From positions 1-64,000 of the IMG/VR virus record IMGVR_UViG_3300042892_003562: a DNA stretch of 64,000 nucleotides; one strand, given 5' to 3'. Positions 1 through 64,000 of the stretch are shown one piece after another. The notes under the pieces were generated by a model. It did not search any database and was not told the origin of the DNA. It was given only the letters and a program-made list of their open reading frames with translations. Made by a program: the position numbers and the translations under genes. Numbering within the stretch: position 1 is the stretch's first letter; every line of letters starts with the position of its first letter. This stretch comes from a virus.

Positions 1-176
1 ACCTCAACGACCTCAACGCGATGGCAGCAGCCGAGTCCATCATCATCAAGGCTGGGGCGCAAACCATTCGGCTTTATGAGGACGCACTCCAAAAGTTTGT
101 TGCTAACATCGTATTTGCCACCGCCGCCCAACGCGCAGAAGCCTTCTTGAAAACACTGAACCTATGGACCGAATGA
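1..176 (+). CDS. Partial unknown protein (C-terminal end)
   Basis: An open frame enters from the left edge (codons in phase with position 3) and ends at TGA 174-176, giving about 57 visible residues that end in LKTLNLWTE. The peptide is Ala-rich and looks helical. No family is recognised. Its stop overlaps the next start as ATGA, the usual junction in this phage, which supports it being real. The N-terminus lies outside the window. Confidence 0.6.
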   Translation, partial: LNDLNAMAAAESIIIKAGAQTIRLYEDALQKFVANIVFATAAQRAEAFLKTLNLWTE

Positions 177-340
177 GCATGTCCTTTCTTTGCGGCTTCC
201 TGTTCGCCGTGGCGGGATTGACGCTGTTTCTGACACAAGTTGCCACCGTTGAGCTTGCAAGGGCTTGGCGGGCGCTACGGGAGGACATAGAAACCAGCTT
301 CGGCCACGACACAGACATCTTTCCCGACCACATCCCATGA
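173..340 (+). CDS. Small single-span membrane protein (55 aa)
   Basis: This short ORF begins at ATG 173, overlapping the previous stop, and ends with TGA overlapping the next ATG. The N-terminus is strongly hydrophobic (roughly residues 4-27, FLCGFLFAVAGLTLFL core) and the tail is polar and acidic, so it is probably a one-pass inner-membrane protein. Function is unknown. A phage membrane protein of this shape could be a lysis or superinfection factor, but no neighbour supports either. Confidence 0.6.
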   Translation: MSMSFLCGFLFAVAGLTLFLTQVATVELARAWRALREDIETSFGHDTDIFPDHIP

Positions 341-543
341 ACACCCAAGCCATCTCGAAAAGCGAATCCCGCACCACCAAGCTGAAATGGTTCGGCACGG
401 TGGTGGGGGACGCCAACCAGCAGGAATTTGTCATCGCCGCGCCAACCCGCAACCGCTGCCTGTTCGCGGCGCGGCAGTTTTTCCCGGAAGCGAGAAGCTA
501 CGACGTGCAGCCGGTCACCTTGGTCTCACGTCAACACGACTAA
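337..543 (+). CDS. Unknown small protein (68 aa)
   Basis: The start chosen is ATG 337, which overlaps the preceding stop in the ATGA pattern. An in-frame ATG at 265 would run through the upstream gene. The product begins MNTQAISKSESRTTK and is basic, with a central segment of alternating hydrophobic residues. No domain is recognised. Confidence 0.6.
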   Translation: MNTQAISKSESRTTKLKWFGTVVGDANQQEFVIAAPTRNRCLFAARQFFPEARSYDVQPVTLVSRQHD

Positions 544-556
544 TCCGTTCATCCTA

Positions 557-703
557 TTGAAAACCATCATCACCCTGCTTCTCATCCTCCTCGCCATGCA
601 CGCCTGCCAATGCGTGACGGAGCGCTACGCGCTGGAGAAAACAACGTCTCAGTCAAAAAAAACCCACAACCAAGAAACAACCAAGCAAAATGAACACCAT
701 TGA
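557..703 (+). CDS. Possible small lipoprotein/membrane peptide (48 aa)
   Basis: A TTG at 557 opens a reading frame with a hydrophobic run (KTIITLLLILLAMHAC) followed by Cys residues and a polar tail. This resembles a short lipoprotein signal, although the lipobox (MHAC) is poor. It overlaps the next gene by 14 nt. Start choice and reality are uncertain because no ATG lies in a suitable place. Confidence 0.35.
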   Translation: MKTIITLLLILLAMHACQCVTERYALEKTTSQSKKTHNQETTKQNEHH

Positions 704-1145
704 AACAACCATCAGTCCGAACGAAGCTGTCAAAGCGCTCGAAAGCTTCATCAGCAACTACACGCTCAACTCCATCCGCACCCAGCTGTTCCAGCACGAC
801 CACCAAGACGAGAAGCGCAACTTCGAGGAAAAATACAACTGCTGGTGCTACTGGACCAACCGTCAGGAAAAAACCCTGATCGCCAGCTCCAAAAGCTTCG
901 CCGACCGCGCCGCCGCGATGGCGTGGATCAAGGAAAAAGATTTGGGCGAGCCCGAGTTCAGCAAGCTGTCCTTCGCCACCAACAGCGGCGAGCCAAAGAC
1001 AATGTGCACCCTCAAGTGCGTCGGCGAGTTCGAAGGGATTCCTTTCGAGATCGAGGCCAACTACACCCGCGACGGGCTGCCCACTTCAACCTGCAAGGTG
1101 GTCGCCTCCACCAGCTACTCGGTGGTCTGCGAAACGGGCGCATAA
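690..1145 (+). CDS. Unknown protein (151 aa)
   Basis: It starts at ATG 690 after an A/C-rich leader (accaagcaaa) without Shine-Dalgarno. The product has a helical N-terminal half and a beta-rich C-terminal half with several Cys residues (NCWCYW near residue 50, CTLKC near residue 110). No known family is recognised. Codon use matches the rest of the arm. Confidence 0.7.
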   Translation: MNTIETTISPNEAVKALESFISNYTLNSIRTQLFQHDHQDEKRNFEEKYNCWCYWTNRQEKTLIASSKSFADRAAAMAWIKEKDLGEPEFSKLSFATNSGEPKTMCTLKCVGEFEGIPFEIEANYTRDGLPTSTCKVVASTSYSVVCETGA

Positions 1146-1170
1146 TCTCCCCCGAACCAGACAAGAAACC

Positions 1171-1368
1171 ATGAAATGCTCCCGCTGCGGACACACCGTC
1201 CCGAACGTAGAGTGTTACGTCTGCTGGGAACAACCCGACGAAGGGAAAGACGCCTTTAGTCAGGCTAAAGACCTTGAATGTGACGACTGCCAGCAGTCGC
1301 TCTTCCACAACTCTCCTACAAGCTCGTCAGACACCCCAATGGGACATGGACAGCCATCCACCGTTTGA
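1171..1368 (+). CDS. Zinc-ribbon-like small protein (65 aa)
   Basis: Cys pairs at CSRC (residues 3-6), CYVC (about 15-18) and CDDC (about 37-40) suggest a small zinc-binding fold. Residues 28-32 (FSQAK) are encoded by an inverted copy of the dispersed 15-bp element. The C-terminal 18 codons and the stop lie inside a long perfect inverted repeat (1315-1380), so translation end and RNA folding probably interact. Partner and function unknown. Confidence 0.6.
   Translation: MKCSRCGHTVPNVECYVCWEQPDEGKDAFSQAKDLECDDCQQSLFHNSPTSSSDTPMGHGQPSTV
1255..1269 (-). repeat. 15-bp dispersed element, copy in coding sequence
   Basis: The - strand reads TTTAGCCTGACTAAA. This is the only exact copy of this class that opposes the direction of the gene containing it. 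Confidence 0.85.
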
Positions 1369-1380
1369 CGAGCTTGTAGG
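1315..1380 (+). repeat. 15-bp perfect inverted repeat with 36-nt spacer
   Basis: CCTACAAGCTCGTCA (1315-1329) is the exact reverse complement of 1366-1380. As + strand RNA the stem extends by a G-U, an A-U and a C-G pair to 18 pairs. The right arm contains the stop codon of the zinc-ribbon gene. No U-tract follows, so it is not a standard terminator. Confidence 0.8.
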
Positions 1381-1405
1381 TCCACCCCTTAACGCAAGAA
1401 ACACC

Positions 1406-1636
1406 ATGCCCATGAAATCAGGCGACCGCGTCACCACTCCGGACGGAGAGGGAATCATCGTCGACTTCGAAATCCACCCGTCGCTCCATTCGAAAGTGCC
1501 GACGTATTACATCCACAACGAGCCAATGCCGGGACTCCCCGGCGAATACATCCGCTGCGGGGTGAAGGGCTGCCACGAACACATCCGCGTCGCATACTAC
1601 CCGCTCGACCAGATCAGCCAAGATCCGCAGCTGTAA
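1406..1636 (+). CDS. KOW/SH3-like small protein (76 aa)
   Basis: The preferred start is ATG 1406 (MPMKSGDRVTT). An upstream in-frame ATG at 1274 would read through the inverted repeat and the previous gene. The N-terminus, SGDRVTTPDGEGIIVDFE, matches the turn-rich pattern of KOW/SH3-like barrels seen in many small phage proteins. Two Cys (RCGVKGC) lie near residue 55. Function unknown. Confidence 0.6.
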   Translation: MPMKSGDRVTTPDGEGIIVDFEIHPSLHSKVPTYYIHNEPMPGLPGEYIRCGVKGCHEHIRVAYYPLDQISQDPQL

Positions 1637-1706
1637 TTCAAATGTCGTCGCAAAGCCCTCAACCGTTTGAGGAAGCTTTCCAAAGAAACAACCGTCCAAC
1701 CACCTG

Positions 1707-1721
1707 TTCAGCCTGACTAAA
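1707..1721 (+). repeat. 15-bp start-associated element (one mismatch)
   Basis: TTCAGCCTGACTAAA ends 3 nt before the ATG of the sigma-region-4-like gene. Confidence 0.8.
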
Positions 1722-1724
1722 GCC

Positions 1725-2453
1725 ATGTCACCCACCATAATCCGCAACGCCAAAGCATTCGAAAAAGAGCTCCGCGCCCTCAATTCGAACAACCTCACCA
1801 TTTACCAGATCGCCCGCGCACTCAAGATCACCCCGGCAACGACGAAACGCTACATGAATCATCTCGGGATAAAACTGGCGAAGCGCCGGAAGGACAGGGA
1901 CACCAAGCCCGACCTGCGGGTGGACGAAATGGTGGCGATGCGGAAAAAGGGCTTCACCCTCGACAGTATCGGAGGCAAGTTCAACCTCACCCGCGAACGG
2001 GTGCGTCAAATCCTCCAGCGGGAATGCCCCGACTTCGTCTTTCCCGTCAGGGTGGTGAAGAGCCAGCGCTGCAACCACTGTGAGATGGAGTTTACCCCGA
2101 CCGGGCCGTCTCCGAAGTTCTGCAGCCAGAAATGCAAGGGCTCCGCCAAAACCATCTTCAACCGCGAAACCGCGCTCGACATCATGCACGAGCGGGACAA
2201 GGGAAGCACATGGAATGAAGTGGCAAAAGCCATCGGCAACGGGTCCGGACACGCCGTGTTCCGTGCCACCATCCAGCGAAACAAAGGATTTTTCAGCATC
2301 ATGGAACAGCTGAAATACTTCCCGAAAAAAGGCGAGAAATACTTCAAGCCGGACAATGACAAGGAGTTGGGAGAAACCAAAGGATGTGAAGAACTTCAGG
2401 ACTCCTTTACCATAAGAGGGTTGCGCTCTCTTTTCTCCTTGCTCCGCCCGTAA
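1725..2453 (+). CDS. DNA-binding protein with sigma-70 region-4-like HTH and zinc ribbon
   Basis: The 242-residue product has a first helix-turn-helix (about 22-50, LTIYQIARALKITPATTKRY). A second segment (about 75-98, TLDSIGGKFNLTRERVRQIL) is the hallmark of sigma-70 region 4, which contacts the -35 element. A Cys4 ribbon follows at CNHCEMEF...CSQKC (about 113-137), then another basic helical region. Regions 2 and 3 of sigma factors are absent, so it is more likely a transcription regulator or appropriator than a full sigma factor. It stands just behind a copy of the 15-bp element and may be an early regulator (inference). Confidence 0.7.
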   Translation: MSPTIIRNAKAFEKELRALNSNNLTIYQIARALKITPATTKRYMNHLGIKLAKRRKDRDTKPDLRVDEMVAMRKKGFTLDSIGGKFNLTRERVRQILQRECPDFVFPVRVVKSQRCNHCEMEFTPTGPSPKFCSQKCKGSAKTIFNRETALDIMHERDKGSTWNEVAKAIGNGSGHAVFRATIQRNKGFFSIMEQLKYFPKKGEKYFKPDNDKELGETKGCEELQDSFTIRGLRSLFSLLRP

Positions 2454-2533
2454 CCCCGTGGTAAAAGCCTCCCGGAATCAAGCCACCGGGCACTGCTCAC
2501 CGGCACGACAGCCACAACGTCAACTACCAAAAC

Positions 2534-2574
2534 AAGACCCCGGACCGAGGTGAAAACCCCGCCGGGGTCTTTTG
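2534..2574 (+). terminator. Rho-independent terminator after the regulator gene
   Basis: AAGACCCCGG (2534-2543) pairs with CCGGGGTCTT (2562-2571), a 10-bp GC-rich stem closed by an 18-nt loop and followed by TTT. It lies about 80 nt after the stop at 2453. Confidence 0.8.
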
Positions 2575-2586
2575 CGTCCACCCATC

Positions 2587-2748
2587 ATGAAAACATACAG
2601 CCAAGAACAACTCATCCAACTCCTCACGGAATGGATGGTGAAATACCGAGGAAGCCCCATGGAGCTTGACGATGAAGTTCGAGACCAATGGTATCGAGAC
2701 AACGGTCTGATCGCTCATTTCATCCGCGACCACTTCCCATCCCCATGA
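2587..2748 (+). CDS. Unknown small protein (53 aa)
   Basis: ATG 2587 opens MKTYSQEQLIQLLTEW..., an acidic, mostly helical peptide ending IRDHFPSP. The stop overlaps the next ATG (ATGA). It is the first gene after the terminator. No family recognised. Confidence 0.6.
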   Translation: MKTYSQEQLIQLLTEWMVKYRGSPMELDDEVRDQWYRDNGLIAHFIRDHFPSP

Positions 2749-2903
2749 AAACCTACAAGATCATCCGCTTCTACGCGCCCGGAATCGACAAGGAAAACCA
2801 CGTCGTCAAAACGGGCCTCACCTTGGAAGAGGCGCAGGAACACTGCAACGACCCGGACACCCGCAAGGAGGGAGAATGGTTCGAAGGATACGACGAGGAA
2901 TAA
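2745..2903 (+). CDS. Small conserved phage protein (YKIIRFY...LTLEEAQEHCNDP family)
   Basis: The start used is ATG 2745 (ATGA overlap). An ATG at 2688 lies inside the previous gene. The 52-residue product has the recognisable pattern YKIIRFYAPG...GLTLEEAQEHCNDPDT...WFEGY, a short protein of unknown function common in tailed phages. It is the last gene before the structured gap at 2.9-3.2 kb. Confidence 0.75.
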   Translation: MKTYKIIRFYAPGIDKENHVVKTGLTLEEAQEHCNDPDTRKEGEWFEGYDEE

Positions 2904-2905
2904 AT

Positions 2906-3217
2906 TCCCAAAATCCTTCTTGACGATCCGGTCGTCTTAACTACCTTCCCCCTTGACGACTGAGTAGGGCTCAACGTCATTGATCTTTCTGAATGGCCGA
3001 ACCAATCAGATTCAAGGGTCAGAGAACCGGTTGCCCTACTCCCGAGTCTCTGGCCCTTCTCCTTTCCTTTCCGGCTACGGAACCATATTAGCCGAACCAT
3101 CCGCCTGCACCGGCTGTCCGGGCTACGTCGATGCTCCCTGCCGTTTGACCTGCGCACAGGGACCTGTAAATCAACCAAGCTTGCCGTGAACTCGGCAGGG
3201 GCTCGGAAGGTGGCCAG
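2906..3217 (+). ncRNA. Gene-free structured region D, candidate non-coding RNA
   Basis: No ORF with believable coding character lies here. Several inverted repeats do: GAGTAGGGC (2962-2970) with GCCCTACTC (3033-3041); GGGTCAGAGA (3016-3025) with TCTCTGGCCC (3047-3056), where the one non-Watson-Crick position is a G-U only in + strand RNA; CCCTGCCG (3136-3143) with CGGCAGGG (3193-3200); and CGGCTA/TAGCCG near 3072-3095. The first two stems interleave, so they form either a pseudoknot or alternative folds. The - strand HNH gene starts to read immediately after, so it may have landed inside or beside an RNA locus. Confidence 0.5.
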
Positions 3218-3820
3218 TTACCGACCACCCTTTGAAAGATTTTCTTTGGCCCACAAAGGTTGAAGATTCGTGAAATGTAAAATACGAATCAAATCATCCT
3301 GATTGCATGCAGAACATATTGGGATCTTATGATCAATATGCCAACCCTCCTTACTCCAGTTGTCCCAATTCATTCCCTCTTCGAATTGGTTTTCCAAATG
3401 AAATCTCAACTGATCCCAAGTGCAACCAATATACTGATGAGTCCTCAAGCTTTTCTTGATCCTCTTTCTTTTCAGGCCAATCAAAACGCGAGTTTGAGCA
3501 TTTCGAGCCAATCGGGTCATTAAAGGCAATTCACTCCAAGGCTTAATCCTGCCATCTTTACGACGTCTTGCATCAGAAGCTCGATTGCAGACATTACGAG
3601 CAGCACGACGTTCCGCGTCAGACAAAAAAACTCTGCATGATTTCACGTTGTTGGGTCGTTGTTCTTGGTATCGAGTTCTCGCCCTGACTCTTGCTGATTC
3701 TCTTTTTTTCTCATAAGTTGAAACCTTCATCCACCGTTCTCCGTTCGGCTTACTTTTATCGTAACCCCAAAAAACCAAGCCGTCATCACGCAGCGTCCCT
3801 TTCTTAAGTCTCTCCGTCAT
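3218..3820 (-). CDS. HNH homing endonuclease
   Basis: The likely start is ATG at 3818-3820 (MTERLKKGTLRDDGLVFW); an upstream ATG at 3916 adds an implausible Gly/Ser-rich leader. The C-terminus carries the HNH core WHIDHKIPICSA...LHFTNLQPLWAKENLSKG, and the middle is very basic and helical. It is on the opposite strand to all its neighbours, has lower GC, and is related in its whole C-terminal half to the gene at 12,427-13,155. These are signs of a free-standing mobile homing endonuclease. Confidence 0.85.
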   Translation of the reverse strand: MTERLKKGTLRDDGLVFWGYDKSKPNGERWMKVSTYEKKRESARVRARTRYQEQRPNNVKSCRVFLSDAERRAARNVCNRASDARRRKDGRIKPWSELPLMTRLARNAQTRVLIGLKRKRIKKSLRTHQYIGCTWDQLRFHLENQFEEGMNWDNWSKEGWHIDHKIPICSACNQDDLIRILHFTNLQPLWAKENLSKGGR

Positions 3821-4072
3821 TCCTGAATCATAAAGAATCAAAGCCCCTTTAGCAAGACTTTCCGAGCCCCCCTTCCCTTCACCGGGCAAATGGCTTACTG
3901 GACTCAGGGGTCGCAAGACTCAACACACCAACCGCTTCTCGGATACCTCAGACTCGTCTCAAAAGTAACAAGAAGAACCCGAATCCGTCCCTGCAAAGGG
4001 GTGGCCTAGGGTCTGACTTCCCGTGTTCCTACGACTGAACTCAAAGTAACCTTCCTTCCACCGTCCGTCGTC
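3821..4072. other. Gene-free spacer between the HNH gene and the next operon
   Basis: About 250 nt with no convincing gene. Only weak hairpins are visible, for example CCCT-gcaa-AGGG near 3990. Together with region D it may be one locus split by the HNH gene, but no base pairing across the two sides was found. Confidence 0.4.
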
Positions 4073-4531
4073 ATGAGCAGCAAGCGTAAGTGGACCAAGA
4101 CCGGCCATTGGTCGTTCGACGAGAAGAAGGCGTCGAAACCGACGAAGGTGAAGCGCCTCCGCAACGACCAGAAGCAGCCGGAGCTCGACGCCCACACGTT
4201 CGACGACTGGTCCGCCGCTGGCTACCGCATCTCCAAGGGGGCGAAGAGCCGCTCGCGCAATTTGGACGGGGTCCCGTTATTCGGTCTTGACCAAGTTTGG
4301 ACGAACGACAAGAAAGCCCGTCCGCCTGTCTCCAAAAAACCCTCCGTCCCCGTCCCCACGTCATGCCCTCCCGTCAAACATTCGCAGTCCAACTGGTCTC
4401 AGCCCTCCGGGCTGGTGAAGGAAGTGTTGGCGAGGATGGAGGAGAAGAAGGAGACAGAGGAGGAAAAGCACATGCACATGCCTGAAAGCTTCGAGACCAA
4501 CGAAGACGACTATAAAGATTTACCTTACTAA
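4073..4531 (+). CDS. Unknown basic/charged protein (152 aa)
   Basis: Lys-rich N-terminus (SSKRKWTKTGHWSFDEKKASKPTK), a middle segment FDDWSAAGYRISKGAKSRSRNLDGVPLFGLDQV that recalls short nucleic-acid-associated phage proteins, a Pro/Ser linker, and a Glu/Lys-rich tail (ARMEEKKETEEEK). No known domain. AGCCCTCCGGGCTGG at 4401-4415 in its coding sequence matches the hairpin element at 8,058. Confidence 0.65.
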   Translation: MSSKRKWTKTGHWSFDEKKASKPTKVKRLRNDQKQPELDAHTFDDWSAAGYRISKGAKSRSRNLDGVPLFGLDQVWTNDKKARPPVSKKPSVPVPTSCPPVKHSQSNWSQPSGLVKEVLARMEEKKETEEEKHMHMPESFETNEDDYKDLPY

Positions 4532-4532
4532 C

Positions 4533-4763
4533 ATGAAACATCCAATTCAAGTGCGCTTGATTTGCGGCGAGCGAAGCAACATCCTTCGCAAGCTCTACGT
4601 TGATCAGGTGGGCAATTTCAACCGTGTCGCCTGTCGTTACGCCGGAAAAACCTACATCGTCCACTCCGAAGCCGGAGACTTAAGCGACCCTTTCCGGGCG
4701 GACGCCAACTACTTGGACTGTCTTTACATCAAAACGTGGGAGCCCTGCCAGTGGTCTCTTTAG
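4533..4763 (+). CDS. Unknown protein (76 aa)
   Basis: MKHPIQVRLICGERSNILRKLYVDQV... is predicted beta-rich, has no recognised family, and ends WEPCQWSL. Its TAG stop is supplied by the TTTAG of the dispersed element at 4759-4773. It starts 1 nt after the upstream stop. Confidence 0.6.
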   Translation: MKHPIQVRLICGERSNILRKLYVDQVGNFNRVACRYAGKTYIVHSEAGDLSDPFRADANYLDCLYIKTWEPCQWSL

Positions 4764-4773
4764 CCTGACTAAA
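4759..4773 (+). repeat. 15-bp start-associated element
   Basis: Exact TTTAGCCTGACTAAA, ending 2 nt before ATG 4776 and carrying the stop codon of the upstream gene. Confidence 0.9.
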
Positions 4774-4775
4774 AC

Positions 4776-5057
4776 ATGAACCAAAAACTCTCCGACGACA
4801 GCGCAAATTCCGCCGCCATCCACTTGAATCTAGAACCTTATCACCAGCGCATCTACGAGCTGGAGGGCCGTCTCAACCACATTGAGCAGGCCTACATCAA
4901 CTCCGACCGTCTACGGATGATATGCCAGCTCCAGCTGGAAGCCCTCACACAGGCCGCTGAGCGCGTCCGTGACGCTCGCGGGCGCTACCACACCCAGAAA
5001 GCATTTGAAGAGCTTGTAGAGCTACTGCACGAGCAAGGAAAGACCAACCAGCCATGA
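4776..5057 (+). CDS. Coiled-coil small protein (93 aa)
   Basis: Residues about 20-88 are continuous amphipathic helix (YELEGRLNHIEQAYINSDRL, then LEALTQAAERVRDARGRY). No Cys and no catalytic motif. First gene of a run joined by ATGA overlaps (next start 5054). Possibly a structural or partner-binding peptide; function unknown. Confidence 0.6.
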   Translation: MNQKLSDDSANSAAIHLNLEPYHQRIYELEGRLNHIEQAYINSDRLRMICQLQLEALTQAAERVRDARGRYHTQKAFEELVELLHEQGKTNQP

Positions 5058-5269
5058 AAACCCCCTACCACGACGACGACGGAGTCCGTATCAGACAAGG
5101 AATGTGGGTGAGCTTCTGCTACGGCATTCCTCCGGTTCACGTCCGAGGCGAAGTGGTGCGTGACAAAAAACAGGTTCTCATCGTCACCACCCCCGGCCAT
5201 TCCCCGGATCACTGCCGACTTTCCGAACTCCGCGAATTCGTCGGAAGCTTCTACAGACACCACCTATGA
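5054..5269 (+). CDS. Unknown small protein (71 aa)
   Basis: Begins MKTPYHDDDGVRIRQGMWVSF, then a beta-rich segment (VHVRGEVVRDKKQVLIVTTPG) that resembles a small SH3-like barrel. Coupled by 4-nt overlaps to both neighbours. No family assignment. Confidence 0.6.
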   Translation: MKTPYHDDDGVRIRQGMWVSFCYGIPPVHVRGEVVRDKKQVLIVTTPGHSPDHCRLSELREFVGSFYRHHL

Positions 5270-5469
5270 CCTTCAAGACCCAGCCCGTCCACATCGAGTG
5301 GACGCTATACCTCAAGTCCGGTCCGGTCCAGATTTGGGAAGGCAAGCCTGAACGCGGTTCATGGACTCAATGGGAATGCCGCAACGTCCAAAGCGGCGAA
5401 ACCCGCCATATCGACAAAAACAACGTCCTTCAAACTTTCGACCAAATGACCAACAACCAAGAATCATGA
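5266..5469 (+). CDS. Unknown small protein (67 aa)
   Basis: MTFKTQPVHIEWTLYLKSGPV... is predicted all-beta with three Trp. The C-terminus NNQES comes from the ACCAACAACCAAGAATCATGA junction sequence that also provides the next start. Function not recognised. Confidence 0.6.
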   Translation: MTFKTQPVHIEWTLYLKSGPVQIWEGKPERGSWTQWECRNVQSGETRHIDKNNVLQTFDQMTNNQES

Positions 5470-5816
5470 CTACTCACGATCAGATGCTGGCCGACGACTG
5501 GCGAACATTCCGAGATCCGTTCCGGGAAAAACGCACATGCTACGCCAAGTCATTCGAGGGTCACGCCAAGTGCGCCTGCAACACTCCAAAGAACAAGCAG
5601 GTGGAAGTCTACCACTATCCGTCCGACCGGATCGCCGGACTGGACCTGCCCGAGTCGTGGCACGTCGAACTCAACGGCGAGCTTCCAGACGGCGAATGGG
5701 TAAGGATGACCGTGGAAGGACTCCAAACCTTCGATCAAATCACATCCAAGGCCAAAGACCTGCTCACCGCATGGGACCGCCTTGTCTCCATCACCCCAAC
5801 CGTCATCAAAGAATAA
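5466..5816 (+). CDS. Unknown protein (116 aa)
   Basis: ATG 5466 (MTTHDQMLADDW) is chosen because it overlaps the previous stop; a longer in-frame version from 5361 would overlap that gene entirely. Contains CYAKSFEGHAKCAC near residues 25-38, a possible metal site, and an amphipathic C-terminus. Last gene before structured region A. Confidence 0.6.
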   Translation: MTTHDQMLADDWRTFRDPFREKRTCYAKSFEGHAKCACNTPKNKQVEVYHYPSDRIAGLDLPESWHVELNGELPDGEWVRMTVEGLQTFDQITSKAKDLLTAWDRLVSITPTVIKE

Positions 5817-5819
5817 ACC

Positions 5820-6198
5820 GATTTCTACTGCTCCAGCAGCGACCGGTCGCTACGGAAACTGTAAAGCATGGCTTACAACACTGGAGGAAGAAAGCCCCTA
5901 AGCCCGTTCAGGAAAATGCGAAGCCCTTCTCGGGCGAATCAATAGCGGGAATCAAAATTAGAGACGAGAAAAAGCATCCAAGTGCGTAGCGCGAGGATGG
6001 AGCTGCTGGGGCGATACGCCAGCGCCGGACGCAGTAACCGGCTTCAATGAAGCGGCAGCACGGAAGGACGTGCCCGTAGAACCTAGGCTATAAGATCACT
6101 CAGGATTCAGATTGGGAGCGAAAGCGACCATGAGGGAGATGCGCTCCCATGCACGCATATGATATATGTCGTATTCGCAATCGACCCGCTTCACCTTT
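5820..6198 (+). ncRNA. Gene-free structured region A, candidate non-coding RNA
   Basis: About 380 nt with no coding signal but dense pairing: a perfect 14-bp palindrome AGCGACCGGTCGCT (5838-5851); GCCCG...CGGGC near 5913-5935; a cloverleaf-like fold at 6002-6059; and TGGGAGCG (6113-6120) with CGCTCCCA (6142-6149). It sits between two operons and is followed directly by a copy of the 15-bp element. No tRNA was found. Transcription is inferred, not seen. Confidence 0.5.
6002..6059 (+). ncRNA. Cloverleaf-like fold inside region A
   Basis: GCTGCTG (6002-6008) pairs with CGGCAGC (6053-6059), seven pairs including one U-G. Enclosed are three hairpins: GGCG-ata-CGCC, GCCGG-(9 nt)-CCGGC and CTTC-aat-GAAG, the last two sharing one C. 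The outline resembles a tRNA, but the first arm loop is too short, the middle loop has 9 nt, and there is no TTCRA T-loop or CCA-ready 3' end, so it is not a tRNA gene. Confidence 0.45.
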
Positions 6199-6213
6199 TT
6201 CAGCCTGACCAAA
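6199..6213 (+). repeat. 15-bp start-associated element (two mismatches)
   Basis: TTCAGCCTGACCAAA ends 4 nt before ATG 6218. Confidence 0.7.
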
Positions 6214-6217
6214 CACC

Positions 6218-6544
6218 ATGAACACCCTCGAACAAACCCGCCACTTCCGACCCGACGTCGCCATCACCGTGTCGTGGGAATTTGACCCGTCGTTCGTCTG
6301 GGACGGCGACATGGAAGACCCAAAGCTCGACCCGGACAATCCGCTGTTCCCGCACGACGTCACCGTCACCGCGTCCATCATCCGGCGAGGCGTCCTCATC
6401 CAAGACAGCGTCTACCTCGGAGGCTGCTACGCCCCGGCGGGCGGTCCCTACGACGAGGAGATCGACGGCTACCTGCCGCAGCTCGTCGACGACGCCATTC
6501 AATTCCTCGACCTGAAGCTCAAAGAAACCATCATCGAACCATGA
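6218..6544 (+). CDS. Unknown acidic protein (108 aa)
   Basis: MNTLEQTRHFRPDVAITVSWEFDPSFVWDGD... is acidic with a beta-rich centre (HDVTVTASIIRRGVLIQDSVYL) and a helical end. It ends KETIIEP, encoded by a 19-nt sequence repeated exactly at the end of the next gene. Function unknown; first gene after structured region A. Confidence 0.65.
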   Translation: MNTLEQTRHFRPDVAITVSWEFDPSFVWDGDMEDPKLDPDNPLFPHDVTVTASIIRRGVLIQDSVYLGGCYAPAGGPYDEEIDGYLPQLVDDAIQFLDLKLKETIIEP

Positions 6545-6736
6545 AAGTCCAACCCAAGGAAGCCTTCAAACTGCTCGGCACCGACATTGAACTCGACCCG
6601 ACGTTCGTTTACAACGCGTCACCCTCCGACAACCTGCCGGACATCACGCCCGGCCTCATCTACGTCCACGAGCGCGACGAGAACCCAGTAGGGGTGCTGC
6701 TGCGCGAAGGGGAATACACCATCATCGAACCATGAA
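6527..6736 (+). repeat. Pair of identical 19-nt gene junctions
   Basis: ACCATCATCGAACCATGAA occurs at 6527-6545 and again at 6718-6736. Each spans the last codons (TIIEP), the stop and the next start, so two successive genes share the same junction module. Confidence 0.85.
6541..6735 (+). CDS. Unknown small protein (64 aa)
   Basis: MKVQPKEAFKLLGTDIELDPTFVYNASP... ends EGEYTIIEP, the same C-terminus as the upstream protein. No family seen. ATGA overlaps on both sides indicate translational coupling. Confidence 0.6.
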   Translation: MKVQPKEAFKLLGTDIELDPTFVYNASPSDNLPDITPGLIYVHERDENPVGVLLREGEYTIIEP

Positions 6737-6983
6737 CGCCACCTTCCCTCTGTCTTCTTACGACCGAAATCGAGGAAAATACACAATCGTCACAGAGCAA
6801 GGAAATCTCTATGCCACGACCTATGACCCAGCGGCTCGCGACGCCATCCTCGCCATCCCCGACATGCTGAGCGCTTTGCGCTTGGGGTTGAATTTCGTCA
6901 TCGAACAGAGAAACGCAGGTTTGGATGTCGACCATGAATTTGACATCCTTACCTCTGCCATCCAACAAGCCACCCAACCATGA
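6732..6983 (+). CDS. Unknown small protein (83 aa)
   Basis: An N-terminal beta hairpin-like stretch (KYTIVTEQGNLYATTYDPAARDAIL) is followed by a helix (MLSALRLGLNFVIEQRNAG). The layout recalls short phage proteins of the NARLIAAAPDLLEAL type without the exact motif. Directly precedes and overlaps the nuclease gene. Confidence 0.6.
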   Translation: MNATFPLSSYDRNRGKYTIVTEQGNLYATTYDPAARDAILAIPDMLSALRLGLNFVIEQRNAGLDVDHEFDILTSAIQQATQP

Positions 6984-7828
6984 CCGAAGAATTCAAACGC
7001 CAGCTACAGAGCTTTCCCTCCCCGTTCCAGCGGGCCATGCAGAACAGCGCCTACGACAAGGGCCGCTCCACCTTCACCGTGACAGGCTTGCTAAGCCCGC
7101 CGCAGCGGACGTGGCTCGGGACCTTTAACGAGCGCATGGAGACGCCCTACGGGTCGTTCGCGGCCCTCATGGGCACCGCCATCCACACCGTCCTCGAATC
7201 CCACGTCAACGCCGAAAGCGGGGAAGTGGCTGAACAACGGATGTTCGCGGAAATGCACGGCATCACCGTCAGCGGCCAGCTCGATCTTTGGGAAAACGGC
7301 ACCTTGTTCGATTACAAAAGCACCCGTGGCGTGCAGGACGAGATGAAGCCCGACCACTACAAGCAGGTGAACATGAACGCCTATTTGGCCGGGTTGAACG
7401 GGCTTCATTCTGAGAACGTCGGCATCGTCTACATCCAAATGGACTGGTCCTACATGACCAGCACGGTCAACCCGAACTACCCGCAAAGCCCGTTCCGAAT
7501 CTTCATCCACCCCTACAACGAAAAGATCGCCAAGGACACGCTGGACAAGGCCATTCCCGAGCACATTGCAGCGCTCGACGGCAAGCCGCGCCAATGCACC
7601 CGCGAGGAGAAATGGCAAAAGGACGACAGCTACGCGTTGATGAAGCCTGACGCCAAGCGTGCGTCGAAAGTGTGCGACTCGCTGGCCGAGGCGCAGGCGG
7701 AACTGAAACCCGGCCAGATCATCCAAGTCCGCAAAGGAGAAAGCACGTTTTGCAAGATGTTCTGCGGGTTCAAGCACTGCTGCCCGCAGTTCAAGATGGA
7801 ATCACTTTCAACCAACCAAGAACCATGA
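6980..7828 (+). CDS. Cas4/RecB-like PD-(D/E)XK exonuclease with Cys cluster
   Basis: The 282-residue protein has the ordered PD-(D/E)XK signature: GTAIHTVLESHV (about 63-74), GQLDLWENGTLFDYKST (about 97-113, catalytic D and DxK), then KQVNMNAYL (about 125-133, the QxxxY-type helix). A Cys-rich C-terminus CKMFCGFKHCCPQ with a possible upstream Cys resembles the iron-sulphur site of Cas4-type nucleases. Phage members process DNA ends, and here it lies about 0.5 kb upstream of the ERF annealing gene, forming an exonuclease/annealase recombination pair. The family is clear; the metal cluster is inferred. Confidence 0.85.
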   Translation: MTEEFKRQLQSFPSPFQRAMQNSAYDKGRSTFTVTGLLSPPQRTWLGTFNERMETPYGSFAALMGTAIHTVLESHVNAESGEVAEQRMFAEMHGITVSGQLDLWENGTLFDYKSTRGVQDEMKPDHYKQVNMNAYLAGLNGLHSENVGIVYIQMDWSYMTSTVNPNYPQSPFRIFIHPYNEKIAKDTLDKAIPEHIAALDGKPRQCTREEKWQKDDSYALMKPDAKRASKVCDSLAEAQAELKPGQIIQVRKGESTFCKMFCGFKHCCPQFKMESLSTNQEP

Positions 7829-8058
7829 CCACCACCCTGTCCTTTCAAACGACACTGTCCGCACGCGATCTTTGTCGCGAAAACTCCAAGGATGAAATCA
7901 TGAAGCTGATCATGGATTTAGACTTCGCCGTCGCCGAGGCCGACTTCACCGAAACCCTCATCCTCAAGCTCGCCGACACGCTGTCAGCCGACTCGAAAAC
8001 CTCGACGATGGTGGCGATTGGAAACAAGATCGCCGCCATGCAAGGCTACACCCCCTGA
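7825..8058 (+). CDS. Unknown helical protein (77 aa)
   Basis: Start ATG 7825 (MTTTLSFQTTLSARDLC) overlaps the nuclease stop; a longer in-frame ORF from 7672 is embedded in the nuclease gene. Two helices (KDEIMKLIMDLDFAVAEADF and ETLILKLADTLSADS). No family. Its TGA overlaps the start of a repeated hairpin. Confidence 0.6.
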   Translation: MTTTLSFQTTLSARDLCRENSKDEIMKLIMDLDFAVAEADFTETLILKLADTLSADSKTSTMVAIGNKIAAMQGYTP

Positions 8059-8086
8059 GCCCTCCGGGCTGGAGACCATTTTATGA
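8058..8086 (+). repeat. Hairpin element AGCCC-TCC-GGGCT + GGAGACCATTTT (copy 1)
   Basis: A 5-bp stem with a 3-nt loop is followed by GGAGACCATTTT leading into ATG 8083. The first 25 nt match 12,380-12,404 at 23 positions. It occupies the whole intergenic space. Confidence 0.7.
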
Positions 8087-8304
8087 TCACGTCACTACCG
8101 CAAAACATCCGCCGCGTGTTCGAAAAACACGGGCTTGAAGCCGACTCCCTGTCCTTTGACGAAGCATCCCTTGTCGTTGAATTCGACGACATTGAGGTGG
8201 CTTTCAAGGTGAGGGAGGCCATACTCGACCTTCACGCCTGCTGCCTCATCAACCGTGGCGGCAAGCCCCATCTCCTTATTCACAACCTACTCGCCAACCA
8301 ATAG
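8083..8304 (+). CDS. Unknown small protein (73 aa)
   Basis: MITSLPQNIRRVFEKHGLEADSLSFDEASLVVEF... is a compact alpha/beta peptide with no recognised family. It lies between the nuclease and the ERF gene, so a recombination accessory role is possible but unsupported by motifs. Confidence 0.6.
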   Translation: MITSLPQNIRRVFEKHGLEADSLSFDEASLVVEFDDIEVAFKVREAILDLHACCLINRGGKPHLLIHNLLANQ

Positions 8305-8306
8305 CC

Positions 8307-8906
8307 ATGCAAAAAGCAGCCATCAAACTACAACAGATCCAGTCGGAGCTGGTCGCCCCCAAGGACAAGCTCAACAAGTTCGCCGGATACAACTACCGTT
8401 CCGCCGAAGGGATCTTGGAAGCCCTCAAGCCCCACCTTGAGAAACACAAGGCCATCCTCACGCTCAGCGACGAGATGGTGCAGGTGGGGGACCGCGTCTA
8501 CGTCAAGGCCATCGCCACGTTCACCGCCGACGGCGAGTCCGTCGTCACCCACGCGTTCGCCCGCGAGCCGGAGGACAAGAAGGGGTCGGACGCCAGCCAG
8601 ATCACCGGAGCGGCCTCGTCCTACGCCCGCAAATACGCCCTCAACGGATTGTTCTGCATCGACGACACCAAGGACGCCGACGCCACCAACGACCACGGGA
8701 TGAAGGAGACGACCAAGCCCGCCGCTGTCGTTGTCAAACCCACAGCCAAAGACGAGGAGATGGTCGACAAGATCATCGAGGCGTTCAAACAGCAAACCAC
8801 TCTCACCGAGCTTGATGCGAAGATGAAGAAAGCGGAGGCCACGCCCTACGCAAAACATCCGCGTGTCCTGCTCGCCTACACCGAAACCAAAAACAACATA
8901 AAGTAA
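8307..8906 (+). CDS. ERF-family single-strand annealing protein
   Basis: Residues about 1-130 match the ERF family: FAGYNYRSAEGILEALKPHLEKHKAIL, then AREPEDKKGSDASQITGAASSYARKYALNGLFCIDDTKDAD. The GAASSYARKYAL...DDTKDAD segment is the family core. ERF proteins anneal complementary single strands during phage recombination and genome circularisation. A linker and a helical C-terminal domain (about 150-199) complete the usual length. It is followed at once by two ssDNA-binding-like genes. Confidence 0.9.
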   Translation: MQKAAIKLQQIQSELVAPKDKLNKFAGYNYRSAEGILEALKPHLEKHKAILTLSDEMVQVGDRVYVKAIATFTADGESVVTHAFAREPEDKKGSDASQITGAASSYARKYALNGLFCIDDTKDADATNDHGMKETTKPAAVVVKPTAKDEEMVDKIIEAFKQQTTLTELDAKMKKAEATPYAKHPRVLLAYTETKNNIK

Positions 8907-9190
8907 TGTCTGAAACATACGCAGTTAAAGGAGCCGTCAAGTTTGTCGGCGAAATGGAAACCCTCGGAGCCAAAGGCTTCACCAAGCGCGAGCTCATCGT
9001 CACCACCTCCGACGACAAATACCCGCAGGACCTCAAGATCGAGTTTGTCAAAGACAACTGCTCGAAGCTTGACGACATCAGCGAGGGCGACGAAGTCACG
9101 GTGAGCGTCAACCTCCGTGGCAGCGAATACAACGGCAAGTATTACGTCAGCCTGACCGGCTGGAAGATCGAGAAAGGCGAACCCTTCTAA
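8906..9190 (+). CDS. DUF3127-family protein (SSB-like)
   Basis: The 94 residues fit DUF3127: GAVKFVGEMETLGAKGFTKRELIVTT, KYPQDLKIEF, then the GSEYNGKYYVSLTGWKIEK end. This is a short OB-like fold found mostly in Bacteroidota and their phages and thought to bind ssDNA. The overlap with the ERF stop and the next OB-like gene support a recombination/replication role. The family occurrence is one weak hint about the host. Confidence 0.8.
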   Translation: MSETYAVKGAVKFVGEMETLGAKGFTKRELIVTTSDDKYPQDLKIEFVKDNCSKLDDISEGDEVTVSVNLRGSEYNGKYYVSLTGWKIEKGEPF

Positions 9191-9193
9191 ATT

Positions 9194-9661
9194 ATGACAC
9201 TCCATCAAGTCAGCACGGCCAAGGATGGAGAAAGCTTCACCGCCATCGGCGTGGTGGTTGTCCACAAGCAGTTCAACCCCAAGATCTCGAAGAACGGCAA
9301 GCTGTTTTCCAGCGTCATCCTCAAGAGCGCGGGCACCGAGGTGTTCATGACCGTGTGGGATGACGCGGCGAAGGTCAAACTGCCGCTCAACACCGACATC
9401 ACCCTCCGTGGCAAGTTCACCAAAAACCAATACAACGGCGCGGCCAGCCTCAAGTGCGAGGAACTGGTCGTGCCGGAAGGGGCGACGGAGTGGAAGCCGG
9501 AGGAAATCCAAGGCGCTGCGGAAACCCCGAAGATGAAGGACTGCATCGACGCCGGGATCAGGGCGGCGGACTACATGGTCCGCAAGGAACGCCCAGACCT
9601 CGCGTCAGCCGCTTTCACATTCGCAGCCAACGCGTTCATTCAAGGAATCCGCATGGAATGA
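9194..9661 (+). CDS. OB-fold ssDNA-binding-like protein (155 aa)
   Basis: The N-terminal 95 residues form an OB-like pattern of strands (SFTAIGVVVVHKQFNPKISK, LFSSVILKSAGTEVFMTVWDD, DITLRGKFTKNQYNGAASLKCEELVV). A charged linker and a helical C-terminus follow. Likely an additional single-strand-binding or recombination accessory protein. The assignment rests on fold pattern and neighbours, not a clear family match. Confidence 0.6.
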   Translation: MTLHQVSTAKDGESFTAIGVVVVHKQFNPKISKNGKLFSSVILKSAGTEVFMTVWDDAAKVKLPLNTDITLRGKFTKNQYNGAASLKCEELVVPEGATEWKPEEIQGAAETPKMKDCIDAGIRAADYMVRKERPDLASAAFTFAANAFIQGIRME

Positions 9662-9906
9662 TTCTCCGCCCCCGGCGTTAACCGGTTGGGGGACAGATCC
9701 GGAGAAACACGGTTCGGGGTCTGGACCCGTATGCCAGAGCATTTGACGGCCATTAGCGCAAGAGACCGTTCGTGCAGATCACACCAGCACGTTAAAAAAG
9801 AGAAGAGTGTGACGGGACCAACCTGACGAGCAGGTGGCGTGGTCGAGAAGACGCAGGTGCAGCGCATGGCATCACCGGACACTGTCACCGGACTAAAAGT
9901 CGGAAG

Positions 9907-9926
9907 GTTGGCTTAGAAGCAGCCAT
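9907..9926 (+). ncRNA. 23S rRNA helix-43-like hairpin (L11 site mimic, part 1)
   Basis: GTTGGCTTAGAAGCAGCCAT is identical over 20 nt to the E. coli 23S rRNA GTPase-associated centre around A1067 (GUUGGCUUAGAAGCAGCCAU, recalled from knowledge). It folds TGGCT-TAGAAGC-AGCCA as in the ribosome. Confidence 0.75.
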
Positions 9927-10037
9927 GGGGAATCAGCACCCCTTTTCCTCTAAGGAGTGGGATACCGGGTATCACCTCCCGCGTTTGAGCTACCTGTAAG
10001 CGATGCGGGAAGGGTGAACGAGATGCCGGAGACCCTT

Positions 10038-10053
10038 TGGCGTAACAGCACAC
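10038..10053 (+). ncRNA. 23S rRNA helix-44-like segment (L11 site mimic, part 2)
   Basis: TGGCGTAACAGCACAC corresponds to the conserved 23S stretch AAGCGUAACAGCUCAC that forms the second hairpin of the L11-binding domain; the core GCGTAACAGC is exact. It lies 113 nt after the helix-43 match, where the ribosome has about 20 nt. Confidence 0.55.
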
Positions 10054-10304
10054 CGACACCATCTTTGAGCATGAGAAGCGCCTAGGCGTTAAGCGTAGAA
10101 AGCCGCCTCGCGAACGGCCATGCTCACCCACTCTCCGGCGCGTGTGCGCAGATGAAGCCAACATACTCCACTCTGAGAAATCAGGGGGCGTGAGGTAATG
10201 GGGTTGATTCAAATGTCGGGTTCAGTCCCGAGCGCGTTCGGACCACGTATCCGTGTCTGTATGACGGAAGGCGACTGGGCAACCTGCCAAAACGGGGGCC
10301 TCAC

Positions 10305-10319
10305 TTTAGCCTGACTAAA
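10305..10319 (+). repeat. 15-bp start-associated element
   Basis: Exact TTTAGCCTGACTAAA, 4 nt before ATG 10324 and directly after the region B RNA candidate. Confidence 0.9.
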
Positions 10320-10323
10320 ACCA

Positions 10324-10587
10324 ATGAACACCCGCACCATCTACCTCATCTACGTCCGTCCCACAGGGTCGGAAACATGGACCCAGCACATGAAAGAATC
10401 GGGCGTCCCGTGGCGCTCCAGCAAGCCGTCAACCGCCGACGAATACGCCGTCACCCTTGCCAACAGCAGCAAGTATTGCACCAAGGTGGTGGCAGTGAAG
10501 CTGCCGAAAGACCCAGACGACATCGACCATCCGAAATACGCAGTGCTCTCGGACGGAGACACGCTCTACGTCGCCAACCCGTTCTAG
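10324..10587 (+). CDS. Unknown protein (87 aa)
   Basis: MNTRTIYLIYVRPTGSETWTQHMKESGVPW... is alpha/beta, beginning with a strand (TIYLIYVRP) and ending DGDTLYVANPF. No family recognised. First gene after region B. Confidence 0.6.
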   Translation: MNTRTIYLIYVRPTGSETWTQHMKESGVPWRSSKPSTADEYAVTLANSSKYCTKVVAVKLPKDPDDIDHPKYAVLSDGDTLYVANPF

Positions 10588-10590
10588 GCC

Positions 10591-10869
10591 ATGACCTTCC
10601 TCGTCGATCCTGAATATGGCAATCACAACGGTGACAACCTCGTCTATTGCGAAGACGACGAATACGACGAGAACGCCTGCTTCAACTGGGTGAACCACCC
10701 GGTGAGACAACTCTACGACAATCCCAAAACCCAATTCCATCCATCCAACCCCTATGAAGAAGAACCGAACCCCGAGCACCCTTCCGAAGATCCCCTGTGG
10801 AGACCAACTGCGCGAGGCGTGGCTGGAAGCCGTCGAACTGCACGCCATCGTAGCCAAGCTCCTTGGTGA
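10591..10869 (+). CDS. Unknown acidic protein (92 aa), 3' end overlaps next gene
   Basis: The N-terminal half (NHNGDNLVYCEDDEYDENACFNW...) looks coding. The last 38 codons run 116 nt into the next gene in another frame and read like an out-of-frame shadow (RPTARGVAGSRRTARHR). Either the overlap is real or a frameshift/sequence error removed an earlier stop. Confidence 0.45.
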   Translation: MTFLVDPEYGNHNGDNLVYCEDDEYDENACFNWVNHPVRQLYDNPKTQFHPSNPYEEEPNPEHPSEDPLWRPTARGVAGSRRTARHRSQAPW

Positions 10870-11035
10870 CTTGGACAGTGCGGTGACGCTTGCGAACGAC
10901 GAAAAGCCTGACGCGAAGGTGGAGGCCAAGGAGGCCAAGGAAGCCATTCACGACCTGACCGTCAAGGCTCTGGCCATCCGCGACATGATCACCGTGTGGC
11001 AAGCGTGGGCCTCGGAAAGCTCCGACATCGACTGA
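10754..11035 (+). CDS. Helical small protein (93 aa)
   Basis: MKKNRTPSTLPKIPCGDQLREAWLEAVELHAIVAKLL... is a long amphipathic helix with an Ala/Lys/Glu repeat (DAKVEAKEAKEA), then a second helix ending WASESSDID. Its codon use is normal for the arm, so it is the real gene where it overlaps the upstream ORF. Function unknown. Confidence 0.6.
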   Translation: MKKNRTPSTLPKIPCGDQLREAWLEAVELHAIVAKLLGDLDSAVTLANDEKPDAKVEAKEAKEAIHDLTVKALAIRDMITVWQAWASESSDID

Positions 11036-11036
11036 C

Positions 11037-11132
11037 ATGACCGCCAAGCAAATCCGCAAGTGCCAAGACGAGATGATCCGTCTCCGTCTGAAGTGGCTCG
11101 ACGAGAAAATCCGTAACAACCGAAGAAAATGA
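11037..11132 (+). CDS. Very small basic protein (31 aa)
   Basis: ATG 11037 opens MTAKQIRKCQDEMIRLRLKW, a basic helix ending RNNRRK. It fits tightly between two genes, 1 nt after one stop and with an ATGA overlap onto the next start, which argues that it is translated. Confidence 0.5.
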   Translation: MTAKQIRKCQDEMIRLRLKWLDEKIRNNRRK

Positions 11133-11374
11133 ACAACATCCTTGAAGAAGTATTCCTCCATTCCGACGTGCGGGGCGGCTATGCCGTCGGCTTCCAGATA
11201 TACGGCGCTGGAGGCGTCGGAGACAGGATTGGCTACATAGTGAAGCACCAACATCTAGGACACGTCCTAGGCGTCACGGAGGGACTCAATACGCCGCATC
11301 TCTCGCCTTCGCACTTGAAGACCATCGCCGAACGGCTACAAACCCTCAATGAGCGCCAAGAAAAAGCCCGTTAA
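11129..11374 (+). CDS. Unknown small protein (81 aa)
   Basis: MNNILEEVFLHSDVRGGYAVGFQIYGAGGVGDRIGY... has a Gly-rich beta segment followed by a helix (LKTIAERLQTLNERQEKAR). No recognised family. The 3' end overlaps the start of the split HNH gene by 26 nt. Confidence 0.55.
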   Translation: MNNILEEVFLHSDVRGGYAVGFQIYGAGGVGDRIGYIVKHQHLGHVLGVTEGLNTPHLSPSHLKTIAERLQTLNERQEKAR

Positions 11375-11441
11375 ACGCCGAACTGACATCACCCGTCCTC
11401 GAAACGGTGGACAATGGTCGGAAGCGATAATACAGGCTTGA
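11349..11441 (+). pseudogene. 5' exon/fragment of a split phage HNH gene
   Basis: ATG 11349 gives MSAKKKPVKRRTDITRPRNG followed by GQW, and then runs into a stop at 11439. In intact phage HNH proteins the basic N-terminus is followed by NGQWTEARFxSFIRSALRxAxxRW. That continuation is found 596 bp downstream after a second copy of GGACAATGG, so the gene has been interrupted by the HNH-AP2 insertion. It could still be rejoined by splicing if the insert is an intron, but no group I core was recognised. Confidence 0.65.
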
Positions 11442-12013
11442 CTGGAGCGAAGCTGTTCTTTACATCATTCAAATGATCACCAATAAAATCGCATCCATTT
11501 ATTTCTCATACAATCCGGAATCAGGAGTGATTACAAGGATTGCTCCAACGATCCGGAAAAATGGAAGGTCTCATTCACAAGGAATAGGACAGCCATGCGA
11601 AGCCATAATGAATAGTGGATATTTATACACATCCATATCCCATGAAGGGAGAAAATGGAGAATCCTTGCTCATCGTTTAGCGTGGTTACTCCATTATGGA
11701 GTTCATCCTGAAAATCAAGTTGATCACATCAACGGAAAACGCGACGATAATAGAGTCTCAAACTTAAGAGCCGCAACCAACAGAGAAAATCAATGCAATC
11801 GGCACAAAAAAGTAGGCATGAGTAAAGATTTGCCAATCGGAGTCTACAGAATCACTCGAAAAGGAAGACCCGGAATCTGGTATGCAGTTCACCTAGAAAT
11901 CAATGGACAAAGAAAAAGCACTTCAAAAAGATGCCTCCAAGCCGCGATTGAAACACGCAAAGACTGGGAAAAGAAATACTTCAATCGAGAGGCCGTATAA
12001 TGGAGGACAATGG
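11409..12013 (+). mobile_element. 596-bp insertion carrying an HNH-AP2 homing endonuclease
   Basis: GGACAATGG occurs at 11409-11417 and at 12005-12013, bounding the insert. The codons before both copies spell R-P-x-N-G-G-Q-W, but with different third bases on each side (cgtcct.aacggt versus aggccg.aatgga), so the insert brought a recoded copy of the exon. The interior is AT-rich compared with its neighbours. Confidence 0.7.
11473..12000 (+). CDS. HNH-AP2 homing endonuclease
   Basis: The 175-residue protein has an HNH_3 core (AHRLAWLLHYGVHPENQVDHINGKRDDNRVSNLRAATNRENQCN, about 75-115). A C-terminal AP2-like DNA-binding domain follows (GVYRITRKGRPGIWYAVHLEINGQRKSTSKRCLQAAI, about 125-165). This is the standard layout of HNH-AP2 homing enzymes, which cut intronless or empty alleles. 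It lies in the insert that splits another HNH gene and has lower GC than the surrounding genes. Confidence 0.88.
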   Translation: MITNKIASIYFSYNPESGVITRIAPTIRKNGRSHSQGIGQPCEAIMNSGYLYTSISHEGRKWRILAHRLAWLLHYGVHPENQVDHINGKRDDNRVSNLRAATNRENQCNRHKKVGMSKDLPIGVYRITRKGRPGIWYAVHLEINGQRKSTSKRCLQAAIETRKDWEKKYFNREAV

Positions 12014-12025
12014 ACTCGCGCCAGA

Positions 12026-12370
12026 ATGACCTCCTTCATCAAAAGCGCCTTGCGCGGAGCCCGCTGGCCGCAAAAATACGAGTGCATCAAGGCGGCGTTC
12101 GTCGAGCACGGGATCAATCCGGCCACCGGCCACAAGTGCAAGTTGCACAAATGCCCAGAATGCCAAGGGTTGTTCCCGCAAAACATGATGCACGCCGACC
12201 ACATTGTTCCCGTCGTTGGACCGGAAGGTTTCAAGACATGGGACCTGTTCATCGAGCGGTTGTTTTGCGAAGCGGACGGCTTCCGCGCCCTCTGCAAACC
12301 CTGTCACAACCTCCAAACCTCAAAGGAACGCGCCGGACGCACCTTTGAAAAGCTTCTCTTCCCTCTTTAG
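12026..12370 (+). CDS. 3' part of the split phage HNH endonuclease
   Basis: From ATG 12026 it reads MTSFIKSALRGARWPQKYEC, two CxxC zinc pairs (CKLHKCPECQG and CKPCH), and the HNH core MHADHIVPVVG...GFRALCKPCHNLQTSKE. This is the catalytic part of a common phage HNH family, often near packaging or recombination genes. The in-frame extension upstream (RPYNGGQWTRAR) matches the missing N-terminal context. It may be active if started at this ATG. The TAG stop lies in the 15-bp element. Confidence 0.8.
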   Translation: MTSFIKSALRGARWPQKYECIKAAFVEHGINPATGHKCKLHKCPECQGLFPQNMMHADHIVPVVGPEGFKTWDLFIERLFCEADGFRALCKPCHNLQTSKERAGRTFEKLLFPL

Positions 12371-12380
12371 CCCGGCTAAA
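12366..12380 (+). repeat. 15-bp dispersed element, symmetric class
   Basis: TTTAGCCCGGCTAAA, the only symmetric-class copy in the left arm. It holds the stop of the split HNH gene and is followed by the AGCCC hairpin rather than by a start codon. Confidence 0.85.
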
Positions 12381-12404
12381 GCCCTTCGGGCTGGGGACCA
12401 TTTT
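12380..12404 (+). repeat. Hairpin element AGCCC-TTC-GGGCT + GGGGACCATTTT (copy 2)
   Basis: Matches 23 of 25 nt of the element at 8058. The loop base change (C to T) leaves the stem intact, and the downstream GGRGACCATTTT is conserved. Confidence 0.7.
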
Positions 12405-12426
12405 GTATTCTCAGAACACCAACCAA

Positions 12427-13155
12427 TCAACAAACCTTTGATCCTTTTTTAAGGTTGTCAATCCACCACAATGGTTGCAAGTTGCTGAAATGTAATAAGG
12501 GGATTAACGCCTCCAATGTTAATGCCGATGAGATAGGAACGCGATGATCTATGTGCCAACCACGACTCCCATAATTATCCCAAGACATCCCATCAATAAA
12601 ACAGGACTCAATATGATTCTTGAGTTCTTCATAAGAACAGCCCAAATAGCTTTCAGATCCAAGCTTCTTATTCTTCTTAAGAGCGTAATGAATGCGTGAC
12701 CTTGTGTTCAGAGTGATTTTACGAAGATGGCCTCCATTCTCAACCCATTGCTTTCTTCTTTTGTTTATTTCAGGACGATTTCTCGATTGATACTTTCCAA
12801 CCTTAGTTTCCCACTTCTCTGAATAGGCCTTAACCTTTTCTGGATTCGCTCTCCTCCATGCTTTCGCGTATTCCTTTAACTTTTCTTTATTTTCCAATCT
12901 ATATTTCCTTCTTTTATCTGAAATCTTCTCATGATTTTCACTCGCCCAATTGGCGTGATACTCCTTCCTTTTTTCTTTGCTTGTTTTTAATTTCAGCTCA
13001 TCACGATATCTTCTTGAGGCTTCATTCTCATCAAGTTTAATTTTCTGGAACGTTTCTGGATCTGTCCAAAACTCAGATCGTAAACCTCTTCGGCTTTGAT
13101 ACCGAACAAATACTTTTCCGTCCTCACGGACCATCCCACGAATAAAAATCTCCAT
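12427..13155 (-). CDS. HNH homing endonuclease (second - strand copy)
   Basis: The likely start is ATG 13153-13155 (MEIFIRGMVREDGKVFVRYQ). A Lys/Glu-rich helical middle precedes the HNH core WHIDHRVPISSA...LHFSNLQPLWWIDNLKKG. The last 70 residues align closely with the HNH gene at 3,218-3,820 (YLGCSYEELKNHIE.. against YIGCTWDQLRFHLE..). It is strongly AT-rich and opposes the arm, hence recently acquired. Its start codon lies in a hairpin (13151-13181). Confidence 0.85.
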   Translation of the reverse strand: MEIFIRGMVREDGKVFVRYQSRRGLRSEFWTDPETFQKIKLDENEASRRYRDELKLKTSKEKRKEYHANWASENHEKISDKRRKYRLENKEKLKEYAKAWRRANPEKVKAYSEKWETKVGKYQSRNRPEINKRRKQWVENGGHLRKITLNTRSRIHYALKKNKKLGSESYLGCSYEELKNHIESCFIDGMSWDNYGSRGWHIDHRVPISSALTLEALIPLLHFSNLQPLWWIDNLKKGSKVC

Positions 13156-13181
13156 GAAGAAAAAATACAAAACTTCATGGA
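13151..13181 (-). promoter_or_regulatory. Hairpin that can hide the HNH start codon
   Basis: TCCATGAAG (13151-13159) and CTTCATGGA (13173-13181) form a perfect 9-bp stem with a 13-nt loop. On the - strand mRNA the ATG of the HNH gene is inside the stem. Confidence 0.6.
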
Positions 13182-13216
13182 TTAATCAAATTAATTCCCA
13201 ATAGAAGACCAACACC

Positions 13217-14224
13217 ATGAGCGCAGGACTTACCGCCAGAGACAGACAAACCGGGCTTGAACAGGCATGGCATCGCGAGACGAACATCGTCGACGTCGTG
13301 ACCCGTGAGAATTCAATGCCTTACGAGATCATCGAAGCCCCCATCCAATACCGGGTGTTCGACAACATCGAGGGATTCCCCGTCGAACGGATCATCGAGG
13401 ACACCGAATATAAGCGGCTGATCGCCAGCGACGACTTCCAGCCGATTGGCGAGCCGTTCGCCAAGTCCTACTGCCCCGGTTCCATCGCCGGGTTCTGGGA
13501 AATCATCCGCAAGGGGATGGGAGACACGCCATATCAGGTGGCGAGCGCCGGAACCGTGGACGACCGTTGCAAGCTGTTCGCCTCCATCAAGGTGAACGAG
13601 GGCTTCCACGTCGGCGACCGCGAGTTCAAGGACTACATCACCCTCATCGACTCGTTCGACAAAACCACCTCGTTGCAAGCACGTTACAGCAACATCTGCG
13701 TGGTGTGTGCGAATACTTACGCGATGGTGATGAATTCGGGCAGCCAGCTCGGCAAGGCCAAGCACACCACCTTCATGGAGTTGAACGTCGAACGGCTGAT
13801 CGCCGCCATCGACGCCTTCGCGGGCACCAGCGCTTCCAACAAGGTGATGCTCCAGAAGGCCTACGAGACCCAGTGCAGCCGCGACGAGGCCCGCGCATGG
13901 GTGACAGGCATCGAGGGACGCAACGCCACCGCGTCCGGCCTGACCAACGGCATGTTGCAGAAGACCGCACGCATCATCGAGTTGTTCGACAACGGACGCG
14001 GCAACGAGGGACGCACCCGTCTGGACGCGTTCTCGGCCATGACCGACTTCCACAGCAACGAGTCGACCAACCGCAAGGAGGCCGGATCGCAGCGCTACAC
14101 CAGCGAGTGGGGGGCTTCGGCCCAGACCAAGAACCTCGTGGCCACCCGCTTCGAACAGGACTGGACGACCAACGTCCGCCGTGGAGAGGGACTGCTGGAC
14201 CGCAACCTCGCCCTCACCGCCTGA
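13217..14224 (+). CDS. DUF932 family protein
   Basis: The 335-residue product matches DUF932/phage-plasmid-like proteins (TIGR03299 type). It has an N-terminal WHRETNIVDVV...MPYEIIEAPIQYR region, a central ASIKVNEGFHVGDREFKDYITLIDSFDKTTSLQARYSNICVVCANT, and a C-terminal domain with FDNGRGNEGRTRLDAF and TEW-like segments. The family is widespread in phages and plasmids, is often expressed early, and its biochemical role is unsettled. Starts after a short A/C-rich leader (gaccaacacc). Confidence 0.85.
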   Translation: MSAGLTARDRQTGLEQAWHRETNIVDVVTRENSMPYEIIEAPIQYRVFDNIEGFPVERIIEDTEYKRLIASDDFQPIGEPFAKSYCPGSIAGFWEIIRKGMGDTPYQVASAGTVDDRCKLFASIKVNEGFHVGDREFKDYITLIDSFDKTTSLQARYSNICVVCANTYAMVMNSGSQLGKAKHTTFMELNVERLIAAIDAFAGTSASNKVMLQKAYETQCSRDEARAWVTGIEGRNATASGLTNGMLQKTARIIELFDNGRGNEGRTRLDAFSAMTDFHSNESTNRKEAGSQRYTSEWGASAQTKNLVATRFEQDWTTNVRRGEGLLDRNLALTA

Positions 14225-14228
14225 AGCC

Positions 14229-14429
14229 ATGAACCCCTCACTCATCGCGCTGGTCTTCATGGGAGACCCGACAGACAACTTCTTCATTGAAGACGCCCCG
14301 GAAGGTCCGCCCGAAAAATGGATTGGGCGTTTCGTCAACAGCGTCGAAGAGGTTGAATTTGTCGAAGTGTGGGAGTTAAAATCGCCATACGCCTACTGGT
14401 CCAACCCCAACTCCAACCCCGAATCATGA
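14229..14429 (+). CDS. Unknown small acidic protein (66 aa)
   Basis: MNPSLIALVFMGDPTDNFFIEDAPEG..., a hydrophobic start then an acidic body ending SNPNSNPES. ATG 14229 preferred over an ATG at 14181 inside DUF932. Function unknown. Confidence 0.55.
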   Translation: MNPSLIALVFMGDPTDNFFIEDAPEGPPEKWIGRFVNSVEEVEFVEVWELKSPYAYWSNPNSNPES

Positions 14430-14737
14430 CCACCAAGATCACCCTCTACAACAACTACGAGTCCCGCTTCAACGGTCTCCCTGAGTCCCTTCCCGAGCTC
14501 ATCCAACGCCTCACCGAAATGCTGGAGACCGTCCCCTCCGAGCTCCACGACGAGGTGGTGTTCGAGATGGTCACCGAATACGAATCCAACTCGGCGGACG
14601 TCGACATCTACTACTATCGGGAAGAAACCCCGGAAGAGGAGGCGAAACGTCTCAACGCTGAAGCCGCTGTCCTCCAAGCTCACAAAGAGCGGAAGCGCCG
14701 CGAATACGAAAAGCTCAAATCAGAATTCGAACCATGA
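14426..14737 (+). CDS. Unknown small protein (103 aa)
   Basis: ATG 14426 overlaps the prior stop. Begins with two short helices (LPELIQRLTEMLETVPSELHDEVVFEM), then an acidic strand (SADVDIYYYREET) and a highly charged C-terminal helix (EEEAKRLNAEAAVLQAHKERKRREYEKLKSEFEP). The Y-rich strand/helix pattern is seen in small phage proteins of unknown function. Confidence 0.6.
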   Translation: MTTKITLYNNYESRFNGLPESLPELIQRLTEMLETVPSELHDEVVFEMVTEYESNSADVDIYYYREETPEEEAKRLNAEAAVLQAHKERKRREYEKLKSEFEP

Positions 14738-14979
14738 AGAAATACGAAGCCGTCAGGCACGCCGAGGACTGCGTCACCCAGCTCTCCGACCGCAAGGAAG
14801 GGGGCTGGGGGTTCCGCTTCAGGGAGACGCCCGAGTCGCCGTGGCACACCTCTCCGGGGTTTCCACGGGTGGAGGCGCTGCAAGCCCGCAGGGTGCACCT
14901 GATCCGCCACGCGAGACGTCTCCTTGGAAAGCCCGAGGAGTATGAAGAACGAAAGAAAGACTGGACCTCCCACCTATGA
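14734..14979 (+). CDS. Unknown basic protein (81 aa)
   Basis: MKKYEAVRHAEDCVTQLSDRKEGGWGFRFRETPESPWHTS... has a Trp/Arg-rich middle and a basic C-terminal helix. It could be a small nucleic-acid-binding protein. Coupled to both neighbours by 4-nt overlaps. Confidence 0.55.
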   Translation: MKKYEAVRHAEDCVTQLSDRKEGGWGFRFRETPESPWHTSPGFPRVEALQARRVHLIRHARRLLGKPEEYEERKKDWTSHL

Positions 14980-15236
14980 ACACACCCCACACACCCGGAC
15001 CTTGGACGGTTGACGGACAATACATCCGGAGCAGCCAGTTCCACCTCGCCATCATGACACGTCCCGACTCGGGCATGATGGCGGAATGGAGAGCGAACCG
15101 AAACCTGATTGCAGCCGCACCTGATTTGCTGGAAGCGCTTCACAACCTCGTCGCCAGAGGCCTCATCAATCCCGACGGAGACCACTACGACGAAGCTATT
15201 GAAGCCCTCTCCAAAGCCACCGGACAAACTCCTTGA
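14976..15236 (+). CDS. Small conserved phage protein (HTPGPW...NLIAAAPDLLEAL family)
   Basis: The N-terminus TPHTPGPWTVDGQYIRSS and the segment ANRNLIAAAPDLLEALHNLVARG are the signature of a short phage/prophage family of unknown function. Length (86 aa) is normal for it. Last gene of this run before a 15-bp element. Confidence 0.8.
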   Translation: MNTPHTPGPWTVDGQYIRSSQFHLAIMTRPDSGMMAEWRANRNLIAAAPDLLEALHNLVARGLINPDGDHYDEAIEALSKATGQTP

Positions 15237-15249
15237 CACCTGTTCACAC

Positions 15250-15264
15250 TTTAGCCTGACTAAA
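15250..15264 (+). repeat. 15-bp start-associated element
   Basis: Exact TTTAGCCTGACTAAA, 5 nt before ATG 15270. Confidence 0.9.
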
Positions 15265-15269
15265 CACTC

Positions 15270-16418
15270 ATGACCACACCACACACCGTCTATTTTAACG
15301 AAGCCCCCGTCGACCAGTCCGACTACCCCGCCCTCGCCGAGAAGTTCAAAATCCCTTATGAAGTGGTGTTCCGCTGTGTCGAGGCGCTGGAGAAAACCGG
15401 GGAGGTGCCAATCATGGCGTTTTCCGGTCCAACCAGAGAGCGTGTGAGGGCCTTGGCGATGGCTTTGGGCACTGAGTCCCCGGAAGCCGCTCAGGACGCG
15501 CCACAGGAGCCAGCGGAAGCCCTTGCGGAGCCACCTGCGGAGATTGTCTACGACGCCAAAGACGAACCAACCGAATGGGAACGTGAATCCATTCACTCCC
15601 AGCATGTGAATTCCCCGCAGACAAAGGATTCCAGCGATGTTCAAACTAATTTCGTGACCAAAGACGACGAGTTTGACCCGGAGGAAACCACCGAGCGCGA
15701 CGAGATTGTCGAACACGCGGCCCACGGGCTGATGGAAGCGTTCTCCGACTCGGAAGGCTGCTTCATCATCTCCGACGACGGGTGCTGCCGGATCAATCCG
15801 GACAAGCCGCCGACGATTCAGCACTCGCTGGTCGTCGTTGCCAACGTCCTCAAGCTAAAAGACTTAGGGACCGTGGTGGACGACAAGAGCTCGTGGATGC
15901 TCGGCTCGATCATCTCCTCCTTGGAAGACTTCCACGGCGAGAACTTCTCCGTCTCCCAAGTGTGCGACTCCACCACCAAGGCCTACAACACGGTGGTCAC
16001 CGCCGTCGGCGTGTTCAACGCGTTCAAGCTGAAGCGCTACAAGCTGTCGTTCTCGTCGCACAAGGAGGCGCACTACGCCAAGATCCCGGACGCCCACAAG
16101 AAGCTCATCCTGCACAAGGCCGAAACCTACAAGGTGGGGCCGAAGTCGATCCGGGCGCTGTGCTCCATCGCCAAGACCATGGAGGACGACACCACCATCC
16201 GCAACATCCGCAGCCAGAAGCAGGCGCTCGACCTCATTGCCGCCTACAAGGAGGCCAAGGTCACCTACATCGTTTACGAGGAAGGCGAGTGGACGCGGGT
16301 GAACGGACTGGCCGGTGATCCGCCTGAAGGCAAGATTGTTTTGAACACCAAGGAGTGGACCGCGCAGGTCGGCAACCAAATCCTCCCCATCGCCAAGCGC
16401 AGCACCCTCAAGTCATGA
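15270..16418 (+). CDS. ParB-like/partition-type DNA-binding protein (382 aa)
   Basis: The N-terminal 120 residues are an acidic, low-complexity linker (AQDAPQEPAEALAEPPAEIV) after a short helical head. The segment about 200-295 (WMLGSIISSLEDFHGENFSV...YNTVVTAVGVFNAFKLKRYKLSFSSHKEAHYAKIPDAHKKLILHKAETYKVGPKSIRALC) follows the pattern of the phage ParB-like helical family in which LSFSHHxxVA and an LR-recognition helix are conserved. A C-terminal beta region ends the protein. A role in DNA organisation or transcription control is inferred. Confidence 0.55.
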   Translation: MTTPHTVYFNEAPVDQSDYPALAEKFKIPYEVVFRCVEALEKTGEVPIMAFSGPTRERVRALAMALGTESPEAAQDAPQEPAEALAEPPAEIVYDAKDEPTEWERESIHSQHVNSPQTKDSSDVQTNFVTKDDEFDPEETTERDEIVEHAAHGLMEAFSDSEGCFIISDDGCCRINPDKPPTIQHSLVVVANVLKLKDLGTVVDDKSSWMLGSIISSLEDFHGENFSVSQVCDSTTKAYNTVVTAVGVFNAFKLKRYKLSFSSHKEAHYAKIPDAHKKLILHKAETYKVGPKSIRALCSIAKTMEDDTTIRNIRSQKQALDLIAAYKEAKVTYIVYEEGEWTRVNGLAGDPPEGKIVLNTKEWTAQVGNQILPIAKRSTLKS

Positions 16419-16771
16419 TCGAACCCCTCATCCCCCCCGAGCGCGACCTCTCCGGACTGGTCAAATTCTTCAAGACCGCCAACGAGGTGACCGGGACCAT
16501 CCAGAAGGACATCAGCATCGCCCTGCTGAAAGACCCCGCCATGCAGAAGAAGCTCTCGAAGCAGCTGAAGATGTCGGAGAACGACGCACAACTGGAAACC
16601 GACAAGGTGGTGAGGGCGTTCATCGACGAGATGCCGAAAGCGACGATGAACGGCTACAACCTTGTCGGCAAGGTGTTCGCCATGCACGCCAACATCACCG
16701 GAGACCCGACGATGCACGACGTCTTCGACGAGGTGAACCGACAGGTGTTCGAAGAAATGGAAGACCACTGA
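16415..16771 (+). CDS. Unknown helical protein (118 aa)
   Basis: ATG 16415 (MIEPLIPPERDLSGLVKFF) overlaps the ParB-like gene stop. Almost entirely helical: ANEVTGTIQKDISIALLKD, KKLSKQLKMSENDAQLETDKVV, then DEVNRQVFEEMEDH. The coupling suggests a partner of the upstream DNA-binding protein. No family known. Confidence 0.6.
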   Translation: MIEPLIPPERDLSGLVKFFKTANEVTGTIQKDISIALLKDPAMQKKLSKQLKMSENDAQLETDKVVRAFIDEMPKATMNGYNLVGKVFAMHANITGDPTMHDVFDEVNRQVFEEMEDH

Positions 16772-16822
16772 ACAACCAGCTCACGGACGCCTAAGCGTTC
16801 CGTGCAGCTTCATGTTCTCAAC

Positions 16823-16837
16823 TTTAGCCTGACTAAA
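16823..16837 (+). repeat. 15-bp start-associated element
   Basis: Exact TTTAGCCTGACTAAA, 3 nt before ATG 16841. Confidence 0.9.
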
Positions 16838-16840
16838 CCT

Positions 16841-17191
16841 ATGGAAACCATCACTCCACTCACCGAATACACAAAGAACCAATACCGGTTCACCCTAATC
16901 CAGCGCAAGGCCAACTGCGCCATTTTCGCGGGAACCAAGCCCGGAGTCAGGGCCGTCAACTATGAGGTGGTCAGACTGCTTATCACCCCGTCAGGCTCCC
17001 GCGTCGTTCACGATCCCAAGACCAACACCGACACCCCAATCCACTGGGACGCCCATGAGCGCCTGCCGGGCGACCGCGAATGGGGAAAGCACGGCTTCAC
17101 CTGCACCACCCTCGAAGCCTCCATCGACAAACTCAACACCCTCACCCAATCAACACTCCCACATGAACCAACGCGACCAGCAATTCTTTGA
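16841..17191 (+). CDS. Unknown protein (116 aa)
   Basis: The start is ATG 16841, right after the 15-bp element; an in-frame ATG at 16802 would make the element coding. Beta-rich, with NYEVVRLLITPSGSRVVHDP and GDREWGKHGFTCTTLEASIDKL. The pattern resembles small phage proteins that report sequence or product forms, but no match is certain. Overlaps the primase-helicase start by 29 nt. Confidence 0.55.
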   Translation: METITPLTEYTKNQYRFTLIQRKANCAIFAGTKPGVRAVNYEVVRLLITPSGSRVVHDPKTNTDTPIHWDAHERLPGDREWGKHGFTCTTLEASIDKLNTLTQSTLPHEPTRPAIL

Positions 17192-19016
17192 CTTACAGGC
17201 CATCCGTGACGCCCTTGCAGGACGCATCGACGAATTCGTCCTCAACCTGTTCCCCGAAGCAAAACGGGAAAGCAGTTGTTACATGATCGGCGGCATCGAC
17301 GGCAGCAAGGGCCGCCGGATGATGGTGAGCACCCGCGCCAACAACCCCGGCTACTACCTCGATTTCTCCGACCCGTCGATCAAGGGCGGTCCTTGGCGGC
17401 TGGTGTCCCAAGTGAAAGGCATCACCCTCAAGGAAGGTATCGCGTGGCTGGCCAAGTTCTGCAACGTCCCTCCCATCCAGAGCTTCGGCACCATAAGCCA
17501 AGCCAAAGACCCGGAGGCGCTGGCCCGCACGATGAAGGAGCTTTCCGCCAAGTCCATTGAATATGCCAAGGCTCGCGGCATCACCGAAGACACCCTGCGC
17601 AAATACGGGGTGGCGTCCGACGTCCGCGACGGCGTCCTTTTCCCCTACTACGACGCCTTCGGCAACTTGGGAATGACCAAGCACTGGGGCCACAAGCTCA
17701 AAACGGACGGCAAGAAGGACACGTGGGTGAGCGCCGAGCCCGTCATCTCGATCTTCGGCAAGGACGTCTGCGACCCTGAGACCGGGCTGCAACGGCTCGT
17801 CATCTGCGAGGGCGAGTGGGACGCGATGGCGTGTTGGCAAGCTGGCATTCCAGCCGTGTCCATCCCGATGGGCGCGTCCAACATGAACTGGATTACGGAG
17901 GACTACCAATACCTGTCCCACTTCGACGAGATCGTGCTGTTGTTCGACAACGACGAGCCCGGCAAGAAGGGAGCCAAGGAGGCGTCCGCCCGTCTCGGGA
18001 CCGAACGCTGCCTGACCGTCCGCCTTCCCCTCAAGGACGCGAACGACATGCTCCGCGCCGGACGCGGGGCCGAAATCCTCAAGTGCATCGAGAGCACCAC
18101 GCGTGAGCCGATGGCGGAGATCGCCGATCCGGAGTCGATGAAGGAGACGGTGAGATCCTACATGAAGGGCGAACACCTGTCGGACGGCGACGCGTTCTTC
18201 CTGCCAAATTTCGACCTGACGTTCCGCAAGCACGAAATGACGCTGTGGTTCGGGTTCTCGTCTCATGGAAAGTCACAAGCCGTTCAGAACCAAGTGGCTT
18301 CGTTGATGAGCCAAGGGAAGGTGACGTGTGTCGCCTCGTTCGAGCAGCCGCCGGAAATGACCCTGTCCCAAATCCTCCTCAACTTCACCGCCTATCCCAA
18401 CCTTCCGTTCCACGAGGAGTTCGACCCGGCCTACGCCTACATGGCGAAGAACGTGTTCATGTATAAGGCGCGGAAGCGGGCCGACCCGAAGCACCTCATT
18501 CAAACCTTCATCCACGCGCACAAGCGCTATGGCATCGACACCTTCGTCATCGACAACGTCATGACCATGGACATCGACCGTGGCGACAACACCGCGCAGG
18601 CCGAAGCCGCCGACTTGGTGCGTGTCTTCGTGGCTGAATACCCGGTCCACGTCCACGTCGTCGCCCACCCGCGCAAACCCCCGGAAAACACCGGCAAGGT
18701 TCCGGGCATGGCGGAGATCCGTGGCGCGTCGGAATGGGGAGACATCCCGAACAACGTCATCGCCATCTGGCGCGACATGCCAAAGGCGGAGAAGATCGCG
18801 GAGATGGAGGACCAAGGGTCGGAGCAGTCGGAGATCGACCAGTTTTGGGCGTCCACTCCGTGCGGCAAGATTGTGGTCAGGAAACAACGGGCGACCGGCA
18901 ACCTGCCGATGGCGTCGTTCTACTTCCACAAGCCGACGATGCGCTTCATGAACCGAATCGGCAAACCGTCGCCGATGTTCTCCGAACAACCATGGGTCAC
19001 TCCTGATTCCAAATGA
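17163..19016 (+). CDS. Replicative primase-helicase (TOPRIM + DnaB/RecA-like ATPase)
   Basis: ATG 17163 gives 617 residues. The N-terminus (about 30-75) has a Gly/Tyr-rich segment in place of the usual zinc finger. TOPRIM: LVICEGEWDAMACWQAG (about 202-218, catalytic E) and IVLLFDNDEPGKKGAKEA (about 255-272, DxD). Helicase: Walker A GFSSHGKS (about 361-368), Walker B DTFVIDNVMTMD (about 459-470), then HVVAHPRKP and an RGASEWGDIPNNVIAIWRD sensor region. This is a T7 gp4-like organisation that primes and unwinds at the fork. No DNA polymerase is visible in the window. Confidence 0.92.
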   Translation: MNQRDQQFFDLQAIRDALAGRIDEFVLNLFPEAKRESSCYMIGGIDGSKGRRMMVSTRANNPGYYLDFSDPSIKGGPWRLVSQVKGITLKEGIAWLAKFCNVPPIQSFGTISQAKDPEALARTMKELSAKSIEYAKARGITEDTLRKYGVASDVRDGVLFPYYDAFGNLGMTKHWGHKLKTDGKKDTWVSAEPVISIFGKDVCDPETGLQRLVICEGEWDAMACWQAGIPAVSIPMGASNMNWITEDYQYLSHFDEIVLLFDNDEPGKKGAKEASARLGTERCLTVRLPLKDANDMLRAGRGAEILKCIESTTREPMAEIADPESMKETVRSYMKGEHLSDGDAFFLPNFDLTFRKHEMTLWFGFSSHGKSQAVQNQVASLMSQGKVTCVASFEQPPEMTLSQILLNFTAYPNLPFHEEFDPAYAYMAKNVFMYKARKRADPKHLIQTFIHAHKRYGIDTFVIDNVMTMDIDRGDNTAQAEAADLVRVFVAEYPVHVHVVAHPRKPPENTGKVPGMAEIRGASEWGDIPNNVIAIWRDMPKAEKIAEMEDQGSEQSEIDQFWASTPCGKIVVRKQRATGNLPMASFYFHKPTMRFMNRIGKPSPMFSEQPWVTPDSK

Positions 19017-19264
19017 AAACCATCGACCACGTCCGTCGGGTCCTCAGCGACCTGCAATATCAGTTCCCGAACGGGGACACCACCTTCAGCGCCTGCCGCA
19101 ACGGCTGCGGTGAAGGGGCTCGGGGCGGGCAGGAATGCCCCGACTGCCTGACTCTAAAGCTAGGGAAGGTGGTGGGAGAAGACCTCGCCCGCCGACACCT
19201 CGTGGCGATGAAGGTTTACAAGTCGCTCCACAACAAGATCATCGAAACCGCGCAATCCAAATGA
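19013..19264 (+). CDS. Small zinc-binding protein (83 aa)
   Basis: Contains CRNGCGEGARGGQECPDCL (about 28-46), a Cys4-type ribbon, followed by a helix (KVYKSLHNKIIETAQSK). It is coupled to the primase-helicase, which itself lacks an N-terminal zinc finger, so it might supply a template-reading zinc module in trans. That is an inference. Confidence 0.55.
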   Translation: MKTIDHVRRVLSDLQYQFPNGDTTFSACRNGCGEGARGGQECPDCLTLKLGKVVGEDLARRHLVAMKVYKSLHNKIIETAQSK

Positions 19265-19593
19265 CCGAACAAGAAGACGTCCTGCAAGAAGCCCTCCGCA
19301 TCACCAGCGGCGACCGGCAAAACCAATACGGCCCTCCGAACAAGGACTTCGCCCGCACCGCCAAGATGTGGACCGCGCTGAAAGGCGTCGAGTTCGAGGC
19401 GCGTGACGTGGCGCTATTCCTCATCTGCCTGAAGCTGTCCCGCGAGACCCACCAAAGGAAAAGGGACAACGCGGTGGACATCGCCGGATACGCCCGTTGC
19501 CTCCACTTGTGCAACGAGTCGGCTCGGGTGAACCGCTCCGAACAACTCCAATCCTTTATCGACTCCATGAAACTTGATCCAAACAAATTATGA
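19261..19593 (+). CDS. DUF6378-like protein (110 aa)
   Basis: ATG 19261 starts MTEQEDVLQEALRITSGDRQ. The pattern SGDRQNQYGPPNKDFARTAKMWTAL...DVALFLICLKLSRETHQRKRDNAVDIAGYARCL matches the short all-helical phage family annotated DUF6378, which resembles MazG-like folds (helical with acidic D/E positions). It may act on nucleotides; activity not demonstrated. Confidence 0.75.
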   Translation: MTEQEDVLQEALRITSGDRQNQYGPPNKDFARTAKMWTALKGVEFEARDVALFLICLKLSRETHQRKRDNAVDIAGYARCLHLCNESARVNRSEQLQSFIDSMKLDPNKL

Positions 19594-20087
19594 AATCAAA
19601 GACACACGCAATGGCGGAAGCCATCACCGCAGCCCTCGGCCCGATCTTCCACGCCAACCCCGACTACAAGACCATCACCGAAGCCATCGCGCTGACCGTG
19701 GCGCGTGTCGCTCAGTCCACCCCAGACAAGGGTAACGAGGAAGAAGAGCTTGAAATCATCATGCAAATCGCAGCCAATGCCCTCAACGTATTCCTCAATG
19801 AAGAGCAAACCATCCAAGAAACCAAAGCCAAGGTCTTGGCTAAAGGAATTGATGGATTTGCAGAGATGTATGGACCCGTCAACGGACTCGCCGCCATCAA
19901 CGGAGGCGTGTCACCCGAAGCCTGTGCGGAAGCCGAAGAGTTTGCTGGACAAGACCACTCCGAAGAAAGCTGGGCGAACAGTTCCATCCATCAAGAAATC
20001 GCCCGGTTTGAACAAGAGCATCCAGAGGTCAATAATGGATACGAGCCCGACCGCCACAACCCGGACGGAGCCAGAGCTTACCTATGA
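19590..20087 (+). CDS. Unknown protein (165 aa)
   Basis: Helical N-terminal half (AEAITAALGPIF, ITEAIALTVARVAQ, ELEIIMQIAANALNVFL) and an acidic Gly/Glu-rich C-terminus. No family recognised. The 3' end overlaps the following HNH-like gene by 53 nt. Confidence 0.6.
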   Translation: MKSKTHAMAEAITAALGPIFHANPDYKTITEAIALTVARVAQSTPDKGNEEEELEIIMQIAANALNVFLNEEQTIQETKAKVLAKGIDGFAEMYGPVNGLAAINGGVSPEACAEAEEFAGQDHSEESWANSSIHQEIARFEQEHPEVNNGYEPDRHNPDGARAYL

Positions 20088-20481
20088 GCGCCACGAGGCA
20101 CCAAGGAAGCGCCGCAGGCTGCCGACGGTCAGTGAGTCACGGAAAGCCCTCTCCGTGGCCTACAGGGCGTGCTACGAGGCTATACCGTCTCATCCTCAAT
20201 GCCCGAGATGCGGGCTATCGCTCCCTAAAGATCAGCTTGAACGCCACCACCCGGCAGGCAGACGCAAAGCCGCCTTCCTATTTACGGTTCAAACATGCTC
20301 TCCGTGCCACCAATGGACCCACGCCCACCCCAAGGACGCCGAAGCCGTCGGTCTCTTATTGTCCGGTCGCAACTCCAAAATCCTCACCCTTGCCGCAGCA
20401 ACTGAGCTGGTGGTAAGACAACGGTTTCCTGCCATGTATTCCATTGACATCCTGAAAGCCTTTAGCCTGACTAAACCATGA
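20035..20481 (+). CDS. HNH-like zinc protein (148 aa)
   Basis: ATG 20035 is the first start in frame that does not run far into the upstream gene. CPRCGLSLPKDQLERHHPAGR (about 62-82) and CSPCHQWTHAHP (about 95-106) form a two-part Cys/His site like the degenerate HNH proteins common in phages (HHPAGR as the HN core). The C-terminal residues FSLTKP are encoded by the 15-bp element and the stop overlaps the next ATG. Confidence 0.65.
   Translation: MDTSPTATTRTEPELTYERHEAPRKRRRLPTVSESRKALSVAYRACYEAIPSHPQCPRCGLSLPKDQLERHHPAGRRKAAFLFTVQTCSPCHQWTHAHPKDAEAVGLLLSGRNSKILTLAAATELVVRQRFPAMYSIDILKAFSLTKP
20461..20475 (+). repeat. 15-bp start-associated element
   Basis: Exact TTTAGCCTGACTAAA, 2 nt before ATG 20478, while also coding for FSLTK at the end of the HNH-like protein. 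Confidence 0.9.
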
Positions 20482-20780
20482 ACCACGAATCCATCAGCCT
20501 GCGAGTCAGCCACCTTGAGTTCCGCTGGTCCGACACCAACAAGAAATATGAGCTGCTGCGCTGGCACTCCCGTGACGAGGGCGGCGAGTTCTGCACCGTC
20601 ATAGCCTTCTTCCATTACCAGAACGAGGGGTTCGACATGCGCACCGTCGGACGGCGCTACGAGGAGGCGCTCCGCGAATGTCCGGACGCCGTCCAGATCA
20701 CCACCCGCTACGCCTTCGACTTCCTGCAAGCCCGCTTCAACGCGGAAGAGTCGCTCAAAGAACTTAAACCTTGGATGTGA
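20478..20780 (+). CDS. Unknown protein (100 aa)
   Basis: MNHESISLRVSHLEFRWSDTNKKYELLRWHSRDEG... begins with strands and ends in two helices (RRYEEALRECPDAVQITTRYAFDFLQARFNAEESLKEL). No family match. Ends TGATG onto the next gene. Confidence 0.6.
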   Translation: MNHESISLRVSHLEFRWSDTNKKYELLRWHSRDEGGEFCTVIAFFHYQNEGFDMRTVGRRYEEALRECPDAVQITTRYAFDFLQARFNAEESLKELKPWM

Positions 20781-20980
20781 TGAAATACGAAGGACCCCTC
20801 TACGGAAAGATCGGGAGACGCTACATCCCGCTCCGTCAAACCTCCGATGACGTGGACGCGATGGAACAGGCACTGGCTGCCGCCAAAGTGAAACATGAAT
20901 TGATGCAGGTAGAGTTAAAGCAGCTCCTCCACGACCTTCGATTCAACCCACTCCAACTCAAAACCCACCCCACTACATGA
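20780..20980 (+). CDS. Small coiled-coil protein (66 aa)
   Basis: ATG 20780 overlaps the previous stop by one base. MKYEGPLYGKIGRRYIPLRQTSDDVDAMEQALAAAKVKHELMQVELKQLLHDL: a short N-terminal strand pair and one long helix. Function unknown. Confidence 0.55.
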   Translation: MKYEGPLYGKIGRRYIPLRQTSDDVDAMEQALAAAKVKHELMQVELKQLLHDLRFNPLQLKTHPTT

Positions 20981-21243
20981 AACACCTCTTTATCGGCGGG
21001 CCGGTTGACGGCCAGCATTTCGAAACCCACGAAGCCCCCTACCACACGGTTGCCGTCGCTCCTTACCGCACCGTCACCTATGTCGATCCGCCTGATGAAA
21101 CGACGATCAGCGACTACGGCTACCACCGAGCCTACTACTTCGCCCACCGACTGCCGGGCAACGTGAAAGTTTACACACCGGAAGACTGGTCGATTGACCA
21201 AGCCATCGCAACCCTCATCCGCAGATACCCCACATCCTTATGA
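20977..21243 (+). CDS. Small conserved phage protein (GGPVDG family)
   Basis: The start KHLFIGGPVDGQHFE and the YGYHRAYYFAHRLPGNVKVY segment fit a common short phage/prophage family of unknown function with a conserved GGxxDG turn. Length (88 aa) is typical. Confidence 0.65.
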   Translation: MKHLFIGGPVDGQHFETHEAPYHTVAVAPYRTVTYVDPPDETTISDYGYHRAYYFAHRLPGNVKVYTPEDWSIDQAIATLIRRYPTSL

Positions 21244-21749
21244 AATCTCCTGAAAACTGGTATCATGAAATGATGAAACATGGTGAAAAGGTCATCACTT
21301 GGGGTGATTTCCAAGAACTTGTCGCTGAGATCCAGCGCGACGCCCTGTCCGACCCGATAGCTAAAACCACCGACCAGTTTAATTTTGAAATGAATCAGTC
21401 AATCGCCCGCAACGAGCGCATCCGGGCCGACCAGCTTCACGACGAGCTGATGAAAACACGAGCTAAGTGGCACGAAGCCCGCAAGCACCTCCGCGCCGCC
21501 AACAAGGGGGCCGAACGCAACGCGCAAGCCCTCGCCCTCGCCACGACACGCTATTGGGACTACCGCGACTCCGACCGGAACGAAAAGCAGCGCGACGAAT
21601 ACAAACACAAAACAGTCGTCTGGAACTGGCTGCTCATGTCGGACGACGAATACCGCCTGAAGTGCGGCGAGCTGTCGTCCCAAGACCTCCGCAACATCCG
21701 GGCCGTGCTCAAGGCCATGCTCGGAACCTCTCTCCTCAAACACCTGTAA
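21240..21749 (+). CDS. Unknown coiled-coil protein (169 aa)
   Basis: Mostly helical with many charged residues: DQFNFEMNQSIARNERIRADQLHDELMKTRAKWHEARKHLRAANKG..., then a shorter C-terminal helical bundle (LSSQDLRNIRAVLKAMLGTS). No catalytic motif. Starts with ATGA overlap and ends 2 nt before the MazG-like gene. Confidence 0.6.
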   Translation: MKSPENWYHEMMKHGEKVITWGDFQELVAEIQRDALSDPIAKTTDQFNFEMNQSIARNERIRADQLHDELMKTRAKWHEARKHLRAANKGAERNAQALALATTRYWDYRDSDRNEKQRDEYKHKTVVWNWLLMSDDEYRLKCGELSSQDLRNIRAVLKAMLGTSLLKHL

Positions 21750-21751
21750 CC

Positions 21752-22216
21752 ATGCCATTCCAACACGCCATCCAACTCCTCGAAAAAGAATCCAGCTACT
21801 GTCTCCGTGATTACACCGCGCTCGGTGAGGTTCCGTCCGACGAATGCGCGGCCAAGCTCCGCAAGCTCAACAACGCCATCACCTTCCTCAAGGTGGCCAA
21901 CCTCGGAGGGACGTCCGCGCTGGTCTCGCAGGTCCGCCAGTGGGGGCAGGACCGCAACATCACCGGCCCCAACGCCAAGGCGACGGTCCACACCCAGTTC
22001 GAGAAGCTCCGCGAGGAGTTCTTGGAGCTGGAGGACGCCATCGCCCGCGAGGACCAGCACGAGCTCATCGACGCCATCGGTGACATGACGGTGGTGTTGA
22101 TTTTGTTGTCGGAGCTGGCAGGGGTGAGGTTCGAGACCTGCCTTGTCGCCGCCTACGAAGAAATCCGCGACCGCAAGGGCTCCATGATTAACGGAGCGTT
22201 TGTCAAACAACTTTAA
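21752..22216 (+). CDS. MazG-like nucleotide pyrophosphohydrolase
   Basis: ATG 21752 gives 154 residues. The C-terminal half has the MazG/dUTPase-like metal site: FEKLREEFLELEDAIAREDQHELIDAIGDMTVVLILLSEL (ExxE ... ExxD). It ends RKGSMINGAFVK, a frequent tail in phage MazG-like proteins. Such enzymes hydrolyse (d)NTPs and may cleanse pools or lower ppGpp-type signals during infection. The N-terminal 75 residues are an extra helical domain. Confidence 0.8.
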   Translation: MPFQHAIQLLEKESSYCLRDYTALGEVPSDECAAKLRKLNNAITFLKVANLGGTSALVSQVRQWGQDRNITGPNAKATVHTQFEKLREEFLELEDAIAREDQHELIDAIGDMTVVLILLSELAGVRFETCLVAAYEEIRDRKGSMINGAFVKQL

Positions 22217-22506
22217 CCAATTTTGCGCCGTGCCTGTGCAAGCCGAAGTAGCTCGCAACCCCGGATTGGGAATTCCCGACGAGGCAGTAGTGGTCGAAAA
22301 GCGCGTGGGGCAACTGCTCGTCGGCAGGATCATGACCCTAAACCTGATCACTCACGCGGCGGCGCAATCCCCTCACGGACGTAAAGCCGGACTTGATCCG
22401 GACAACCGGACGAATGACCCGAAGGAGGTTCGAAACTCCGGAAGGCAAGGAGACTACGTGTAAGTGTCTCCCGCTCTGCTCCACGGCGTAAATACTGCTG
22501 GAGCAC
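22217..22506 (+). ncRNA. Gene-free structured region C, candidate non-coding RNA
   Basis: No credible gene in about 290 nt. Strong pairings: CCGACGAG(G)CAGT (22276-22288) with ACTGCTCGTCGG (22313-22324), 12 bp with one bulged G; CCGGA-cttga-TCCGG near 22387-22401; GGAGGTTCGAAACTCC, a T-loop-like hairpin near 22425-22440; GGAGAC/GTCTCC; and TGCTCCA (22477-22483) with TGGAGCA (22499-22505). The 3' end abuts the 15-bp element. The T-loop-like hairpin is not accompanied by a tRNA acceptor stem. Confidence 0.55.
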
Positions 22507-22508
22507 CC

Positions 22509-22523
22509 TTTAGCCTGACTAAA
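22509..22523 (+). repeat. 15-bp start-associated element
   Basis: Exact TTTAGCCTGACTAAA, 5 nt before ATG 22529 and 3 nt after the last hairpin of region C. Confidence 0.9.
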
Positions 22524-22528
22524 CCACC

Positions 22529-22750
22529 ATGAACCGAGACGATCTCATCACCGAACTGTATGACCTACAGGCCCAGCTGACCCGTGGCTGTAGGATGAAC
22601 CACTGCATCATCAACCCGCCTACCGGCATGGCTCCCAACGGAGGGTGCCGCTGCACCAAGGACCAGATCAGCAGACGCCTGCGCCAACTGTCGGAAGACG
22701 TGATGGACATCAGGCGTGACAACTGGTTCCCACCCACCCAACAACCATGA
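22529..22750 (+). CDS. Small Cys-containing helical protein (73 aa)
   Basis: A helix (MNRDDLITELYDLQAQL), a Cys-rich turn (GCRMNHCIINPPTGMAPNGGCRC) that could bind zinc, then a second helix (DQISRRLRQLSEDVMDI). Ends PPTQQP, made by the CACCCAACAACCATGA junction. Function unknown. Confidence 0.6.
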   Translation: MNRDDLITELYDLQAQLTRGCRMNHCIINPPTGMAPNGGCRCTKDQISRRLRQLSEDVMDIRRDNWFPPTQQP

Positions 22751-22956
22751 TCATCCACCATCCCGACATCAAGGAAATCAACAAGTTCCTCACCCACGGC
22801 ATCCGCCTGCTGCACCATCTTGAGAAGCAGACCGGCGAACACGCGAAGCACAACCTTGAGACATTCCGTCTTGAGCTCGGGGACGCGTGGCTCAAGATGG
22901 CCAACTCCCTGAGCAATCCAATCATCCAACTCGAAGAAACCGACCAACAACCATGA
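22747..22956 (+). CDS. Small helical protein (69 aa)
   Basis: MIIHHPDIKEINKFLTHGIRLLHHLEKQTGEHAKHN... is two amphipathic helices with many His. Coupled by ATGA overlaps on both sides; ends TDQQP. No family. Confidence 0.55.
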   Translation: MIIHHPDIKEINKFLTHGIRLLHHLEKQTGEHAKHNLETFRLELGDAWLKMANSLSNPIIQLEETDQQP

Positions 22957-23510
22957 GTGCCAAGAAGACCGCCAAGAAGAAACCCGCCGCCAAGAAGGCC
23001 GCGAAGAAAGCCGCCAAAGTGATGGCCGACGTGATGGACTCCATCATCGAGGCCGTGGAGCCGATGACCACCTCCAGTCCCCACGAGATGGAAGTGTTCG
23101 ACGAGGACGACTACAACCCCTACGCCCCGAACAATGACGGTGGTGGATGGGGCAAAGAGGAGCCAGCGTTCTCGTCGTTGGACGATGATGAGCCGTATCC
23201 AGAGCCGGAAGCTATCATCATGCCCCCTGACGAGCCGAAGCCGCAGCCTGTCCCCGTGGAGAGGCCGTCCTTGCCCGTCCCTGCACCCGTAGGACGCGTC
23301 GTAACGCCTCCCGTGGCACCAAGTCCCACACCACCCCCCAACGAGCCCACAGGCGACGCCCTGATCGTCCACCGCCTCATCAACGGCATCAACCACCTCT
23401 ACAAGATTGCCCGCCTGACCAAGGGAGCCAAGGGACCACAACCCGAGCACGTCGCCCGCATCCAGACCAACATCCTCGCCGCCAAAGACCTCATCACCCG
23501 CCTGTCGTGA
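22953..23510 (+). CDS. Histone/AlgP-like Lys-Ala-rich protein with Pro linker (185 aa)
   Basis: ATG 22953 opens SAKKTAKKKPAAKKAAKKAA, the kind of Lys/Ala repeat found in histone H1-like and AlgP-like DNA-condensing tails. An acidic region, a long Pro/Val linker (EPKPQPVPVERPSLPVPAP) and a C-terminal helical domain (IVHRLINGINHLYKIARL...ARIQTNILAAKDLITRL) follow. Likely tethers to DNA through the tail; whether it acts on phage or host DNA is unknown. Confidence 0.6.
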   Translation: MSAKKTAKKKPAAKKAAKKAAKVMADVMDSIIEAVEPMTTSSPHEMEVFDEDDYNPYAPNNDGGGWGKEEPAFSSLDDDEPYPEPEAIIMPPDEPKPQPVPVERPSLPVPAPVGRVVTPPVAPSPTPPPNEPTGDALIVHRLINGINHLYKIARLTKGAKGPQPEHVARIQTNILAAKDLITRLS

Positions 23511-23794
23511 ACCGCCCCAAGCAACGCAAGAACAAGCGCCTGCTCGAACTGCTCGGCTGCGACCCCCACGAGGAAGTCCCCACCTTCGAGGAGGCTCGCG
23601 ACTCGGTGCCACGGGAAGTGCTCCCAGAACGAATCATCTGCCCCGCCTCCGGCAAACATTCCTTCCCCTCACAAAGCACCGCCCGCCAAGCCGCCACCAA
23701 CCGCATGAACAAGGGCTCGGGGACAGGCGCTGTCAGGCAGTATCTCTGCCCCGACTGCTCGATGTGGCACCTCTCGTCCTCCTTCCACCGCTAG
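23507..23794 (+). CDS. Small zinc-finger-like protein (95 aa), GTG start
   Basis: GTG 23507 overlaps the previous stop (GTGA), a variant of the usual ATGA coupling. Basic N-terminus (NRPKQRKNKRLLELLGC), then IICPASGKHSFPSQSTARQAATNRMNKGSGTGAVRQYLCPDCSMWHLSS, a Cys/His ribbon of the kind seen in short phage proteins with a CPxCxxWHLS end. Probably nucleic-acid binding. Confidence 0.6.
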   Translation: MNRPKQRKNKRLLELLGCDPHEEVPTFEEARDSVPREVLPERIICPASGKHSFPSQSTARQAATNRMNKGSGTGAVRQYLCPDCSMWHLSSSFHR

Positions 23795-23796
23795 CC

Positions 23797-24120
23797 ATGC
23801 TCTACAACGAAGACCGTCAGAACGAAGCTGACGCCCGGATCGACCAGTGGATTGGAGCCCCTATTGCGATGGAGGAACTGAGACGCACCATTCTCCGCCA
23901 CGTCTGCCACTGCTACCAACGCAACGACTGGCGCTGGCCGTGCAACCGTCACACCGTCTCGGACGAAGACGTGCTGGCGGCGGTCAACCACATCAAATCC
24001 CTAAGAGGATGGTGGTTCAACAAGACAACCAAGGACGCCGCCTTCCGCACCGCCCTGTATGAACAAGGGAAGGCCATCTACAAGCGCGAGGCTCCCGAAC
24101 GACACGATTACCAAATTTAA
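23797..24120 (+). CDS. Unknown protein (107 aa)
   Basis: Start ATG 23797 (MLYNEDRQNEADARIDQW). Helical with CHCYQRNDWRWPCNRH near residues 35-50 and an HTH-like segment (SDEDVLAAVNHIKSLRGWWFNKTTKDA). The stop is followed after 2 nt by a 15-bp element. Function unknown. Confidence 0.6.
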   Translation: MLYNEDRQNEADARIDQWIGAPIAMEELRRTILRHVCHCYQRNDWRWPCNRHTVSDEDVLAAVNHIKSLRGWWFNKTTKDAAFRTALYEQGKAIYKREAPERHDYQI

Positions 24121-24122
24121 CC

Positions 24123-24137
24123 TTTAGCCTGACTAAA
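24123..24137 (+). repeat. 15-bp start-associated element
   Basis: Exact TTTAGCCTGACTAAA with only 1 nt between it and ATG 24139, the shortest spacing seen. Confidence 0.9.
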
Positions 24138-24138
24138 C

Positions 24139-24300
24139 ATGAAGAAAGAACTACAGGAAGCGGCCTTCACCCGTGAGATCGAGAGACGCATCGACCAGCT
24201 CGCCACCGAGTTCGACCTGTCCTACTCGTTCGTCGTGGGGGCGCTCAGCCTGATCCTCCACGGGATCAAGCAGGAATACTTCGAGGACGATGAGGACTAG
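24139..24300 (+). CDS. Small ribbon/helix protein (53 aa), last gene of the left arm
   Basis: MKKELQEAAFTREIERRIDQLATEFDLSYSFVVGALSLI... is a helical, acidic-ended peptide. Its TAG stop overlaps the stop of the giant gene on the other strand by 4 nt (CTAG, 24297-24300). No terminator lies between the two converging arms. Confidence 0.65.
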   Translation: MKKELQEAAFTREIERRIDQLATEFDLSYSFVVGALSLILHGIKQEYFEDDED

Positions 24301-27300
24301 GGCTCGTTCGCCCACACCGCTTCCTGAAGCACCTTCTTGGAGGACTGTCTTCCCTCACGGGTGGAGAATAGAATTTCCTGTGCGAGATAGAGCGAGATGT
24401 CGAAGGCGCTAACCTCGCCCGTCTCGTTCGCGTCGTAAGCCAAATTCATTCCGGCAACCAAGTCGTATAGCACCCCGGTCGGAGCGGTGAGCTGCATTGC
24501 CGTCTTGAGTCCGCTGCTCTCCATCTCCCACACGTTTACCGCGTCCTTGTCCCACTTGTTCTCCGCCGATTCCAGTCCGGTGAGCTTGGCCGTGGCCTCC
24601 TGCACCACACTGTTGGTGATGCTGTTCTTGAAGGCGCTTGCCACCGGGAACAACCCGAGCACCGCGCCAGCCACCGGAGCCACCGGCAATACCTCGCTCA
24701 ACATCGAGCTGGCCAACCCGGCGTAAGCCGAAGCCGCCGCCGCGTCCGGGTCCTTCCAGTCTTGGAAGAACTGTCCGGGTTTGCCGATGGTCATCGCCTT
24801 GATCCCTCCGAGAACCGCGTTGTCCTCTCCTTCCGTATTGAACAGGCTGTCTGCCTTCTCCTGAGCCTTGGCCATCGCCTCGTCCTCGTCGTCTCCGCCA
24901 AGCATGTAGCCGACCGACAACAGGATTGGAACGAGGTTTCGGATCTTCAGAGCGTGGAACAACGAGTTTTGCACCATCGTCCCGACAAGGTTCTCCACCG
25001 CGTTCTGGTGGGCACGCTTTCCGCCGTCGGTCATTTGTCCGCCAATGTCCTCACCCGCTTCGTTGAGCGTTCCTATCTCGTGACGTTCGGCCTGCCATAA
25101 CGTGGGGGCCATAGCACTCATGTTACTGGCGGTGGACGCCTGATGGTTCGAAAACCGGACAATCGAGCGCATCAACGCGTTCCATGTCGGAGAGCTGGTC
25201 TTGTTCTGGAAGAAGAACGACTTCTTCGCCTTGTCCGAAACCCCCATGTGGTCATTAAGCTTTGTTTGAGCGGCTTCCACCGCTTCCTGCGGGATGTCGA
25301 AACGTCCCTTGTTCTCCGCCTTGATCATCTCTGTGATGGAGCTTGGCACCTCCCCGTCAATCAGACCCCTTGACTTCATCCATTGGAGCTCGGCCATCAA
25401 CTCGGTGAGGAAGATGGCGCGTGACAACCAGCGTTCCGGCTTGGCGATGGTCAAATCCAAAGCCTTTTCCTGCCACTCCTGAGTGACCTTCGCCGCCTTG
25501 CCGGAATACTTCTTCACATTACCCACACCGTGACGGGTCTGGTTGCGCAGATTGGTCTTCACTTGGTCCATTCCGTCCGCACCACGGAAACTCGACCACG
25601 GAGCAACCCGCAGCATAAACTCCTTGGCGTCGTGGTTGTAGTCGCCGGGCTCGTTCTTGTCGAACGACTTGGAAGTGACGATCTGGCCCATCGCCTCGAA
25701 CATCATCCCCGCCTCGTTCCATTTCCCTGAAAGCAGCTTTTTCGCGCCGTAACCCAGAAGCGAAGGAGCCGACTGGTTCCACCATTGTTGGAACGAAGCC
25801 AGCGCCTTGAAGATATACATCGACGACAGGAACTGAATGCTTTCGGAAAACGCCGTGTCGGTCACCCCGTGCTGCATGTCGTTGGCGATTTCATTGTCGA
25901 ACTCGGAAGCGATGCCCGCCAGCGCCACCCGTTGCAAACGCTTGTCCGCATTCTGCTCGTCCTCCCCAAGAATCAGTGAATTGACGATCTCGGCTTGGTT
26001 TGGACCCGCCTGCTGGACGCTTCCGACAATGTTCCGCAACGAACTGTAGACTGGCGTGACGTTCAACCGGTAGAGCGTGTCGTCAAGCATTCCCTCAATC
26101 GCGGAAATCCCGTTCAAACTCACAGGACGGAACACCAACGTCTTCTTGTTCTTGTCACGCTTCTCGGTGCGTCCCGGACCACCCAGCAATGACATCTCTT
26201 GGAACCCGACCTCATGCAAAGGATCGGCCTTGTAAGGCGTCACTTCCAGACTGAGACGTTCCGCAGACGGATCGGTGGCGTAAGCATACCGCAATGGGAC
26301 AGTCGAGATCAAACGGGCTTGGCCATGCAGTCTTCCCGCAAGGAACGCCTCGGACGGATTAATGTCCTCAATCTCTTTCTGGTCGTGACCCATCGCCATC
26401 ATCATGATTTCAGCCGCGTCGGTCATGCCCTTGAACTTGTCACCGATGTAGTCGGCGTAGTCCTTGGCGGCATCCATCACTCCTGACTCTTCCGACTTCG
26501 CGTAAAGCCTCTCGATGGCCTCGTTGATCTGCTGCACCGCATAGGCCTCCTTGTCACCTTTCGGGACAAACGGAGAGTCAACGATGTCCTCAATGATGGA
26601 GTAGAGCTCCTTCACCATGTTCTCGTCGCGAATGACGTTGATGTGGTCGTCGTTGAAAAACCCTTTCACACCACCCGCCGCCTTTTTCAAGGCCCCGTCC
26701 GTCACCTTGCTGTGACTTGCGAGCTGGGCGTCGCGATACAAGGACAAGTCCTTCACCCCTTTCTTCAGGTCGTTCGACCACATCGAGAAGTTGGCGGCGA
26801 CCGAGTAGGTCCTGACTCTCTTCAATCCTTCCAAACTGGCGATCATGTAAGGAATCGACTGCATCAAGGAGTCGTTCCCAAGCGCCAGATGCTTCTTGGC
26901 CATCACCTTCTTCTCAGCTTCCAGCTGGGAAATCCAGCCGTTGCGGCCCGAGTTCATGTCGAAACCGTTCTGGAGGATACCGTGGAGACGCATCGCCTCA
27001 AGCTGGGCGAGGTAGTTTTTCCGGTAACGAATCCGGACGCGAGAGTCGTGGTGGTTCAAATACTTCATCGCCGTCAGTTCGGCGGTGCTCAGGTTGGTGG
27101 ACAACCCGGTCAACAGCTGTTGCAAAGCGGCCTCCCCCTCGATCCTCGCGCTCATCCGCTCGAACAATTCGAACAGGCGGACCTGCTGGGCGGTGTTGTC
27201 GCTTTGAACAATGCTGTCGTCACCGAGCATCTCAAGGAACTTTGCGATGTCCTCCTTGAGTCCGCGTTGGTTGGTCTCCGTGCTGGGCGAGAGCTTGTCG

Positions 27301-30300
27301 TAACCAATGACCAGCGCCTCCACCATGTGGGACAACTGACTCAACGCGTTCTTCATGTCAACATGCTCAACGTCCACCTTCTTGTCCGCCGCCAGCTTGA
27401 AACCAGCCACCTTGTCACCCGGACGGGCGTTGGCTCGGGCGATCAAAAGCTCCGCGTGACGACCGGAATACTCCTTGGCCACCTGTTCACGGGTGGTTCC
27501 AGAAGGGGTGAACCTCGCTCCACCAAACGCATGGGTCCATGTCCCGTCTTTCCATTCACGGGTGAAGCCCATCCGGTTCTTGGTCTGGGGTTGGGGCGTT
27601 GGTTCGTCGGTGTCGGGAAGAGAGTTGAGGACGACGTCGCGCATCGTGATCTTCTTGCCTTTGCGCTTGGCGGTCTTCTCCGCAGGGGTGAGCTCGCTGT
27701 TGGAATGGTAGCGGTTCTTCAGGTCCTGCTCGGCGTTGATCTGACCCAGCATGATCCACTCACCGTTGTTGATGAGATGGCCGATGATGTCCTTGCGGGC
27801 GGCGAAGTTGGACGGCACCTTGTATTTGGAGACTCGGCGGGCTGCGTTTAGCCGGGCTAAATCAGCCTGAAGACTCTTGATCTTGTTCCGGTTTCCGGCA
27901 ATCGGATGCTTGAACAACTCCTTGTCGGCGAGCTTGGTCTCAATGGCTTTGATCTGGTTGTTGATAACCTCAAGATTACCTCTCAGACCACTCCGGAACT
28001 TCGGATCAACCGACAGCTTCACCAGACGGGTCTTTTCGTTCTGAAGCGAAACCATCTTCTCAAGCATTGGAGCGGCACGCTCTGCCTCGGTCTGACGCTG
28101 GGCCAGCTCGTCCCTCACCTTCATCGCTTCGACCACGTTGCTCGTGGAATAGATGCTGTGGACTCCGGGCTCCGCCAGCAAGGCGATGGCGTCAGGACTC
28201 AGTTGGGAACCCGATCCGGTCACTCCCCCGAAGTTGTTCTTGAACTCGGTCAGACGCGCCTCGGCGATCCTCTCCTGCAACGTGAGCGTGTCGCTCACCT
28301 GACGGATAATCGCCGCTGGGTTATAGTCGTTGAAGTAAGCTTGGTCGCCCTTCACCGCACGGTAGAGCTCGTCGGCATGACGGGCGTATTGACCGAGCGA
28401 CTTGGTCAGAGCCTCTTTCATAATGTAGAACTCGTGGTCCTTCTCTCCTTCCGGCGTGGCGTTCCACTTGGCTGCAAGCTGGGCAAGACCCGCCTCAATC
28501 CCCATCTTGTTCTCGAAGTTGGGGGTGGTTCCGGCAGGGTAGAGGACGATGGTGGCGTTCACCGATTCGGTGCGTCCGGTCGGTCCTTTCTCACCGGAGA
28601 TGAAGACGTGGCGACCCGCCGACCACGGGGTGACCGAGCTGTGGGCGAGACGCTGGAAGAACCCTCCCTTCAATGGATTGCGGTCGATACGGACCAGACC
28701 AGCCAACTCCTTGTTTGCCAGTTCGACATTCTGGCGAGCGACACGCAACTTGTTCATTTCCGACGCATCCAAAACCTTGCCACGCTCCGCGATCTCCATC
28801 TTGAGACTTGACGAAAGCTGCATCTCGTTGAGCAGGGCTCTGGTGTTCTTCTGGCGGTTGGGACGGACCTTGGAATCGTTTTCCAATGAGTCGAACTTCT
28901 CGTTCAATTCCCGAACCAACGTCTTTGCCGCAGCTTCCTTGCCGAACGTGCTGATCTCGCCGATGGTTTGATTGAGCAGCTTCTGGTAACCGCTGCGGTT
29001 GGGCGCGAGCTTGGCCGGAAGGTTCGAACGGTAGATCGCGTCAGCCTCCGACAGCACGTGCTGGAGAATCATCTCACGTTGAGCCTCATCAATAAGGTTG
29101 ATTGACTGCGAGTTGAACAAGTCAGGCGTCGCCGCCATCACGGCTTCAATCCGGTCGACCTCCGATTGGTTGAACGCAATCCGGTCTTCGATAAACGCCT
29201 TCCGGTCCTTCATCGCCTGAAGCTCGCGGCGGGCCTCTGCCTCATGGCCTTCCAGCATTGGAAACACATTTTTCATCTCGGCGTAGACTTCGGGCGTCAA
29301 GGCCATGTCGGCGAAGGCGCGTGGGTAGATGACAAGCTTGTCCTGCCCCTTGCCGTTGTCGACCCAAGCTTGGGTTCCTTGGTCAATGGAACGCTGGGCT
29401 TCCTTGCGGATCACCGACTCAACACCGGAGACACGGGAAAGAAGACCGCCGGAGAACGATTTGAACCGGTTGCTCTCGTGGTGAAGCGTGGACGCGGTGC
29501 GTCCGTTGATCCGTCCTTCCATCATGTTGTGCCATGCGGTGACAACAGGGACTCCCTCACGGCCCTGAAGCCTGCTCTCCTGTGTCCGGCGAAGCCCCTT
29601 GGGGGTGTTCTGTCTGACGACGGGACGCGCCTGCGGACTGGTGGACTCGCTGAGAAGTTGTGTTCCCGGAGTTGGCCGTCTCGAAGCCATCCCCTCCATC
29701 TGGGTTCTGGCGTCAAACCGCATCGACTCATGCTCCTTGGCAAGACCGATCAGGTCGACAAAGAGGTTGATCATCATCGCGTCGCTCGCTGGCAGGCTTT
29801 CTCCGTTCCATGCCGGGTCCTCAAACCCACCACGTCCACGGTGAAACTCCTCCAACACCGCCTCCATCCGCTTGTCCATCACCCCATACTCAGAGATGTC
29901 GTGGTTCTTGTTGCGGAGATACTGGAGGATGCTGGAAACCGACGGCTCGACGGAACGAAGCAACTCCTTGTCCTCGTTCGACGGCTCGATGTCCAACTCG
30001 ACTTCCTGACGTTCGGTGGAGTCGACGCGGCTGGCGAGGAACTTCTCAAGCTCCGACTCCATCCAGCTCTTCTCCACATCGTCAGCCGCCTGCTCTTCGG
30101 CCAGATCCGAATCCTCGTCGGTTTGAGGCGTGGCCTTGGTTTCCATCGCGTTGTCGAAGGCGTATGGGTCCTGTTCCTCCACCGCGTCCTCGCCCATCTG
30201 CTTGTTTGCCAGAAGGATTTCATTGAGGGTGGCGTTGGACAAGTCGCTTGATTTCAATAGGTTGTCTCCGAAAAGGAAGCGGTCCAGAAGCTTCTTCATG

Positions 30301-33300
30301 TTCGGATTGGTCATGGCCTGAGCGACCAGCATCGCGTCGGTGATGATGTTCTGCTGTCCTTTAAGACCCGAGAGATCAGTCTTCCCGTCGAAAGAAGCTG
30401 ACTGAAGTGTATCGGTCGACTCGACAAATCCTTTCTCACCCATCCGGTCAAACAAGTCATCCCTATCAAAAGCACGGACGGTCGAAAGGGTCCCGTTTTT
30501 CATCAATCCTTCTGAACGAGACAGAGCTCCAAGATTCTCCATCGTGGCGAAGTGCTCACGGAGGAGACCAGACAGGATTTCAACTTCCGTTTCCTTGGCC
30601 GCTTCGTCCATCGCCGCCAGTTTTTCGGGGTTCTGTTCAAGCAGCGACATCGAATAGTCACCGAGCATTTTGCTCACTGCATCCGTATTGCCCTTGTGAG
30701 CCCTCATGAAGCGCTCGATGTGGGTTATGGGACTGAGTGCCACACGAATCCTTTCAGCGGCTTCCTGAAGCACGGGGGCGACCAATGCAGCCGACTCTGA
30801 CTGTGTCCCCCACCACGCAAGCGCCTGAGACACCATCGCCTCGTTGTCGGCGGAGTTGGAACCCTCGGCGGCGTAAAGCACCGGAGGGTTGCCGTCGACA
30901 CCGGGAAGGAACCGTGAACCAAAGTAGGCTTGGTTCTTGTCGATTTCGCTCTTGCTCGCCCGGTAGACCAAGACACCCGGAATGTTCTGTGTGAGAAGAT
31001 TGACGGCCTTGTTGGCGGAGACGAAGCCCGTTTCATTGTATTGGGCGAAGACGTTGCCCCGATGGAGGTTGATGGCCTTGTTGCCACGGCTCTCCGACTG
31101 GAGCATGAGCGCGATCTTGTTCGACTCCTCCTGTGAGGCGAAGCCATTGCCCTTGCGCGGAGCGAACAAATCACCCATCCCGAGCTCTGCCATCTTGGAC
31201 GCTGTCGCGGCGAAACTCGTCTTGATTGATTCGGAGTCCTTGGCGAAAACAGCCCCCTGCGCGGACTCGTTGTCGTTCGTCGCGGACAACGCATATCCCA
31301 CCACCGTCCGGATGGCCGTCAACAACTCCTTGTTCGAATCGTTGCCATTGCCGTTCGCCTCCACCACGCGGGCTTGGTCGATGATCTCCATCTCGCTCTT
31401 GGCCTTGAACTCGATCAACGACTCCATCAATTCAAACGGGTTGATCTCAGTGGCAACGCTTTTCCGTGTGTCCGATGGCACAACCCCCATGCGGGTGACC
31501 GTCCGTGTTTTGGTGACGGTGCGCGTGGTGGCTGCGCCGGGAGCGTTCTGGGCGTTGATCCGCGCAGTTTCCTTCTCCCACTTTGCCAGCGCCTCTTGAT
31601 GGATGGCGTCTCCGAACATATCGAAACTACCCTGAACCGGCTTGATTGGAAGAACCTCTTTCGGAATCACCTCATCATCCTCATAGCTTTCCTCCTGCTG
31701 GATTTCCTCGACTCCACGGCTGGAAGCGTAGTTGTGATACATTTCGACCAACGGAGACAGTTCGCTTTCCTTGGTGACGCCGAATAAGCCACGAATAGCC
31801 TTCCGGATGAAAGCATCATAACCTCTCGGATCGTCCTCCAGTGCGACAAGATCGCGGAGGAACTGACGGGGAGCGTCGGCAGCCGACTCGTTCGAAGAAA
31901 GAAGTCCGCCATCCAAGTTTAGCCCGACTAAAAGGGCGGCTTCAGTCAGACGCTTATTCTGAAGCTGGCGCTGAAGGTCGGTGGTCACCTGTGCTCTCTG
32001 TGCTTTTGACCGCCTTGAGTCCTCGCTGGCGCGTCCATCACGGGTCTCCTGCACCGTGCTGCCCTGCGTCCCCATCTGGGAAGCGAGAGGGAAGTTGCCG
32101 GAGTTGTCCTTGTCGGCGATGGCGTAGGCGATGGCCTCGCTCGGGTCCATGTCGACGTGGATCTGCTTGCGGACCACGAGCATCTCGCCGTTGGAATCGA
32201 GCTGGACCTTTGGTTGTCTCACTGGAACCAAGCGTCGCGTCTCAACCCCGTTGACGGCTTCCGTTCTGTAAGTGACTGCCACCGGCATCCCGGCTTGGTA
32301 ATCTGGATGAGACGACGAAACCAGCTCGGTGAACTCCTGACCGTTCTTCCCAACCGACCTCTTCTCAAACATCTCCTCAAACACCACGTCCCCCTTGGAG
32401 TCCCGTTCAAACACAGGGACGTCAGACCAAACCCAGTTCGGACCGCCCACCACCAACTCACCGTCCTCTTTCGAGAACGAGATACGGCGGAACTTCTCGT
32501 AAAGGTCGATGCCGAAAGTGGCGCTGATCGCTGAAGTCCTGCTCTTGGCGAAGTAGTTGATGTTCCACAATCCGTTGTGAAGCGTCGGGTAGTCGATGTG
32601 GCTCTTGCGTGCCTGCTCGAAGAAGTCGGAGTAGGCCACCATTCCGGCGTCACGGCTCGTCTGGGTGACCTCGCGGGTGACGTTCGGACGACTGCGGACA
32701 AACCGCTTCACCGCACCCCGCGCCCAACGGGCCTCGTTGCGAAGTGACCGGACAGACGCATCCAGCACCTGATGGCTCTGAGAGTTGTAAATCGCGCTGA
32801 TGGATTCAGCGAGCGCCTTGCCAGACAAGCCGGAGCTGACGACGTCGAAGTGAAGCTTGAGGAACCGTGCTTCCTGCTCGTTGATCAGTTGGAGGGCCTC
32901 TGTCGCACGCTGATGAATCCGTGACGACAGTCGTCCGGCCAAAGTCTGCATTCCTCCGATATTCCCAAGGATCTTCTTGGGGTCGGTGGACTCCTGAAGC
33001 TTGGTCGCCCAGTTGCGGAGCTTCTGGAAATAATCCGCAAAGGTCTCTTCATCATACTCCGTGGTTGAGGAAATGGTAGCTTGATTGACTCGGGCGGTCT
33101 CCCCGGAATCGTGTTTGATCATCTCCGGAATACCGGCGCTGTCAAAAAACGCCTGACGCGTCATGCTCTTCAAGCGGGTCTTGCCGTTGAGGAAGTCAAT
33201 GAAGTATTTCCCATAAGGGATGTTCGGAAGGATGGACTCCAGCTCCTCGTAGGTGGTGGCGTTGAACTCGTCGTTCTCGATGGGTGGAGTGTTGAATCCA

Positions 33301-36300
33301 AAGCTTCCCTCGTAGCGTTGAGCCAGCTCCTCGTTGACTCCGATCTCGGTCAACATCTTTTGCCACTGCATCTGGTAATTCGTCCCGATTGCGGCCATGT
33401 TGCTGGCGACGTGGCGATTGAGGAGGACGTCTTTGGCCGTGGCATTGCGCTCCAGCGTGAACACCTTGCTCTTGTCATAGGGCTTCTCGACCATCGACAT
33501 GCCGTCGGAGGAAGGAACCATCTCCGGAATGAACGGGACGCCGGGGCGGTCGACATGGTAACGGAGACGGTCCGCTCCGTCCTTGTTCAACACTTGGAAG
33601 ATCGCGGGATAGTAGTTGACCCCGTAGGATGATTCGGAATCGGAAGTCGGCATGATGTCGTCAAGACCCTGTTCCGGGTCAAAGAACAACGGGCGACCGT
33701 CCATCTTCGCCTTCACGTAGGCCTCCATCTCCTCGGCGTCTCTGGCGTCGAACTTGGCGTAGACCAAGCTCTGGAACCGAAGACCGAAGTTGGTGCTGTC
33801 CAAGGACTCGGAACCAAGGACCAAGTCCACCACCCGGCGGTTGGTCTCGTTGTATTGGTCGAGCGCCTGCATGTAGGCGTTGAACTTGACCATCTCCTCC
33901 TCGGCGAAAGGCTTGTTGATCGCCGCCTCCGCCCGCAACCGGCGGGCCTTGAGTAGGGCCTGACTGCCGTCCGAACGGCTTTCACCCGACAAATACATTT
34001 CGATTTCCTTGGCCGTGTTTAGCTTGGCTAAAGACTCCTGCTGCTCATCCGTGAGGTTGGCGCGTCCAATCCGCTCTTGTTGTTCCTCGGTCATCACCGC
34101 CAGCTTGAACGCGGCGAGATCCTCCTGAAGATTCAGGCGCTTGGTGTTTTCGAGGTTGGTTGGCTTTGTGTTTGGGAAGAGGATGGATTGGATTGGAAGC
34201 AAGGCGTTGCTGCCAAGCAACAGGCTCTTCCCTTCCAATAACGCGTCGTCGTCCATTGCCATGTCGGCGGCGTGACGGCGCAAGCCGACGAGCCACGCTT
34301 CAGCCGTGGTGCGGGGAGACTCAACCAAAGGACTCATTCCGGATAATACGTCCAGCCTGTGAACCAAGCGGGCATCATCCATTGCAACCTCGTATCCCAA
34401 AGCATTGGCCGCCTTCGTCGCCTTGATGCTGTCTGAAACCTTGCCCAGATCAATATTCTCCAACGCCTGAAGCATGTCCACGTTGGCGTTGTGGAGGGTG
34501 ATGCGGTCGGCGTTAAACATTGCGGCAAGCTCGTCCTCCTTCTGCTTGATGAAGCGCGAGCCGTTGTCCATCAACGGGGCCGACGCCACGAGCTGGGACC
34601 ACACCTTGAGCTTGTCCGGTTCCGAGCCCTCCTCCAACACCGACAGGAAGTTGGGGGTGTTGGCCCGAGCCCATTCCAGCTGCTGCCACGCGTAACCCAA
34701 GTCCCGTTGAACCAAGGACAACGCACCCTCCTCGTTCAAATCACCCAGAGCCTTGTCCAGATCGTTAAGGTCGGTGCCGGGGTAGTAGCGACCGATCATC
34801 CCGCGAACGTCCAAACCGTCCTTGTCTTCAGACGTCCGGAGACGGATGGCTCCCTGCTTGTAGTCCAACACGATCATGTCGTCCAAAGACATCCCGAGCT
34901 TCCCGGCAATGTCACGGATCTCCACCATCACCTCGTTGTGCTTCATCGCCACCGAGCCGATGGCCTTCTTGGTCATCTCCCTCGACCGCTGGAATCGCTC
35001 CACCGCCTCCTCCAGCCCCTTCTCCTTGATCTGGTCGACGTCGCCGCGCAGGTTGGTCTTCACGTAGGCCGTCTCCTGCTGGCGGATCATCCGGTTCAGC
35101 GAGGTTGGAAGCTGGCCCATCATGTAACGGAGGTGGGCCATCCGCTTGATCTTCTGCATATAGCGCTTGAGAAGCTCCACCACGGTCTTCCACGGGTTGC
35201 TGGTCTCCTTGTTCGAGAAGTCCTCGTTGAGGGCGATGAGCAGGCGCTTGGAGTCGGTGGTTTGTTGTTCGGTGCTGACGCCGCTGGTGAGGATCTGGTT
35301 GAGAGCGCGGAGGGTTTCCGAGGCGACCAAATACTTGTCCGCGTCGTCGAAGTCCTCGATCTTCTTGCCCTTCACCCGTTGGGCGGCAACCCGTTGGAAC
35401 ACGTCGTTGACGAAGCGTTGCCTGACGTTGCCGCCCTTGTCCAAGTCTTCGGACAGCTCCACGAAGTCGGAGAACGAATTGATGATCTCCTCGTCGGTGA
35501 ATTCACTCATCGCCACGAAGTGGGTTTGCTCCTCGTCCACGAACGCCGCGATCTGACGGGCGACTTCGTTGGAGACGAAGGAATCGTAAAGCTCTCCTCG
35601 GGTGGCGTCGTAGCCCTTGAAGATGCTGCGGAGGTTGGCGACGAACGCGTCCTTGTCCAAGTTGATCTTGAGTTGTGACGTTACCGTTTCCTTGGCTTTC
35701 TGTGTTCTTGTTGGCGCAACATATCCATCCACTGGAACTCTTCTTCCGCTCAGCTGAACGTAGTGGGCAACAAGCGTCCTGACCTTCTCTTTTACCTGTG
35801 TGCCATCAGGATTCTTTTTGGCGACACGTATCCCGGTTTCCGGATCAGCATCTTCATACACTGTCCGACTTACCACCTTTTTGATCATGTCGATCAACAG
35901 ATCACCGTTCGCGTCACGCTTGAGGTTGTCATCGAGCTGGGCTTCGTCAAAAGACGTCCCGTTCGATGTCTCGCGGGTGACGTTGAAGAAAAACCCCTTC
36001 TCCATTTTGGCGTCCCAGTTGATCGCCGCCGGGTTGCTGCCGGGAGCCACCACCTGAAGCACGTTCTCGATCATCTTGCGGAAAGCCGCAGGATCAATCG
36101 GTCCCTTCCCAAGAAGGTCCTTCAGCATCGGCTCGATGGCCTTGCCAGCTTCCGTGAGGCGGTTGCGGTTCCAGTTGGAGTTGAGCTTGCCGAGAAGGAC
36201 CGTGTCGTTCTTCCGCATCGCGTCGCCAATCACCTTCACGTCGATCTGGCGGAAGTAGTAGACGCCGTCGGCTTCTTCAGTGAGGACAAGAACGTGGTCA

Positions 36301-39300
36301 GGATCGCCTGCAATCTCAACCACCGCGTTCACCCCGATGGGGAGCGTCTTGCCCTTGGCAGGCTTGTAGTAAATCTGGCTCTTGTCGTCCTTCGACCACA
36401 CCCCGCCAAACTCGTCCTCCACGTCCATTGTTGACAAGTCGACGTAGAACTTCGGCGTGGACGGATCGAGGAACAACGGGTCCTCCTCACCGGGCTTGTC
36501 GTTGGCCGTGTCTGGCTGGGCGTCAAGGACGTTGGTTGGCTTCTCTTTGAACTTGCGAACCGCCTTGCGGACGTCGGCTGCATTCTTGATCTCGGACTCG
36601 GAGATCAACAGGACACGCTGGTTCGCGGGAATTCCGTACTCCTCGCGGGCGGACGTCTCGTCATCCCCGACAACCACCGCCACGCCATCGTCCCACAGCT
36701 CCTGAAGCGCCTCGTCCACCATCGCCGCCTTCTGGTGAGGCTTGCGTCCAAGGACGTCCCTGACGGCGGCTGGAGCTTCCGGAGTTGTTTCTTCGGAAGC
36801 TCCTTCGGTCAGCACATCCCCTTCGTTTTCGGCTTGGGCTTCGTCGTCGGTTTCGGTTTGGTCTTCATCGGGTGGTGTTGGTTTCTTGGTTTCTGCCGCC
36901 GGAGTGGCGGAGGGAGCTTCTTTAGCCGGGCTAAAATCGTCCAACTTTTCAGCTGGCCCAAAAATACCTTCGTAATACTGATTGGCTTGATCCAAAGGAT
37001 CGGAGCTCATCTCAATCGACTCCTCAAAAGCGTTTTCTGGATTATCAAGAGGCACATGAATGATGATAACTTCATCTACTTCGATCCCACTGACCTTGAG
37101 CGCTTCCACGTAGGCCTTCATTTGAACCTTGTGAGACATTGCCTTTGAAGCACGCTTCCGGAAAGGAGCCTTCTTCTCCGTATAGCCATTGTTGTAATTC
37201 TGATAAGAGGCTTCTTCGCTGGCGGTCTTGGTATCCACCAGAATCCACTTGCCGTTGGCCTTCGGGATCAGACCATCCACCATCCCTGCGTATTTTTTTG
37301 TCGCAAACGCACCTTCAGTGACAACTGGCCCGGACGCTCTCTTTTTCAAACCTTTGATAATCTCCTTAACCTTGTCACCAAGTCCGGTGGGCTCGCCCTT
37401 AAATTCTTTCTCTACCTCTGCGTGGAAGGCTGTCCCTTCTTCAGCAGCGAGAGCTCCCGCCGCAGTTGACTTCCGTTGGAAGTGGGGATGCTTCTTCATC
37501 AAGGTGGTGACGGACGGCTTCACGTCCCCGTCCGCCTCGTAAATATGGTTCTCCTCATCGAAGGAAATTCTCTCAGGCTTGAACGCTGAGTCGAAGTCTT
37601 CGTTGCCCGTAGGGGTTCTTTTGACTAGCCCTTTGACAGGTGCCAAAGGCTCTGGGCCTGATGTCGGGACAACTTTGCTAGGACCTGAAGCTTCGCTATC
37701 GACGACTCTTTCGGGGCTTGGAGGATCTCCCACACCTTCTTTGCCGGGAGTGGGGACTTTTGGATTAGCTCCTGAATCTGTTCTGCTTTGGATCGGTCTT
37801 GCATAGTTGGTGGTTTGAGAAGAATCGAAATTGCCGAAGCTCTTGAGCATCCCCTTGCGGATTTTCGCCTCGGAACCGAGAGCCTTCATCGGGCTGATCG
37901 GGTCAGCCGCCTTGAGTTGTGCCGTCGCCTCGGATGGAGACAACACCTTGGTCTCGCCCTTGGAGTTGGTCAGCACCGCGCCCATCGACGTCTCTCCCTT
38001 GACCGCGACGCTCTTCATCGTGAACGTCTCTCCGCCAACCGTGAAGTTGTGCGTGAGGTCGCGCTTCGGATCGCGCATCTCCGGGTTCCACTCCATGTCG
38101 TTTCCGTCCTTGTCCTTCGGTGCCGGACCCAAATGGTCGGTCATTTCCTGAGCATGGACGGTCTTGGGGTCAGGAGGGGTGTTCCTTGCCTTCTCCTGCG
38201 CCTTCTGGGCGCGTTCAACGGGAGTCGTGGCACTTGGCTCCAGACGGCGGGCAAAGCCGCTCACGGCGTGCTGTGAGAGCACCTTGGCCCGCTTCTCCAC
38301 CGGGATGGATTCATCGGCCATGTAGTTGGCCACCGAAACCACCGGAGCTCCGGACGCCGCCTTGATCCCCAGCATCTCCGCAGACGCATCACTGTTGTTT
38401 TCCTTGATGTCCTTCCAGATCACCTCGGCAAACTCCTTGATCTCACGGACGCGGGTGTCCCGGTTCTTCTTGCGGAAGGCTCCAGCCGTCTCAACGACCA
38501 TCCCTCCACTCTCACCCAACCCGCCACCGAACGCACCCATCACGCCCGCCGCCATATACTCACTGAACTTGTCACCGATGTTGTCCCAAACCTCGCCCTT
38601 CCACGTCTTGGAATCGTCGAGCACGGCGAGGAACACGTCGGACAGCGCGGTGTCGAAGGTTTCCTCCATGAACTCGGCACCCATTCCAACCGCAGGGCCG
38701 TAGCCTTTCAGACCGTTGGCGCGGGCGGCGCGGTTGATGGTCTCGCGCAGCGCGGGTGCCAGCGCCTTGCGTAGCTCGGAACCTTCCGCCGCCAATCCCT
38801 CAAGGGTCTCGATAGCCGCCTTCTGAGCGTCTTGAGAAACAGCGCTCTTCATCGCCTTGTTGAACTTGAGATGCTTGAAAATTGACCCGCTGAGCCCGCC
38901 CTCGACACCGCTCATGCCTTTTTCAAGACCCGGAGCAATCCGGTTGAACGCGGCGGTCGCGATGAACGCGGCGGCTCCGTCTGCCAATCCCTTCATTCCC
39001 GCCTGATGATACGCCTCCTCGGCGTCACCGGTCTTGTCAAAAACCTGATTGTAGGTGGAGCCGAAGGACATCCCTCCGGCCTGCAACGCGCCGATGTAGG
39101 CGGAAGGGTCCTTGATCGCCTTGATACCGAAATTCTTCAGCGTGTTCGGAGCAAGCTCGGTCATCGCCTGCTTCATCGCCTTCTCGGAAATCGTGATCTG
39201 CCTGCCCATCGCTGTGGCGGCTCCTGTGCCCTGCAACGCGCCAACTCCCTTGAGTCCGAGACCGCCGCCGATGACACCACCTACAATTCCTCCAACCATC

Positions 39301-40757
39301 TCGCCCGTGTCACCACCGACGGCTTCACCAAGTTCGGAGCCAAGATAACCACCCGCTGTTCCTCCTGCCACAACACCGACACTTTTCGCCCCGGCAACCG
39401 CCACGCCACGGGCCGCGCCAGCCATGGTCAGCCCCTTGATCCCGCCCTTCACCAGTCCGCCAGCTCCAAAGGTGGTCATCATCGACGCAACCTGTCCGGC
39501 CATGTCATAAATCCCCTTGTTGGTGAAATCCATTCCAAGCACCTTGTAGTGCTCCGTGCCGCCCATGCCCTCGAAAGCATTGTCACCCACGCGAGACGAG
39601 TCCGCCGCGTATTGGGTGATGGCGTCGTTACCTCCAAAGAAAGAAGCTCCAAGCAACGCAGCTCCGGCACCCGTCGAACGGTTGGCCGACCAGAACGCGT
39701 TGTTCAACTTGTCGAGCATCCCATACTGGTCCTTGTCGAAAAGCTCCGGGTTCTGCTCGATGAACGAATACATGTCGCCTCCCGGCGCGTCCATGTGCCT
39801 TTGGAACTTGGAGTGGATGTCCTGACGGTCCATGCCAACCAAGTCCTTCACCTCACCACCGACGTAGTTCAGGACAGGCGCAAGAACGCCGCCCTTCTTC
39901 GCGTCAAACGCGAACGCCTCGGCATCAGCAGCCTCAGTGATGAACTGCGAGTCCATCTTGTTCACCGAGTCCCGAAGATTGATCTTCATCATCTTCTTGT
40001 CGGCGGCGGAGATGTCCTGTTCATCAATCGCGGCAAGCAATCCCGGCATGTCGGAAAGCTTCTTGAGGTTGGGAATCTTCCTGCCAGCCACGTCCCAGAT
40101 GTAGGCGTTCTGGTCCATCTTTGCCGGATCAAACTCCTCCATCTGCTTTCTCTGGTCGAAGGCCGAGCGCATCCGCTCGTTGTCCTTGTCCATCCGGGCC
40201 GGTGAGTCAGCGCTCAAACCCTCGTTGTGGTGGTCGACGTAGGCGTCGAAACTCATCTCGGGAGTCTTGCCCTCGATGTCCACCGCCTGAATCTGTTCCT
40301 TCACCTTGTCATAGTCCTTAAACTGGTCGGGCTGCTTCTCTCTCTTCTGGGTGAGGAATCCTGAAAGCCCTTCAGCTTCAACGAGTTTGCCTTCAATCGG
40401 ATCAAACTCCGTGCCGCCAGTCTCGTGACGCGCAGCCACTTCAAGGAAACTCCGGCTGCGATCAAGATAGTCGCGACCATCCGTGGTGTAGTTGCCGGAG
40501 GCGTCAAACAATGGCTTGTCCACTTCCTCGCCAGCAGCGTTCACCCCCTTCACCGTCCGGGTCTTGTCCTGCTCCAACGCTTCCGTCATCTTAACGAACG
40601 CCCGTGGTGCCGCCTTGACACGCTCCTCCACCGACGCGTTGCGCCACTTGTCCGCGCCGACAATCCCCGCAGGGCTGGTGAAGTCATAAGGAACCGGAGC
40701 CGCTGGCTCCAACTCTTCAAATGAACTGGAGCCGTCGAATCCGTAATTGAGTTCCAT
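24297..40757 (-). CDS. Giant polyvalent virion-type protein (5,486 aa) with PD-(D/E)XK domain
   Basis: One uninterrupted frame of 16.5 kb, last gene of the late arm. Residues about 415-510 are a Gly/Ala zipper (VGVVAGGTAGGYLGSELGEA...VGGIVGGVIGGG) that could cross a membrane. Residues about 1060-1250 form a PD-(D/E)XK nuclease: SVTTLMKKHPHF, GTAFHAEVEKE, GMVDGLIPKANGKWILVDTKTA, then HKVQMKAYVEAL. Most of the rest is predicted helix and coiled coil, with a hydrophobic stretch near 5275 (NLVPILLSVGYMLGG). Size, late position after the adaptor and two helical virion-type genes, and mosaic content fit the large polyvalent proteins carried in podovirus particles and injected with DNA. N4-type RNA polymerase motifs were sought and not convincingly found. 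Confidence 0.8.
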   Translation of the reverse strand: MELNYGFDGSSSFEELEPAAPVPYDFTSPAGIVGADKWRNASVEERVKAAPRAFVKMTEALEQDKTRTVKGVNAAGEEVDKPLFDASGNYTTDGRDYLDRSRSFLEVAARHETGGTEFDPIEGKLVEAEGLSGFLTQKREKQPDQFKDYDKVKEQIQAVDIEGKTPEMSFDAYVDHHNEGLSADSPARMDKDNERMRSAFDQRKQMEEFDPAKMDQNAYIWDVAGRKIPNLKKLSDMPGLLAAIDEQDISAADKKMMKINLRDSVNKMDSQFITEAADAEAFAFDAKKGGVLAPVLNYVGGEVKDLVGMDRQDIHSKFQRHMDAPGGDMYSFIEQNPELFDKDQYGMLDKLNNAFWSANRSTGAGAALLGASFFGGNDAITQYAADSSRVGDNAFEGMGGTEHYKVLGMDFTNKGIYDMAGQVASMMTTFGAGGLVKGGIKGLTMAGAARGVAVAGAKSVGVVAGGTAGGYLGSELGEAVGGDTGEMVGGIVGGVIGGGLGLKGVGALQGTGAATAMGRQITISEKAMKQAMTELAPNTLKNFGIKAIKDPSAYIGALQAGGMSFGSTYNQVFDKTGDAEEAYHQAGMKGLADGAAAFIATAAFNRIAPGLEKGMSGVEGGLSGSIFKHLKFNKAMKSAVSQDAQKAAIETLEGLAAEGSELRKALAPALRETINRAARANGLKGYGPAVGMGAEFMEETFDTALSDVFLAVLDDSKTWKGEVWDNIGDKFSEYMAAGVMGAFGGGLGESGGMVVETAGAFRKKNRDTRVREIKEFAEVIWKDIKENNSDASAEMLGIKAASGAPVVSVANYMADESIPVEKRAKVLSQHAVSGFARRLEPSATTPVERAQKAQEKARNTPPDPKTVHAQEMTDHLGPAPKDKDGNDMEWNPEMRDPKRDLTHNFTVGGETFTMKSVAVKGETSMGAVLTNSKGETKVLSPSEATAQLKAADPISPMKALGSEAKIRKGMLKSFGNFDSSQTTNYARPIQSRTDSGANPKVPTPGKEGVGDPPSPERVVDSEASGPSKVVPTSGPEPLAPVKGLVKRTPTGNEDFDSAFKPERISFDEENHIYEADGDVKPSVTTLMKKHPHFQRKSTAAGALAAEEGTAFHAEVEKEFKGEPTGLGDKVKEIIKGLKKRASGPVVTEGAFATKKYAGMVDGLIPKANGKWILVDTKTASEEASYQNYNNGYTEKKAPFRKRASKAMSHKVQMKAYVEALKVSGIEVDEVIIIHVPLDNPENAFEESIEMSSDPLDQANQYYEGIFGPAEKLDDFSPAKEAPSATPAAETKKPTPPDEDQTETDDEAQAENEGDVLTEGASEETTPEAPAAVRDVLGRKPHQKAAMVDEALQELWDDGVAVVVGDDETSAREEYGIPANQRVLLISESEIKNAADVRKAVRKFKEKPTNVLDAQPDTANDKPGEEDPLFLDPSTPKFYVDLSTMDVEDEFGGVWSKDDKSQIYYKPAKGKTLPIGVNAVVEIAGDPDHVLVLTEEADGVYYFRQIDVKVIGDAMRKNDTVLLGKLNSNWNRNRLTEAGKAIEPMLKDLLGKGPIDPAAFRKMIENVLQVVAPGSNPAAINWDAKMEKGFFFNVTRETSNGTSFDEAQLDDNLKRDANGDLLIDMIKKVVSRTVYEDADPETGIRVAKKNPDGTQVKEKVRTLVAHYVQLSGRRVPVDGYVAPTRTQKAKETVTSQLKINLDKDAFVANLRSIFKGYDATRGELYDSFVSNEVARQIAAFVDEEQTHFVAMSEFTDEEIINSFSDFVELSEDLDKGGNVRQRFVNDVFQRVAAQRVKGKKIEDFDDADKYLVASETLRALNQILTSGVSTEQQTTDSKRLLIALNEDFSNKETSNPWKTVVELLKRYMQKIKRMAHLRYMMGQLPTSLNRMIRQQETAYVKTNLRGDVDQIKEKGLEEAVERFQRSREMTKKAIGSVAMKHNEVMVEIRDIAGKLGMSLDDMIVLDYKQGAIRLRTSEDKDGLDVRGMIGRYYPGTDLNDLDKALGDLNEEGALSLVQRDLGYAWQQLEWARANTPNFLSVLEEGSEPDKLKVWSQLVASAPLMDNGSRFIKQKEDELAAMFNADRITLHNANVDMLQALENIDLGKVSDSIKATKAANALGYEVAMDDARLVHRLDVLSGMSPLVESPRTTAEAWLVGLRRHAADMAMDDDALLEGKSLLLGSNALLPIQSILFPNTKPTNLENTKRLNLQEDLAAFKLAVMTEEQQERIGRANLTDEQQESLAKLNTAKEIEMYLSGESRSDGSQALLKARRLRAEAAINKPFAEEEMVKFNAYMQALDQYNETNRRVVDLVLGSESLDSTNFGLRFQSLVYAKFDARDAEEMEAYVKAKMDGRPLFFDPEQGLDDIMPTSDSESSYGVNYYPAIFQVLNKDGADRLRYHVDRPGVPFIPEMVPSSDGMSMVEKPYDKSKVFTLERNATAKDVLLNRHVASNMAAIGTNYQMQWQKMLTEIGVNEELAQRYEGSFGFNTPPIENDEFNATTYEELESILPNIPYGKYFIDFLNGKTRLKSMTRQAFFDSAGIPEMIKHDSGETARVNQATISSTTEYDEETFADYFQKLRNWATKLQESTDPKKILGNIGGMQTLAGRLSSRIHQRATEALQLINEQEARFLKLHFDVVSSGLSGKALAESISAIYNSQSHQVLDASVRSLRNEARWARGAVKRFVRSRPNVTREVTQTSRDAGMVAYSDFFEQARKSHIDYPTLHNGLWNINYFAKSRTSAISATFGIDLYEKFRRISFSKEDGELVVGGPNWVWSDVPVFERDSKGDVVFEEMFEKRSVGKNGQEFTELVSSSHPDYQAGMPVAVTYRTEAVNGVETRRLVPVRQPKVQLDSNGEMLVVRKQIHVDMDPSEAIAYAIADKDNSGNFPLASQMGTQGSTVQETRDGRASEDSRRSKAQRAQVTTDLQRQLQNKRLTEAALLVGLNLDGGLLSSNESAADAPRQFLRDLVALEDDPRGYDAFIRKAIRGLFGVTKESELSPLVEMYHNYASSRGVEEIQQEESYEDDEVIPKEVLPIKPVQGSFDMFGDAIHQEALAKWEKETARINAQNAPGAATTRTVTKTRTVTRMGVVPSDTRKSVATEINPFELMESLIEFKAKSEMEIIDQARVVEANGNGNDSNKELLTAIRTVVGYALSATNDNESAQGAVFAKDSESIKTSFAATASKMAELGMGDLFAPRKGNGFASQEESNKIALMLQSESRGNKAINLHRGNVFAQYNETGFVSANKAVNLLTQNIPGVLVYRASKSEIDKNQAYFGSRFLPGVDGNPPVLYAAEGSNSADNEAMVSQALAWWGTQSESAALVAPVLQEAAERIRVALSPITHIERFMRAHKGNTDAVSKMLGDYSMSLLEQNPEKLAAMDEAAKETEVEILSGLLREHFATMENLGALSRSEGLMKNGTLSTVRAFDRDDLFDRMGEKGFVESTDTLQSASFDGKTDLSGLKGQQNIITDAMLVAQAMTNPNMKKLLDRFLFGDNLLKSSDLSNATLNEILLANKQMGEDAVEEQDPYAFDNAMETKATPQTDEDSDLAEEQAADDVEKSWMESELEKFLASRVDSTERQEVELDIEPSNEDKELLRSVEPSVSSILQYLRNKNHDISEYGVMDKRMEAVLEEFHRGRGGFEDPAWNGESLPASDAMMINLFVDLIGLAKEHESMRFDARTQMEGMASRRPTPGTQLLSESTSPQARPVVRQNTPKGLRRTQESRLQGREGVPVVTAWHNMMEGRINGRTASTLHHESNRFKSFSGGLLSRVSGVESVIRKEAQRSIDQGTQAWVDNGKGQDKLVIYPRAFADMALTPEVYAEMKNVFPMLEGHEAEARRELQAMKDRKAFIEDRIAFNQSEVDRIEAVMAATPDLFNSQSINLIDEAQREMILQHVLSEADAIYRSNLPAKLAPNRSGYQKLLNQTIGEISTFGKEAAAKTLVRELNEKFDSLENDSKVRPNRQKNTRALLNEMQLSSSLKMEIAERGKVLDASEMNKLRVARQNVELANKELAGLVRIDRNPLKGGFFQRLAHSSVTPWSAGRHVFISGEKGPTGRTESVNATIVLYPAGTTPNFENKMGIEAGLAQLAAKWNATPEGEKDHEFYIMKEALTKSLGQYARHADELYRAVKGDQAYFNDYNPAAIIRQVSDTLTLQERIAEARLTEFKNNFGGVTGSGSQLSPDAIALLAEPGVHSIYSTSNVVEAMKVRDELAQRQTEAERAAPMLEKMVSLQNEKTRLVKLSVDPKFRSGLRGNLEVINNQIKAIETKLADKELFKHPIAGNRNKIKSLQADLARLNAARRVSKYKVPSNFAARKDIIGHLINNGEWIMLGQINAEQDLKNRYHSNSELTPAEKTAKRKGKKITMRDVVLNSLPDTDEPTPQPQTKNRMGFTREWKDGTWTHAFGGARFTPSGTTREQVAKEYSGRHAELLIARANARPGDKVAGFKLAADKKVDVEHVDMKNALSQLSHMVEALVIGYDKLSPSTETNQRGLKEDIAKFLEMLGDDSIVQSDNTAQQVRLFELFERMSARIEGEAALQQLLTGLSTNLSTAELTAMKYLNHHDSRVRIRYRKNYLAQLEAMRLHGILQNGFDMNSGRNGWISQLEAEKKVMAKKHLALGNDSLMQSIPYMIASLEGLKRVRTYSVAANFSMWSNDLKKGVKDLSLYRDAQLASHSKVTDGALKKAAGGVKGFFNDDHINVIRDENMVKELYSIIEDIVDSPFVPKGDKEAYAVQQINEAIERLYAKSEESGVMDAAKDYADYIGDKFKGMTDAAEIMMMAMGHDQKEIEDINPSEAFLAGRLHGQARLISTVPLRYAYATDPSAERLSLEVTPYKADPLHEVGFQEMSLLGGPGRTEKRDKNKKTLVFRPVSLNGISAIEGMLDDTLYRLNVTPVYSSLRNIVGSVQQAGPNQAEIVNSLILGEDEQNADKRLQRVALAGIASEFDNEIANDMQHGVTDTAFSESIQFLSSMYIFKALASFQQWWNQSAPSLLGYGAKKLLSGKWNEAGMMFEAMGQIVTSKSFDKNEPGDYNHDAKEFMLRVAPWSSFRGADGMDQVKTNLRNQTRHGVGNVKKYSGKAAKVTQEWQEKALDLTIAKPERWLSRAIFLTELMAELQWMKSRGLIDGEVPSSITEMIKAENKGRFDIPQEAVEAAQTKLNDHMGVSDKAKKSFFFQNKTSSPTWNALMRSIVRFSNHQASTASNMSAMAPTLWQAERHEIGTLNEAGEDIGGQMTDGGKRAHQNAVENLVGTMVQNSLFHALKIRNLVPILLSVGYMLGGDDEDEAMAKAQEKADSLFNTEGEDNAVLGGIKAMTIGKPGQFFQDWKDPDAAAASAYAGLASSMLSEVLPVAPVAGAVLGLFPVASAFKNSITNSVVQEATAKLTGLESAENKWDKDAVNVWEMESSGLKTAMQLTAPTGVLYDLVAGMNLAYDANETGEVSAFDISLYLAQEILFSTREGRQSSKKVLQEAVWANEP
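27847..27861 (-). repeat. 15-bp dispersed element inside the giant gene (1)
   Basis: Symmetric class; in frame it encodes LARLN. Confidence 0.85.
31918..31932 (-). repeat. 15-bp dispersed element inside the giant gene (2), hybrid form
   Basis: TTTAGCCCGACTAAA on the + strand combines halves of the two classes; in frame it encodes LVGLN. Confidence 0.75.
34018..34032 (-). repeat. 15-bp dispersed element inside the giant gene (3), variant
   Basis: TTTAGCTTGGCTAAA on the + strand; in frame it encodes LAKLN. Confidence 0.65.
36921..36935 (-). repeat. 15-bp dispersed element inside the giant gene (4)
   Basis: Symmetric class; encodes FSPAK just after the nuclease domain. Confidence 0.85.
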
Positions 40758-40778
40758 TGTTAATGTGTGTTTTTGAAA

Positions 40779-42107
40779 TTAGTCACCGAGGATGTCTTCC
40801 TCTTCATCAAGGTCGAACGCATCAGTGAACTGCTTGTCGAACGCCTTCACGTCGTCGAGAGTCCTAATGTTTTTGAGCAAGGCATTATCCTTATGGTTGG
40901 TCTTGATGAAGTCGAGCGCCTCTTCCCGCTTCATGCCTTTCGCCCGGAGGCGCACGGCCACCTTGGTAATGGCGACACGGTCGGTGGCGTTCTTGATCTC
41001 ACCCATCGACTTGAGGACGCCGATGCGGTCTTTTTCAAGCTCGCGGTTGCGGTCAATCGCCTTCTCTTGTGACTCGCGGTCGCGGTAGTCCTTGTCCACC
41101 TGACCTACCAACGCGCCCATCTTCATCCGGATGCCAGCCATCTCCACCTTGAAGTTTTTCTTCACGGTTGGGTCGGTGATATCGTCCTGACGGCTGACGA
41201 TCTGCTGGAGATTGTCCTGCAACGTCTTGCGCGACAGCATCGCGTTGTAGAGGGTGGAGTGGGCCTTGATGGCAGCTTCGGCATTGGCGTCCTCCTTGGA
41301 ACCGGGAGCATACAAATTCTTGGCCTTTTCATAGGCAGAAGCAATTTGATCGGGAGGAAGATCAAAGCTCAGACTGACACCGCCGGTCTTCTCGATGGAC
41401 CGGATCGACGGTGACAACACCTTCATCGAATGGGTGTTGGCGTCCTCAAGGTAGGCTGAACGGCCAAGACCTCCCATCATCTTGCCCATCTCCCTGACCT
41501 CGCGGGCCATCTCGGGGTCGCTGCCGTAGCGCTCTCCCCACTCCGCCGCCTTCTGCGCCAGATCGGGGAACTTCTCGTTCAAGCTTCCAATGACGGTGGA
41601 AAAGTTGTCGGTGACCTTGGCATCTTCGTCTTCTTGTAAAATCTTCAGGTCATTCTCTAGCATTTTGCCTTTGGAGAATGCGTTCTTAATTCCAAGACGG
41701 GCGGTCTCCTGAAGCATTGGCTTTTGAAGCTCATACTCATCCATCTCATCCGACTCCATCTTCGACTTACGTCCTTTGAAGACGGACTCCGAGGCATTGG
41801 TAAGGGCGTCAGCCGCCTCCTTGATGCGCTTGTTGCCGGGATTGCGCATCTGTAACTGGGCGAGCGCCTTGGCGTTGCCCTCGTAGTCGTCAGGAGCAAT
41901 CCCCATCTTCTTGTACTCCTCGTCGAACGCGTCAAACTGCTGGGATTCTTTCTCCTCATTGGCCGCGTCGCGCTTCATCTTGTCAATCGACAACCCACCT
42001 TGTTCGTTGCGTTGACGCATACTGATCAAGTTCTCCACCGCCAGCGTCTCGGGCAGGACGTTGAAAGCCGAGACGGCGGTGTCGTAATCGGATGAGGAGT
42101 AGGGCAT
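40779..42107 (-). CDS. Internal virion-type helical protein (442 aa)
   Basis: Highly charged and almost wholly helical, with coiled-coil stretches (FDAFDEEYKKMGIAPDDY, YRDRESQEKAIDRNRELEKDRIGVLKSMGEI) and an acidic end (DLDEEEDILGD). No enzyme motif. It lies between another helical virion-type protein and the giant protein, the place where podoviruses encode internal core/ejection proteins. Starts 7 nt after a 15-bp element. Confidence 0.6.
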   Translation of the reverse strand: MPYSSSDYDTAVSAFNVLPETLAVENLISMRQRNEQGGLSIDKMKRDAANEEKESQQFDAFDEEYKKMGIAPDDYEGNAKALAQLQMRNPGNKRIKEAADALTNASESVFKGRKSKMESDEMDEYELQKPMLQETARLGIKNAFSKGKMLENDLKILQEDEDAKVTDNFSTVIGSLNEKFPDLAQKAAEWGERYGSDPEMAREVREMGKMMGGLGRSAYLEDANTHSMKVLSPSIRSIEKTGGVSLSFDLPPDQIASAYEKAKNLYAPGSKEDANAEAAIKAHSTLYNAMLSRKTLQDNLQQIVSRQDDITDPTVKKNFKVEMAGIRMKMGALVGQVDKDYRDRESQEKAIDRNRELEKDRIGVLKSMGEIKNATDRVAITKVAVRLRAKGMKREEALDFIKTNHKDNALLKNIRTLDDVKAFDKQFTDAFDLDEEEDILGD

Positions 42108-42114
42108 GGGCGTG

Positions 42115-42129
42115 TTTAGTCAGGCTAAA
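42115..42129 (-). repeat. 15-bp start-associated element
   Basis: On the - strand exact TTTAGCCTGACTAAA, 7 nt before the ATG at 42107. Confidence 0.9.
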
Positions 42130-42133
42130 GTTA

Positions 42134-43741
42134 TCAGGCGTATCTCTGAAGGAAGTTGGATCGTTCAAGAACGTCGTTAATCGGGGCTTGGTAGGCGGCG
42201 GCACGCTGCTGACGCTTGTTGTCTATGGAGGCTGTTGGCGGAAGCTTTTTTTGATTCTCCTGCTGAAGCTTGTGCTTCAAGGCGTAAGCTGGATCATTGA
42301 GAAGTTTTCTTTCATGATCGGATTTCTTAAAGCTATTCCATGGGTCATTTTTATCTTTGGTTGATTTATTTATAAAGGAATCAAGAACAGCATCCTGACG
42401 ATCCTGATCCGCAAAAGTCTTCCTGAGATGATCTCCGGTTTCTCCGGGTAATGATGTCAATATGTTTTCAACACCGGTTGCTCCTTGGATCAATCCATAA
42501 CCCACGGCATTAACACCTTGATTCACCATTGAGTGTGCTGCCGTACCCAAGAGCCTTCCAGAGGTAGATAAGGCTTCTCCAATATTTGCTCCCATTGCGC
42601 CAACATCACTCCATATAGAGCCAAGGAACCCTTTATCCTCACCCGCACCAATCTTGATTCCATCCAGAATCTCCTTGTCGGACTTCACCCTTGGTTTTTC
42701 AGCAAGGCGCGGGTTGTTCTTTTCCATCTCAGCTTTTCTCACGTCAATAGCCTTGATCTTCTCGGCGTTGGCGGCGAGAAACTTATTAGCTGCGTCATCT
42801 CGCTCAATCGCGGCGGCGGTTTCTGCCTGACGGCTTTTTTCTCGACTCTTATTCTTTTCGGTAAGCGCCCTCAAAGCCTCCAGATTTTCGGGAATGAGAT
42901 AATCCTTGAACCTCTCGTCAAACTCCTTCTTAGCGGCCTGTCCCGCCTGCTTAATGCGCTGAGCAGATGCGGACGGCTCTTTGTTGGAAGTTGGTTGATT
43001 TGTCGGATTGGACTTGGTGATCTGGGCGTTGATCTGGTCCTCGTTAATACCGAGGGTCTTGCCGTATTCGAAAAGACGGTCCGCATCGGGACGGTCCTTG
43101 GCCGGGGTGGTCGCGTAGTTGGCGAGGTCAGATCCAAATTTATTGATCGCCGCGAGCTTGTTGATCGCCGCGAGCTTGCGGTCCGCGTCCGAACCCGCTG
43201 GCTTGCCGTTTCCCGCTCCACCCTGTGCCACAGGAGGCGTCGTAGCGGGGGCTGGGGCACCTTGTCCCGCAGGAGGGGTTGGCGAGCCTCCAGCCCCGAC
43301 CGCAGGCGCAGCAGGAGCACCCGGAGCTGCAGGGGCGGGCTTCTTAGTAACCAAGCCGGTGTCAGCGGGGTTGTTGTCTGGCGTCCGTAGCGGAGGGCTT
43401 GGCATCACCACCTCCGCGCCGTTTGCGACCGCGTCAGCCGAGGTTTGACTCTTCCCCAGCTCGGCTTCAATTTGTTTTTTTCGATTCGCCTCAATCACCT
43501 TGCCCGCCTCGGTGTTCTTCACCCCTGTCTGCCGATCCTGCTCGGCCATTGCTTCCGCGTCATTCACGCCGCCGCTGTCTACGTGGCCGGGCCTTTTACG
43601 TTGATCCGCCAGCATTGCTTCAGCCTGCAGCTCGACCGAGTCACTTTCCCCGGTCGTTTTCCAACGCAGACGGCGATTGCTCGCAGCCTCACCCTTGCGG
43701 TTTCTTTCTGCGTCTTTAGTGGCTTGGTCTTTTTTACCCAT
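42134..43741 (-). CDS. Internal virion-type protein with Pro/Ala linker (535 aa)
   Basis: Basic N-terminus (GKKDQATKDAERNRKGEAASNRR), a low-complexity Pro/Ala/Gly linker (about 130-180, APAAPGAPAAPAVGAGG), a duplicated KLAAIN KLAAIN from an 18-bp tandem repeat, coiled-coil helices, and a Gly/Ala hydrophobic stretch (SDVGAMGANIGEALSTSGRLLG) that may meet a membrane. Position and features suit an ejection protein. No catalytic domain seen. Confidence 0.55.
   Translation of the reverse strand: MGKKDQATKDAERNRKGEAASNRRLRWKTTGESDSVELQAEAMLADQRKRPGHVDSGGVNDAEAMAEQDRQTGVKNTEAGKVIEANRKKQIEAELGKSQTSADAVANGAEVVMPSPPLRTPDNNPADTGLVTKKPAPAAPGAPAAPAVGAGGSPTPPAGQGAPAPATTPPVAQGGAGNGKPAGSDADRKLAAINKLAAINKFGSDLANYATTPAKDRPDADRLFEYGKTLGINEDQINAQITKSNPTNQPTSNKEPSASAQRIKQAGQAAKKEFDERFKDYLIPENLEALRALTEKNKSREKSRQAETAAAIERDDAANKFLAANAEKIKAIDVRKAEMEKNNPRLAEKPRVKSDKEILDGIKIGAGEDKGFLGSIWSDVGAMGANIGEALSTSGRLLGTAAHSMVNQGVNAVGYGLIQGATGVENILTSLPGETGDHLRKTFADQDRQDAVLDSFINKSTKDKNDPWNSFKKSDHERKLLNDPAYALKHKLQQENQKKLPPTASIDNKRQQRAAAYQAPINDVLERSNFLQRYA
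43143..43178 (-). repeat. 18-bp perfect tandem duplication
   Basis: TTGATCGCCGCGAGCTTG occurs twice head to tail, coding KLAAIN twice. It keeps the frame, so it is a recent in-frame slip. Confidence 0.9.
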
Positions 43742-43743
43742 GG

Positions 43744-43758
43744 TTTAGTCAGGCTAAA
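43744..43758 (-). repeat. 15-bp start-associated element
   Basis: On the - strand exact TTTAGCCTGACTAAA, 2 nt before the ATG at 43741. Confidence 0.9.
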
Positions 43759-43760
43759 GG

Positions 43761-44417
43761 TTATTGAAATTGTGTTGGCTTCCTCCGCAGGCTGGAATCC
43801 ATCCCCAAATGAAACTTCTTGGGGCCATGAACCTGTCTCTCGCTGAGCTTGATGAACTGGTCGAAGCTCTGCCAATGAGACATCGCCTCCGCGTCGTTGC
43901 CGACGAACTCCGCGCACACCGCCCGGATGGCGCATTTAAGCGCCCCGGAGCTCTCCACGGGGATGATGGAGTCCTCGGTCAATACGGGGGCTTCCAGCTT
44001 CATCAGGACGTAGTAAGGACCGCCCGTGGGAGTAAACCCAAGCGGCATCCGATACTTCCTGACCAAGACGTCCGCCACCGTCACCGTCCCCATGTCCACC
44101 ACCGACAAATCACCACCGTTCACCCCGTTCTTGAACAGGATGGTCTGGTCCATGATCGACCAGCCACGCGACTGGTTCCTCAACCCGATCATCCCGTTGT
44201 AGGTTTGCTCGCTGAAATGGAGGAAGTATTCCACCAAGTCGGCGTCGTAGATGAAATCCTCATCCGCAAGCTCCACCTGCACCGTCGTCCCCGGCCAACG
44301 CCCCATCTCATACACCCGGTCCACCGCCTCTTGGATCGCGTCCTCGATGGTGATGTCCGTGGTGACGAGCGGTCCGAATCGGACGGCGGCTTCGGAGAAT
44401 GTCAAAAGTTTGGCCAT
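43761..44417 (-). CDS. Tail-tube/adaptor protein (T7 gp11-like)
   Basis: The 218 residues begin KLLTFSEAAVRFGPLVTTDITIEDAIQEAVDRVYEMGRWPGTT, a pattern (helices leading into RWxGT) shared with podovirus tail tubular protein A, the ring below the portal. A beta domain and a helical end (CAIRAVCAEFVGNDAEAMSHWQSFDQFIKLSER) follow. Assigned from this pattern and from its place immediately before the internal virion genes; no gp12-like partner was recognised. Confidence 0.6.
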   Translation of the reverse strand: MAKLLTFSEAAVRFGPLVTTDITIEDAIQEAVDRVYEMGRWPGTTVQVELADEDFIYDADLVEYFLHFSEQTYNGMIGLRNQSRGWSIMDQTILFKNGVNGGDLSVVDMGTVTVADVLVRKYRMPLGFTPTGGPYYVLMKLEAPVLTEDSIIPVESSGALKCAIRAVCAEFVGNDAEAMSHWQSFDQFIKLSERQVHGPKKFHLGMDSSLRRKPTQFQ

Positions 44418-44477
44418 GGTTTTTCGGGAGAGTATTGATTATCAGGAAAACTTCAAGATCGGAGTGAAATGATTTTA

Positions 44478-44492
44478 TTTAGCCGGGCTAAA
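44478..44492 (-). repeat. 15-bp dispersed element, symmetric class, upstream of the adaptor gene
   Basis: Directly after the stop of the 571-aa protein, 60 nt before the adaptor start at 44417, so further from the ATG than other intergenic copies. Confidence 0.85.
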
Positions 44493-44493
44493 G

Positions 44494-46209
44494 TCAATTC
44501 GGAGCCACCGCCACCACCACTTGGGAGGTGCCGAAGCTTTTCATCCAGACTACCGGGGCTGCCGTTGACCCGGAACGAGCTGCTCCAGTGAATGTGGATG
44601 TTCCGGCGGCAATGGCGGTTCGCGCTCCGGGAGCCGCGTCGGTGATGGTCAGGGTGGCTGTTGCGAGCGTGGCGAGAAACGCCGCGTCCGTGTTAATGGC
44701 GTTGAGAATGGCCGTTGCGACAACAGTGTTCGCTGAATTTTTCACAATGACCACGGGCAGCAGACGTCCGCCTGTTGGTTCGGCGGGGGCGGTGCTAGCA
44801 TCAAGCCCCCCGGTCAGCGCACCCGCCCCGGAGACCGATAAACTGCCCGCCGTATTCGCTTCACGGACGAGCGTGATGGCGTTCCCCGCCACACCGGGCG
44901 TATCCGCCACGATTGAAATCACGGTGCCGTTGCTGGTCGAGGAGATTAGAGGGCGTCCCGTTACGAGGGTGTTCAGCTCAGCGATGCTGGAGAACTGGTT
45001 GGCTCCGGGGGCTGTCGCCTTGTAGCCGAAGGTAGTTCCGTTGACGATGACCGCCGTGCGGTTGAGTCCTCCGGTGAGGTTGGCTGCTGCAAACCCACTG
45101 CCACCGTCGGTGAGCGTCTCAATGGTGACAATTTCGATGTTGTAACCAGCGGTGATGGCGGTTACGGTCATTGTGTCGCCAGATCCCGCCGCTGCGGTGG
45201 CTGTCGCGTTGGCGGTGGTTCCGGTGCCATACAGAGTTCCCTCCCCGGTCCCAATACCCGCTCCATCCGTGATAGCGGAAATCAAATTGTCGATGGAGTC
45301 TGTGGCGGCGGCACCTACCAGAACCTCATTGGCCACGAGCGCGATGGCGGTAATTGTTCCGAGAACATCGCCCCCCGAATCAGCAACCACAAGGGTCCCC
45401 GGCAGATCGTAAACGACAGTCACGGTGTTCGTGCTGGCCGAGGAGGTGAGATTGGTCACGGCTTCGACAACCAGTTCGGTAGCCGTGGCCACTTGGGAAT
45501 CAGTGTTCCCTGTGACGATGTCAATCTCATTCAATCCGCCCCCCGGATCGGCAGGGGCACCCGTGCCAGCCGCGTCAATATCATACCAGAACCGCTTGGT
45601 GGAACCGCCGAAAGTGATGTCAAAATACTCGCCTTGGCCGATGTCGGCTGTGGCCTTGCAGACAAAGGATGCCGAGGCGGTGCGGAAAGTGTAGGTTTTC
45701 GTCCCAACCGTAACCGTGTCGCCGGGCGTGGGATTGGCGGCAAGGGTGAGCGTTCCCGTCGCGGCCACCGCTTCGGCAGCAGTTCCGTAGGTGATGCTTC
45801 CGGTAGCCGCTTCCGCCGCCATGTTGAACCACACCCGAACGGGGGCCGCCACGTCAGCGAGATCAAAGTAGAGGCCACTCAGCGAACGGGATGTGTCAGC
45901 CACACAAGTGATGGTGCTGATCTCCCTGCTTTCAAGATTGAGTAGGAGCGCGTCATTAGCGCCGTTCAAGGACAGGGGGTAGGTGCTGCCAGCATTGACG
46001 CTGATGAGCAGATCATTTCCAGACACCAGCTTGAACAGAATTTGGCGCGGATCAGTAATGTCTCCGAGGGAGACCGCTCCGGGCGTGGTCGTGACAGTGA
46101 TGGCGTCGGAGGAAAAGCTCTCTTCAACGGTGGTTCGCATCCGTCCGGAGCTCGCGCTGAGCCCGCTTTCGAGGTGGAAGAGATTAACACTTGATTGGAT
46201 TTGACTCAT
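44494..46209 (-). CDS. Beta-repeat structural protein (571 aa)
   Basis: Rich in Thr, Ala, Gly and Val with repeated modules: TLTLAANPTPGDTVTVGTKTYTF (about 150-175), AFDxxTDSIDNLISAI-type and GFAAANLTGGLNRTAVIVNGTTFGYKA segments. Such all-beta repeats occur in phage tail and head-decoration proteins with Ig-like or adhesin function. Compositional bias and late location support a virion surface protein; which one is unknown. Confidence 0.6.
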   Translation of the reverse strand: MSQIQSSVNLFHLESGLSASSGRMRTTVEESFSSDAITVTTTPGAVSLGDITDPRQILFKLVSGNDLLISVNAGSTYPLSLNGANDALLLNLESREISTITCVADTSRSLSGLYFDLADVAAPVRVWFNMAAEAATGSITYGTAAEAVAATGTLTLAANPTPGDTVTVGTKTYTFRTASASFVCKATADIGQGEYFDITFGGSTKRFWYDIDAAGTGAPADPGGGLNEIDIVTGNTDSQVATATELVVEAVTNLTSSASTNTVTVVYDLPGTLVVADSGGDVLGTITAIALVANEVLVGAAATDSIDNLISAITDGAGIGTGEGTLYGTGTTANATATAAAGSGDTMTVTAITAGYNIEIVTIETLTDGGSGFAAANLTGGLNRTAVIVNGTTFGYKATAPGANQFSSIAELNTLVTGRPLISSTSNGTVISIVADTPGVAGNAITLVREANTAGSLSVSGAGALTGGLDASTAPAEPTGGRLLPVVIVKNSANTVVATAILNAINTDAAFLATLATATLTITDAAPGARTAIAAGTSTFTGAARSGSTAAPVVWMKSFGTSQVVVAVAPN

Positions 46210-46221
46210 GGTGGTGGTGGA

Positions 46222-46443
46222 TTAGGGAGTTGGTGGATTGAGTGCAGAGTCGCAGCAGCCGGAGATGCGGCGGACGTTTTGCGGGTGGGTCTTTTCCCGG
46301 CTGGCGAATAGTGCCTCGGCAAACTCCGCGTTGTTGTTTCCCTGCGACACGCACGCGATGCAGTTCATGGTGTGCGGGCTGCCTCCGTAAAGGCCGATGG
46401 CGCAGCGGTCAGACTCGAAATGTTCGCAGGGCGGGCGGTTCAT
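46222..46443 (-). CDS. Small Cys-rich protein (73 aa)
   Basis: The start is ATG 46443 (MNRPPCEHFESDRCAIG), overlapping the upstream stop in the ATGA pattern; the longer ORF to 46602 lies in the neighbour's frame shadow. Six Cys (CEHF, DRC, NCIACV, GCC) could bind metal. Its presence among structural genes is unexplained. Confidence 0.55.
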   Translation of the reverse strand: MNRPPCEHFESDRCAIGLYGGSPHTMNCIACVSQGNNNAEFAEALFASREKTHPQNVRRISGCCDSALNPPTP

Positions 46444-46829
46444 GGGAGCGGGGTGAGTGTGACGTAGGCCATGTAGTCGGGATAAGGGCGAACAGTGAAT
46501 ACATCGGCATCCCAGTAAGAGCCAGATGGCTCGGCGCGGCCGTCGGGGCGGATGCCAAGGCCAATTGCGCTGATCCCATAAACGGGATCGGTCATGACCC
46601 ATTCCCCGGCCCCGACATTATAAACCAAGGTGAACACGCCACCCGGACCGGTGCCTGTGAATCCCGCGCCGACTGTCCCGGTCATCTCGAAGTATGAGAC
46701 GACGCTGCTAGGATGGATCAAATAATACTCGATGTGCTCGACGTAAAGAGTCGTCCCGCAGCACGTGCAGCTCGGCAGCCCGCCCCGAAGGATGACCTGC
46801 CCGCCGCTGTTGAGTTTGATGACTGCCAT
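46440..46829 (-). CDS. Unknown structural-region protein (129 aa)
   Basis: MAVIKLNSGGQVILRGGLPSCTCCGTTLYVEHIEYYL... starts with a beta strand and a CTCC metal-like turn, followed by an all-beta body (GGVFTLVYNVGAGEWVMTDPVYG). Probably a small virion or tail-tip protein by location. Confidence 0.55.
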   Translation of the reverse strand: MAVIKLNSGGQVILRGGLPSCTCCGTTLYVEHIEYYLIHPSSVVSYFEMTGTVGAGFTGTGPGGVFTLVYNVGAGEWVMTDPVYGISAIGLGIRPDGRAEPSGSYWDADVFTVRPYPDYMAYVTLTPLP

Positions 46830-46832
46830 GGG

Positions 46833-47663
46833 TCAGGTGCACTCGGAGGTTGCGAGCCACTGCACGACGCCGCCCACGCAGCCTAGAACATGGGTGCCGG
46901 TGCTCGATGGAGAGCCCACTGTTTTCCACCTTTTGGTTTCAAAATCATAGTAGAGCAGATCATTGTCGGCGGGAGCGATGCCCGCTGAAATCCAACCTGC
47001 CTCATTCCCCTCCGTAGCCGGAACCCCCTCGCTTGCTTCGGTCGGGGGGGCCGCAGAAACCCATTGCAAAATGTCACCGTCGCTATACCCGACAGGCAAA
47101 TTACCATCAGTGGACCAAAGAGGACGATCCGACTCAGAATCGTAGGTGAGGAATTGCTTTTCGGTCTCCGATGCTACGGGTTTATCCAGAACCGCCCAAC
47201 TTCCATTTCCCACGTCAAAATAGATCAGGCAGCCCTGCGTGGGGATGATGTCGCACTTGCGCCACATAAGGCCATCCCATTGGATGATGTCCCCTATGAA
47301 GTCACTTTCAGCAATAGGTGGTGTTTTGGGACGGGGCGATGGTGGAACCCTTGGTGGTGGTCCCGGGGCTGGGGCGTCCGCAGTCGTCGTGGAACTGATT
47401 ACCGGAGCCGCCACCTGCGGCGGATTGGTGGGCTTCCATCCGGCTGCCTCCATCGTTTTAGTGACAAAGTTTCGCATTTCGTCCTGCTCCTCCCTTTCTG
47501 CCTTCACCACCTCCTTGATCTCGCGGGTGCTCATCCCTCGCGAATCAATCCCAAGCTCGCGGGCCTCGTTCTGAGCGTTCTGCCGATTGCTTGGCGTGGA
47601 CCGCTTGTCTGCGCGAGACCCGGTCGGTCCGCGTTGGATTGAAGGATCTTTGTTTTCTGACAT
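46833..47663 (-). CDS. Unknown structural-region protein with Pro-rich linker (276 aa)
   Basis: Start ATG 47663 (MSENKDPSIQRGPTGSR). Charged helical N-terminus (STREIKEVVKAEREEQDEMRNF), a Pro-rich linker (APAPGPPPRVPPSPRPKTPP), then beta repeats each with a W and a D/G turn (GDIIQWDGLMWRKCD, GDILQWVSAAPP, DLLYYDFETKRWKTV, GVVQWLATSEC). These W-D repeats resemble the ones used in phage fibres to carry information about binding tips. Function inferred only. Confidence 0.5.
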   Translation of the reverse strand: MSENKDPSIQRGPTGSRADKRSTPSNRQNAQNEARELGIDSRGMSTREIKEVVKAEREEQDEMRNFVTKTMEAAGWKPTNPPQVAAPVISSTTTADAPAPGPPPRVPPSPRPKTPPIAESDFIGDIIQWDGLMWRKCDIIPTQGCLIYFDVGNGSWAVLDKPVASETEKQFLTYDSESDRPLWSTDGNLPVGYSDGDILQWVSAAPPTEASEGVPATEGNEAGWISAGIAPADNDLLYYDFETKRWKTVGSPSSTGTHVLGCVGGVVQWLATSECT

Positions 47664-47667
47664 GGTT

Positions 47668-49362
47668 TTAGATGTTGGAGGCGTCAATCAGGACAGCGTG
47701 GCACCGCGCCCAGCCCCACTTGTATGGCTCGACTTTCGACTTGACGACATAGGTTCCAGTGGAGGGTATCTCTGACGGGGTGGTGGCGGGGAGGGTTGTA
47801 GGATAAACCGACCCTGTCGCGCTCGCGGACGCTCCGACTTGCGCATTGATGGACGGGAAATTATAGCCCTGCCAAGAGGCGCTCGCATGAGCCGTGACAG
47901 AAGCGCTTTTGGTGGTGTCACCGCTTAGGGTGATTTCCCCATGGATGGTTGGGCTAATGTTGGTGACGCTCGTGACGATGCTGATGTCGCTAGACTGCCC
48001 CGAACCCACCGAGCTGTCGCTCATGGAGGATTTTGGGGACAGGGCCGATGATGCAGCACCGTTCGCCTTTGCTGTCAGCCCGACTTTCATCCCTTTAGTG
48101 ACAATCGCGTGACTGGTCGGACGAAACATAGGCCACCGAAGCACTTCGCCGAGACCCAGATCATCCATTCTGGCGATGAACGCCTCTTCCGTGACGGTGT
48201 TGTTCACCATCTCGATGTAGAAGAAGTGAGCTGAAGCTGCAATGCCCTTCCCCCAAGGCTGTTCGATTGTCGGCGAGATGTCAGGCCGGATGGACACTGA
48301 TGAGTGCGCGTCACCACCCTCGGAACCACTCAGTGACCATGACTCCCCACTCGCTGAACCCACCCAATTAGAAGAATAGCTGCCCGCCGACGACTCATTC
48401 GTCCATGTAATTGCTACGGACTTCAGGACATTGGGGAGGTCCAAGTCCTCGGTTGTCGGAAAGGACAGCAGGTAGTTTCCAAGATGCTCCGTCGGCACCA
48501 CCTCGACCACTTTCAACGAGCGGTCTTGGTTGATAATCTTGTAGGAGGTGTTCGGCTCGGCAAACGGATCGGGATTTTCCTCTGTCACCACTTCCGGAGT
48601 GACTGGTGGTTCCACGTATTGCTCGGTGCGGACAATTTGCGTTTCCAGCTCATCACTCCATTCGCTCCCGGTGTGAACAGGCCATGATTCCACGGAAATG
48701 GTTTCCCTAATGGACTTGCCGTTGCCGAGAGGGGTTGTCTGAGAGTCAATAATCAAGTGGCCTGAATCCACGGGATTGGGTGTAAACACCCCGGAGCCCA
48801 AAAATGTCTCAACCAGCTCAGGCACCAGCGTTTCGGTGACGGTTCCGATGACGCGTTCGACATAGGCGCGTTGGCCAACTAAAGGATCGGCGTTCTCGTC
48901 GATGGTCTCTGTCACCTCGGTCAGCACCGCCTTGCCCGTGTTCGGGGTCTGGGTGACACCAGAGGAGACAAGGTTGCCTGTGAGCGCGTTGGGCTGCGTG
49001 TCTGGTGCCACCTCCTGCTCGGTCTTCACCACCACGGTCTGACTCCGGTATTTCTGCGGAGTGAGGTTGTCCTTGGAGTTGGAAGTGGTCGTCCACGCGG
49101 GACCGTCGAGCTTCTGAAACACCCACAGGTGGTCCTTGCCACCCTTGTCCGCCGGTTCGATGGAGACCAGCGTGTAGCCGGGATACTTGTCCGAGTCCTT
49201 CGGAGCCAGACCAATCGCTGTGATGAGAGTGCCGAACGGCTTGTCCGGAAACTTGGACGCCATCAAGGGGTCCATCTGAACCACCACCTCATACTGGCCC
49301 GCAGACGGCTCCAGCACCTTCATGATGCGCGGAGAGGAGAAAGGTAGGTCCTTGAGTGCCAT
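47668..49362 (-). CDS. Large structural-region protein (564 aa)
   Basis: Mixed, mostly beta protein: an N-terminal domain (DLPFSSPRIMKVLEPSAGQYEVVVQMDPLM), a Thr/Glu-rich middle and a Ser/Ala-rich C-terminal half (AKANGAASSALSPKSSMSDS...SASVTAHASASWQGYNF). No family recognised. Late location between lysis and tail genes suggests a virion protein. Confidence 0.55.
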   Translation of the reverse strand: MALKDLPFSSPRIMKVLEPSAGQYEVVVQMDPLMASKFPDKPFGTLITAIGLAPKDSDKYPGYTLVSIEPADKGGKDHLWVFQKLDGPAWTTTSNSKDNLTPQKYRSQTVVVKTEQEVAPDTQPNALTGNLVSSGVTQTPNTGKAVLTEVTETIDENADPLVGQRAYVERVIGTVTETLVPELVETFLGSGVFTPNPVDSGHLIIDSQTTPLGNGKSIRETISVESWPVHTGSEWSDELETQIVRTEQYVEPPVTPEVVTEENPDPFAEPNTSYKIINQDRSLKVVEVVPTEHLGNYLLSFPTTEDLDLPNVLKSVAITWTNESSAGSYSSNWVGSASGESWSLSGSEGGDAHSSVSIRPDISPTIEQPWGKGIAASAHFFYIEMVNNTVTEEAFIARMDDLGLGEVLRWPMFRPTSHAIVTKGMKVGLTAKANGAASSALSPKSSMSDSSVGSGQSSDISIVTSVTNISPTIHGEITLSGDTTKSASVTAHASASWQGYNFPSINAQVGASASATGSVYPTTLPATTPSEIPSTGTYVVKSKVEPYKWGWARCHAVLIDASNI

Positions 49363-49396
49363 GGCTTTGATTACATTGAAAGTCTGGAAAGGTCAA

Positions 49397-49984
49397 TCAG
49401 TTGATTGGCCCGTCGATAAGAATCATCGCGAACCTCTTTAGCCCGGCTAAATGAAGCACCTCGTTGAGCGTGCGGCGGAAGTCGTTCCACTGCTCGGGCG
49501 GCAGCGTGAGACACCCCTCGGAGGATGTCCCGTTCACCCCGCCCAGATGCAGGTTGATGCCGAACTCGCCGCTCTCGGTCACTCCGATGACGCCGTCCTT
49601 CTTGACCCGCTCCACGGTGACGAGGTCAGGCCCCTGCCCAAACGCCTGATACTTGGCGCGGTGGATGAGCGGGCGGAACCACCAGCAACCCGGCTTGAGG
49701 CGAGCCATGAACTTGTCGGCGTTCGAATTCCAGCCGTAGCGGCTCGGGTCGGTGTTGCCGTTCCAAGCGGTCATGGCGGTGGGCGTGACGATGAAGAACG
49801 CGTCGTCGTAAACCGAGATGTCGTTCCCCGGATCTCCGATGGTCTGCGAGTAGTAACCCCGCACCGCGAGCACGAACCGCTCGGGCAGTGGCGACGTGCC
49901 GTGCTTGTCCGCCCACGCCTCGGTGGCCTTGCGGATGACGAGGTCGCGGGGGGCCTTGGGCTTGCTCTTGGGGATGGGGATCAT
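49397..49984 (-). CDS. L,D-transpeptidase-like (YkuD-type) cell-wall enzyme, possible endolysin
   Basis: 195 residues. The segment FGINLHLGGVNGTSSEGCLTLPPEQW (about 142-167) matches the HxxG...SxGCxxL active-site layout of YkuD-type Cys enzymes, with the Cys as nucleophile. It has no signal peptide and lies in a cassette with holin-like, lipoprotein and SNase genes, so it probably modifies or cuts peptidoglycan at lysis. No lysozyme or amidase is visible in the window, which makes this the best endolysin candidate. Contains a symmetric 15-bp element (coding LAGLK). Confidence 0.6.
   Translation of the reverse strand: MIPIPKSKPKAPRDLVIRKATEAWADKHGTSPLPERFVLAVRGYYSQTIGDPGNDISVYDDAFFIVTPTAMTAWNGNTDPSRYGWNSNADKFMARLKPGCWWFRPLIHRAKYQAFGQGPDLVTVERVKKDGVIGVTESGEFGINLHLGGVNGTSSEGCLTLPPEQWNDFRRTLNEVLHLAGLKRFAMILIDGPIN
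49437..49451 (-). repeat. 15-bp dispersed element inside the lysis-enzyme gene
   Basis: Symmetric class; encodes LAGLK close to the C-terminus. Confidence 0.85.
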
Positions 49985-50046
49985 GGCTTGTAAACGATTC
50001 GGGTGTCGGGCGGGGTGGCGTCGATGGGGATTCCGTTGATGGTCAT
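49981..50046 (-). CDS. Very small ORF (21 aa) between SNase and lysis enzyme
   Basis: MTINGIPIDATPPDTRIVYK ending KP. It is linked by ATGA overlaps on both sides, the pattern of real genes here. A leader-type or accessory peptide. Confidence 0.4.
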   Translation of the reverse strand: MTINGIPIDATPPDTRIVYKP

Positions 50047-50384
50047 GGCGTCTTCGTTCCTCCGAAATAAGGGACGGCGTGTCCGGCGGCGATCATCGCG
50101 CTGGCGAAGTCCGAGCCGTCCGCAAGGGTGATCTTTCCAAGGTAGCGGCCATACTTCTCCTTCTTGTCCTTGAGCGTGGTCATCACAACGCAGCGCCCGC
50201 AGAACAGGATGTGGTCCGCGTAATCCCTTGCCGCCTTACCCGCGTCGGTGTTGATTTCAGGGCAGTCGATCCCGTAAACACGGATCGGCTGGTCCTTGAT
50301 CCACAAACCAAAGCCAAGGTCGATGTCGGCGCGGCAGGTGTCCCCGTCGTAAACGCTGGTGATCTTGGCGCGGTATTCAAACAT
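50043..50384 (-). CDS. SNase-like thermonuclease
   Basis: 113 residues with the staphylococcal-nuclease pattern: VYDGDTCRADIDLGF (catalytic/metal Asp), IRVYGIDCPEIN (Arg and Glu), and KYGRYLGKI (Arg). Lacks a signal peptide. SNase-like proteins appear in many phages; in a lysis cassette it may clear DNA or act in the particle. The fold assignment is firm, the role is not. Confidence 0.88.
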   Translation of the reverse strand: MFEYRAKITSVYDGDTCRADIDLGFGLWIKDQPIRVYGIDCPEINTDAGKAARDYADHILFCGRCVVMTTLKDKKEKYGRYLGKITLADGSDFASAMIAAGHAVPYFGGTKTP

Positions 50385-50472
50385 GGTAGAAAGCGAAAGC
50401 GAGGGTGATGGCGGCGAGGACGAGAAGCGCGACCAGCCCCGGCCACCAAGGCGGGGTGTTGACTGGCTCCAT
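50377..50472 (-). CDS. Small membrane protein (31 aa)
   Basis: MEPVNTPPWWPGLVALLVLA, one transmembrane stretch ending FAFYHV. Overlaps the start of the SNase gene by 8 nt. Could be a second holin-like or spanin-like peptide. Confidence 0.5.
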   Translation of the reverse strand: MEPVNTPPWWPGLVALLVLAAITLAFAFYHV

Positions 50473-50489
50473 GTCGTAATTCGAGGACA

Positions 50490-50627
50490 CTACTTTTCGG
50501 AGTAAATGATGATTGCGCGTGCGGCCTGCTCACCGTTCAGGGACCACGTTCTCGCGCCGTCGCTATCGACGGTCAGGGAACACGAGTTTAGCCCGGCTAA
50601 AGAGGCGAGGATGAGGAGTGTTTTCAT
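50490..50627 (-). CDS. Small lipoprotein (45 aa)
   Basis: MKTLLILASLAGLNSCSLTV is a lipoprotein signal with a Cys after LNS (imperfect lipobox), followed by a 29-residue polar end. This is the size of an o-spanin (Rz1-like) and it lies in the lysis cassette, but no i-spanin was identified beside it. A symmetric 15-bp element lies in codons 9-14. Confidence 0.55.
   Translation of the reverse strand: MKTLLILASLAGLNSCSLTVDSDGARTWSLNGEQAARAIIIYSEK
50587..50601 (-). repeat. 15-bp dispersed element inside the lipoprotein gene
   Basis: Symmetric class; encodes part of the signal peptide (LAGLN). Confidence 0.85.
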
Positions 50628-50628
50628 G

Positions 50629-51009
50629 TCAGTGCTTGTAGAATTTTCCGCCAAACATCCGGACGGCGGAGTGGATCGTGTGGCGCTTCAACCACGGAAC
50701 CTCGATGTTATACATCGCCTCCAGAAACAAATAATCAGCGCACTCGCGGGAGAGCGGATAGACCGCCGTGCTCTCCGGCGAGTAGAGGAAGTCATGCAGG
50801 AGGGCTGCGGGGAAATAACCGCCGAACGGCGACATGATGTTCCAGAACGCACGCGGAATGCTCGCCCCGTCCGTCTCGAACCCGGCGGGGACGACGATGA
50901 CGCCGTAGCTCGTCCGACAGGAGAACGGCTTGGCCAGACGGAACACCCGCGACTCGCCGCGCATTCCAGAGTCCTCAAGCAACAGCGGGTCTGGGAAGGG
51001 TGTTTTCAT
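50629..51009 (-). CDS. DUF1353 family protein
   Basis: 126 residues with the family signature GVIVVPAGFETDGASIPRAFWNIMSPFGGYFPAALLHDFLYSPES. DUF1353 proteins are common in phages near lysis genes and have a metal-site-like H-D pair (ALLHDFLY). Activity unknown. It overlaps the holin-like gene by 4 nt. Confidence 0.85.
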   Translation of the reverse strand: MKTPFPDPLLLEDSGMRGESRVFRLAKPFSCRTSYGVIVVPAGFETDGASIPRAFWNIMSPFGGYFPAALLHDFLYSPESTAVYPLSRECADYLFLEAMYNIEVPWLKRHTIHSAVRMFGGKFYKH

Positions 51010-51419
51010 TCAGCCAGTTTTTTGAACCATTTCTCTGCCAGCGCGGGGGCGGACCGCTCGATGCAAAGAAGGAACGCATAGCCCACAAAAAACGTCCCGA
51101 TGCAAGTGAGCGAGGACAAGCCACCGAGCGATATGATGTCCGTCTCGGTGAGCTGATCGAACCCGAGTTTGTGGACGATGGGGCGCGTGGCGAGGATGCC
51201 GCCGAGGATCGCAAAACCGCAGCGACCGATGGACAGCCGGATGGTTTCGTCAGCCCGCTTGAACATGAGCGCGAGGAAGCCCGATGTCATGGAGCTGGCG
51301 GCGAGCGTCACGTAGAGCCAGCGGGCTTCGCCGGAAGTCATGATGGCTCCCATCATCGAGAATCCAGTGCCTAGCAGAGAAGTGACGCCGAAGAAGACTT
51401 TTTCGTGGAAGGAGTTCAT
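51006..51419 (-). CDS. Holin-like membrane protein (137 aa)
   Basis: Four hydrophobic segments (about 8-28 FFGVTSLLGTGFSMMGAIM, 33-52 WLYVTLAASSMTSGFLALMF, 65-83 GRCGFAILGGILATRPIV, 97-120 SLGGLSSLTCIGTFFVGYAFLLC) and a charged C-terminus (AEKWFKKLAE). Membrane layout and location with a cell-wall enzyme, lipoprotein and DUF1353 fit a class I-like holin. Confidence 0.7.
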   Translation of the reverse strand: MNSFHEKVFFGVTSLLGTGFSMMGAIMTSGEARWLYVTLAASSMTSGFLALMFKRADETIRLSIGRCGFAILGGILATRPIVHKLGFDQLTETDIISLGGLSSLTCIGTFFVGYAFLLCIERSAPALAEKWFKKLAE

Positions 51420-51454
51420 TGGAGGAGATGGGTGCTAAAGGGTGGGGTCTGGGA

Positions 51455-53467
51455 TCAATAAACGATCATTAGTTGCCCGGTGGACGTCTTGTAAACATCG
51501 CCAGCAACTAACCCTCCAGATAGTGCAGCGGCGTTGTCGGCGTAGGTAGTGGGGGCGGTGACGAAGTTGAGGACACCCGAAGCCTTGATCTTAACGCGGA
51601 GCGTCTGCGCTGTCGTTCCTGTCTCTGTACCAAACCCCAAAGATCCTCCCGACTTTCCTAAAATCACCGAATCACCGGGAACCGCCCCAGAGAAGGAGCT
51701 TGTAGCTAGCGCGAAAACGAATCGGGACGCTTGGCCGGAATCAGCTCCTGTTCTAATTCTAATGCTAGGGTTTGTTGCGTTTTCAATGGTTTGGGGTGTG
51801 CCCGTGAATGTGTTTCCCGAAGTGGTATAGGCGGATGCGCCGTTTGCCGCTTTATCGAAGTGATACTCCAGCAGGTTTGCCCATGCGAAACTTCCGGCTG
51901 CGTTCCGCACTCCGAAATTGACGACATCGTTACCTCCTGTGATGACGCGCCTCCACATGTGCCCCCAGGTGGCCGCTGATGCAGCCTCGCCGGATGCGGC
52001 GTTTGCCGTGGCCATGCTGTTCGCGGCAGTAAGCGTGGCCGAGTAAACGCCCGATGCGTAGGTATCAATCTTAACTACACTAGATGAGTTCCAAATTGAG
52101 AGGTTCCGACTAATCGTGCTATTTTGCTTTATTGCGGCGCCATTGGTGGTTGAAGTCACTCCGAAGAGGCAGCCGAGAAATGTAGCCTGCTCTCCCCCTA
52201 TTTCCACCGAGAAAGTATCCGCGCCGGGCGTTCCGAAATTTCCGAAATAACATCCGACGCATGTAAAAGCCCTCCCGTCAGTCGTCACAGACTTAATCGA
52301 CCTGCTGCCTGCTGTCTCAAAGTTGCAACCGACAATCGTTGTTGTTCCGCTTTTCTGGTGCAGTATTCCAATGTCTTGGGGGCCTGCAAAATCAGAGGAG
52401 ATAATGGAGCTTCCCGCCCCCCCTGCCATCCAAATACCGACCGTTCCGGTTCCAGCGACAGATCCTGCCGGGCTAGCCATGATTGTAGTGCTGTTCCCTA
52501 TCATTATGCAGCCGTAAAAATTGCCTTGGAAAACAGTTGATCTCAGGGATGAATTTGAAAACTCCTCAAGGTGCGACCCGACGTTGAATGTGCCGAAATA
52601 ACAGCGGTCGATCTCGCAGAAATCCACGCTCGCCCCCGAGCCTTCAGCGCCGCTTTGCAGCGACTCACCGCAAACCACCATGCCGCAGCTCGTCGGGCGG
52701 TATTGGTTCGTTCCGCTGCCGACTGCCGTGATGTCGATGGCTGTCCCCAGTAATGCACGGGGGCGATTGTAGGCGAGCTTGAATGAGTCGTCATCTACGC
52801 GGATCGCCCAATACATGCGCTCGACACTGAGCGGAGCGGGCAGGGTATTTGTGGTGGTGCACATCACCATGTCGCCAGTTGTAAGTCCGTGTGCTGTGGC
52901 TGCGATGACATCGGTGGCGGCTGTCGCGGCGCCGGTCACAGCGGTCTGGAGCGTGGCGGATGGCCCTATCACCCTGATCCCCTCAACCTTAAAGGAATTG
53001 TAGTCGGCTGGCACCATGATAACCGGAAGCCGGTTGGATGTGGTGGTGATTTTGGTGAAGGTTCCGAATGCAGGATTTCCCTCTCCGATCACTTCGGCCC
53101 CTTCCCAATCGAGGGTGATGGCGATGCCAGAAACGAGATAGCTCAGGGCTGGGATATACAGAGGCTTTTTTGCAGCCTTAGCTGCTGCGGTCGCTGCCAC
53201 AAAAGCGGCGGTGTCGTCGGTTATCCCGTCTCCGGTTGCTCCGTATTCAATCACATTGATAACTGGCCGAGCGGTATTTGCCGCAGTGAAATCTCCACTC
53301 GCCGCAGTCGCCGCCGTGCCGAGGCCGAGGGCGGTGCGCGTCGCGGCCGCGTCGTTGTCGAGAACGCCGTTTAGAGTGGCGTTTGTCACACCGTCGAGGG
53401 TGGCGTTGGTCAACTGTCCGCATAACGCGGACGCGGACAGGAGGAGGATGGTTAGGGCGTGTCTCAT
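51455..53467 (-). CDS. Tailspike with pectate-lyase-type beta helix and signal peptide
   Basis: 670 residues. Residues 1-17 (MRHALTILLLSASALCG) form a signal-like sequence. Residues about 68-100 (INVIEYGATGDGITDDTAAFVAATAAAKAAKKPLYIP) are the start of the Pectate_lyase_3 right-handed beta helix, typical of polysaccharide-cleaving tailspikes. Long beta-helix and C-terminal beta domain follow. The leader is unusual because tailspikes assemble in the cytoplasm. Downstream of the fibre genes. Confidence 0.8.
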   Translation of the reverse strand: MRHALTILLLSASALCGQLTNATLDGVTNATLNGVLDNDAAATRTALGLGTAATAASGDFTAANTARPVINVIEYGATGDGITDDTAAFVAATAAAKAAKKPLYIPALSYLVSGIAITLDWEGAEVIGEGNPAFGTFTKITTTSNRLPVIMVPADYNSFKVEGIRVIGPSATLQTAVTGAATAATDVIAATAHGLTTGDMVMCTTTNTLPAPLSVERMYWAIRVDDDSFKLAYNRPRALLGTAIDITAVGSGTNQYRPTSCGMVVCGESLQSGAEGSGASVDFCEIDRCYFGTFNVGSHLEEFSNSSLRSTVFQGNFYGCIMIGNSTTIMASPAGSVAGTGTVGIWMAGGAGSSIISSDFAGPQDIGILHQKSGTTTIVGCNFETAGSRSIKSVTTDGRAFTCVGCYFGNFGTPGADTFSVEIGGEQATFLGCLFGVTSTTNGAAIKQNSTISRNLSIWNSSSVVKIDTYASGVYSATLTAANSMATANAASGEAASAATWGHMWRRVITGGNDVVNFGVRNAAGSFAWANLLEYHFDKAANGASAYTTSGNTFTGTPQTIENATNPSIRIRTGADSGQASRFVFALATSSFSGAVPGDSVILGKSGGSLGFGTETGTTAQTLRVKIKASGVLNFVTAPTTYADNAAALSGGLVAGDVYKTSTGQLMIVY

Positions 53468-54093
53468 GCAGTTGTGATGTCGAGTTTGGAAAGCGCGGTG
53501 TTGTAAAAAAGGCTGCCGATGGCGAGGTCCGTGTTGGCGGTGGTGAGGTTGGCCTTGGTGGGGAGGCCTAGCAGCGTGACGACGGACGCGGCTGTCAGGG
53601 TTGGGATATCGCTCGTCAGCGCGAGCGTGCCGCTGGCGTTCGGAAAGGCGATAGCTTGGTTGGCTGTCGGCGCGTGGGAAAGCGTGGTGGCATGGGTTCC
53701 GTTATCCAGTTTGAATGTCCCACCTGTCTGGATGATGCTGCCAACCCCTAACGTGTAAATCTTGGCTCCGACTCCACTGGCATAAATAACGTTATTATCT
53801 CCAATAACGGAAATCTCGCCGTCCTCGCTCGTCAGTGTTATCGAATCTGTGAACGCTGGGCCAGCCAGCGGGGCCTTGAGGGCGAGCGCGGCGGCGAGCG
53901 CGGTGTTGTCGGCTGGCACGCCGCCGAGGTCCGCGAAGTCGGAGGCTCCGCCAGCAACCACGGGCATCCAGCGAACCTTGGTCGAGTTGAACCACCACTC
54001 CCCACCGTTGACCGAGTCAGTCCAAGGGGCTTCGAGGGTGTAAGTGGTGCGCGAAGGAGTGCTTGCGGCGGTTGGAAAATTGATTGCGGCCAT
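53464..54093 (-). CDS. Tail-fibre protein (209 aa)
   Basis: N-terminal WNGGEWWF-type segment, then a fibre repeat (DNTALAAALALKAPLAGPAFTDSITLTSEDGEISVIG). A beta domain and a C-terminal attachment-like region (ALTSDIPTLTAASVVTLLG...LTTANTDLAIGSLFYNTALSKLD) follow. This layout is common in fibres that trimerise. Overlaps the tailspike gene by 4 nt. Confidence 0.65.
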   Translation of the reverse strand: MAAINFPTAASTPSRTTYTLEAPWTDSVNGGEWWFNSTKVRWMPVVAGGASDFADLGGVPADNTALAAALALKAPLAGPAFTDSITLTSEDGEISVIGDNNVIYASGVGAKIYTLGVGSIIQTGGTFKLDNGTHATTLSHAPTANQAIAFPNASGTLALTSDIPTLTAASVVTLLGLPTKANLTTANTDLAIGSLFYNTALSKLDITTA

Positions 54094-54099
54094 GGCGGG

Positions 54100-55380
54100 T
54101 TAAAGGGTGGGGTCTGCGGCGACGGTGACGGTGTAGCCGGTGGGAGAAACTAGGTTTGCCAGAGTGATGGCGTTAGCGTCGGCTTCCGAGATCATCGCGT
54201 TGAGCAATTCATTTCCGCCTGATCCCATCCATGTGCATGGCCCCGAATTCGCTGTGAACCAGCAGGTGATCAGAACCGGGTCGCCATTAACCACGGCAAA
54301 ACACGGACTCCCTGAATCGCCTCCAACTATGGACACCCACAGCCCCGGCTTTGTGGCAACATAGGGGTGCAGAGCAGCGGCTATGTCTGCGTGCAAAATC
54401 GCGACACTCTGATTCCCTGTGATGGGTATCGCTCCGTATGTCGTTGGTTGCGCTTGCGAATAAGCGGTAATCGGGTCGCCAAAAAGACTCAAACCGACCT
54501 GTCGGTTCTTGTTCAAGGATAGCAACAATCCCCCAGAATAGGACGTGCCATCAACCACTTGCGTGATCCAGTCGTCCGCCACTTTAACGGGGTTGCACCC
54601 TGTTGGCGAAGCATCCAATAAAAGGACTTTCTGATCCCTGAAATTTCCTGACGCTCCGACAACCCTCCTTGTCCTCACTACGCCTCCGGGTGTCACAAAT
54701 CGCACGTAGTCCGCTCTGCCTTGATACGTCGTGTCCGCGGGCGAATAGTGGTTCGCCACGACGATGTGACGCGGAGTGATGAGAGTGCCCGGACGCTGCG
54801 TTGTGTAATAGGAATCCGATCCGTGACTTGTTCCCACTGACAGGCACGACAGGTCAACGGCTCTTGCCCAGCAATTCGCATTCCGCGTGTAGGTGGCGGA
54901 AGCGTGGTTGATCACACCATAATACCCCAATTCTTGTTTCAGTGGGTCGGAATCAATCAGTGTTTCAACTTCTCCCTGCAATGCGGCGGAAACAGTGCCT
55001 GCCGCATACCCCAAAAACTCCCGCTTCGCACCGCTGCTGATCGGCATTCCGTAGCTCAAAACGCTTCGCGCCTCTCCGAGCTGAAACTCGATTTCACCAA
55101 GGCCAACGCCTCCCGCACGGGCCAGTACATAATCTTCACCCAGCGTCGCCACGGATGGAGTTAAGTTTGTGACAGTAGCTCCTAGCATCGGTGTCACTAA
55201 ATAATTCGTCCACGTGTCCGCGCCGCCCGACTCATCGACCTCGGAGTCAAAAAACAACGTCGGTGCTGGCCCGGTCCCACCGGACGACGCCGGGACTTCA
55301 ATAAGTGTCCCAAGCCCATCGGAGGGATAGCTTGCTGTCCTGACCTCCACGGTCGATTCGTTTGACTGGATCAGGATCAT
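54100..55380 (-). CDS. Trypsin-like serine protease in the tail module
   Basis: 426 residues. GTLITPRHIVVANHYSP (about 197-213) is the catalytic-His region (replacing TAAHC), FRDQKVLLLDASPTG (about 248-262) is a candidate Asp region, and WVSIVGGDSGSPCFAVVNGDPVLITCWF (about 348-375) holds the nucleophile Ser in GDSGSP. A roughly 180-residue N-terminal domain precedes. Chymotrypsin-fold proteases are rare in phage particles. It may cut a head or fibre protein, or host surface protein. The triad is only inferred from motifs. Confidence 0.7.
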   Translation of the reverse strand: MILIQSNESTVEVRTASYPSDGLGTLIEVPASSGGTGPAPTLFFDSEVDESGGADTWTNYLVTPMLGATVTNLTPSVATLGEDYVLARAGGVGLGEIEFQLGEARSVLSYGMPISSGAKREFLGYAAGTVSAALQGEVETLIDSDPLKQELGYYGVINHASATYTRNANCWARAVDLSCLSVGTSHGSDSYYTTQRPGTLITPRHIVVANHYSPADTTYQGRADYVRFVTPGGVVRTRRVVGASGNFRDQKVLLLDASPTGCNPVKVADDWITQVVDGTSYSGGLLLSLNKNRQVGLSLFGDPITAYSQAQPTTYGAIPITGNQSVAILHADIAAALHPYVATKPGLWVSIVGGDSGSPCFAVVNGDPVLITCWFTANSGPCTWMGSGGNELLNAMISEADANAITLANLVSPTGYTVTVAADPTL

Positions 55381-56789
55381 CAGAGGTATTTATAGGTCCA
55401 CTTTGCGCTAGCGGAAATAGCACCAACCAAAGCCACGCTGGATTTTTTCACCCAAATCCCAAATTCTAAAACACCCGCAACGCCTATGACGTAAGGATCG
55501 GTGGCAAAATCAAAAACCGCAGCAAGCGATCCAGAGCTTGGACTCCCTGCGGTGGTAGGATAACTGCTGCACACCGCCTTTGAGTCCGATGAGCACGACA
55601 TATCAGCGCCCACTAATGTGGTGAAGTTCAAAATCACCACTCCTTTGTAGGAGTGAGTCCTATTAAGGGACGCGGGCGATACCGGGGCAGGGAAATGCGT
55701 CGAATCTCCCGGAGCTTGTCCGGGGGCTCTGAAATTGAGAGCAAGGTCGGTGAGGTTTGTGAAATTATACAGGTCCGCCACCACGTCAAACGCAACTTGC
55801 AGCTGTGCGCCTTCTACCAAGAACGAGGCGGGCAGCGGTATCTCTCCCAGCTTCAGGAAATAGGTCTGGGCTGCCCCGAAATCGTTAATGAATGCCATCG
55901 CGTGCTGCGATGGGAGCGCCACGTCCTGCATAAGCCGGATACCTCCAGTAGTGGAGTTATTATGCACTACGGCGTTTCCAGCACCGTCTCCGCTCAAACG
56001 ACCGAGAGGTAAAATGACCGCAGAGGAATCTCCAAGGGAGATGCCTGATGTTGGCAGACTTTCCGGCATATACTCCGCGCCGATCCGCGTCGGGTCAGCC
56101 ACTGCTCCTTTAAGCGTGGTGGTGATCTCCGCAGCTGTTGGAAGTCCACCCGTTCCGCCACCTCCCACCACCACCCATGCGTCCACATACCAAACCGAGA
56201 ATCCGCCGGTCTCCGGGTCGAACCAGATCGCGTCTCGGTCGTCAACTCCCGGCGTGGTGGTGGAGGTGATGAGCGGGGTTTCTCCTGTGTCTCCCGTGGG
56301 GCCGGTGGCTCCCGTGAGGCCGGTGGGGCCGGTGTTGCCGGTAGGTCCGGTGGCTCCTGCAGCTCCTGTGGGGCCTGTATAGGGCACCGCCTCGCTCAGC
56401 GTGTGCAGGGGGACGCTCGTCGTCGTCTGGCGCGTCGTGTCGCGCTTCAGGACCAGCGTGCCGTAAGCCACCGTCAGGATGACGCCCGTGGTCTCGTGCT
56501 CCGCTTGGATGTCCCAGTAGAGGGTCTTGCCACCGAGGTCCCGCGTGTCCACCGGATGGAACGTCACGGAGGCGCTGGAACTGACGACAGGATCGACAAT
56601 GCCCACTCCGCTGGCGTATTGGAACTTGGCCCCGAGGTCGCTCGCCGCGTTGGACGCCTTGGCCGTGAAGATGAGCTGGTAGGCCGAGCCGGGGCTGAAC
56701 GCCGCTCCATCCACTTCCGTCTTCAACGGAATGGACACCGTCTTGGTGTCTCCTGCGTAGAACGTGATCTCCTGTGATGTGAGCGCCAT
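55380..56789 (-). CDS. Collagen-like tail fibre (469 aa)
   Basis: The N-terminal 130 residues (LTSQEITFYAGDTKTVSIPLKTEVDGAAF...) match an attachment domain typical of fibres such as BppU. A collagen-like run GPTGAAGATGPTGNTGPTGL (about 140-175) then forms a triple helix, followed by a C-terminal beta domain. The trimeric fibre is likely a receptor-binding or decoration structure. It starts 2 nt after a symmetric 15-bp element. Confidence 0.75.
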   Translation of the reverse strand: MALTSQEITFYAGDTKTVSIPLKTEVDGAAFSPGSAYQLIFTAKASNAASDLGAKFQYASGVGIVDPVVSSSASVTFHPVDTRDLGGKTLYWDIQAEHETTGVILTVAYGTLVLKRDTTRQTTTSVPLHTLSEAVPYTGPTGAAGATGPTGNTGPTGLTGATGPTGDTGETPLITSTTTPGVDDRDAIWFDPETGGFSVWYVDAWVVVGGGGTGGLPTAAEITTTLKGAVADPTRIGAEYMPESLPTSGISLGDSSAVILPLGRLSGDGAGNAVVHNNSTTGGIRLMQDVALPSQHAMAFINDFGAAQTYFLKLGEIPLPASFLVEGAQLQVAFDVVADLYNFTNLTDLALNFRAPGQAPGDSTHFPAPVSPASLNRTHSYKGVVILNFTTLVGADMSCSSDSKAVCSSYPTTAGSPSSGSLAAVFDFATDPYVIGVAGVLEFGIWVKKSSVALVGAISASAKWTYKYL

Positions 56790-56791
56790 GG

Positions 56792-56806
56792 TTTAGCCGG
56801 GCTAAA
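56792..56806 (-). repeat. 15-bp start-associated element, symmetric class
   Basis: On the - strand TTTAGCCCGGCTAAA, 2 nt before the ATG at 56789 and adjacent to a terminator. Confidence 0.9.
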
Positions 56807-56807
56807 G

Positions 56808-56852
56808 GGGAAAAAGAAAGACAGCCCGCCCCCGCACTGGACGGAGACGGGC
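56808..56852 (-). terminator. Rho-independent terminator between the 106-aa gene and the fibre gene
   Basis: On the - strand GCCCG-TCTCCG pairs with CGGGGG-CGGGC (11 bp including two G-U, loop TCCAGTG), followed by TGTCTTTCTTTTT. Confidence 0.75.
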
Positions 56853-56861
56853 CGGGTTAGG

Positions 56862-57182
56862 TTAGTGGCTGACGCGATACCAAGCGTTTCCAATCGCCCG
56901 GTAGGTTCCGGTCGTGGCGTTCGCAACGGTCGACGTGGCGGCTCCGGTAGCCGAAGCTCCGCTGTAGATGACGTCGGGACTCACGGCGGTCACAGTGGCA
57001 ACCGTGGACGTCCCTGCGGCGATCACGGTGAACTCCTTGCGGCGTCCCTTCGAGGAAGGAAGTGTCAAAACGGTGGTGGCTCCTGATGTCAGGAGGGTCA
57101 CTTTACGACTCAAAGTCGCGGCAGCGGTAACAGCCTTGATCTTGTTGTTGTAAGTGAGAAGTGGGAGAATGACTTTTTTCAT
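56862..57182 (-). CDS. Small virion-type protein (106 aa), possible head decoration
   Basis: Start ATG 57180-57182 (MKKVILPLLTYNNKIK). The body is Thr/Ala/Val-rich beta (KVTLLTSGATTVLTLPSSKGRRKEFTVIAAGTSTVATVTAV...). The gene follows the capsid gene and has its own terminators on both sides, as abundant head or decoration proteins often do. No family recognised. Confidence 0.6.
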   Translation of the reverse strand: MKKVILPLLTYNNKIKAVTAAATLSRKVTLLTSGATTVLTLPSSKGRRKEFTVIAAGTSTVATVTAVSPDVIYSGASATGAATSTVANATTGTYRAIGNAWYRVSH

Positions 57183-57208
57183 GATGATTTTAAGTAGGCC
57201 CGTTAAGC

Positions 57209-57244
57209 AGAAAACCCCGGCCCGGATGGGCGTCCAGACCGGGG
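57209..57244 (-). terminator. Rho-independent terminator after the major capsid gene
   Basis: On the - strand CCCCGGTCTGGA pairs with TCCGGGCCGGGG (12 bp with two G-U, loop CGCCCA), followed by TTTTC. The capsid stop is 15 nt upstream. Confidence 0.8.
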
Positions 57245-57259
57245 ATAACACACTACTGT

Positions 57260-58729
57260 TTAGCCAAGCGAACTGCCGTCCATGATGCGTCCGTCTGGAG
57301 CTGCGACCGCGAGGTGACGAATCACGATGCCGAACTCCGGAGAGTCGGGACGGGTGCCGTTCGACCATGTTCCACGGAACTGACCGATTGAACCATCGGG
57401 GTTGTCATCGCGGTGCTCGTAGTTGGTCCAGCGATAGCTGCCCGCGTAGTTCATCGCAGGGAAGTTGGCTTGACCCACCGAGGTGATTGGTTTTGGAACC
57501 AGCGTGGTGCAGACACCCTGATGGTAGACGTAGGAATCTTCCCAAGTGGCGGTGAGCCAATTAGGATTAGGAACACGCTTGTAAACACCCGAGGAAGCAG
57601 GAGTTTCCACGACATAGAATTGCGGAACCTTGCACCAGAACGACGCGGCGGTGGTGCCGGTGGTGATGGCAACAAGTGCAGTGGCAGTGGCGCTCTTAAC
57701 GACGTAAGCGGTCGTGGACGAGCGGCTGACAACCTCAAGTTTCTGGGAACCGGTGAGGATGGTGGAACCCTTGAAGAGGGTATAGGCAGGGGCACCGTTC
57801 AGCACCAGTGCGCCAGTGGTGGCGTTCAGGGTGTCGATGGTGGTCGTGCCGCTGGCAATAAATTCCCAGCGGTCCACCTTCTCGTCGCAGGTGTGGACGA
57901 AACCGTTGTAGCTCCACTTCTTGCCCATCGCGGCGAGGAGGCCCTCGTTCTGCGAGCTGTAGCGGAAGTCCTCGCGGACATCAGGGTCGGCCATGATCAG
58001 GCGGCGCGACTGGCGCGGCGAGGTGATCAGTGAGTAGCCTGCGGAACCACCAGCTTGACCAAGAGAGTCCTCTCCTGCACCTTGATGGTTCAGGAACTCA
58101 TAGATGATATCAGTGAATCCATTGGTGAGAATTGAGCTGTCCGTTCCACTGTATGCAGGAAACGCGGTGTTGCCGTAATCTCCGCCATCCAAGCTGAAGC
58201 TGGAATCAAGGACGCAAAGATTGTCGGCGATGCGCTTGTATTCCGAGCGGGAGCGCTCAATCTGAAGCTCGCGACCTTGGTCGGCCAGAGCGTTGATGCA
58301 GGCACCCATTTGCTTTACCCGGACGAACTTGTCGCGCAGGTTGTTGGTGTTCATCGGAGGACCCCACACGGCCTTGTGTTGGAGGCGGTAGTCACGAAGG
58401 GTTTGCGTGAACTCAACGGTATCCGAAGGAGGAAGGCCAGCTCCGGTGCCTGAAAGGTGGTTGGCGGTGTTGTCGCTGGCACTCAGGTCCGTGGCGACGT
58501 TCGCCCAATCCACTTCTTCAGCGAGAGCTCCAGTGGTGCTGGCAGCCGTCACGAGTTTGGCGCGGTCGAATTGGAAGGTTTTCTGGACCGAGGAAATTTC
58601 GTCAGACCAAGTTTCCTTGCGTCCGAGGGTGATCCAAGGGGTGGGACGACCCATGATCTTTTGATTGATCATCGGTCCGATTTGGGGTGCTTGTTGGACC
58701 ATGAGGTCCGCGACAGAATAGGTAGCCAT
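57260..58729 (-). CDS. Major capsid protein
   Basis: 489 residues. The position directly after scaffold, and the typical helical N-arm and beta sequences (SVADLMVQQAPQIGPMINQK, MNTNNLRDKFVRVKQMGAC, then CSKVPQF-like beta segments), are the basis for the call. The stretch about 290-375 is a Thr-rich beta insertion (TTTIDTLNATTGALVLNGAPA...) of the sort seen in HK97-fold accessory domains. No Shine-Dalgarno; leader reads cacctaaaattATG. Upstream lies a 73-nt stem-loop RNA. Confidence 0.75.
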   Translation of the reverse strand: MATYSVADLMVQQAPQIGPMINQKIMGRPTPWITLGRKETWSDEISSVQKTFQFDRAKLVTAASTTGALAEEVDWANVATDLSASDNTANHLSGTGAGLPPSDTVEFTQTLRDYRLQHKAVWGPPMNTNNLRDKFVRVKQMGACINALADQGRELQIERSRSEYKRIADNLCVLDSSFSLDGGDYGNTAFPAYSGTDSSILTNGFTDIIYEFLNHQGAGEDSLGQAGGSAGYSLITSPRQSRRLIMADPDVREDFRYSSQNEGLLAAMGKKWSYNGFVHTCDEKVDRWEFIASGTTTIDTLNATTGALVLNGAPAYTLFKGSTILTGSQKLEVVSRSSTTAYVVKSATATALVAITTGTTAASFWCKVPQFYVVETPASSGVYKRVPNPNWLTATWEDSYVYHQGVCTTLVPKPITSVGQANFPAMNYAGSYRWTNYEHRDDNPDGSIGQFRGTWSNGTRPDSPEFGIVIRHLAVAAPDGRIMDGSSLG

Positions 58730-58758
58730 AATTTTAGGTGGTTATCGAGAGTTCTTTG

Positions 58759-58773
58759 TTTAGCCCGGCTAAA
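58759..58773 (-). repeat. 15-bp dispersed element in the capsid leader
   Basis: Symmetric class; 29 nt upstream of the capsid ATG. Confidence 0.85.
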
Positions 58774-58872
58774 GATCGGTGATCTTTCTTGGTTGATGCC
58801 AAGGCTTGGAAAACAGAGCTGGCGCACTTGCGCTTGCTCAAAGGATGCTTTCTTAGAACGGATAACGACCGA

Positions 58873-58945
58873 GCCTCCGAATCAGGACCTTTTCAAAACC
58901 CGCCTGATTGTTGGGTTCGAGAAGGTTTTGCCCTAATCCGGAGGC
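58873..58945 (-). promoter_or_regulatory. Long stem-loop in the scaffold-capsid spacer
   Basis: On the - strand GCCTCCGGATTAGG pairs with CCTGATTCGGAGGC (14 pairs, the two wobbles being G-U only in - strand RNA). After a 5-nt bulge an inner ACCTT/AAGGT stem and a GAACCC/GGGTTT hairpin continue it. No U-run follows, so it is not a terminator. It could be an RNase III-type processing site, a stabilising 5' structure or a small RNA. Confidence 0.6.
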
Positions 58946-58993
58946 CACGTCAACTACTTTGTTTCAGGAATCTTGAAATTCCCAAAATATTTA

Positions 58994-60193
58994 TCAATGC
59001 GTGAACGCGTAGTCGCTGTTCATAGCTTCCATGAAGTCCTTCGGCTTGTTGCCGTCGGGCTTGGTGGCCTGCACGGAACTCCCGGCCTTGGCTGCCGTGC
59101 GGACGCTCTTGACGTCCTCCTTCTCATACACTGAAAGGCGCTTCTTGAGGGCGACCAGCTCCTTCATCGCGTGCGGCAGGGCGGACCCGGCGAACGCGGC
59201 GAACGCCATGTCGTTTGCTTTAGCCCGGCTAAAGTCAATCGCCAGCCCCTTGGCCACCAGCTCCTTGAACTTGGGTGTCTCGCCGTCCTCGTCGACAAAG
59301 CCCGGAATCACTTCCTTGTATTTGTCCCAGATGGACTTCTGGAGGGTTTGGACGCTGACGCGTTGGTCGGCCAGCAGCTTGCGCTCGGATTCGACGCGTT
59401 GCACCTTCTGTCGTTCCAGTTCGCCCTCGGCATTGGCCATCATCTGCTCGCGCTTGTCGATGAGGTCGCCGAACTTCTCGCCGAACGACAACACCTTGGA
59501 CTGGATGACAAGGGACGCCTCGCCGAAATGGGTGGACATCAGCTCCTCTTGGACAACGGGATCGCGTTCCTTGATGATCTGGCGAAGGATTTGCGGGTCG
59601 AGCTGGAGACGCTCGGAAAGCTGGTCGGCTTGGGTGAAGATGGCGGCGGCTGGCTGAACCACCTCGCGCTGGTAAACGTCTTCCGACTCCACCTTGAGCT
59701 TGGCGCTCTGTGAGCTCACCTCGGTCAAGCGGGCCTTCAGGCCGTCAATCTCTGCGGTCTTGAGCTCAAGCTCTTGCAGTTTGGCTTGAACCTCGGGCGT
59801 GACGGTGGACTGCTTGGCGGCTTTCAGCTCAGCCTTGAGGGCTCTGAACTTCTCCCCGGCCTTGGCCTCCATCCCTTTGACCTCCTCCTCGGTCTGCTTG
59901 TCGAAGGCCTCCTCGTTGAAGGCTCCCTCCTTGACCGGCTCCTTGGCCTCTACGGGCGTCTCTGGCGCGTCGGAGAAGAATTCCTCCTCAATGACAGGGG
60001 TGGTGTCTTCCGGCGTCTCCTTGGGCTCCACGGGAGCATCAGGAACGGCGGCTACGGGGTCGGGCGCGGCTGGCGTTGGTTCCAGTCCGGCTTGCGGGCC
60101 GTCAAAGAACGCGTCCATCGCGGCCATCACGTCGTGGTTGGGGTCGCCGTAAACAGCGTCCGCCATTGTTGTATCTGTGTTTTCTTGAGACAT
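58994..60193 (-). CDS. Head scaffolding protein
   Basis: 399 residues, very acidic and Lys/Glu-rich with a long coiled coil (KAGEKFRALKAELKAAKQSTVTPEVQAKLQELELKTAEIDGLKARLTEVSSQ). Acidic N-terminus (AAVPDAPVEPKETPEDTTPVIEEEFF) and a basic C-terminus (KAGSSVQATKPDGNKPKDF) for capsid binding. Gene order portal, scaffold, capsid and helical acidic content are characteristic. Contains a symmetric 15-bp element. Confidence 0.8.
   Translation of the reverse strand: MSQENTDTTMADAVYGDPNHDVMAAMDAFFDGPQAGLEPTPAAPDPVAAVPDAPVEPKETPEDTTPVIEEEFFSDAPETPVEAKEPVKEGAFNEEAFDKQTEEEVKGMEAKAGEKFRALKAELKAAKQSTVTPEVQAKLQELELKTAEIDGLKARLTEVSSQSAKLKVESEDVYQREVVQPAAAIFTQADQLSERLQLDPQILRQIIKERDPVVQEELMSTHFGEASLVIQSKVLSFGEKFGDLIDKREQMMANAEGELERQKVQRVESERKLLADQRVSVQTLQKSIWDKYKEVIPGFVDEDGETPKFKELVAKGLAIDFSRAKANDMAFAAFAGSALPHAMKELVALKKRLSVYEKEDVKSVRTAAKAGSSVQATKPDGNKPKDFMEAMNSDYAFTH
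59220..59234 (-). repeat. 15-bp dispersed element inside the scaffold gene
   Basis: Symmetric class; encodes FSRAK. Confidence 0.85.
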
Positions 60194-60227
60194 AGTGTGT
60201 TTGGTTGGAGATTAGTTGCAGGTCGGT

Positions 60228-60500
60228 TTACAGTTGTTTTTTTGAGGAAGATCTTCGAAGGGCGCTTGTTGAGCGATTGTTTCTTTTGGCGCGAAACAAA
60301 ACCCGATATTCGTTTGGATCGAGTGGCTCCTCATGCTGGAAAAAACCATTGGCATCACTTGATGATGCCCTCACAACTTGGAATTCCATATCATGAACCA
60401 GATTGCAATCGCAACAAGACATTCTATATCCAACCATCACAGGAGGAACCCACCGACTCCATCCGTCTTCGGTTTCTTTTTCGATAATGAATTTTGCCAT
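60228..60500 (-). CDS. Small zinc-ribbon-like protein (90 aa)
   Basis: MAKFIIEKETEDGWSRWVPPVMVGYRMSCCDCNLVHDMEFQVV has a CCDC...H site, followed by a polar basic tail (RAKRNNRSTSALRRSSSKKQL). Similar short proteins lie beside portal genes in several podoviruses; role unknown. Confidence 0.6.
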   Translation of the reverse strand: MAKFIIEKETEDGWSRWVPPVMVGYRMSCCDCNLVHDMEFQVVRASSSDANGFFQHEEPLDPNEYRVLFRAKRNNRSTSALRRSSSKKQL

Positions 60501-60688
60501 GAGTTTAATCGTTGGTTGGCTTGCTTGGAGATTGTTTCCATTGATCCTTTTTTGCGACTAGCCAGTCACTCTTCCAGAACCAATAGCGGCAACGCCCATA
60601 AAGAAGTTGAAATCTCAAGCGATCCTCAAAAGGAAGATCCTTAATCCATGGATGATTACTAATCATGATTTTAGTCGTTGGTCGGTTT
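60499..60688 (-). repeat. Related gene-junction modules (KPTND end plus next start)
   Basis: 60664-60688 and 60499-60523 match at 21 of 25 nt. On the - strand both run through the codons for KPTND, TAA and ATG (ACCAACGAYTAAAMTCATG), so two neighbouring genes share a C-terminus and initiation region. Confidence 0.8.
60505..60666 (-). CDS. Small basic protein (53 aa)
   Basis: Start ATG 60664-60666 (MISNHPWIKDLPFEDRLRFQ). Trp/Arg-rich (LLYGRCRYWFWKSDWLVAKK) and ends SKPTND, the same C-terminus as the next gene upstream. Function unknown. Confidence 0.55.
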   Translation of the reverse strand: MISNHPWIKDLPFEDRLRFQLLYGRCRYWFWKSDWLVAKKDQWKQSPSKPTND

Positions 60689-60931
60689 GAGGCGGCGGGA
60701 GGTGGAGCCTTCAAACTGAGGCTTCATCTCCGCCAAGGCGTAGAGCTTCAGCAAGACCGCCACGGCCCCTTCCGTGTGGTTGTAGGCCATCGCACAGGCT
60801 TCCAGCGTTGTCGCCCCGCGTCGCTCGCGGAACACCCCGTTGAGAGCTTCCTCGATGGCCTTGGTCATGGTCTGGCTTTGAAGCAGCGCCTTGAGGTCCT
60901 GCTGCTCTAGGACGGATAGTAGTGTTTTCAT
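60671..60931 (-). CDS. Small helical protein next to the portal (86 aa)
   Basis: MKTLLSVLEQQDLKALLQSQTMTKAIEEALNGVFRERRG... is two or three helices and ends LKPTND. Between the portal and scaffold genes; the start lies 5 nt after the 15-bp element that overlaps the portal stop. Confidence 0.6.
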   Translation of the reverse strand: MKTLLSVLEQQDLKALLQSQTMTKAIEEALNGVFRERRGATTLEACAMAYNHTEGAVAVLLKLYALAEMKPQFEGSTSRRLKPTND

Positions 60932-60936
60932 GAATC

Positions 60937-60951
60937 TTTAGCCGGGCTAAA
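60937..60951 (-). repeat. 15-bp start-associated element overlapping the portal stop
   Basis: On the - strand TTTAGCCCGGCTAAA supplies the TAG stop of the portal gene and ends 5 nt before the next ATG. Confidence 0.9.
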
Positions 60952-63268
60952 CCTGCGTGGCCTTGAGGCGTTGGAGCTTGGCCTGCGCCTCGGCGTCTTT
61001 GGTGACCAGTCCGCTCATCGCCTTCTGGGCCTCGGCCACCTGCTTCCATTCCCCGGCCTTCTTGATGTTCTCCAGCTTGAGCAAACCAATCTGCATTTCC
61101 TGCTGCATCTTCTGGCGATGCTTCATGTCGCTCATCTGCATCTCCTGCTGGGTCTTCTGCTGGAGCTTCTGGTCCTCGCTGAGCTCCTGTTGCTCGCCGC
61201 CGGGGCCTTGTTCGCCGCCCTCTTGAGCCGCCTTGTTGATCATCTTCAGGCCGTTGACGACAATCTCGCCAACCTGCTGGACCTGCTGGTGATACTGGTT
61301 GAGCTCAGGCTGCACGCTCTCGTGAACCACCGTCATCTCCAAAGTTGCAACCGCATGATCGTAAAGCATTTGATGCTCCATCGTCCATTGCATGAGGTCG
61401 ACCTGACCCTCGTCCACCCCCTTCAATCCCTCCATGAGCTTGTTGATGTGGATGGGGAGGTGCACCATGTGGAGCTGGCCGTCCTTCGGGTCCATGTAGT
61501 CGCCTTCGAGAAGCTGGAAGTTTTCCAAGGTGGCAATCGAGTCGTCGTATGGAATGCGGGTCTCGTTCGGCGTTCCGGCGTAGCGGTCGGCCAAGTCCAC
61601 CCCGCCCAACATAATCAAACGGTCGTAGTCGAAGTTTTTACGTCCCACCGCGTCCCACGTCGAATAGCCTTGCTGGATCTGGTCCATCAGCATGATCCGT
61701 GACGCACGGGAACCGGTGCCAATGATCCGCGTGGCCTGCACCCGCTTGAAGTCGATTTGCTTGAAGACGCTCTCAGGGACGCCACGGGCCACACAGCGGG
61801 CCTTCATCTCGCGCACGCGGGCCGCAGCCTGCTTGTCCTTCTGCCTGACCGTGAACGCCCGACGGACCTTCTCCTTCGTGATCTTGTCGTAGGGACCGTA
61901 GAACAACGTGACGGCGAAGCTGTTGAGCTTGTTGATGAAATCGAGCTTGGAGCTGACTTCCAGCTTCGTCTGACGGCTCTTGTCGTCGTTCATCATCATG
62001 TCGCCGGAAGCAAGACCGCCGGTCGCCCGGTTGAGGATGGAACGCGTTTCGTTGATGGCTGGCATCAAGGCGTTGTTCAGGTTGATCCCCACCTGCCTGT
62101 CCGGCATCTTCATCGTCGGCGGAATCATGATGGCCGAGCCGGAGTCGATCAGCATCATGTCCTGCTCGTCTTCCGTGGAAGCTGGCTGGAGAATCAACGA
62201 CGACCCGACCCGGGCATTATCGAGCATCTTGCAATGGAGGATGTCCCCGGCGTTGCACAGCTGGAAGATCAAATATCCCAAGCCGCGCACCGTGTAGAGC
62301 CGCCCGCCGTTACCTACGCTGAAAGGAAAGATTTGGAACGCCTGATCCACCGAATCGTAGTGGCCCGGCGACTTGAAGATGAAATCCTCCGGCCCGCCGT
62401 CCTGATCGGACAGCGCGTTCTTGGCCGAGATGTAGTAGGACCAGCGTCCGTCAAACTCCCTGATCCACGAATGGATGACGGCGATGTCCTCGCACTTGGA
62501 GTCGACAAAAATCTCGTTCGCCTTGATCTGGCGCTGCATCTCCTCCCAGTCGTTCCAGTCGGACTTCACCTGACGGGCGCTTTGGAGAATGGCCTTGCGA
62601 ATGGCGTCCTCGTTCCAGCCCTCGCCGCCAATCTTGGTGAACAACTCGGTGACACCGTAGGAGCCCAGCGAATGCGCCTGCTCGATCTTGGAGGTGATGA
62701 TGCCGCTCTTGCGCGGAAACTTGAAATGGTCGAGACCGGCGACGGAATACTGCATCGTCTCCTTGTCGTCGAAATAGGCAATGGCCACCCCGTGCTTGAC
62801 GTAGGTGGCGGCGAGCTGGATGTGCAGGGCCAACGCCCCGTCATCATCCCGGTCCATCACCGTGTATTCCTCGGCCAAAATCTGGCTCCACGTCAGCGCC
62901 TGCTGCTTATCCACCGTGGGAAGCAGAGGGATGTCAGCCAGCACTTTGGGCGTAGTGTAGATGTCGACGTAGGCGGCTTGGGCTTCCGTGAGGATGGTGG
63001 CTCCCTCACCGGTGGTGATGTTGAAGCGGTCGCTCTGGCCCTTGTTCTCCAGCTCGGCGGCGTCGTGCGGCGGCGTGTAATCGGCCAACCCGTCCACCAA
63101 GGAGCGGTTGAACGAACTGTCGTTGTCAGCCTCGCGCAGGAGCTCGTAGCCGTTCCGCGCCGCAGCCGGACTCCCCAGCCTTTCCTTCGGTTCCTCCAGC
63201 GTCTCGGCGTCGAGGGTTTTCAAGTCGTCGAGCGACTGCTCCGATTCGCGGAAGAGGGAGGTGGTCAT
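60947..63268 (-). CDS. Portal protein
   Basis: 773 residues, within the range of larger podovirus portals. The body has LYTVRGLGYLIFQLCNAGDILHCKMLDNARVGSSLILQP and the RSILNRATGGLASGDMMMNDDKS segment of the portal crown/clip region. A long helical C-terminus rich in Gln (LSEDQKLQQKTQQEMQMSDMKHRQKMQQEMQ) forms the barrel. Preceded by the terminase end and followed by scaffold and capsid. Starts 5 nt after a symmetric 15-bp element. Confidence 0.85.
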   Translation of the reverse strand: MTTSLFRESEQSLDDLKTLDAETLEEPKERLGSPAAARNGYELLREADNDSSFNRSLVDGLADYTPPHDAAELENKGQSDRFNITTGEGATILTEAQAAYVDIYTTPKVLADIPLLPTVDKQQALTWSQILAEEYTVMDRDDDGALALHIQLAATYVKHGVAIAYFDDKETMQYSVAGLDHFKFPRKSGIITSKIEQAHSLGSYGVTELFTKIGGEGWNEDAIRKAILQSARQVKSDWNDWEEMQRQIKANEIFVDSKCEDIAVIHSWIREFDGRWSYYISAKNALSDQDGGPEDFIFKSPGHYDSVDQAFQIFPFSVGNGGRLYTVRGLGYLIFQLCNAGDILHCKMLDNARVGSSLILQPASTEDEQDMMLIDSGSAIMIPPTMKMPDRQVGINLNNALMPAINETRSILNRATGGLASGDMMMNDDKSRQTKLEVSSKLDFINKLNSFAVTLFYGPYDKITKEKVRRAFTVRQKDKQAAARVREMKARCVARGVPESVFKQIDFKRVQATRIIGTGSRASRIMLMDQIQQGYSTWDAVGRKNFDYDRLIMLGGVDLADRYAGTPNETRIPYDDSIATLENFQLLEGDYMDPKDGQLHMVHLPIHINKLMEGLKGVDEGQVDLMQWTMEHQMLYDHAVATLEMTVVHESVQPELNQYHQQVQQVGEIVVNGLKMINKAAQEGGEQGPGGEQQELSEDQKLQQKTQQEMQMSDMKHRQKMQQEMQIGLLKLENIKKAGEWKQVAEAQKAMSGLVTKDAEAQAKLQRLKATQV

Positions 63269-63273
63269 AGGTG

Positions 63274-63288
63274 TTTAGCCGGGCTAAA
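63274..63288 (-). repeat. 15-bp start-associated element, symmetric class
   Basis: On the - strand TTTAGCCCGGCTAAA, 5 nt before the portal ATG at 63268. Confidence 0.9.
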
Positions 63289-63291
63289 GGA

Positions 63292-63570
63292 TTATCGTCC
63301 GCGCTCTTGCAGGGCTTCTGGGTTGGCGATAATAATCGCAGTCCCCGTCACAGCGGTCACGACAATCGCCATTTCCGAGTGCGCCCCGTAGTTGATCACG
63401 GACTGTTCGGCTGTCACCGTCAGCGGCGTGGCAAACGCTTGGTAGGTTCCCGGCGCGGTCAAATACTTGATCGTTGCGGTGATGGTGCCTGACGTGGCTA
63501 GGCGAAGCGTGCGCCCCGGAGTGATGTCAACAAGGTAGGTGCCTGTCGCGGTGATTGTGAGTTTTTGCAT
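63292..63570 (-). CDS. Small beta-rich protein (92 aa)
   Basis: MQKLTITATGTYLVDITPGRTLRLATSGTITATIKYLTA... is nearly all beta, Thr/Ala-rich. Between terminase and portal genes; could be a small head decoration or adaptor. No family recognised. Confidence 0.55.
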   Translation of the reverse strand: MQKLTITATGTYLVDITPGRTLRLATSGTITATIKYLTAPGTYQAFATPLTVTAEQSVINYGAHSEMAIVVTAVTGTAIIIANPEALQERGR

Positions 63571-63633
63571 GAGCTATGAAGAGGTTGGGCTCTTTTCCAT
63601 CAATCCAGCCTGATTGTCAAGCATTCAAGATGA

Positions 63634-64000
63634 TCACCGCATCTTTCTGCCCACCGTCGTCAACAAGTTGCGCTTGGTCACCACCTTGGCCCAGCCCTTG
63701 TTGACCATCTTCGCCACCTTCTGGACCTCGTCGCTCTTGAAATGCCCCAGCGTAATCGCCTTCTCCACCAACAGGTTGAACGTGTCCGCCATGTCCGGAC
63801 TCCGCTTGAGACGCTTCTTCGCCTCCTCCTTGCTCTCCACCCTGACCGTCCGCCCCTCCTTCTCGTGGTATTCCCTCTCGATCAACTCCGCGATGAGCGC
63901 CTTGCTCACCCCCGTGATCTGCCCCGAACGGATGAACTCCTTCGGCTGAATCCACAGCTCGCTGTTCTTGTTGAAATAGCCGCAGTCCTCGTTACGGAAG
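63634..64000 (-). CDS. terL: Terminase large subunit, C-terminal end (partial)
   Basis: The frame is open to the right edge and stops at TGA 63634-63636. Visible residues include CGYFNKNSELWIQPKEFIRSGQ, then VRVESKEEAKKRLKRSPDMADTFNLL. This matches the nuclease-domain end of large terminases, where ESKxxxKKRxxxSPDxADA is a conserved feature of the metal-binding end. The GTG at 63909 is an internal codon, not the start. The ATPase half lies beyond the window. Confidence 0.85.
   Translation of the reverse strand, partial: FRNEDCGYFNKNSELWIQPKEFIRSGQITGVSKALIAELIEREYHEKEGRTVRVESKEEAKKRLKRSPDMADTFNLLVEKAITLGHFKSDEVQKVAKMVNKGWAKVVTKRNLLTTVGRKMR

Follow-up and report, generated by a model that had tools for sequence, protein, structure and literature searches.

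A chymotrypsin-fold serine protease coupled to an exchangeable tail-fibre gene in an uncultivated virus, and its family

The protease gene and its fibre-gene neighbours

The window, which is the whole stretch of DNA analysed here, corresponds to positions 1-64000 of an uncultivated virus record that is 73,925 bases long. ORF calling placed a 426-aa ORF without a signal peptide at 54100..55380 on the minus strand, and its translation contains LITPRHIVVANHY and GGDSGSPCF. The initial annotation had described a 426-residue protein with GGDSGSPCF and a His-type region, and the ORF was confirmed at exactly these coordinates. Against a family profile built with the window sequence left out (A2, 15 rows), the ORF gave E = 4.6e-38 and was the sole match among 683 ORFs from six-frame translation of the window; the profile matched neither the reversed sequence nor any of 500 shuffled copies. 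The protease signature is not a chance motif. Used alone as the query, the window protein had no match in Pfam, PHROGs, NCBIfam, PDB sequences, catalogued phages or viral_contigs, and in Pfam, PHROGs and NCBIfam it matched neither the prohead protease nor the S74 families. It did not reach the cut-off of Pfam PF00089 (Trypsin), and no match with this domain appeared even at E<=10.

The gene had been placed among fibre genes, and its neighbours bear this out. Upstream, at 55380..56789 (minus), lies a 469-aa fibre or adaptor protein that contains a collagen repeat (Pfam Collagen, 4e-5) and matches PHROG tail-fibre families (8e-8); its stop codon overlaps the protease start codon (TGATG). Downstream are a 209-aa fibre-related ORF (53464..54093, minus) and a 670-aa pectate-lyase-fold spike (51455..53467, minus; PF12708, 9.6e-8), which is 99.8% identical over the aligned DNA in a sister phage, L003. 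The spike starts with MRHALTILLLSASALCGQ, a signal-peptide-like sequence unusual for tail proteins of phages, and similar starts occur in the related viral loci L016, L036 and L090. Elsewhere in the window, 24297-40757 (minus) is occupied by one ORF of 5486 aa.

Comparison with L003, whose capsid is 99% identical, revealed a strain-variable cassette at 53957..56292 (minus) that holds the C-terminal part of the fibre, the protease and the start of the 209-aa ORF. L003 has no protease: in place of the 2.3-kb stretch (about 53957-56292) it has about 14 nt that preserve the frame at either join, and its collagen fibre continues in frame as the C-terminal portion of the 209-aa ORF. L010 is more distant, and no protease copy was found anywhere in its 69.8-kb record. 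Because L003, which shares the capsid and spike, and L010 both lack it, the protease is an exchangeable accessory and not a core enzyme; the virion parts in common do not depend on it for maturation, and a core maturation protease is ruled out. The stretch at 56864-57177 also differs from L003: the window has a 168-aa ORF that overlaps the capsid gene, L003 a 148-aa ORF.

Fold, active site and N-terminal domain

Structure prediction, which the initial annotation had proposed as the check on its trypsin-like assignment, returned a chymotrypsin fold with its double barrel. The AlphaFold2 model, built from a 37-row alignment, had a mean pLDDT of 75 and a pTM of 0.70. Foldseek searches against the PDB at E<=1e-3 matched S1-like proteases, and VIA-align gave Z 14.1 with thrombin (3.6 A over 201 residues, model residues 149-403) and Z 13.7 with chymotrypsin. 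Together with the family profile, these results delimit a protease domain at residues about 147-414 (54139..54942, minus). The triad consists of His211 in ITPRHIVVANHY (54748..54750), Asp249 in RDQKVLLLD (54634..54636) and Ser356 in GGDSGSP (54313..54315), all on the minus strand, and each of the three residues is present in 101/101 aligned family members, the window copy included. With the thrombin match and the invariant triad, the earlier trypsin-like assignment stands, and it is firmly supported, from the model, that 54100-55380 encodes a chymotrypsin-fold serine protease. We infer from the conserved triad and the modelled fold that this endopeptidase is probably catalytically active.

The protein shares with chymotrypsin- and trypsin-like proteases (PA clan, S1-like) the double-barrel fold, the His-Asp-Ser order and the GDSG motif. 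It differs from them in the absence of a Pfam Trypsin match for the window protein, in HY, not HC, after the catalytic His, and in conserved motifs of its own, YxRN...SPWNS...PRH and DQEEKAL. The Asp194-equivalent, D355, is kept in 100/101 members; in classical S1 enzymes, Asp194 accompanies a new N-terminus created by cleavage. A second histidine, H205 of the PRH motif (54766-54768), stands six residues ahead of the catalytic His in 100/101 members; classical trypsins show no obvious equivalent of it. In one relative (L151, 942-2252, minus), GGDSG is degraded to GSGSSANP with the His and Asp kept, and smaller changes in the GGDSG motif were seen in L111, L148 and L152.

In the phylogeny, the branch of the window copy is long (2.67 changes per column), and with this and weak support its position in the tree is not firm. 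Given the long branch and the low-confidence model loops at residues 302-338, the specificity or activity of the window copy may have drifted.

The N-terminal 130 or so residues were modelled as an all-beta domain. A putative Ig-like (Big_2-type) domain is assigned to residues about 20-126 (55003..55323, minus) from the model, the profile and relatives' Pfam matches: Big_2 was matched in 9/37 aligned relatives (best 3.5e-9), and the window's own N-terminal domain had no Pfam Big_2 match. In a profile search, a phage short tail fibre in the PDB was matched at 8.5e-4, and the fold of the N-terminal domain had no strong match, its resemblance to intimin (Z 5.8) being weak. Phage fibres are among the surface proteins in which N-terminal Big_2-type domains occur.

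Distribution of the family and its gene partners

The family was found by a codon-degenerate scan of IMG/VR for [LF][IV][ST]PRHxxxAxHY, which returned 26 contigs, most of them with the same His-motif protein and, where complete, the GDSG motif. Alignment with the window protein showed an invariant His, Asp and Ser and shared motifs (YxRN..CWAxDxDLTxISPWNS, PRHVxFAAHY, DIxIGxLDSDVP and GGDSGNP). An alignment-based search extended the family to related ORFs in at least 182 IMG/VR loci, of which 80 were kept. Assemblies of bacterial genomes added a further 20 loci, most of them from Verrucomicrobia, Planctomycetes, Lentisphaerae, Kiritimatiellae and Patescibacteria. Matches were seen in 52/388 genomes of a Verrucomicrobiota phylum sample (E<=1e-3) and in 1/296 genomes of a Bacteroidota sample (E<=1e-20), two figures that the different thresholds make not directly comparable. 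The window capsid had 0 matches in the 388 Verrucomicrobiota genomes, DNA comparison for host assignment gave short, weak matches only, and no tRNAs were found.

The family is barely detected by Pfam, PHROGs and NCBIfam: Pfam Trypsin was matched in 5/37 relatives, weakly (best 1.4e-5). Only 1 of 50,697 catalogued phage records has a member, MW202510.1, a 41.7-kb circular podovirus in which the protease comes directly after a spike gene, where the structural genes end. An uncharacterised protein of an uncultured Caudovirales phage, A0A6J7XEP5, is a structural match (400 columns, E 7.7e-17, 20% identity) and has no assigned function. The family was likewise unreported in the papers reached by a literature search, the subscription literature lying outside it. 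The fold is already known; neither the family nor its cassette-like use in coupling with fibres appears to have been described in any library or paper covered by the search.

Coupling to an upstream gene is common. In 39 of 57 viral copies, the protease begins within 20 nt of, or overlapping, a co-directional upstream gene, often a fibre; the neighbours include Mtd_N fibres (9/54) and members of collagen, lectin-like, tail-fibre, portal and decoration families. Four phages (L026, L095, L119 and L020) have two protease copies each, which in L095 form fibre-protease units in tandem. In L058, the protease domain is fused behind a tail-sheath-stabiliser-like domain (phrog_227, 3.9e-10, residues 2-217), and its homologue L110 has the same layout. 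This fusion is a direct link to a virion protein and, as judged from sequence, supports a virion location for the L058 relative. In a subset of the viral copies, more than 100 nt separate the protease from its upstream gene, and some of these adjoin sulfotransferase-like or other non-fibre genes, so fibre coupling need not be required of every copy and the uses of the family may be several. In L101, L124 and L130, the upstream gene is about 120 nt away and non-fibre (possibly sulfotransferase-like).

Signal-peptide-like N-termini were called in 9/17 bacterial versus 4/75 viral members (Fisher p = 1.4e-5) by a simple hydrophobicity rule; the starts of a few genes are uncertain, and close relatives do not count as independent. 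Since such N-termini are rare in phage copies and frequent in the bacterial relatives, the phage protein does not take the Sec route and would leave the cell through virion assembly or lysis. The secreted proteases of Planctomycetota, Verrucomicrobiota and Patescibacteria (L046, L049-L051 and L054) belong to the same protease family but differ in that many have signal-peptide-like N-termini, and some are combined with cadherin, fn3 or peptidoglycan-binding domains, a cell-surface setting. This suggests one extracellular protease module, for which cells may use secretion and phages the virion.

Possible roles of the protease

We propose, with a probability of roughly 0.6, that the window encodes an active chymotrypsin-fold endopeptidase with an Ig-like domain that is carried on the virion beside an exchangeable fibre and cuts host surface proteins. 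The protease would be co-translated with the exchangeable tail fibre, carried next to it on the virion, and would cut surface-layer or other exposed host proteins during adsorption. Protein coats would then be opened by the protease as polysaccharide coats are by fibre-borne depolymerases. The fold, the triad, the family, the gene coupling and the accessory nature of the cassette are computed; the virion location, substrate, host and stage of action are what we infer.

The main rival to a virion-displayed enzyme is a protease of fibre maturation or self-processing, which during assembly would cut the fibre it is paired with, or its own Ig domain, with no need to act on the host. The tight coupling, the tandem duplication of fibre-protease pairs and the conservation of D355, with its classical tie to a cleavage-made N-terminus, are all consistent with such processing. 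However, the partner genes are mutually unrelated (mean column identity 6%), so that they have no cleavage site in common; L003 has the shared capsid and 670-aa spike but not the protease; and the tail-sheath-stabiliser-like fusion and the secreted cellular relatives point outwards. We consider fibre processing unlikely. Other phage proteases of structural operons, the prohead proteases and the S74 intramolecular fibre chaperone, belong to different fold families. Of the two roles suggested by the initial annotation, the virion-borne enzyme fits the evidence better and fibre maturation less well, given the sister phage without the protease, the absence of a signal peptide, the tail-protein fusion and the diversity of partner fibres.

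Still less probable is a protease freed at lysis that works unattached, degrading surface proteins on debris to limit virion loss or acting on other cells. The lack of signal peptides in phage copies and the stand-alone copies away from fibres would suit this role, but the fibre coupling, the Ig domain and the structural fusion favour attachment to the virion. A catalytically idle fibre module that retains the protease fold for binding only might account for the strong divergence of the window copy and the rare members with altered GDSG motifs; a triad whole in every aligned member is unexpected for such a module, and we regard it as very improbable.

A protease displayed on the virion would resemble virion-borne depolymerases in that an enzyme domain lies in an exchangeable receptor-binding locus, coupled or fused to fibre parts; its proposed target differs, being protein and not polysaccharide. 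To our knowledge, the known tail-fibre enzymes that breach host coats cut polysaccharide or peptidoglycan. Proteases are nowhere mentioned in a review of the envelope-breaching enzymes of tailed phages (PMC6116005).

We put at about even odds the broader proposal that these proteins form a widespread, undescribed class of virion-displayed chymotrypsin-fold proteases, with fibre-protease cassettes exchanged among uncultivated phages, a good many of which probably infect PVC bacteria, and used for opening host protein coats. If true, proteins would join the list of barriers that phages digest, and the way in which phages meet protein-coated hosts would be explained. Current annotation misses the family, and its profile beside a fibre gene would provide a recognisable module for host-range prediction.
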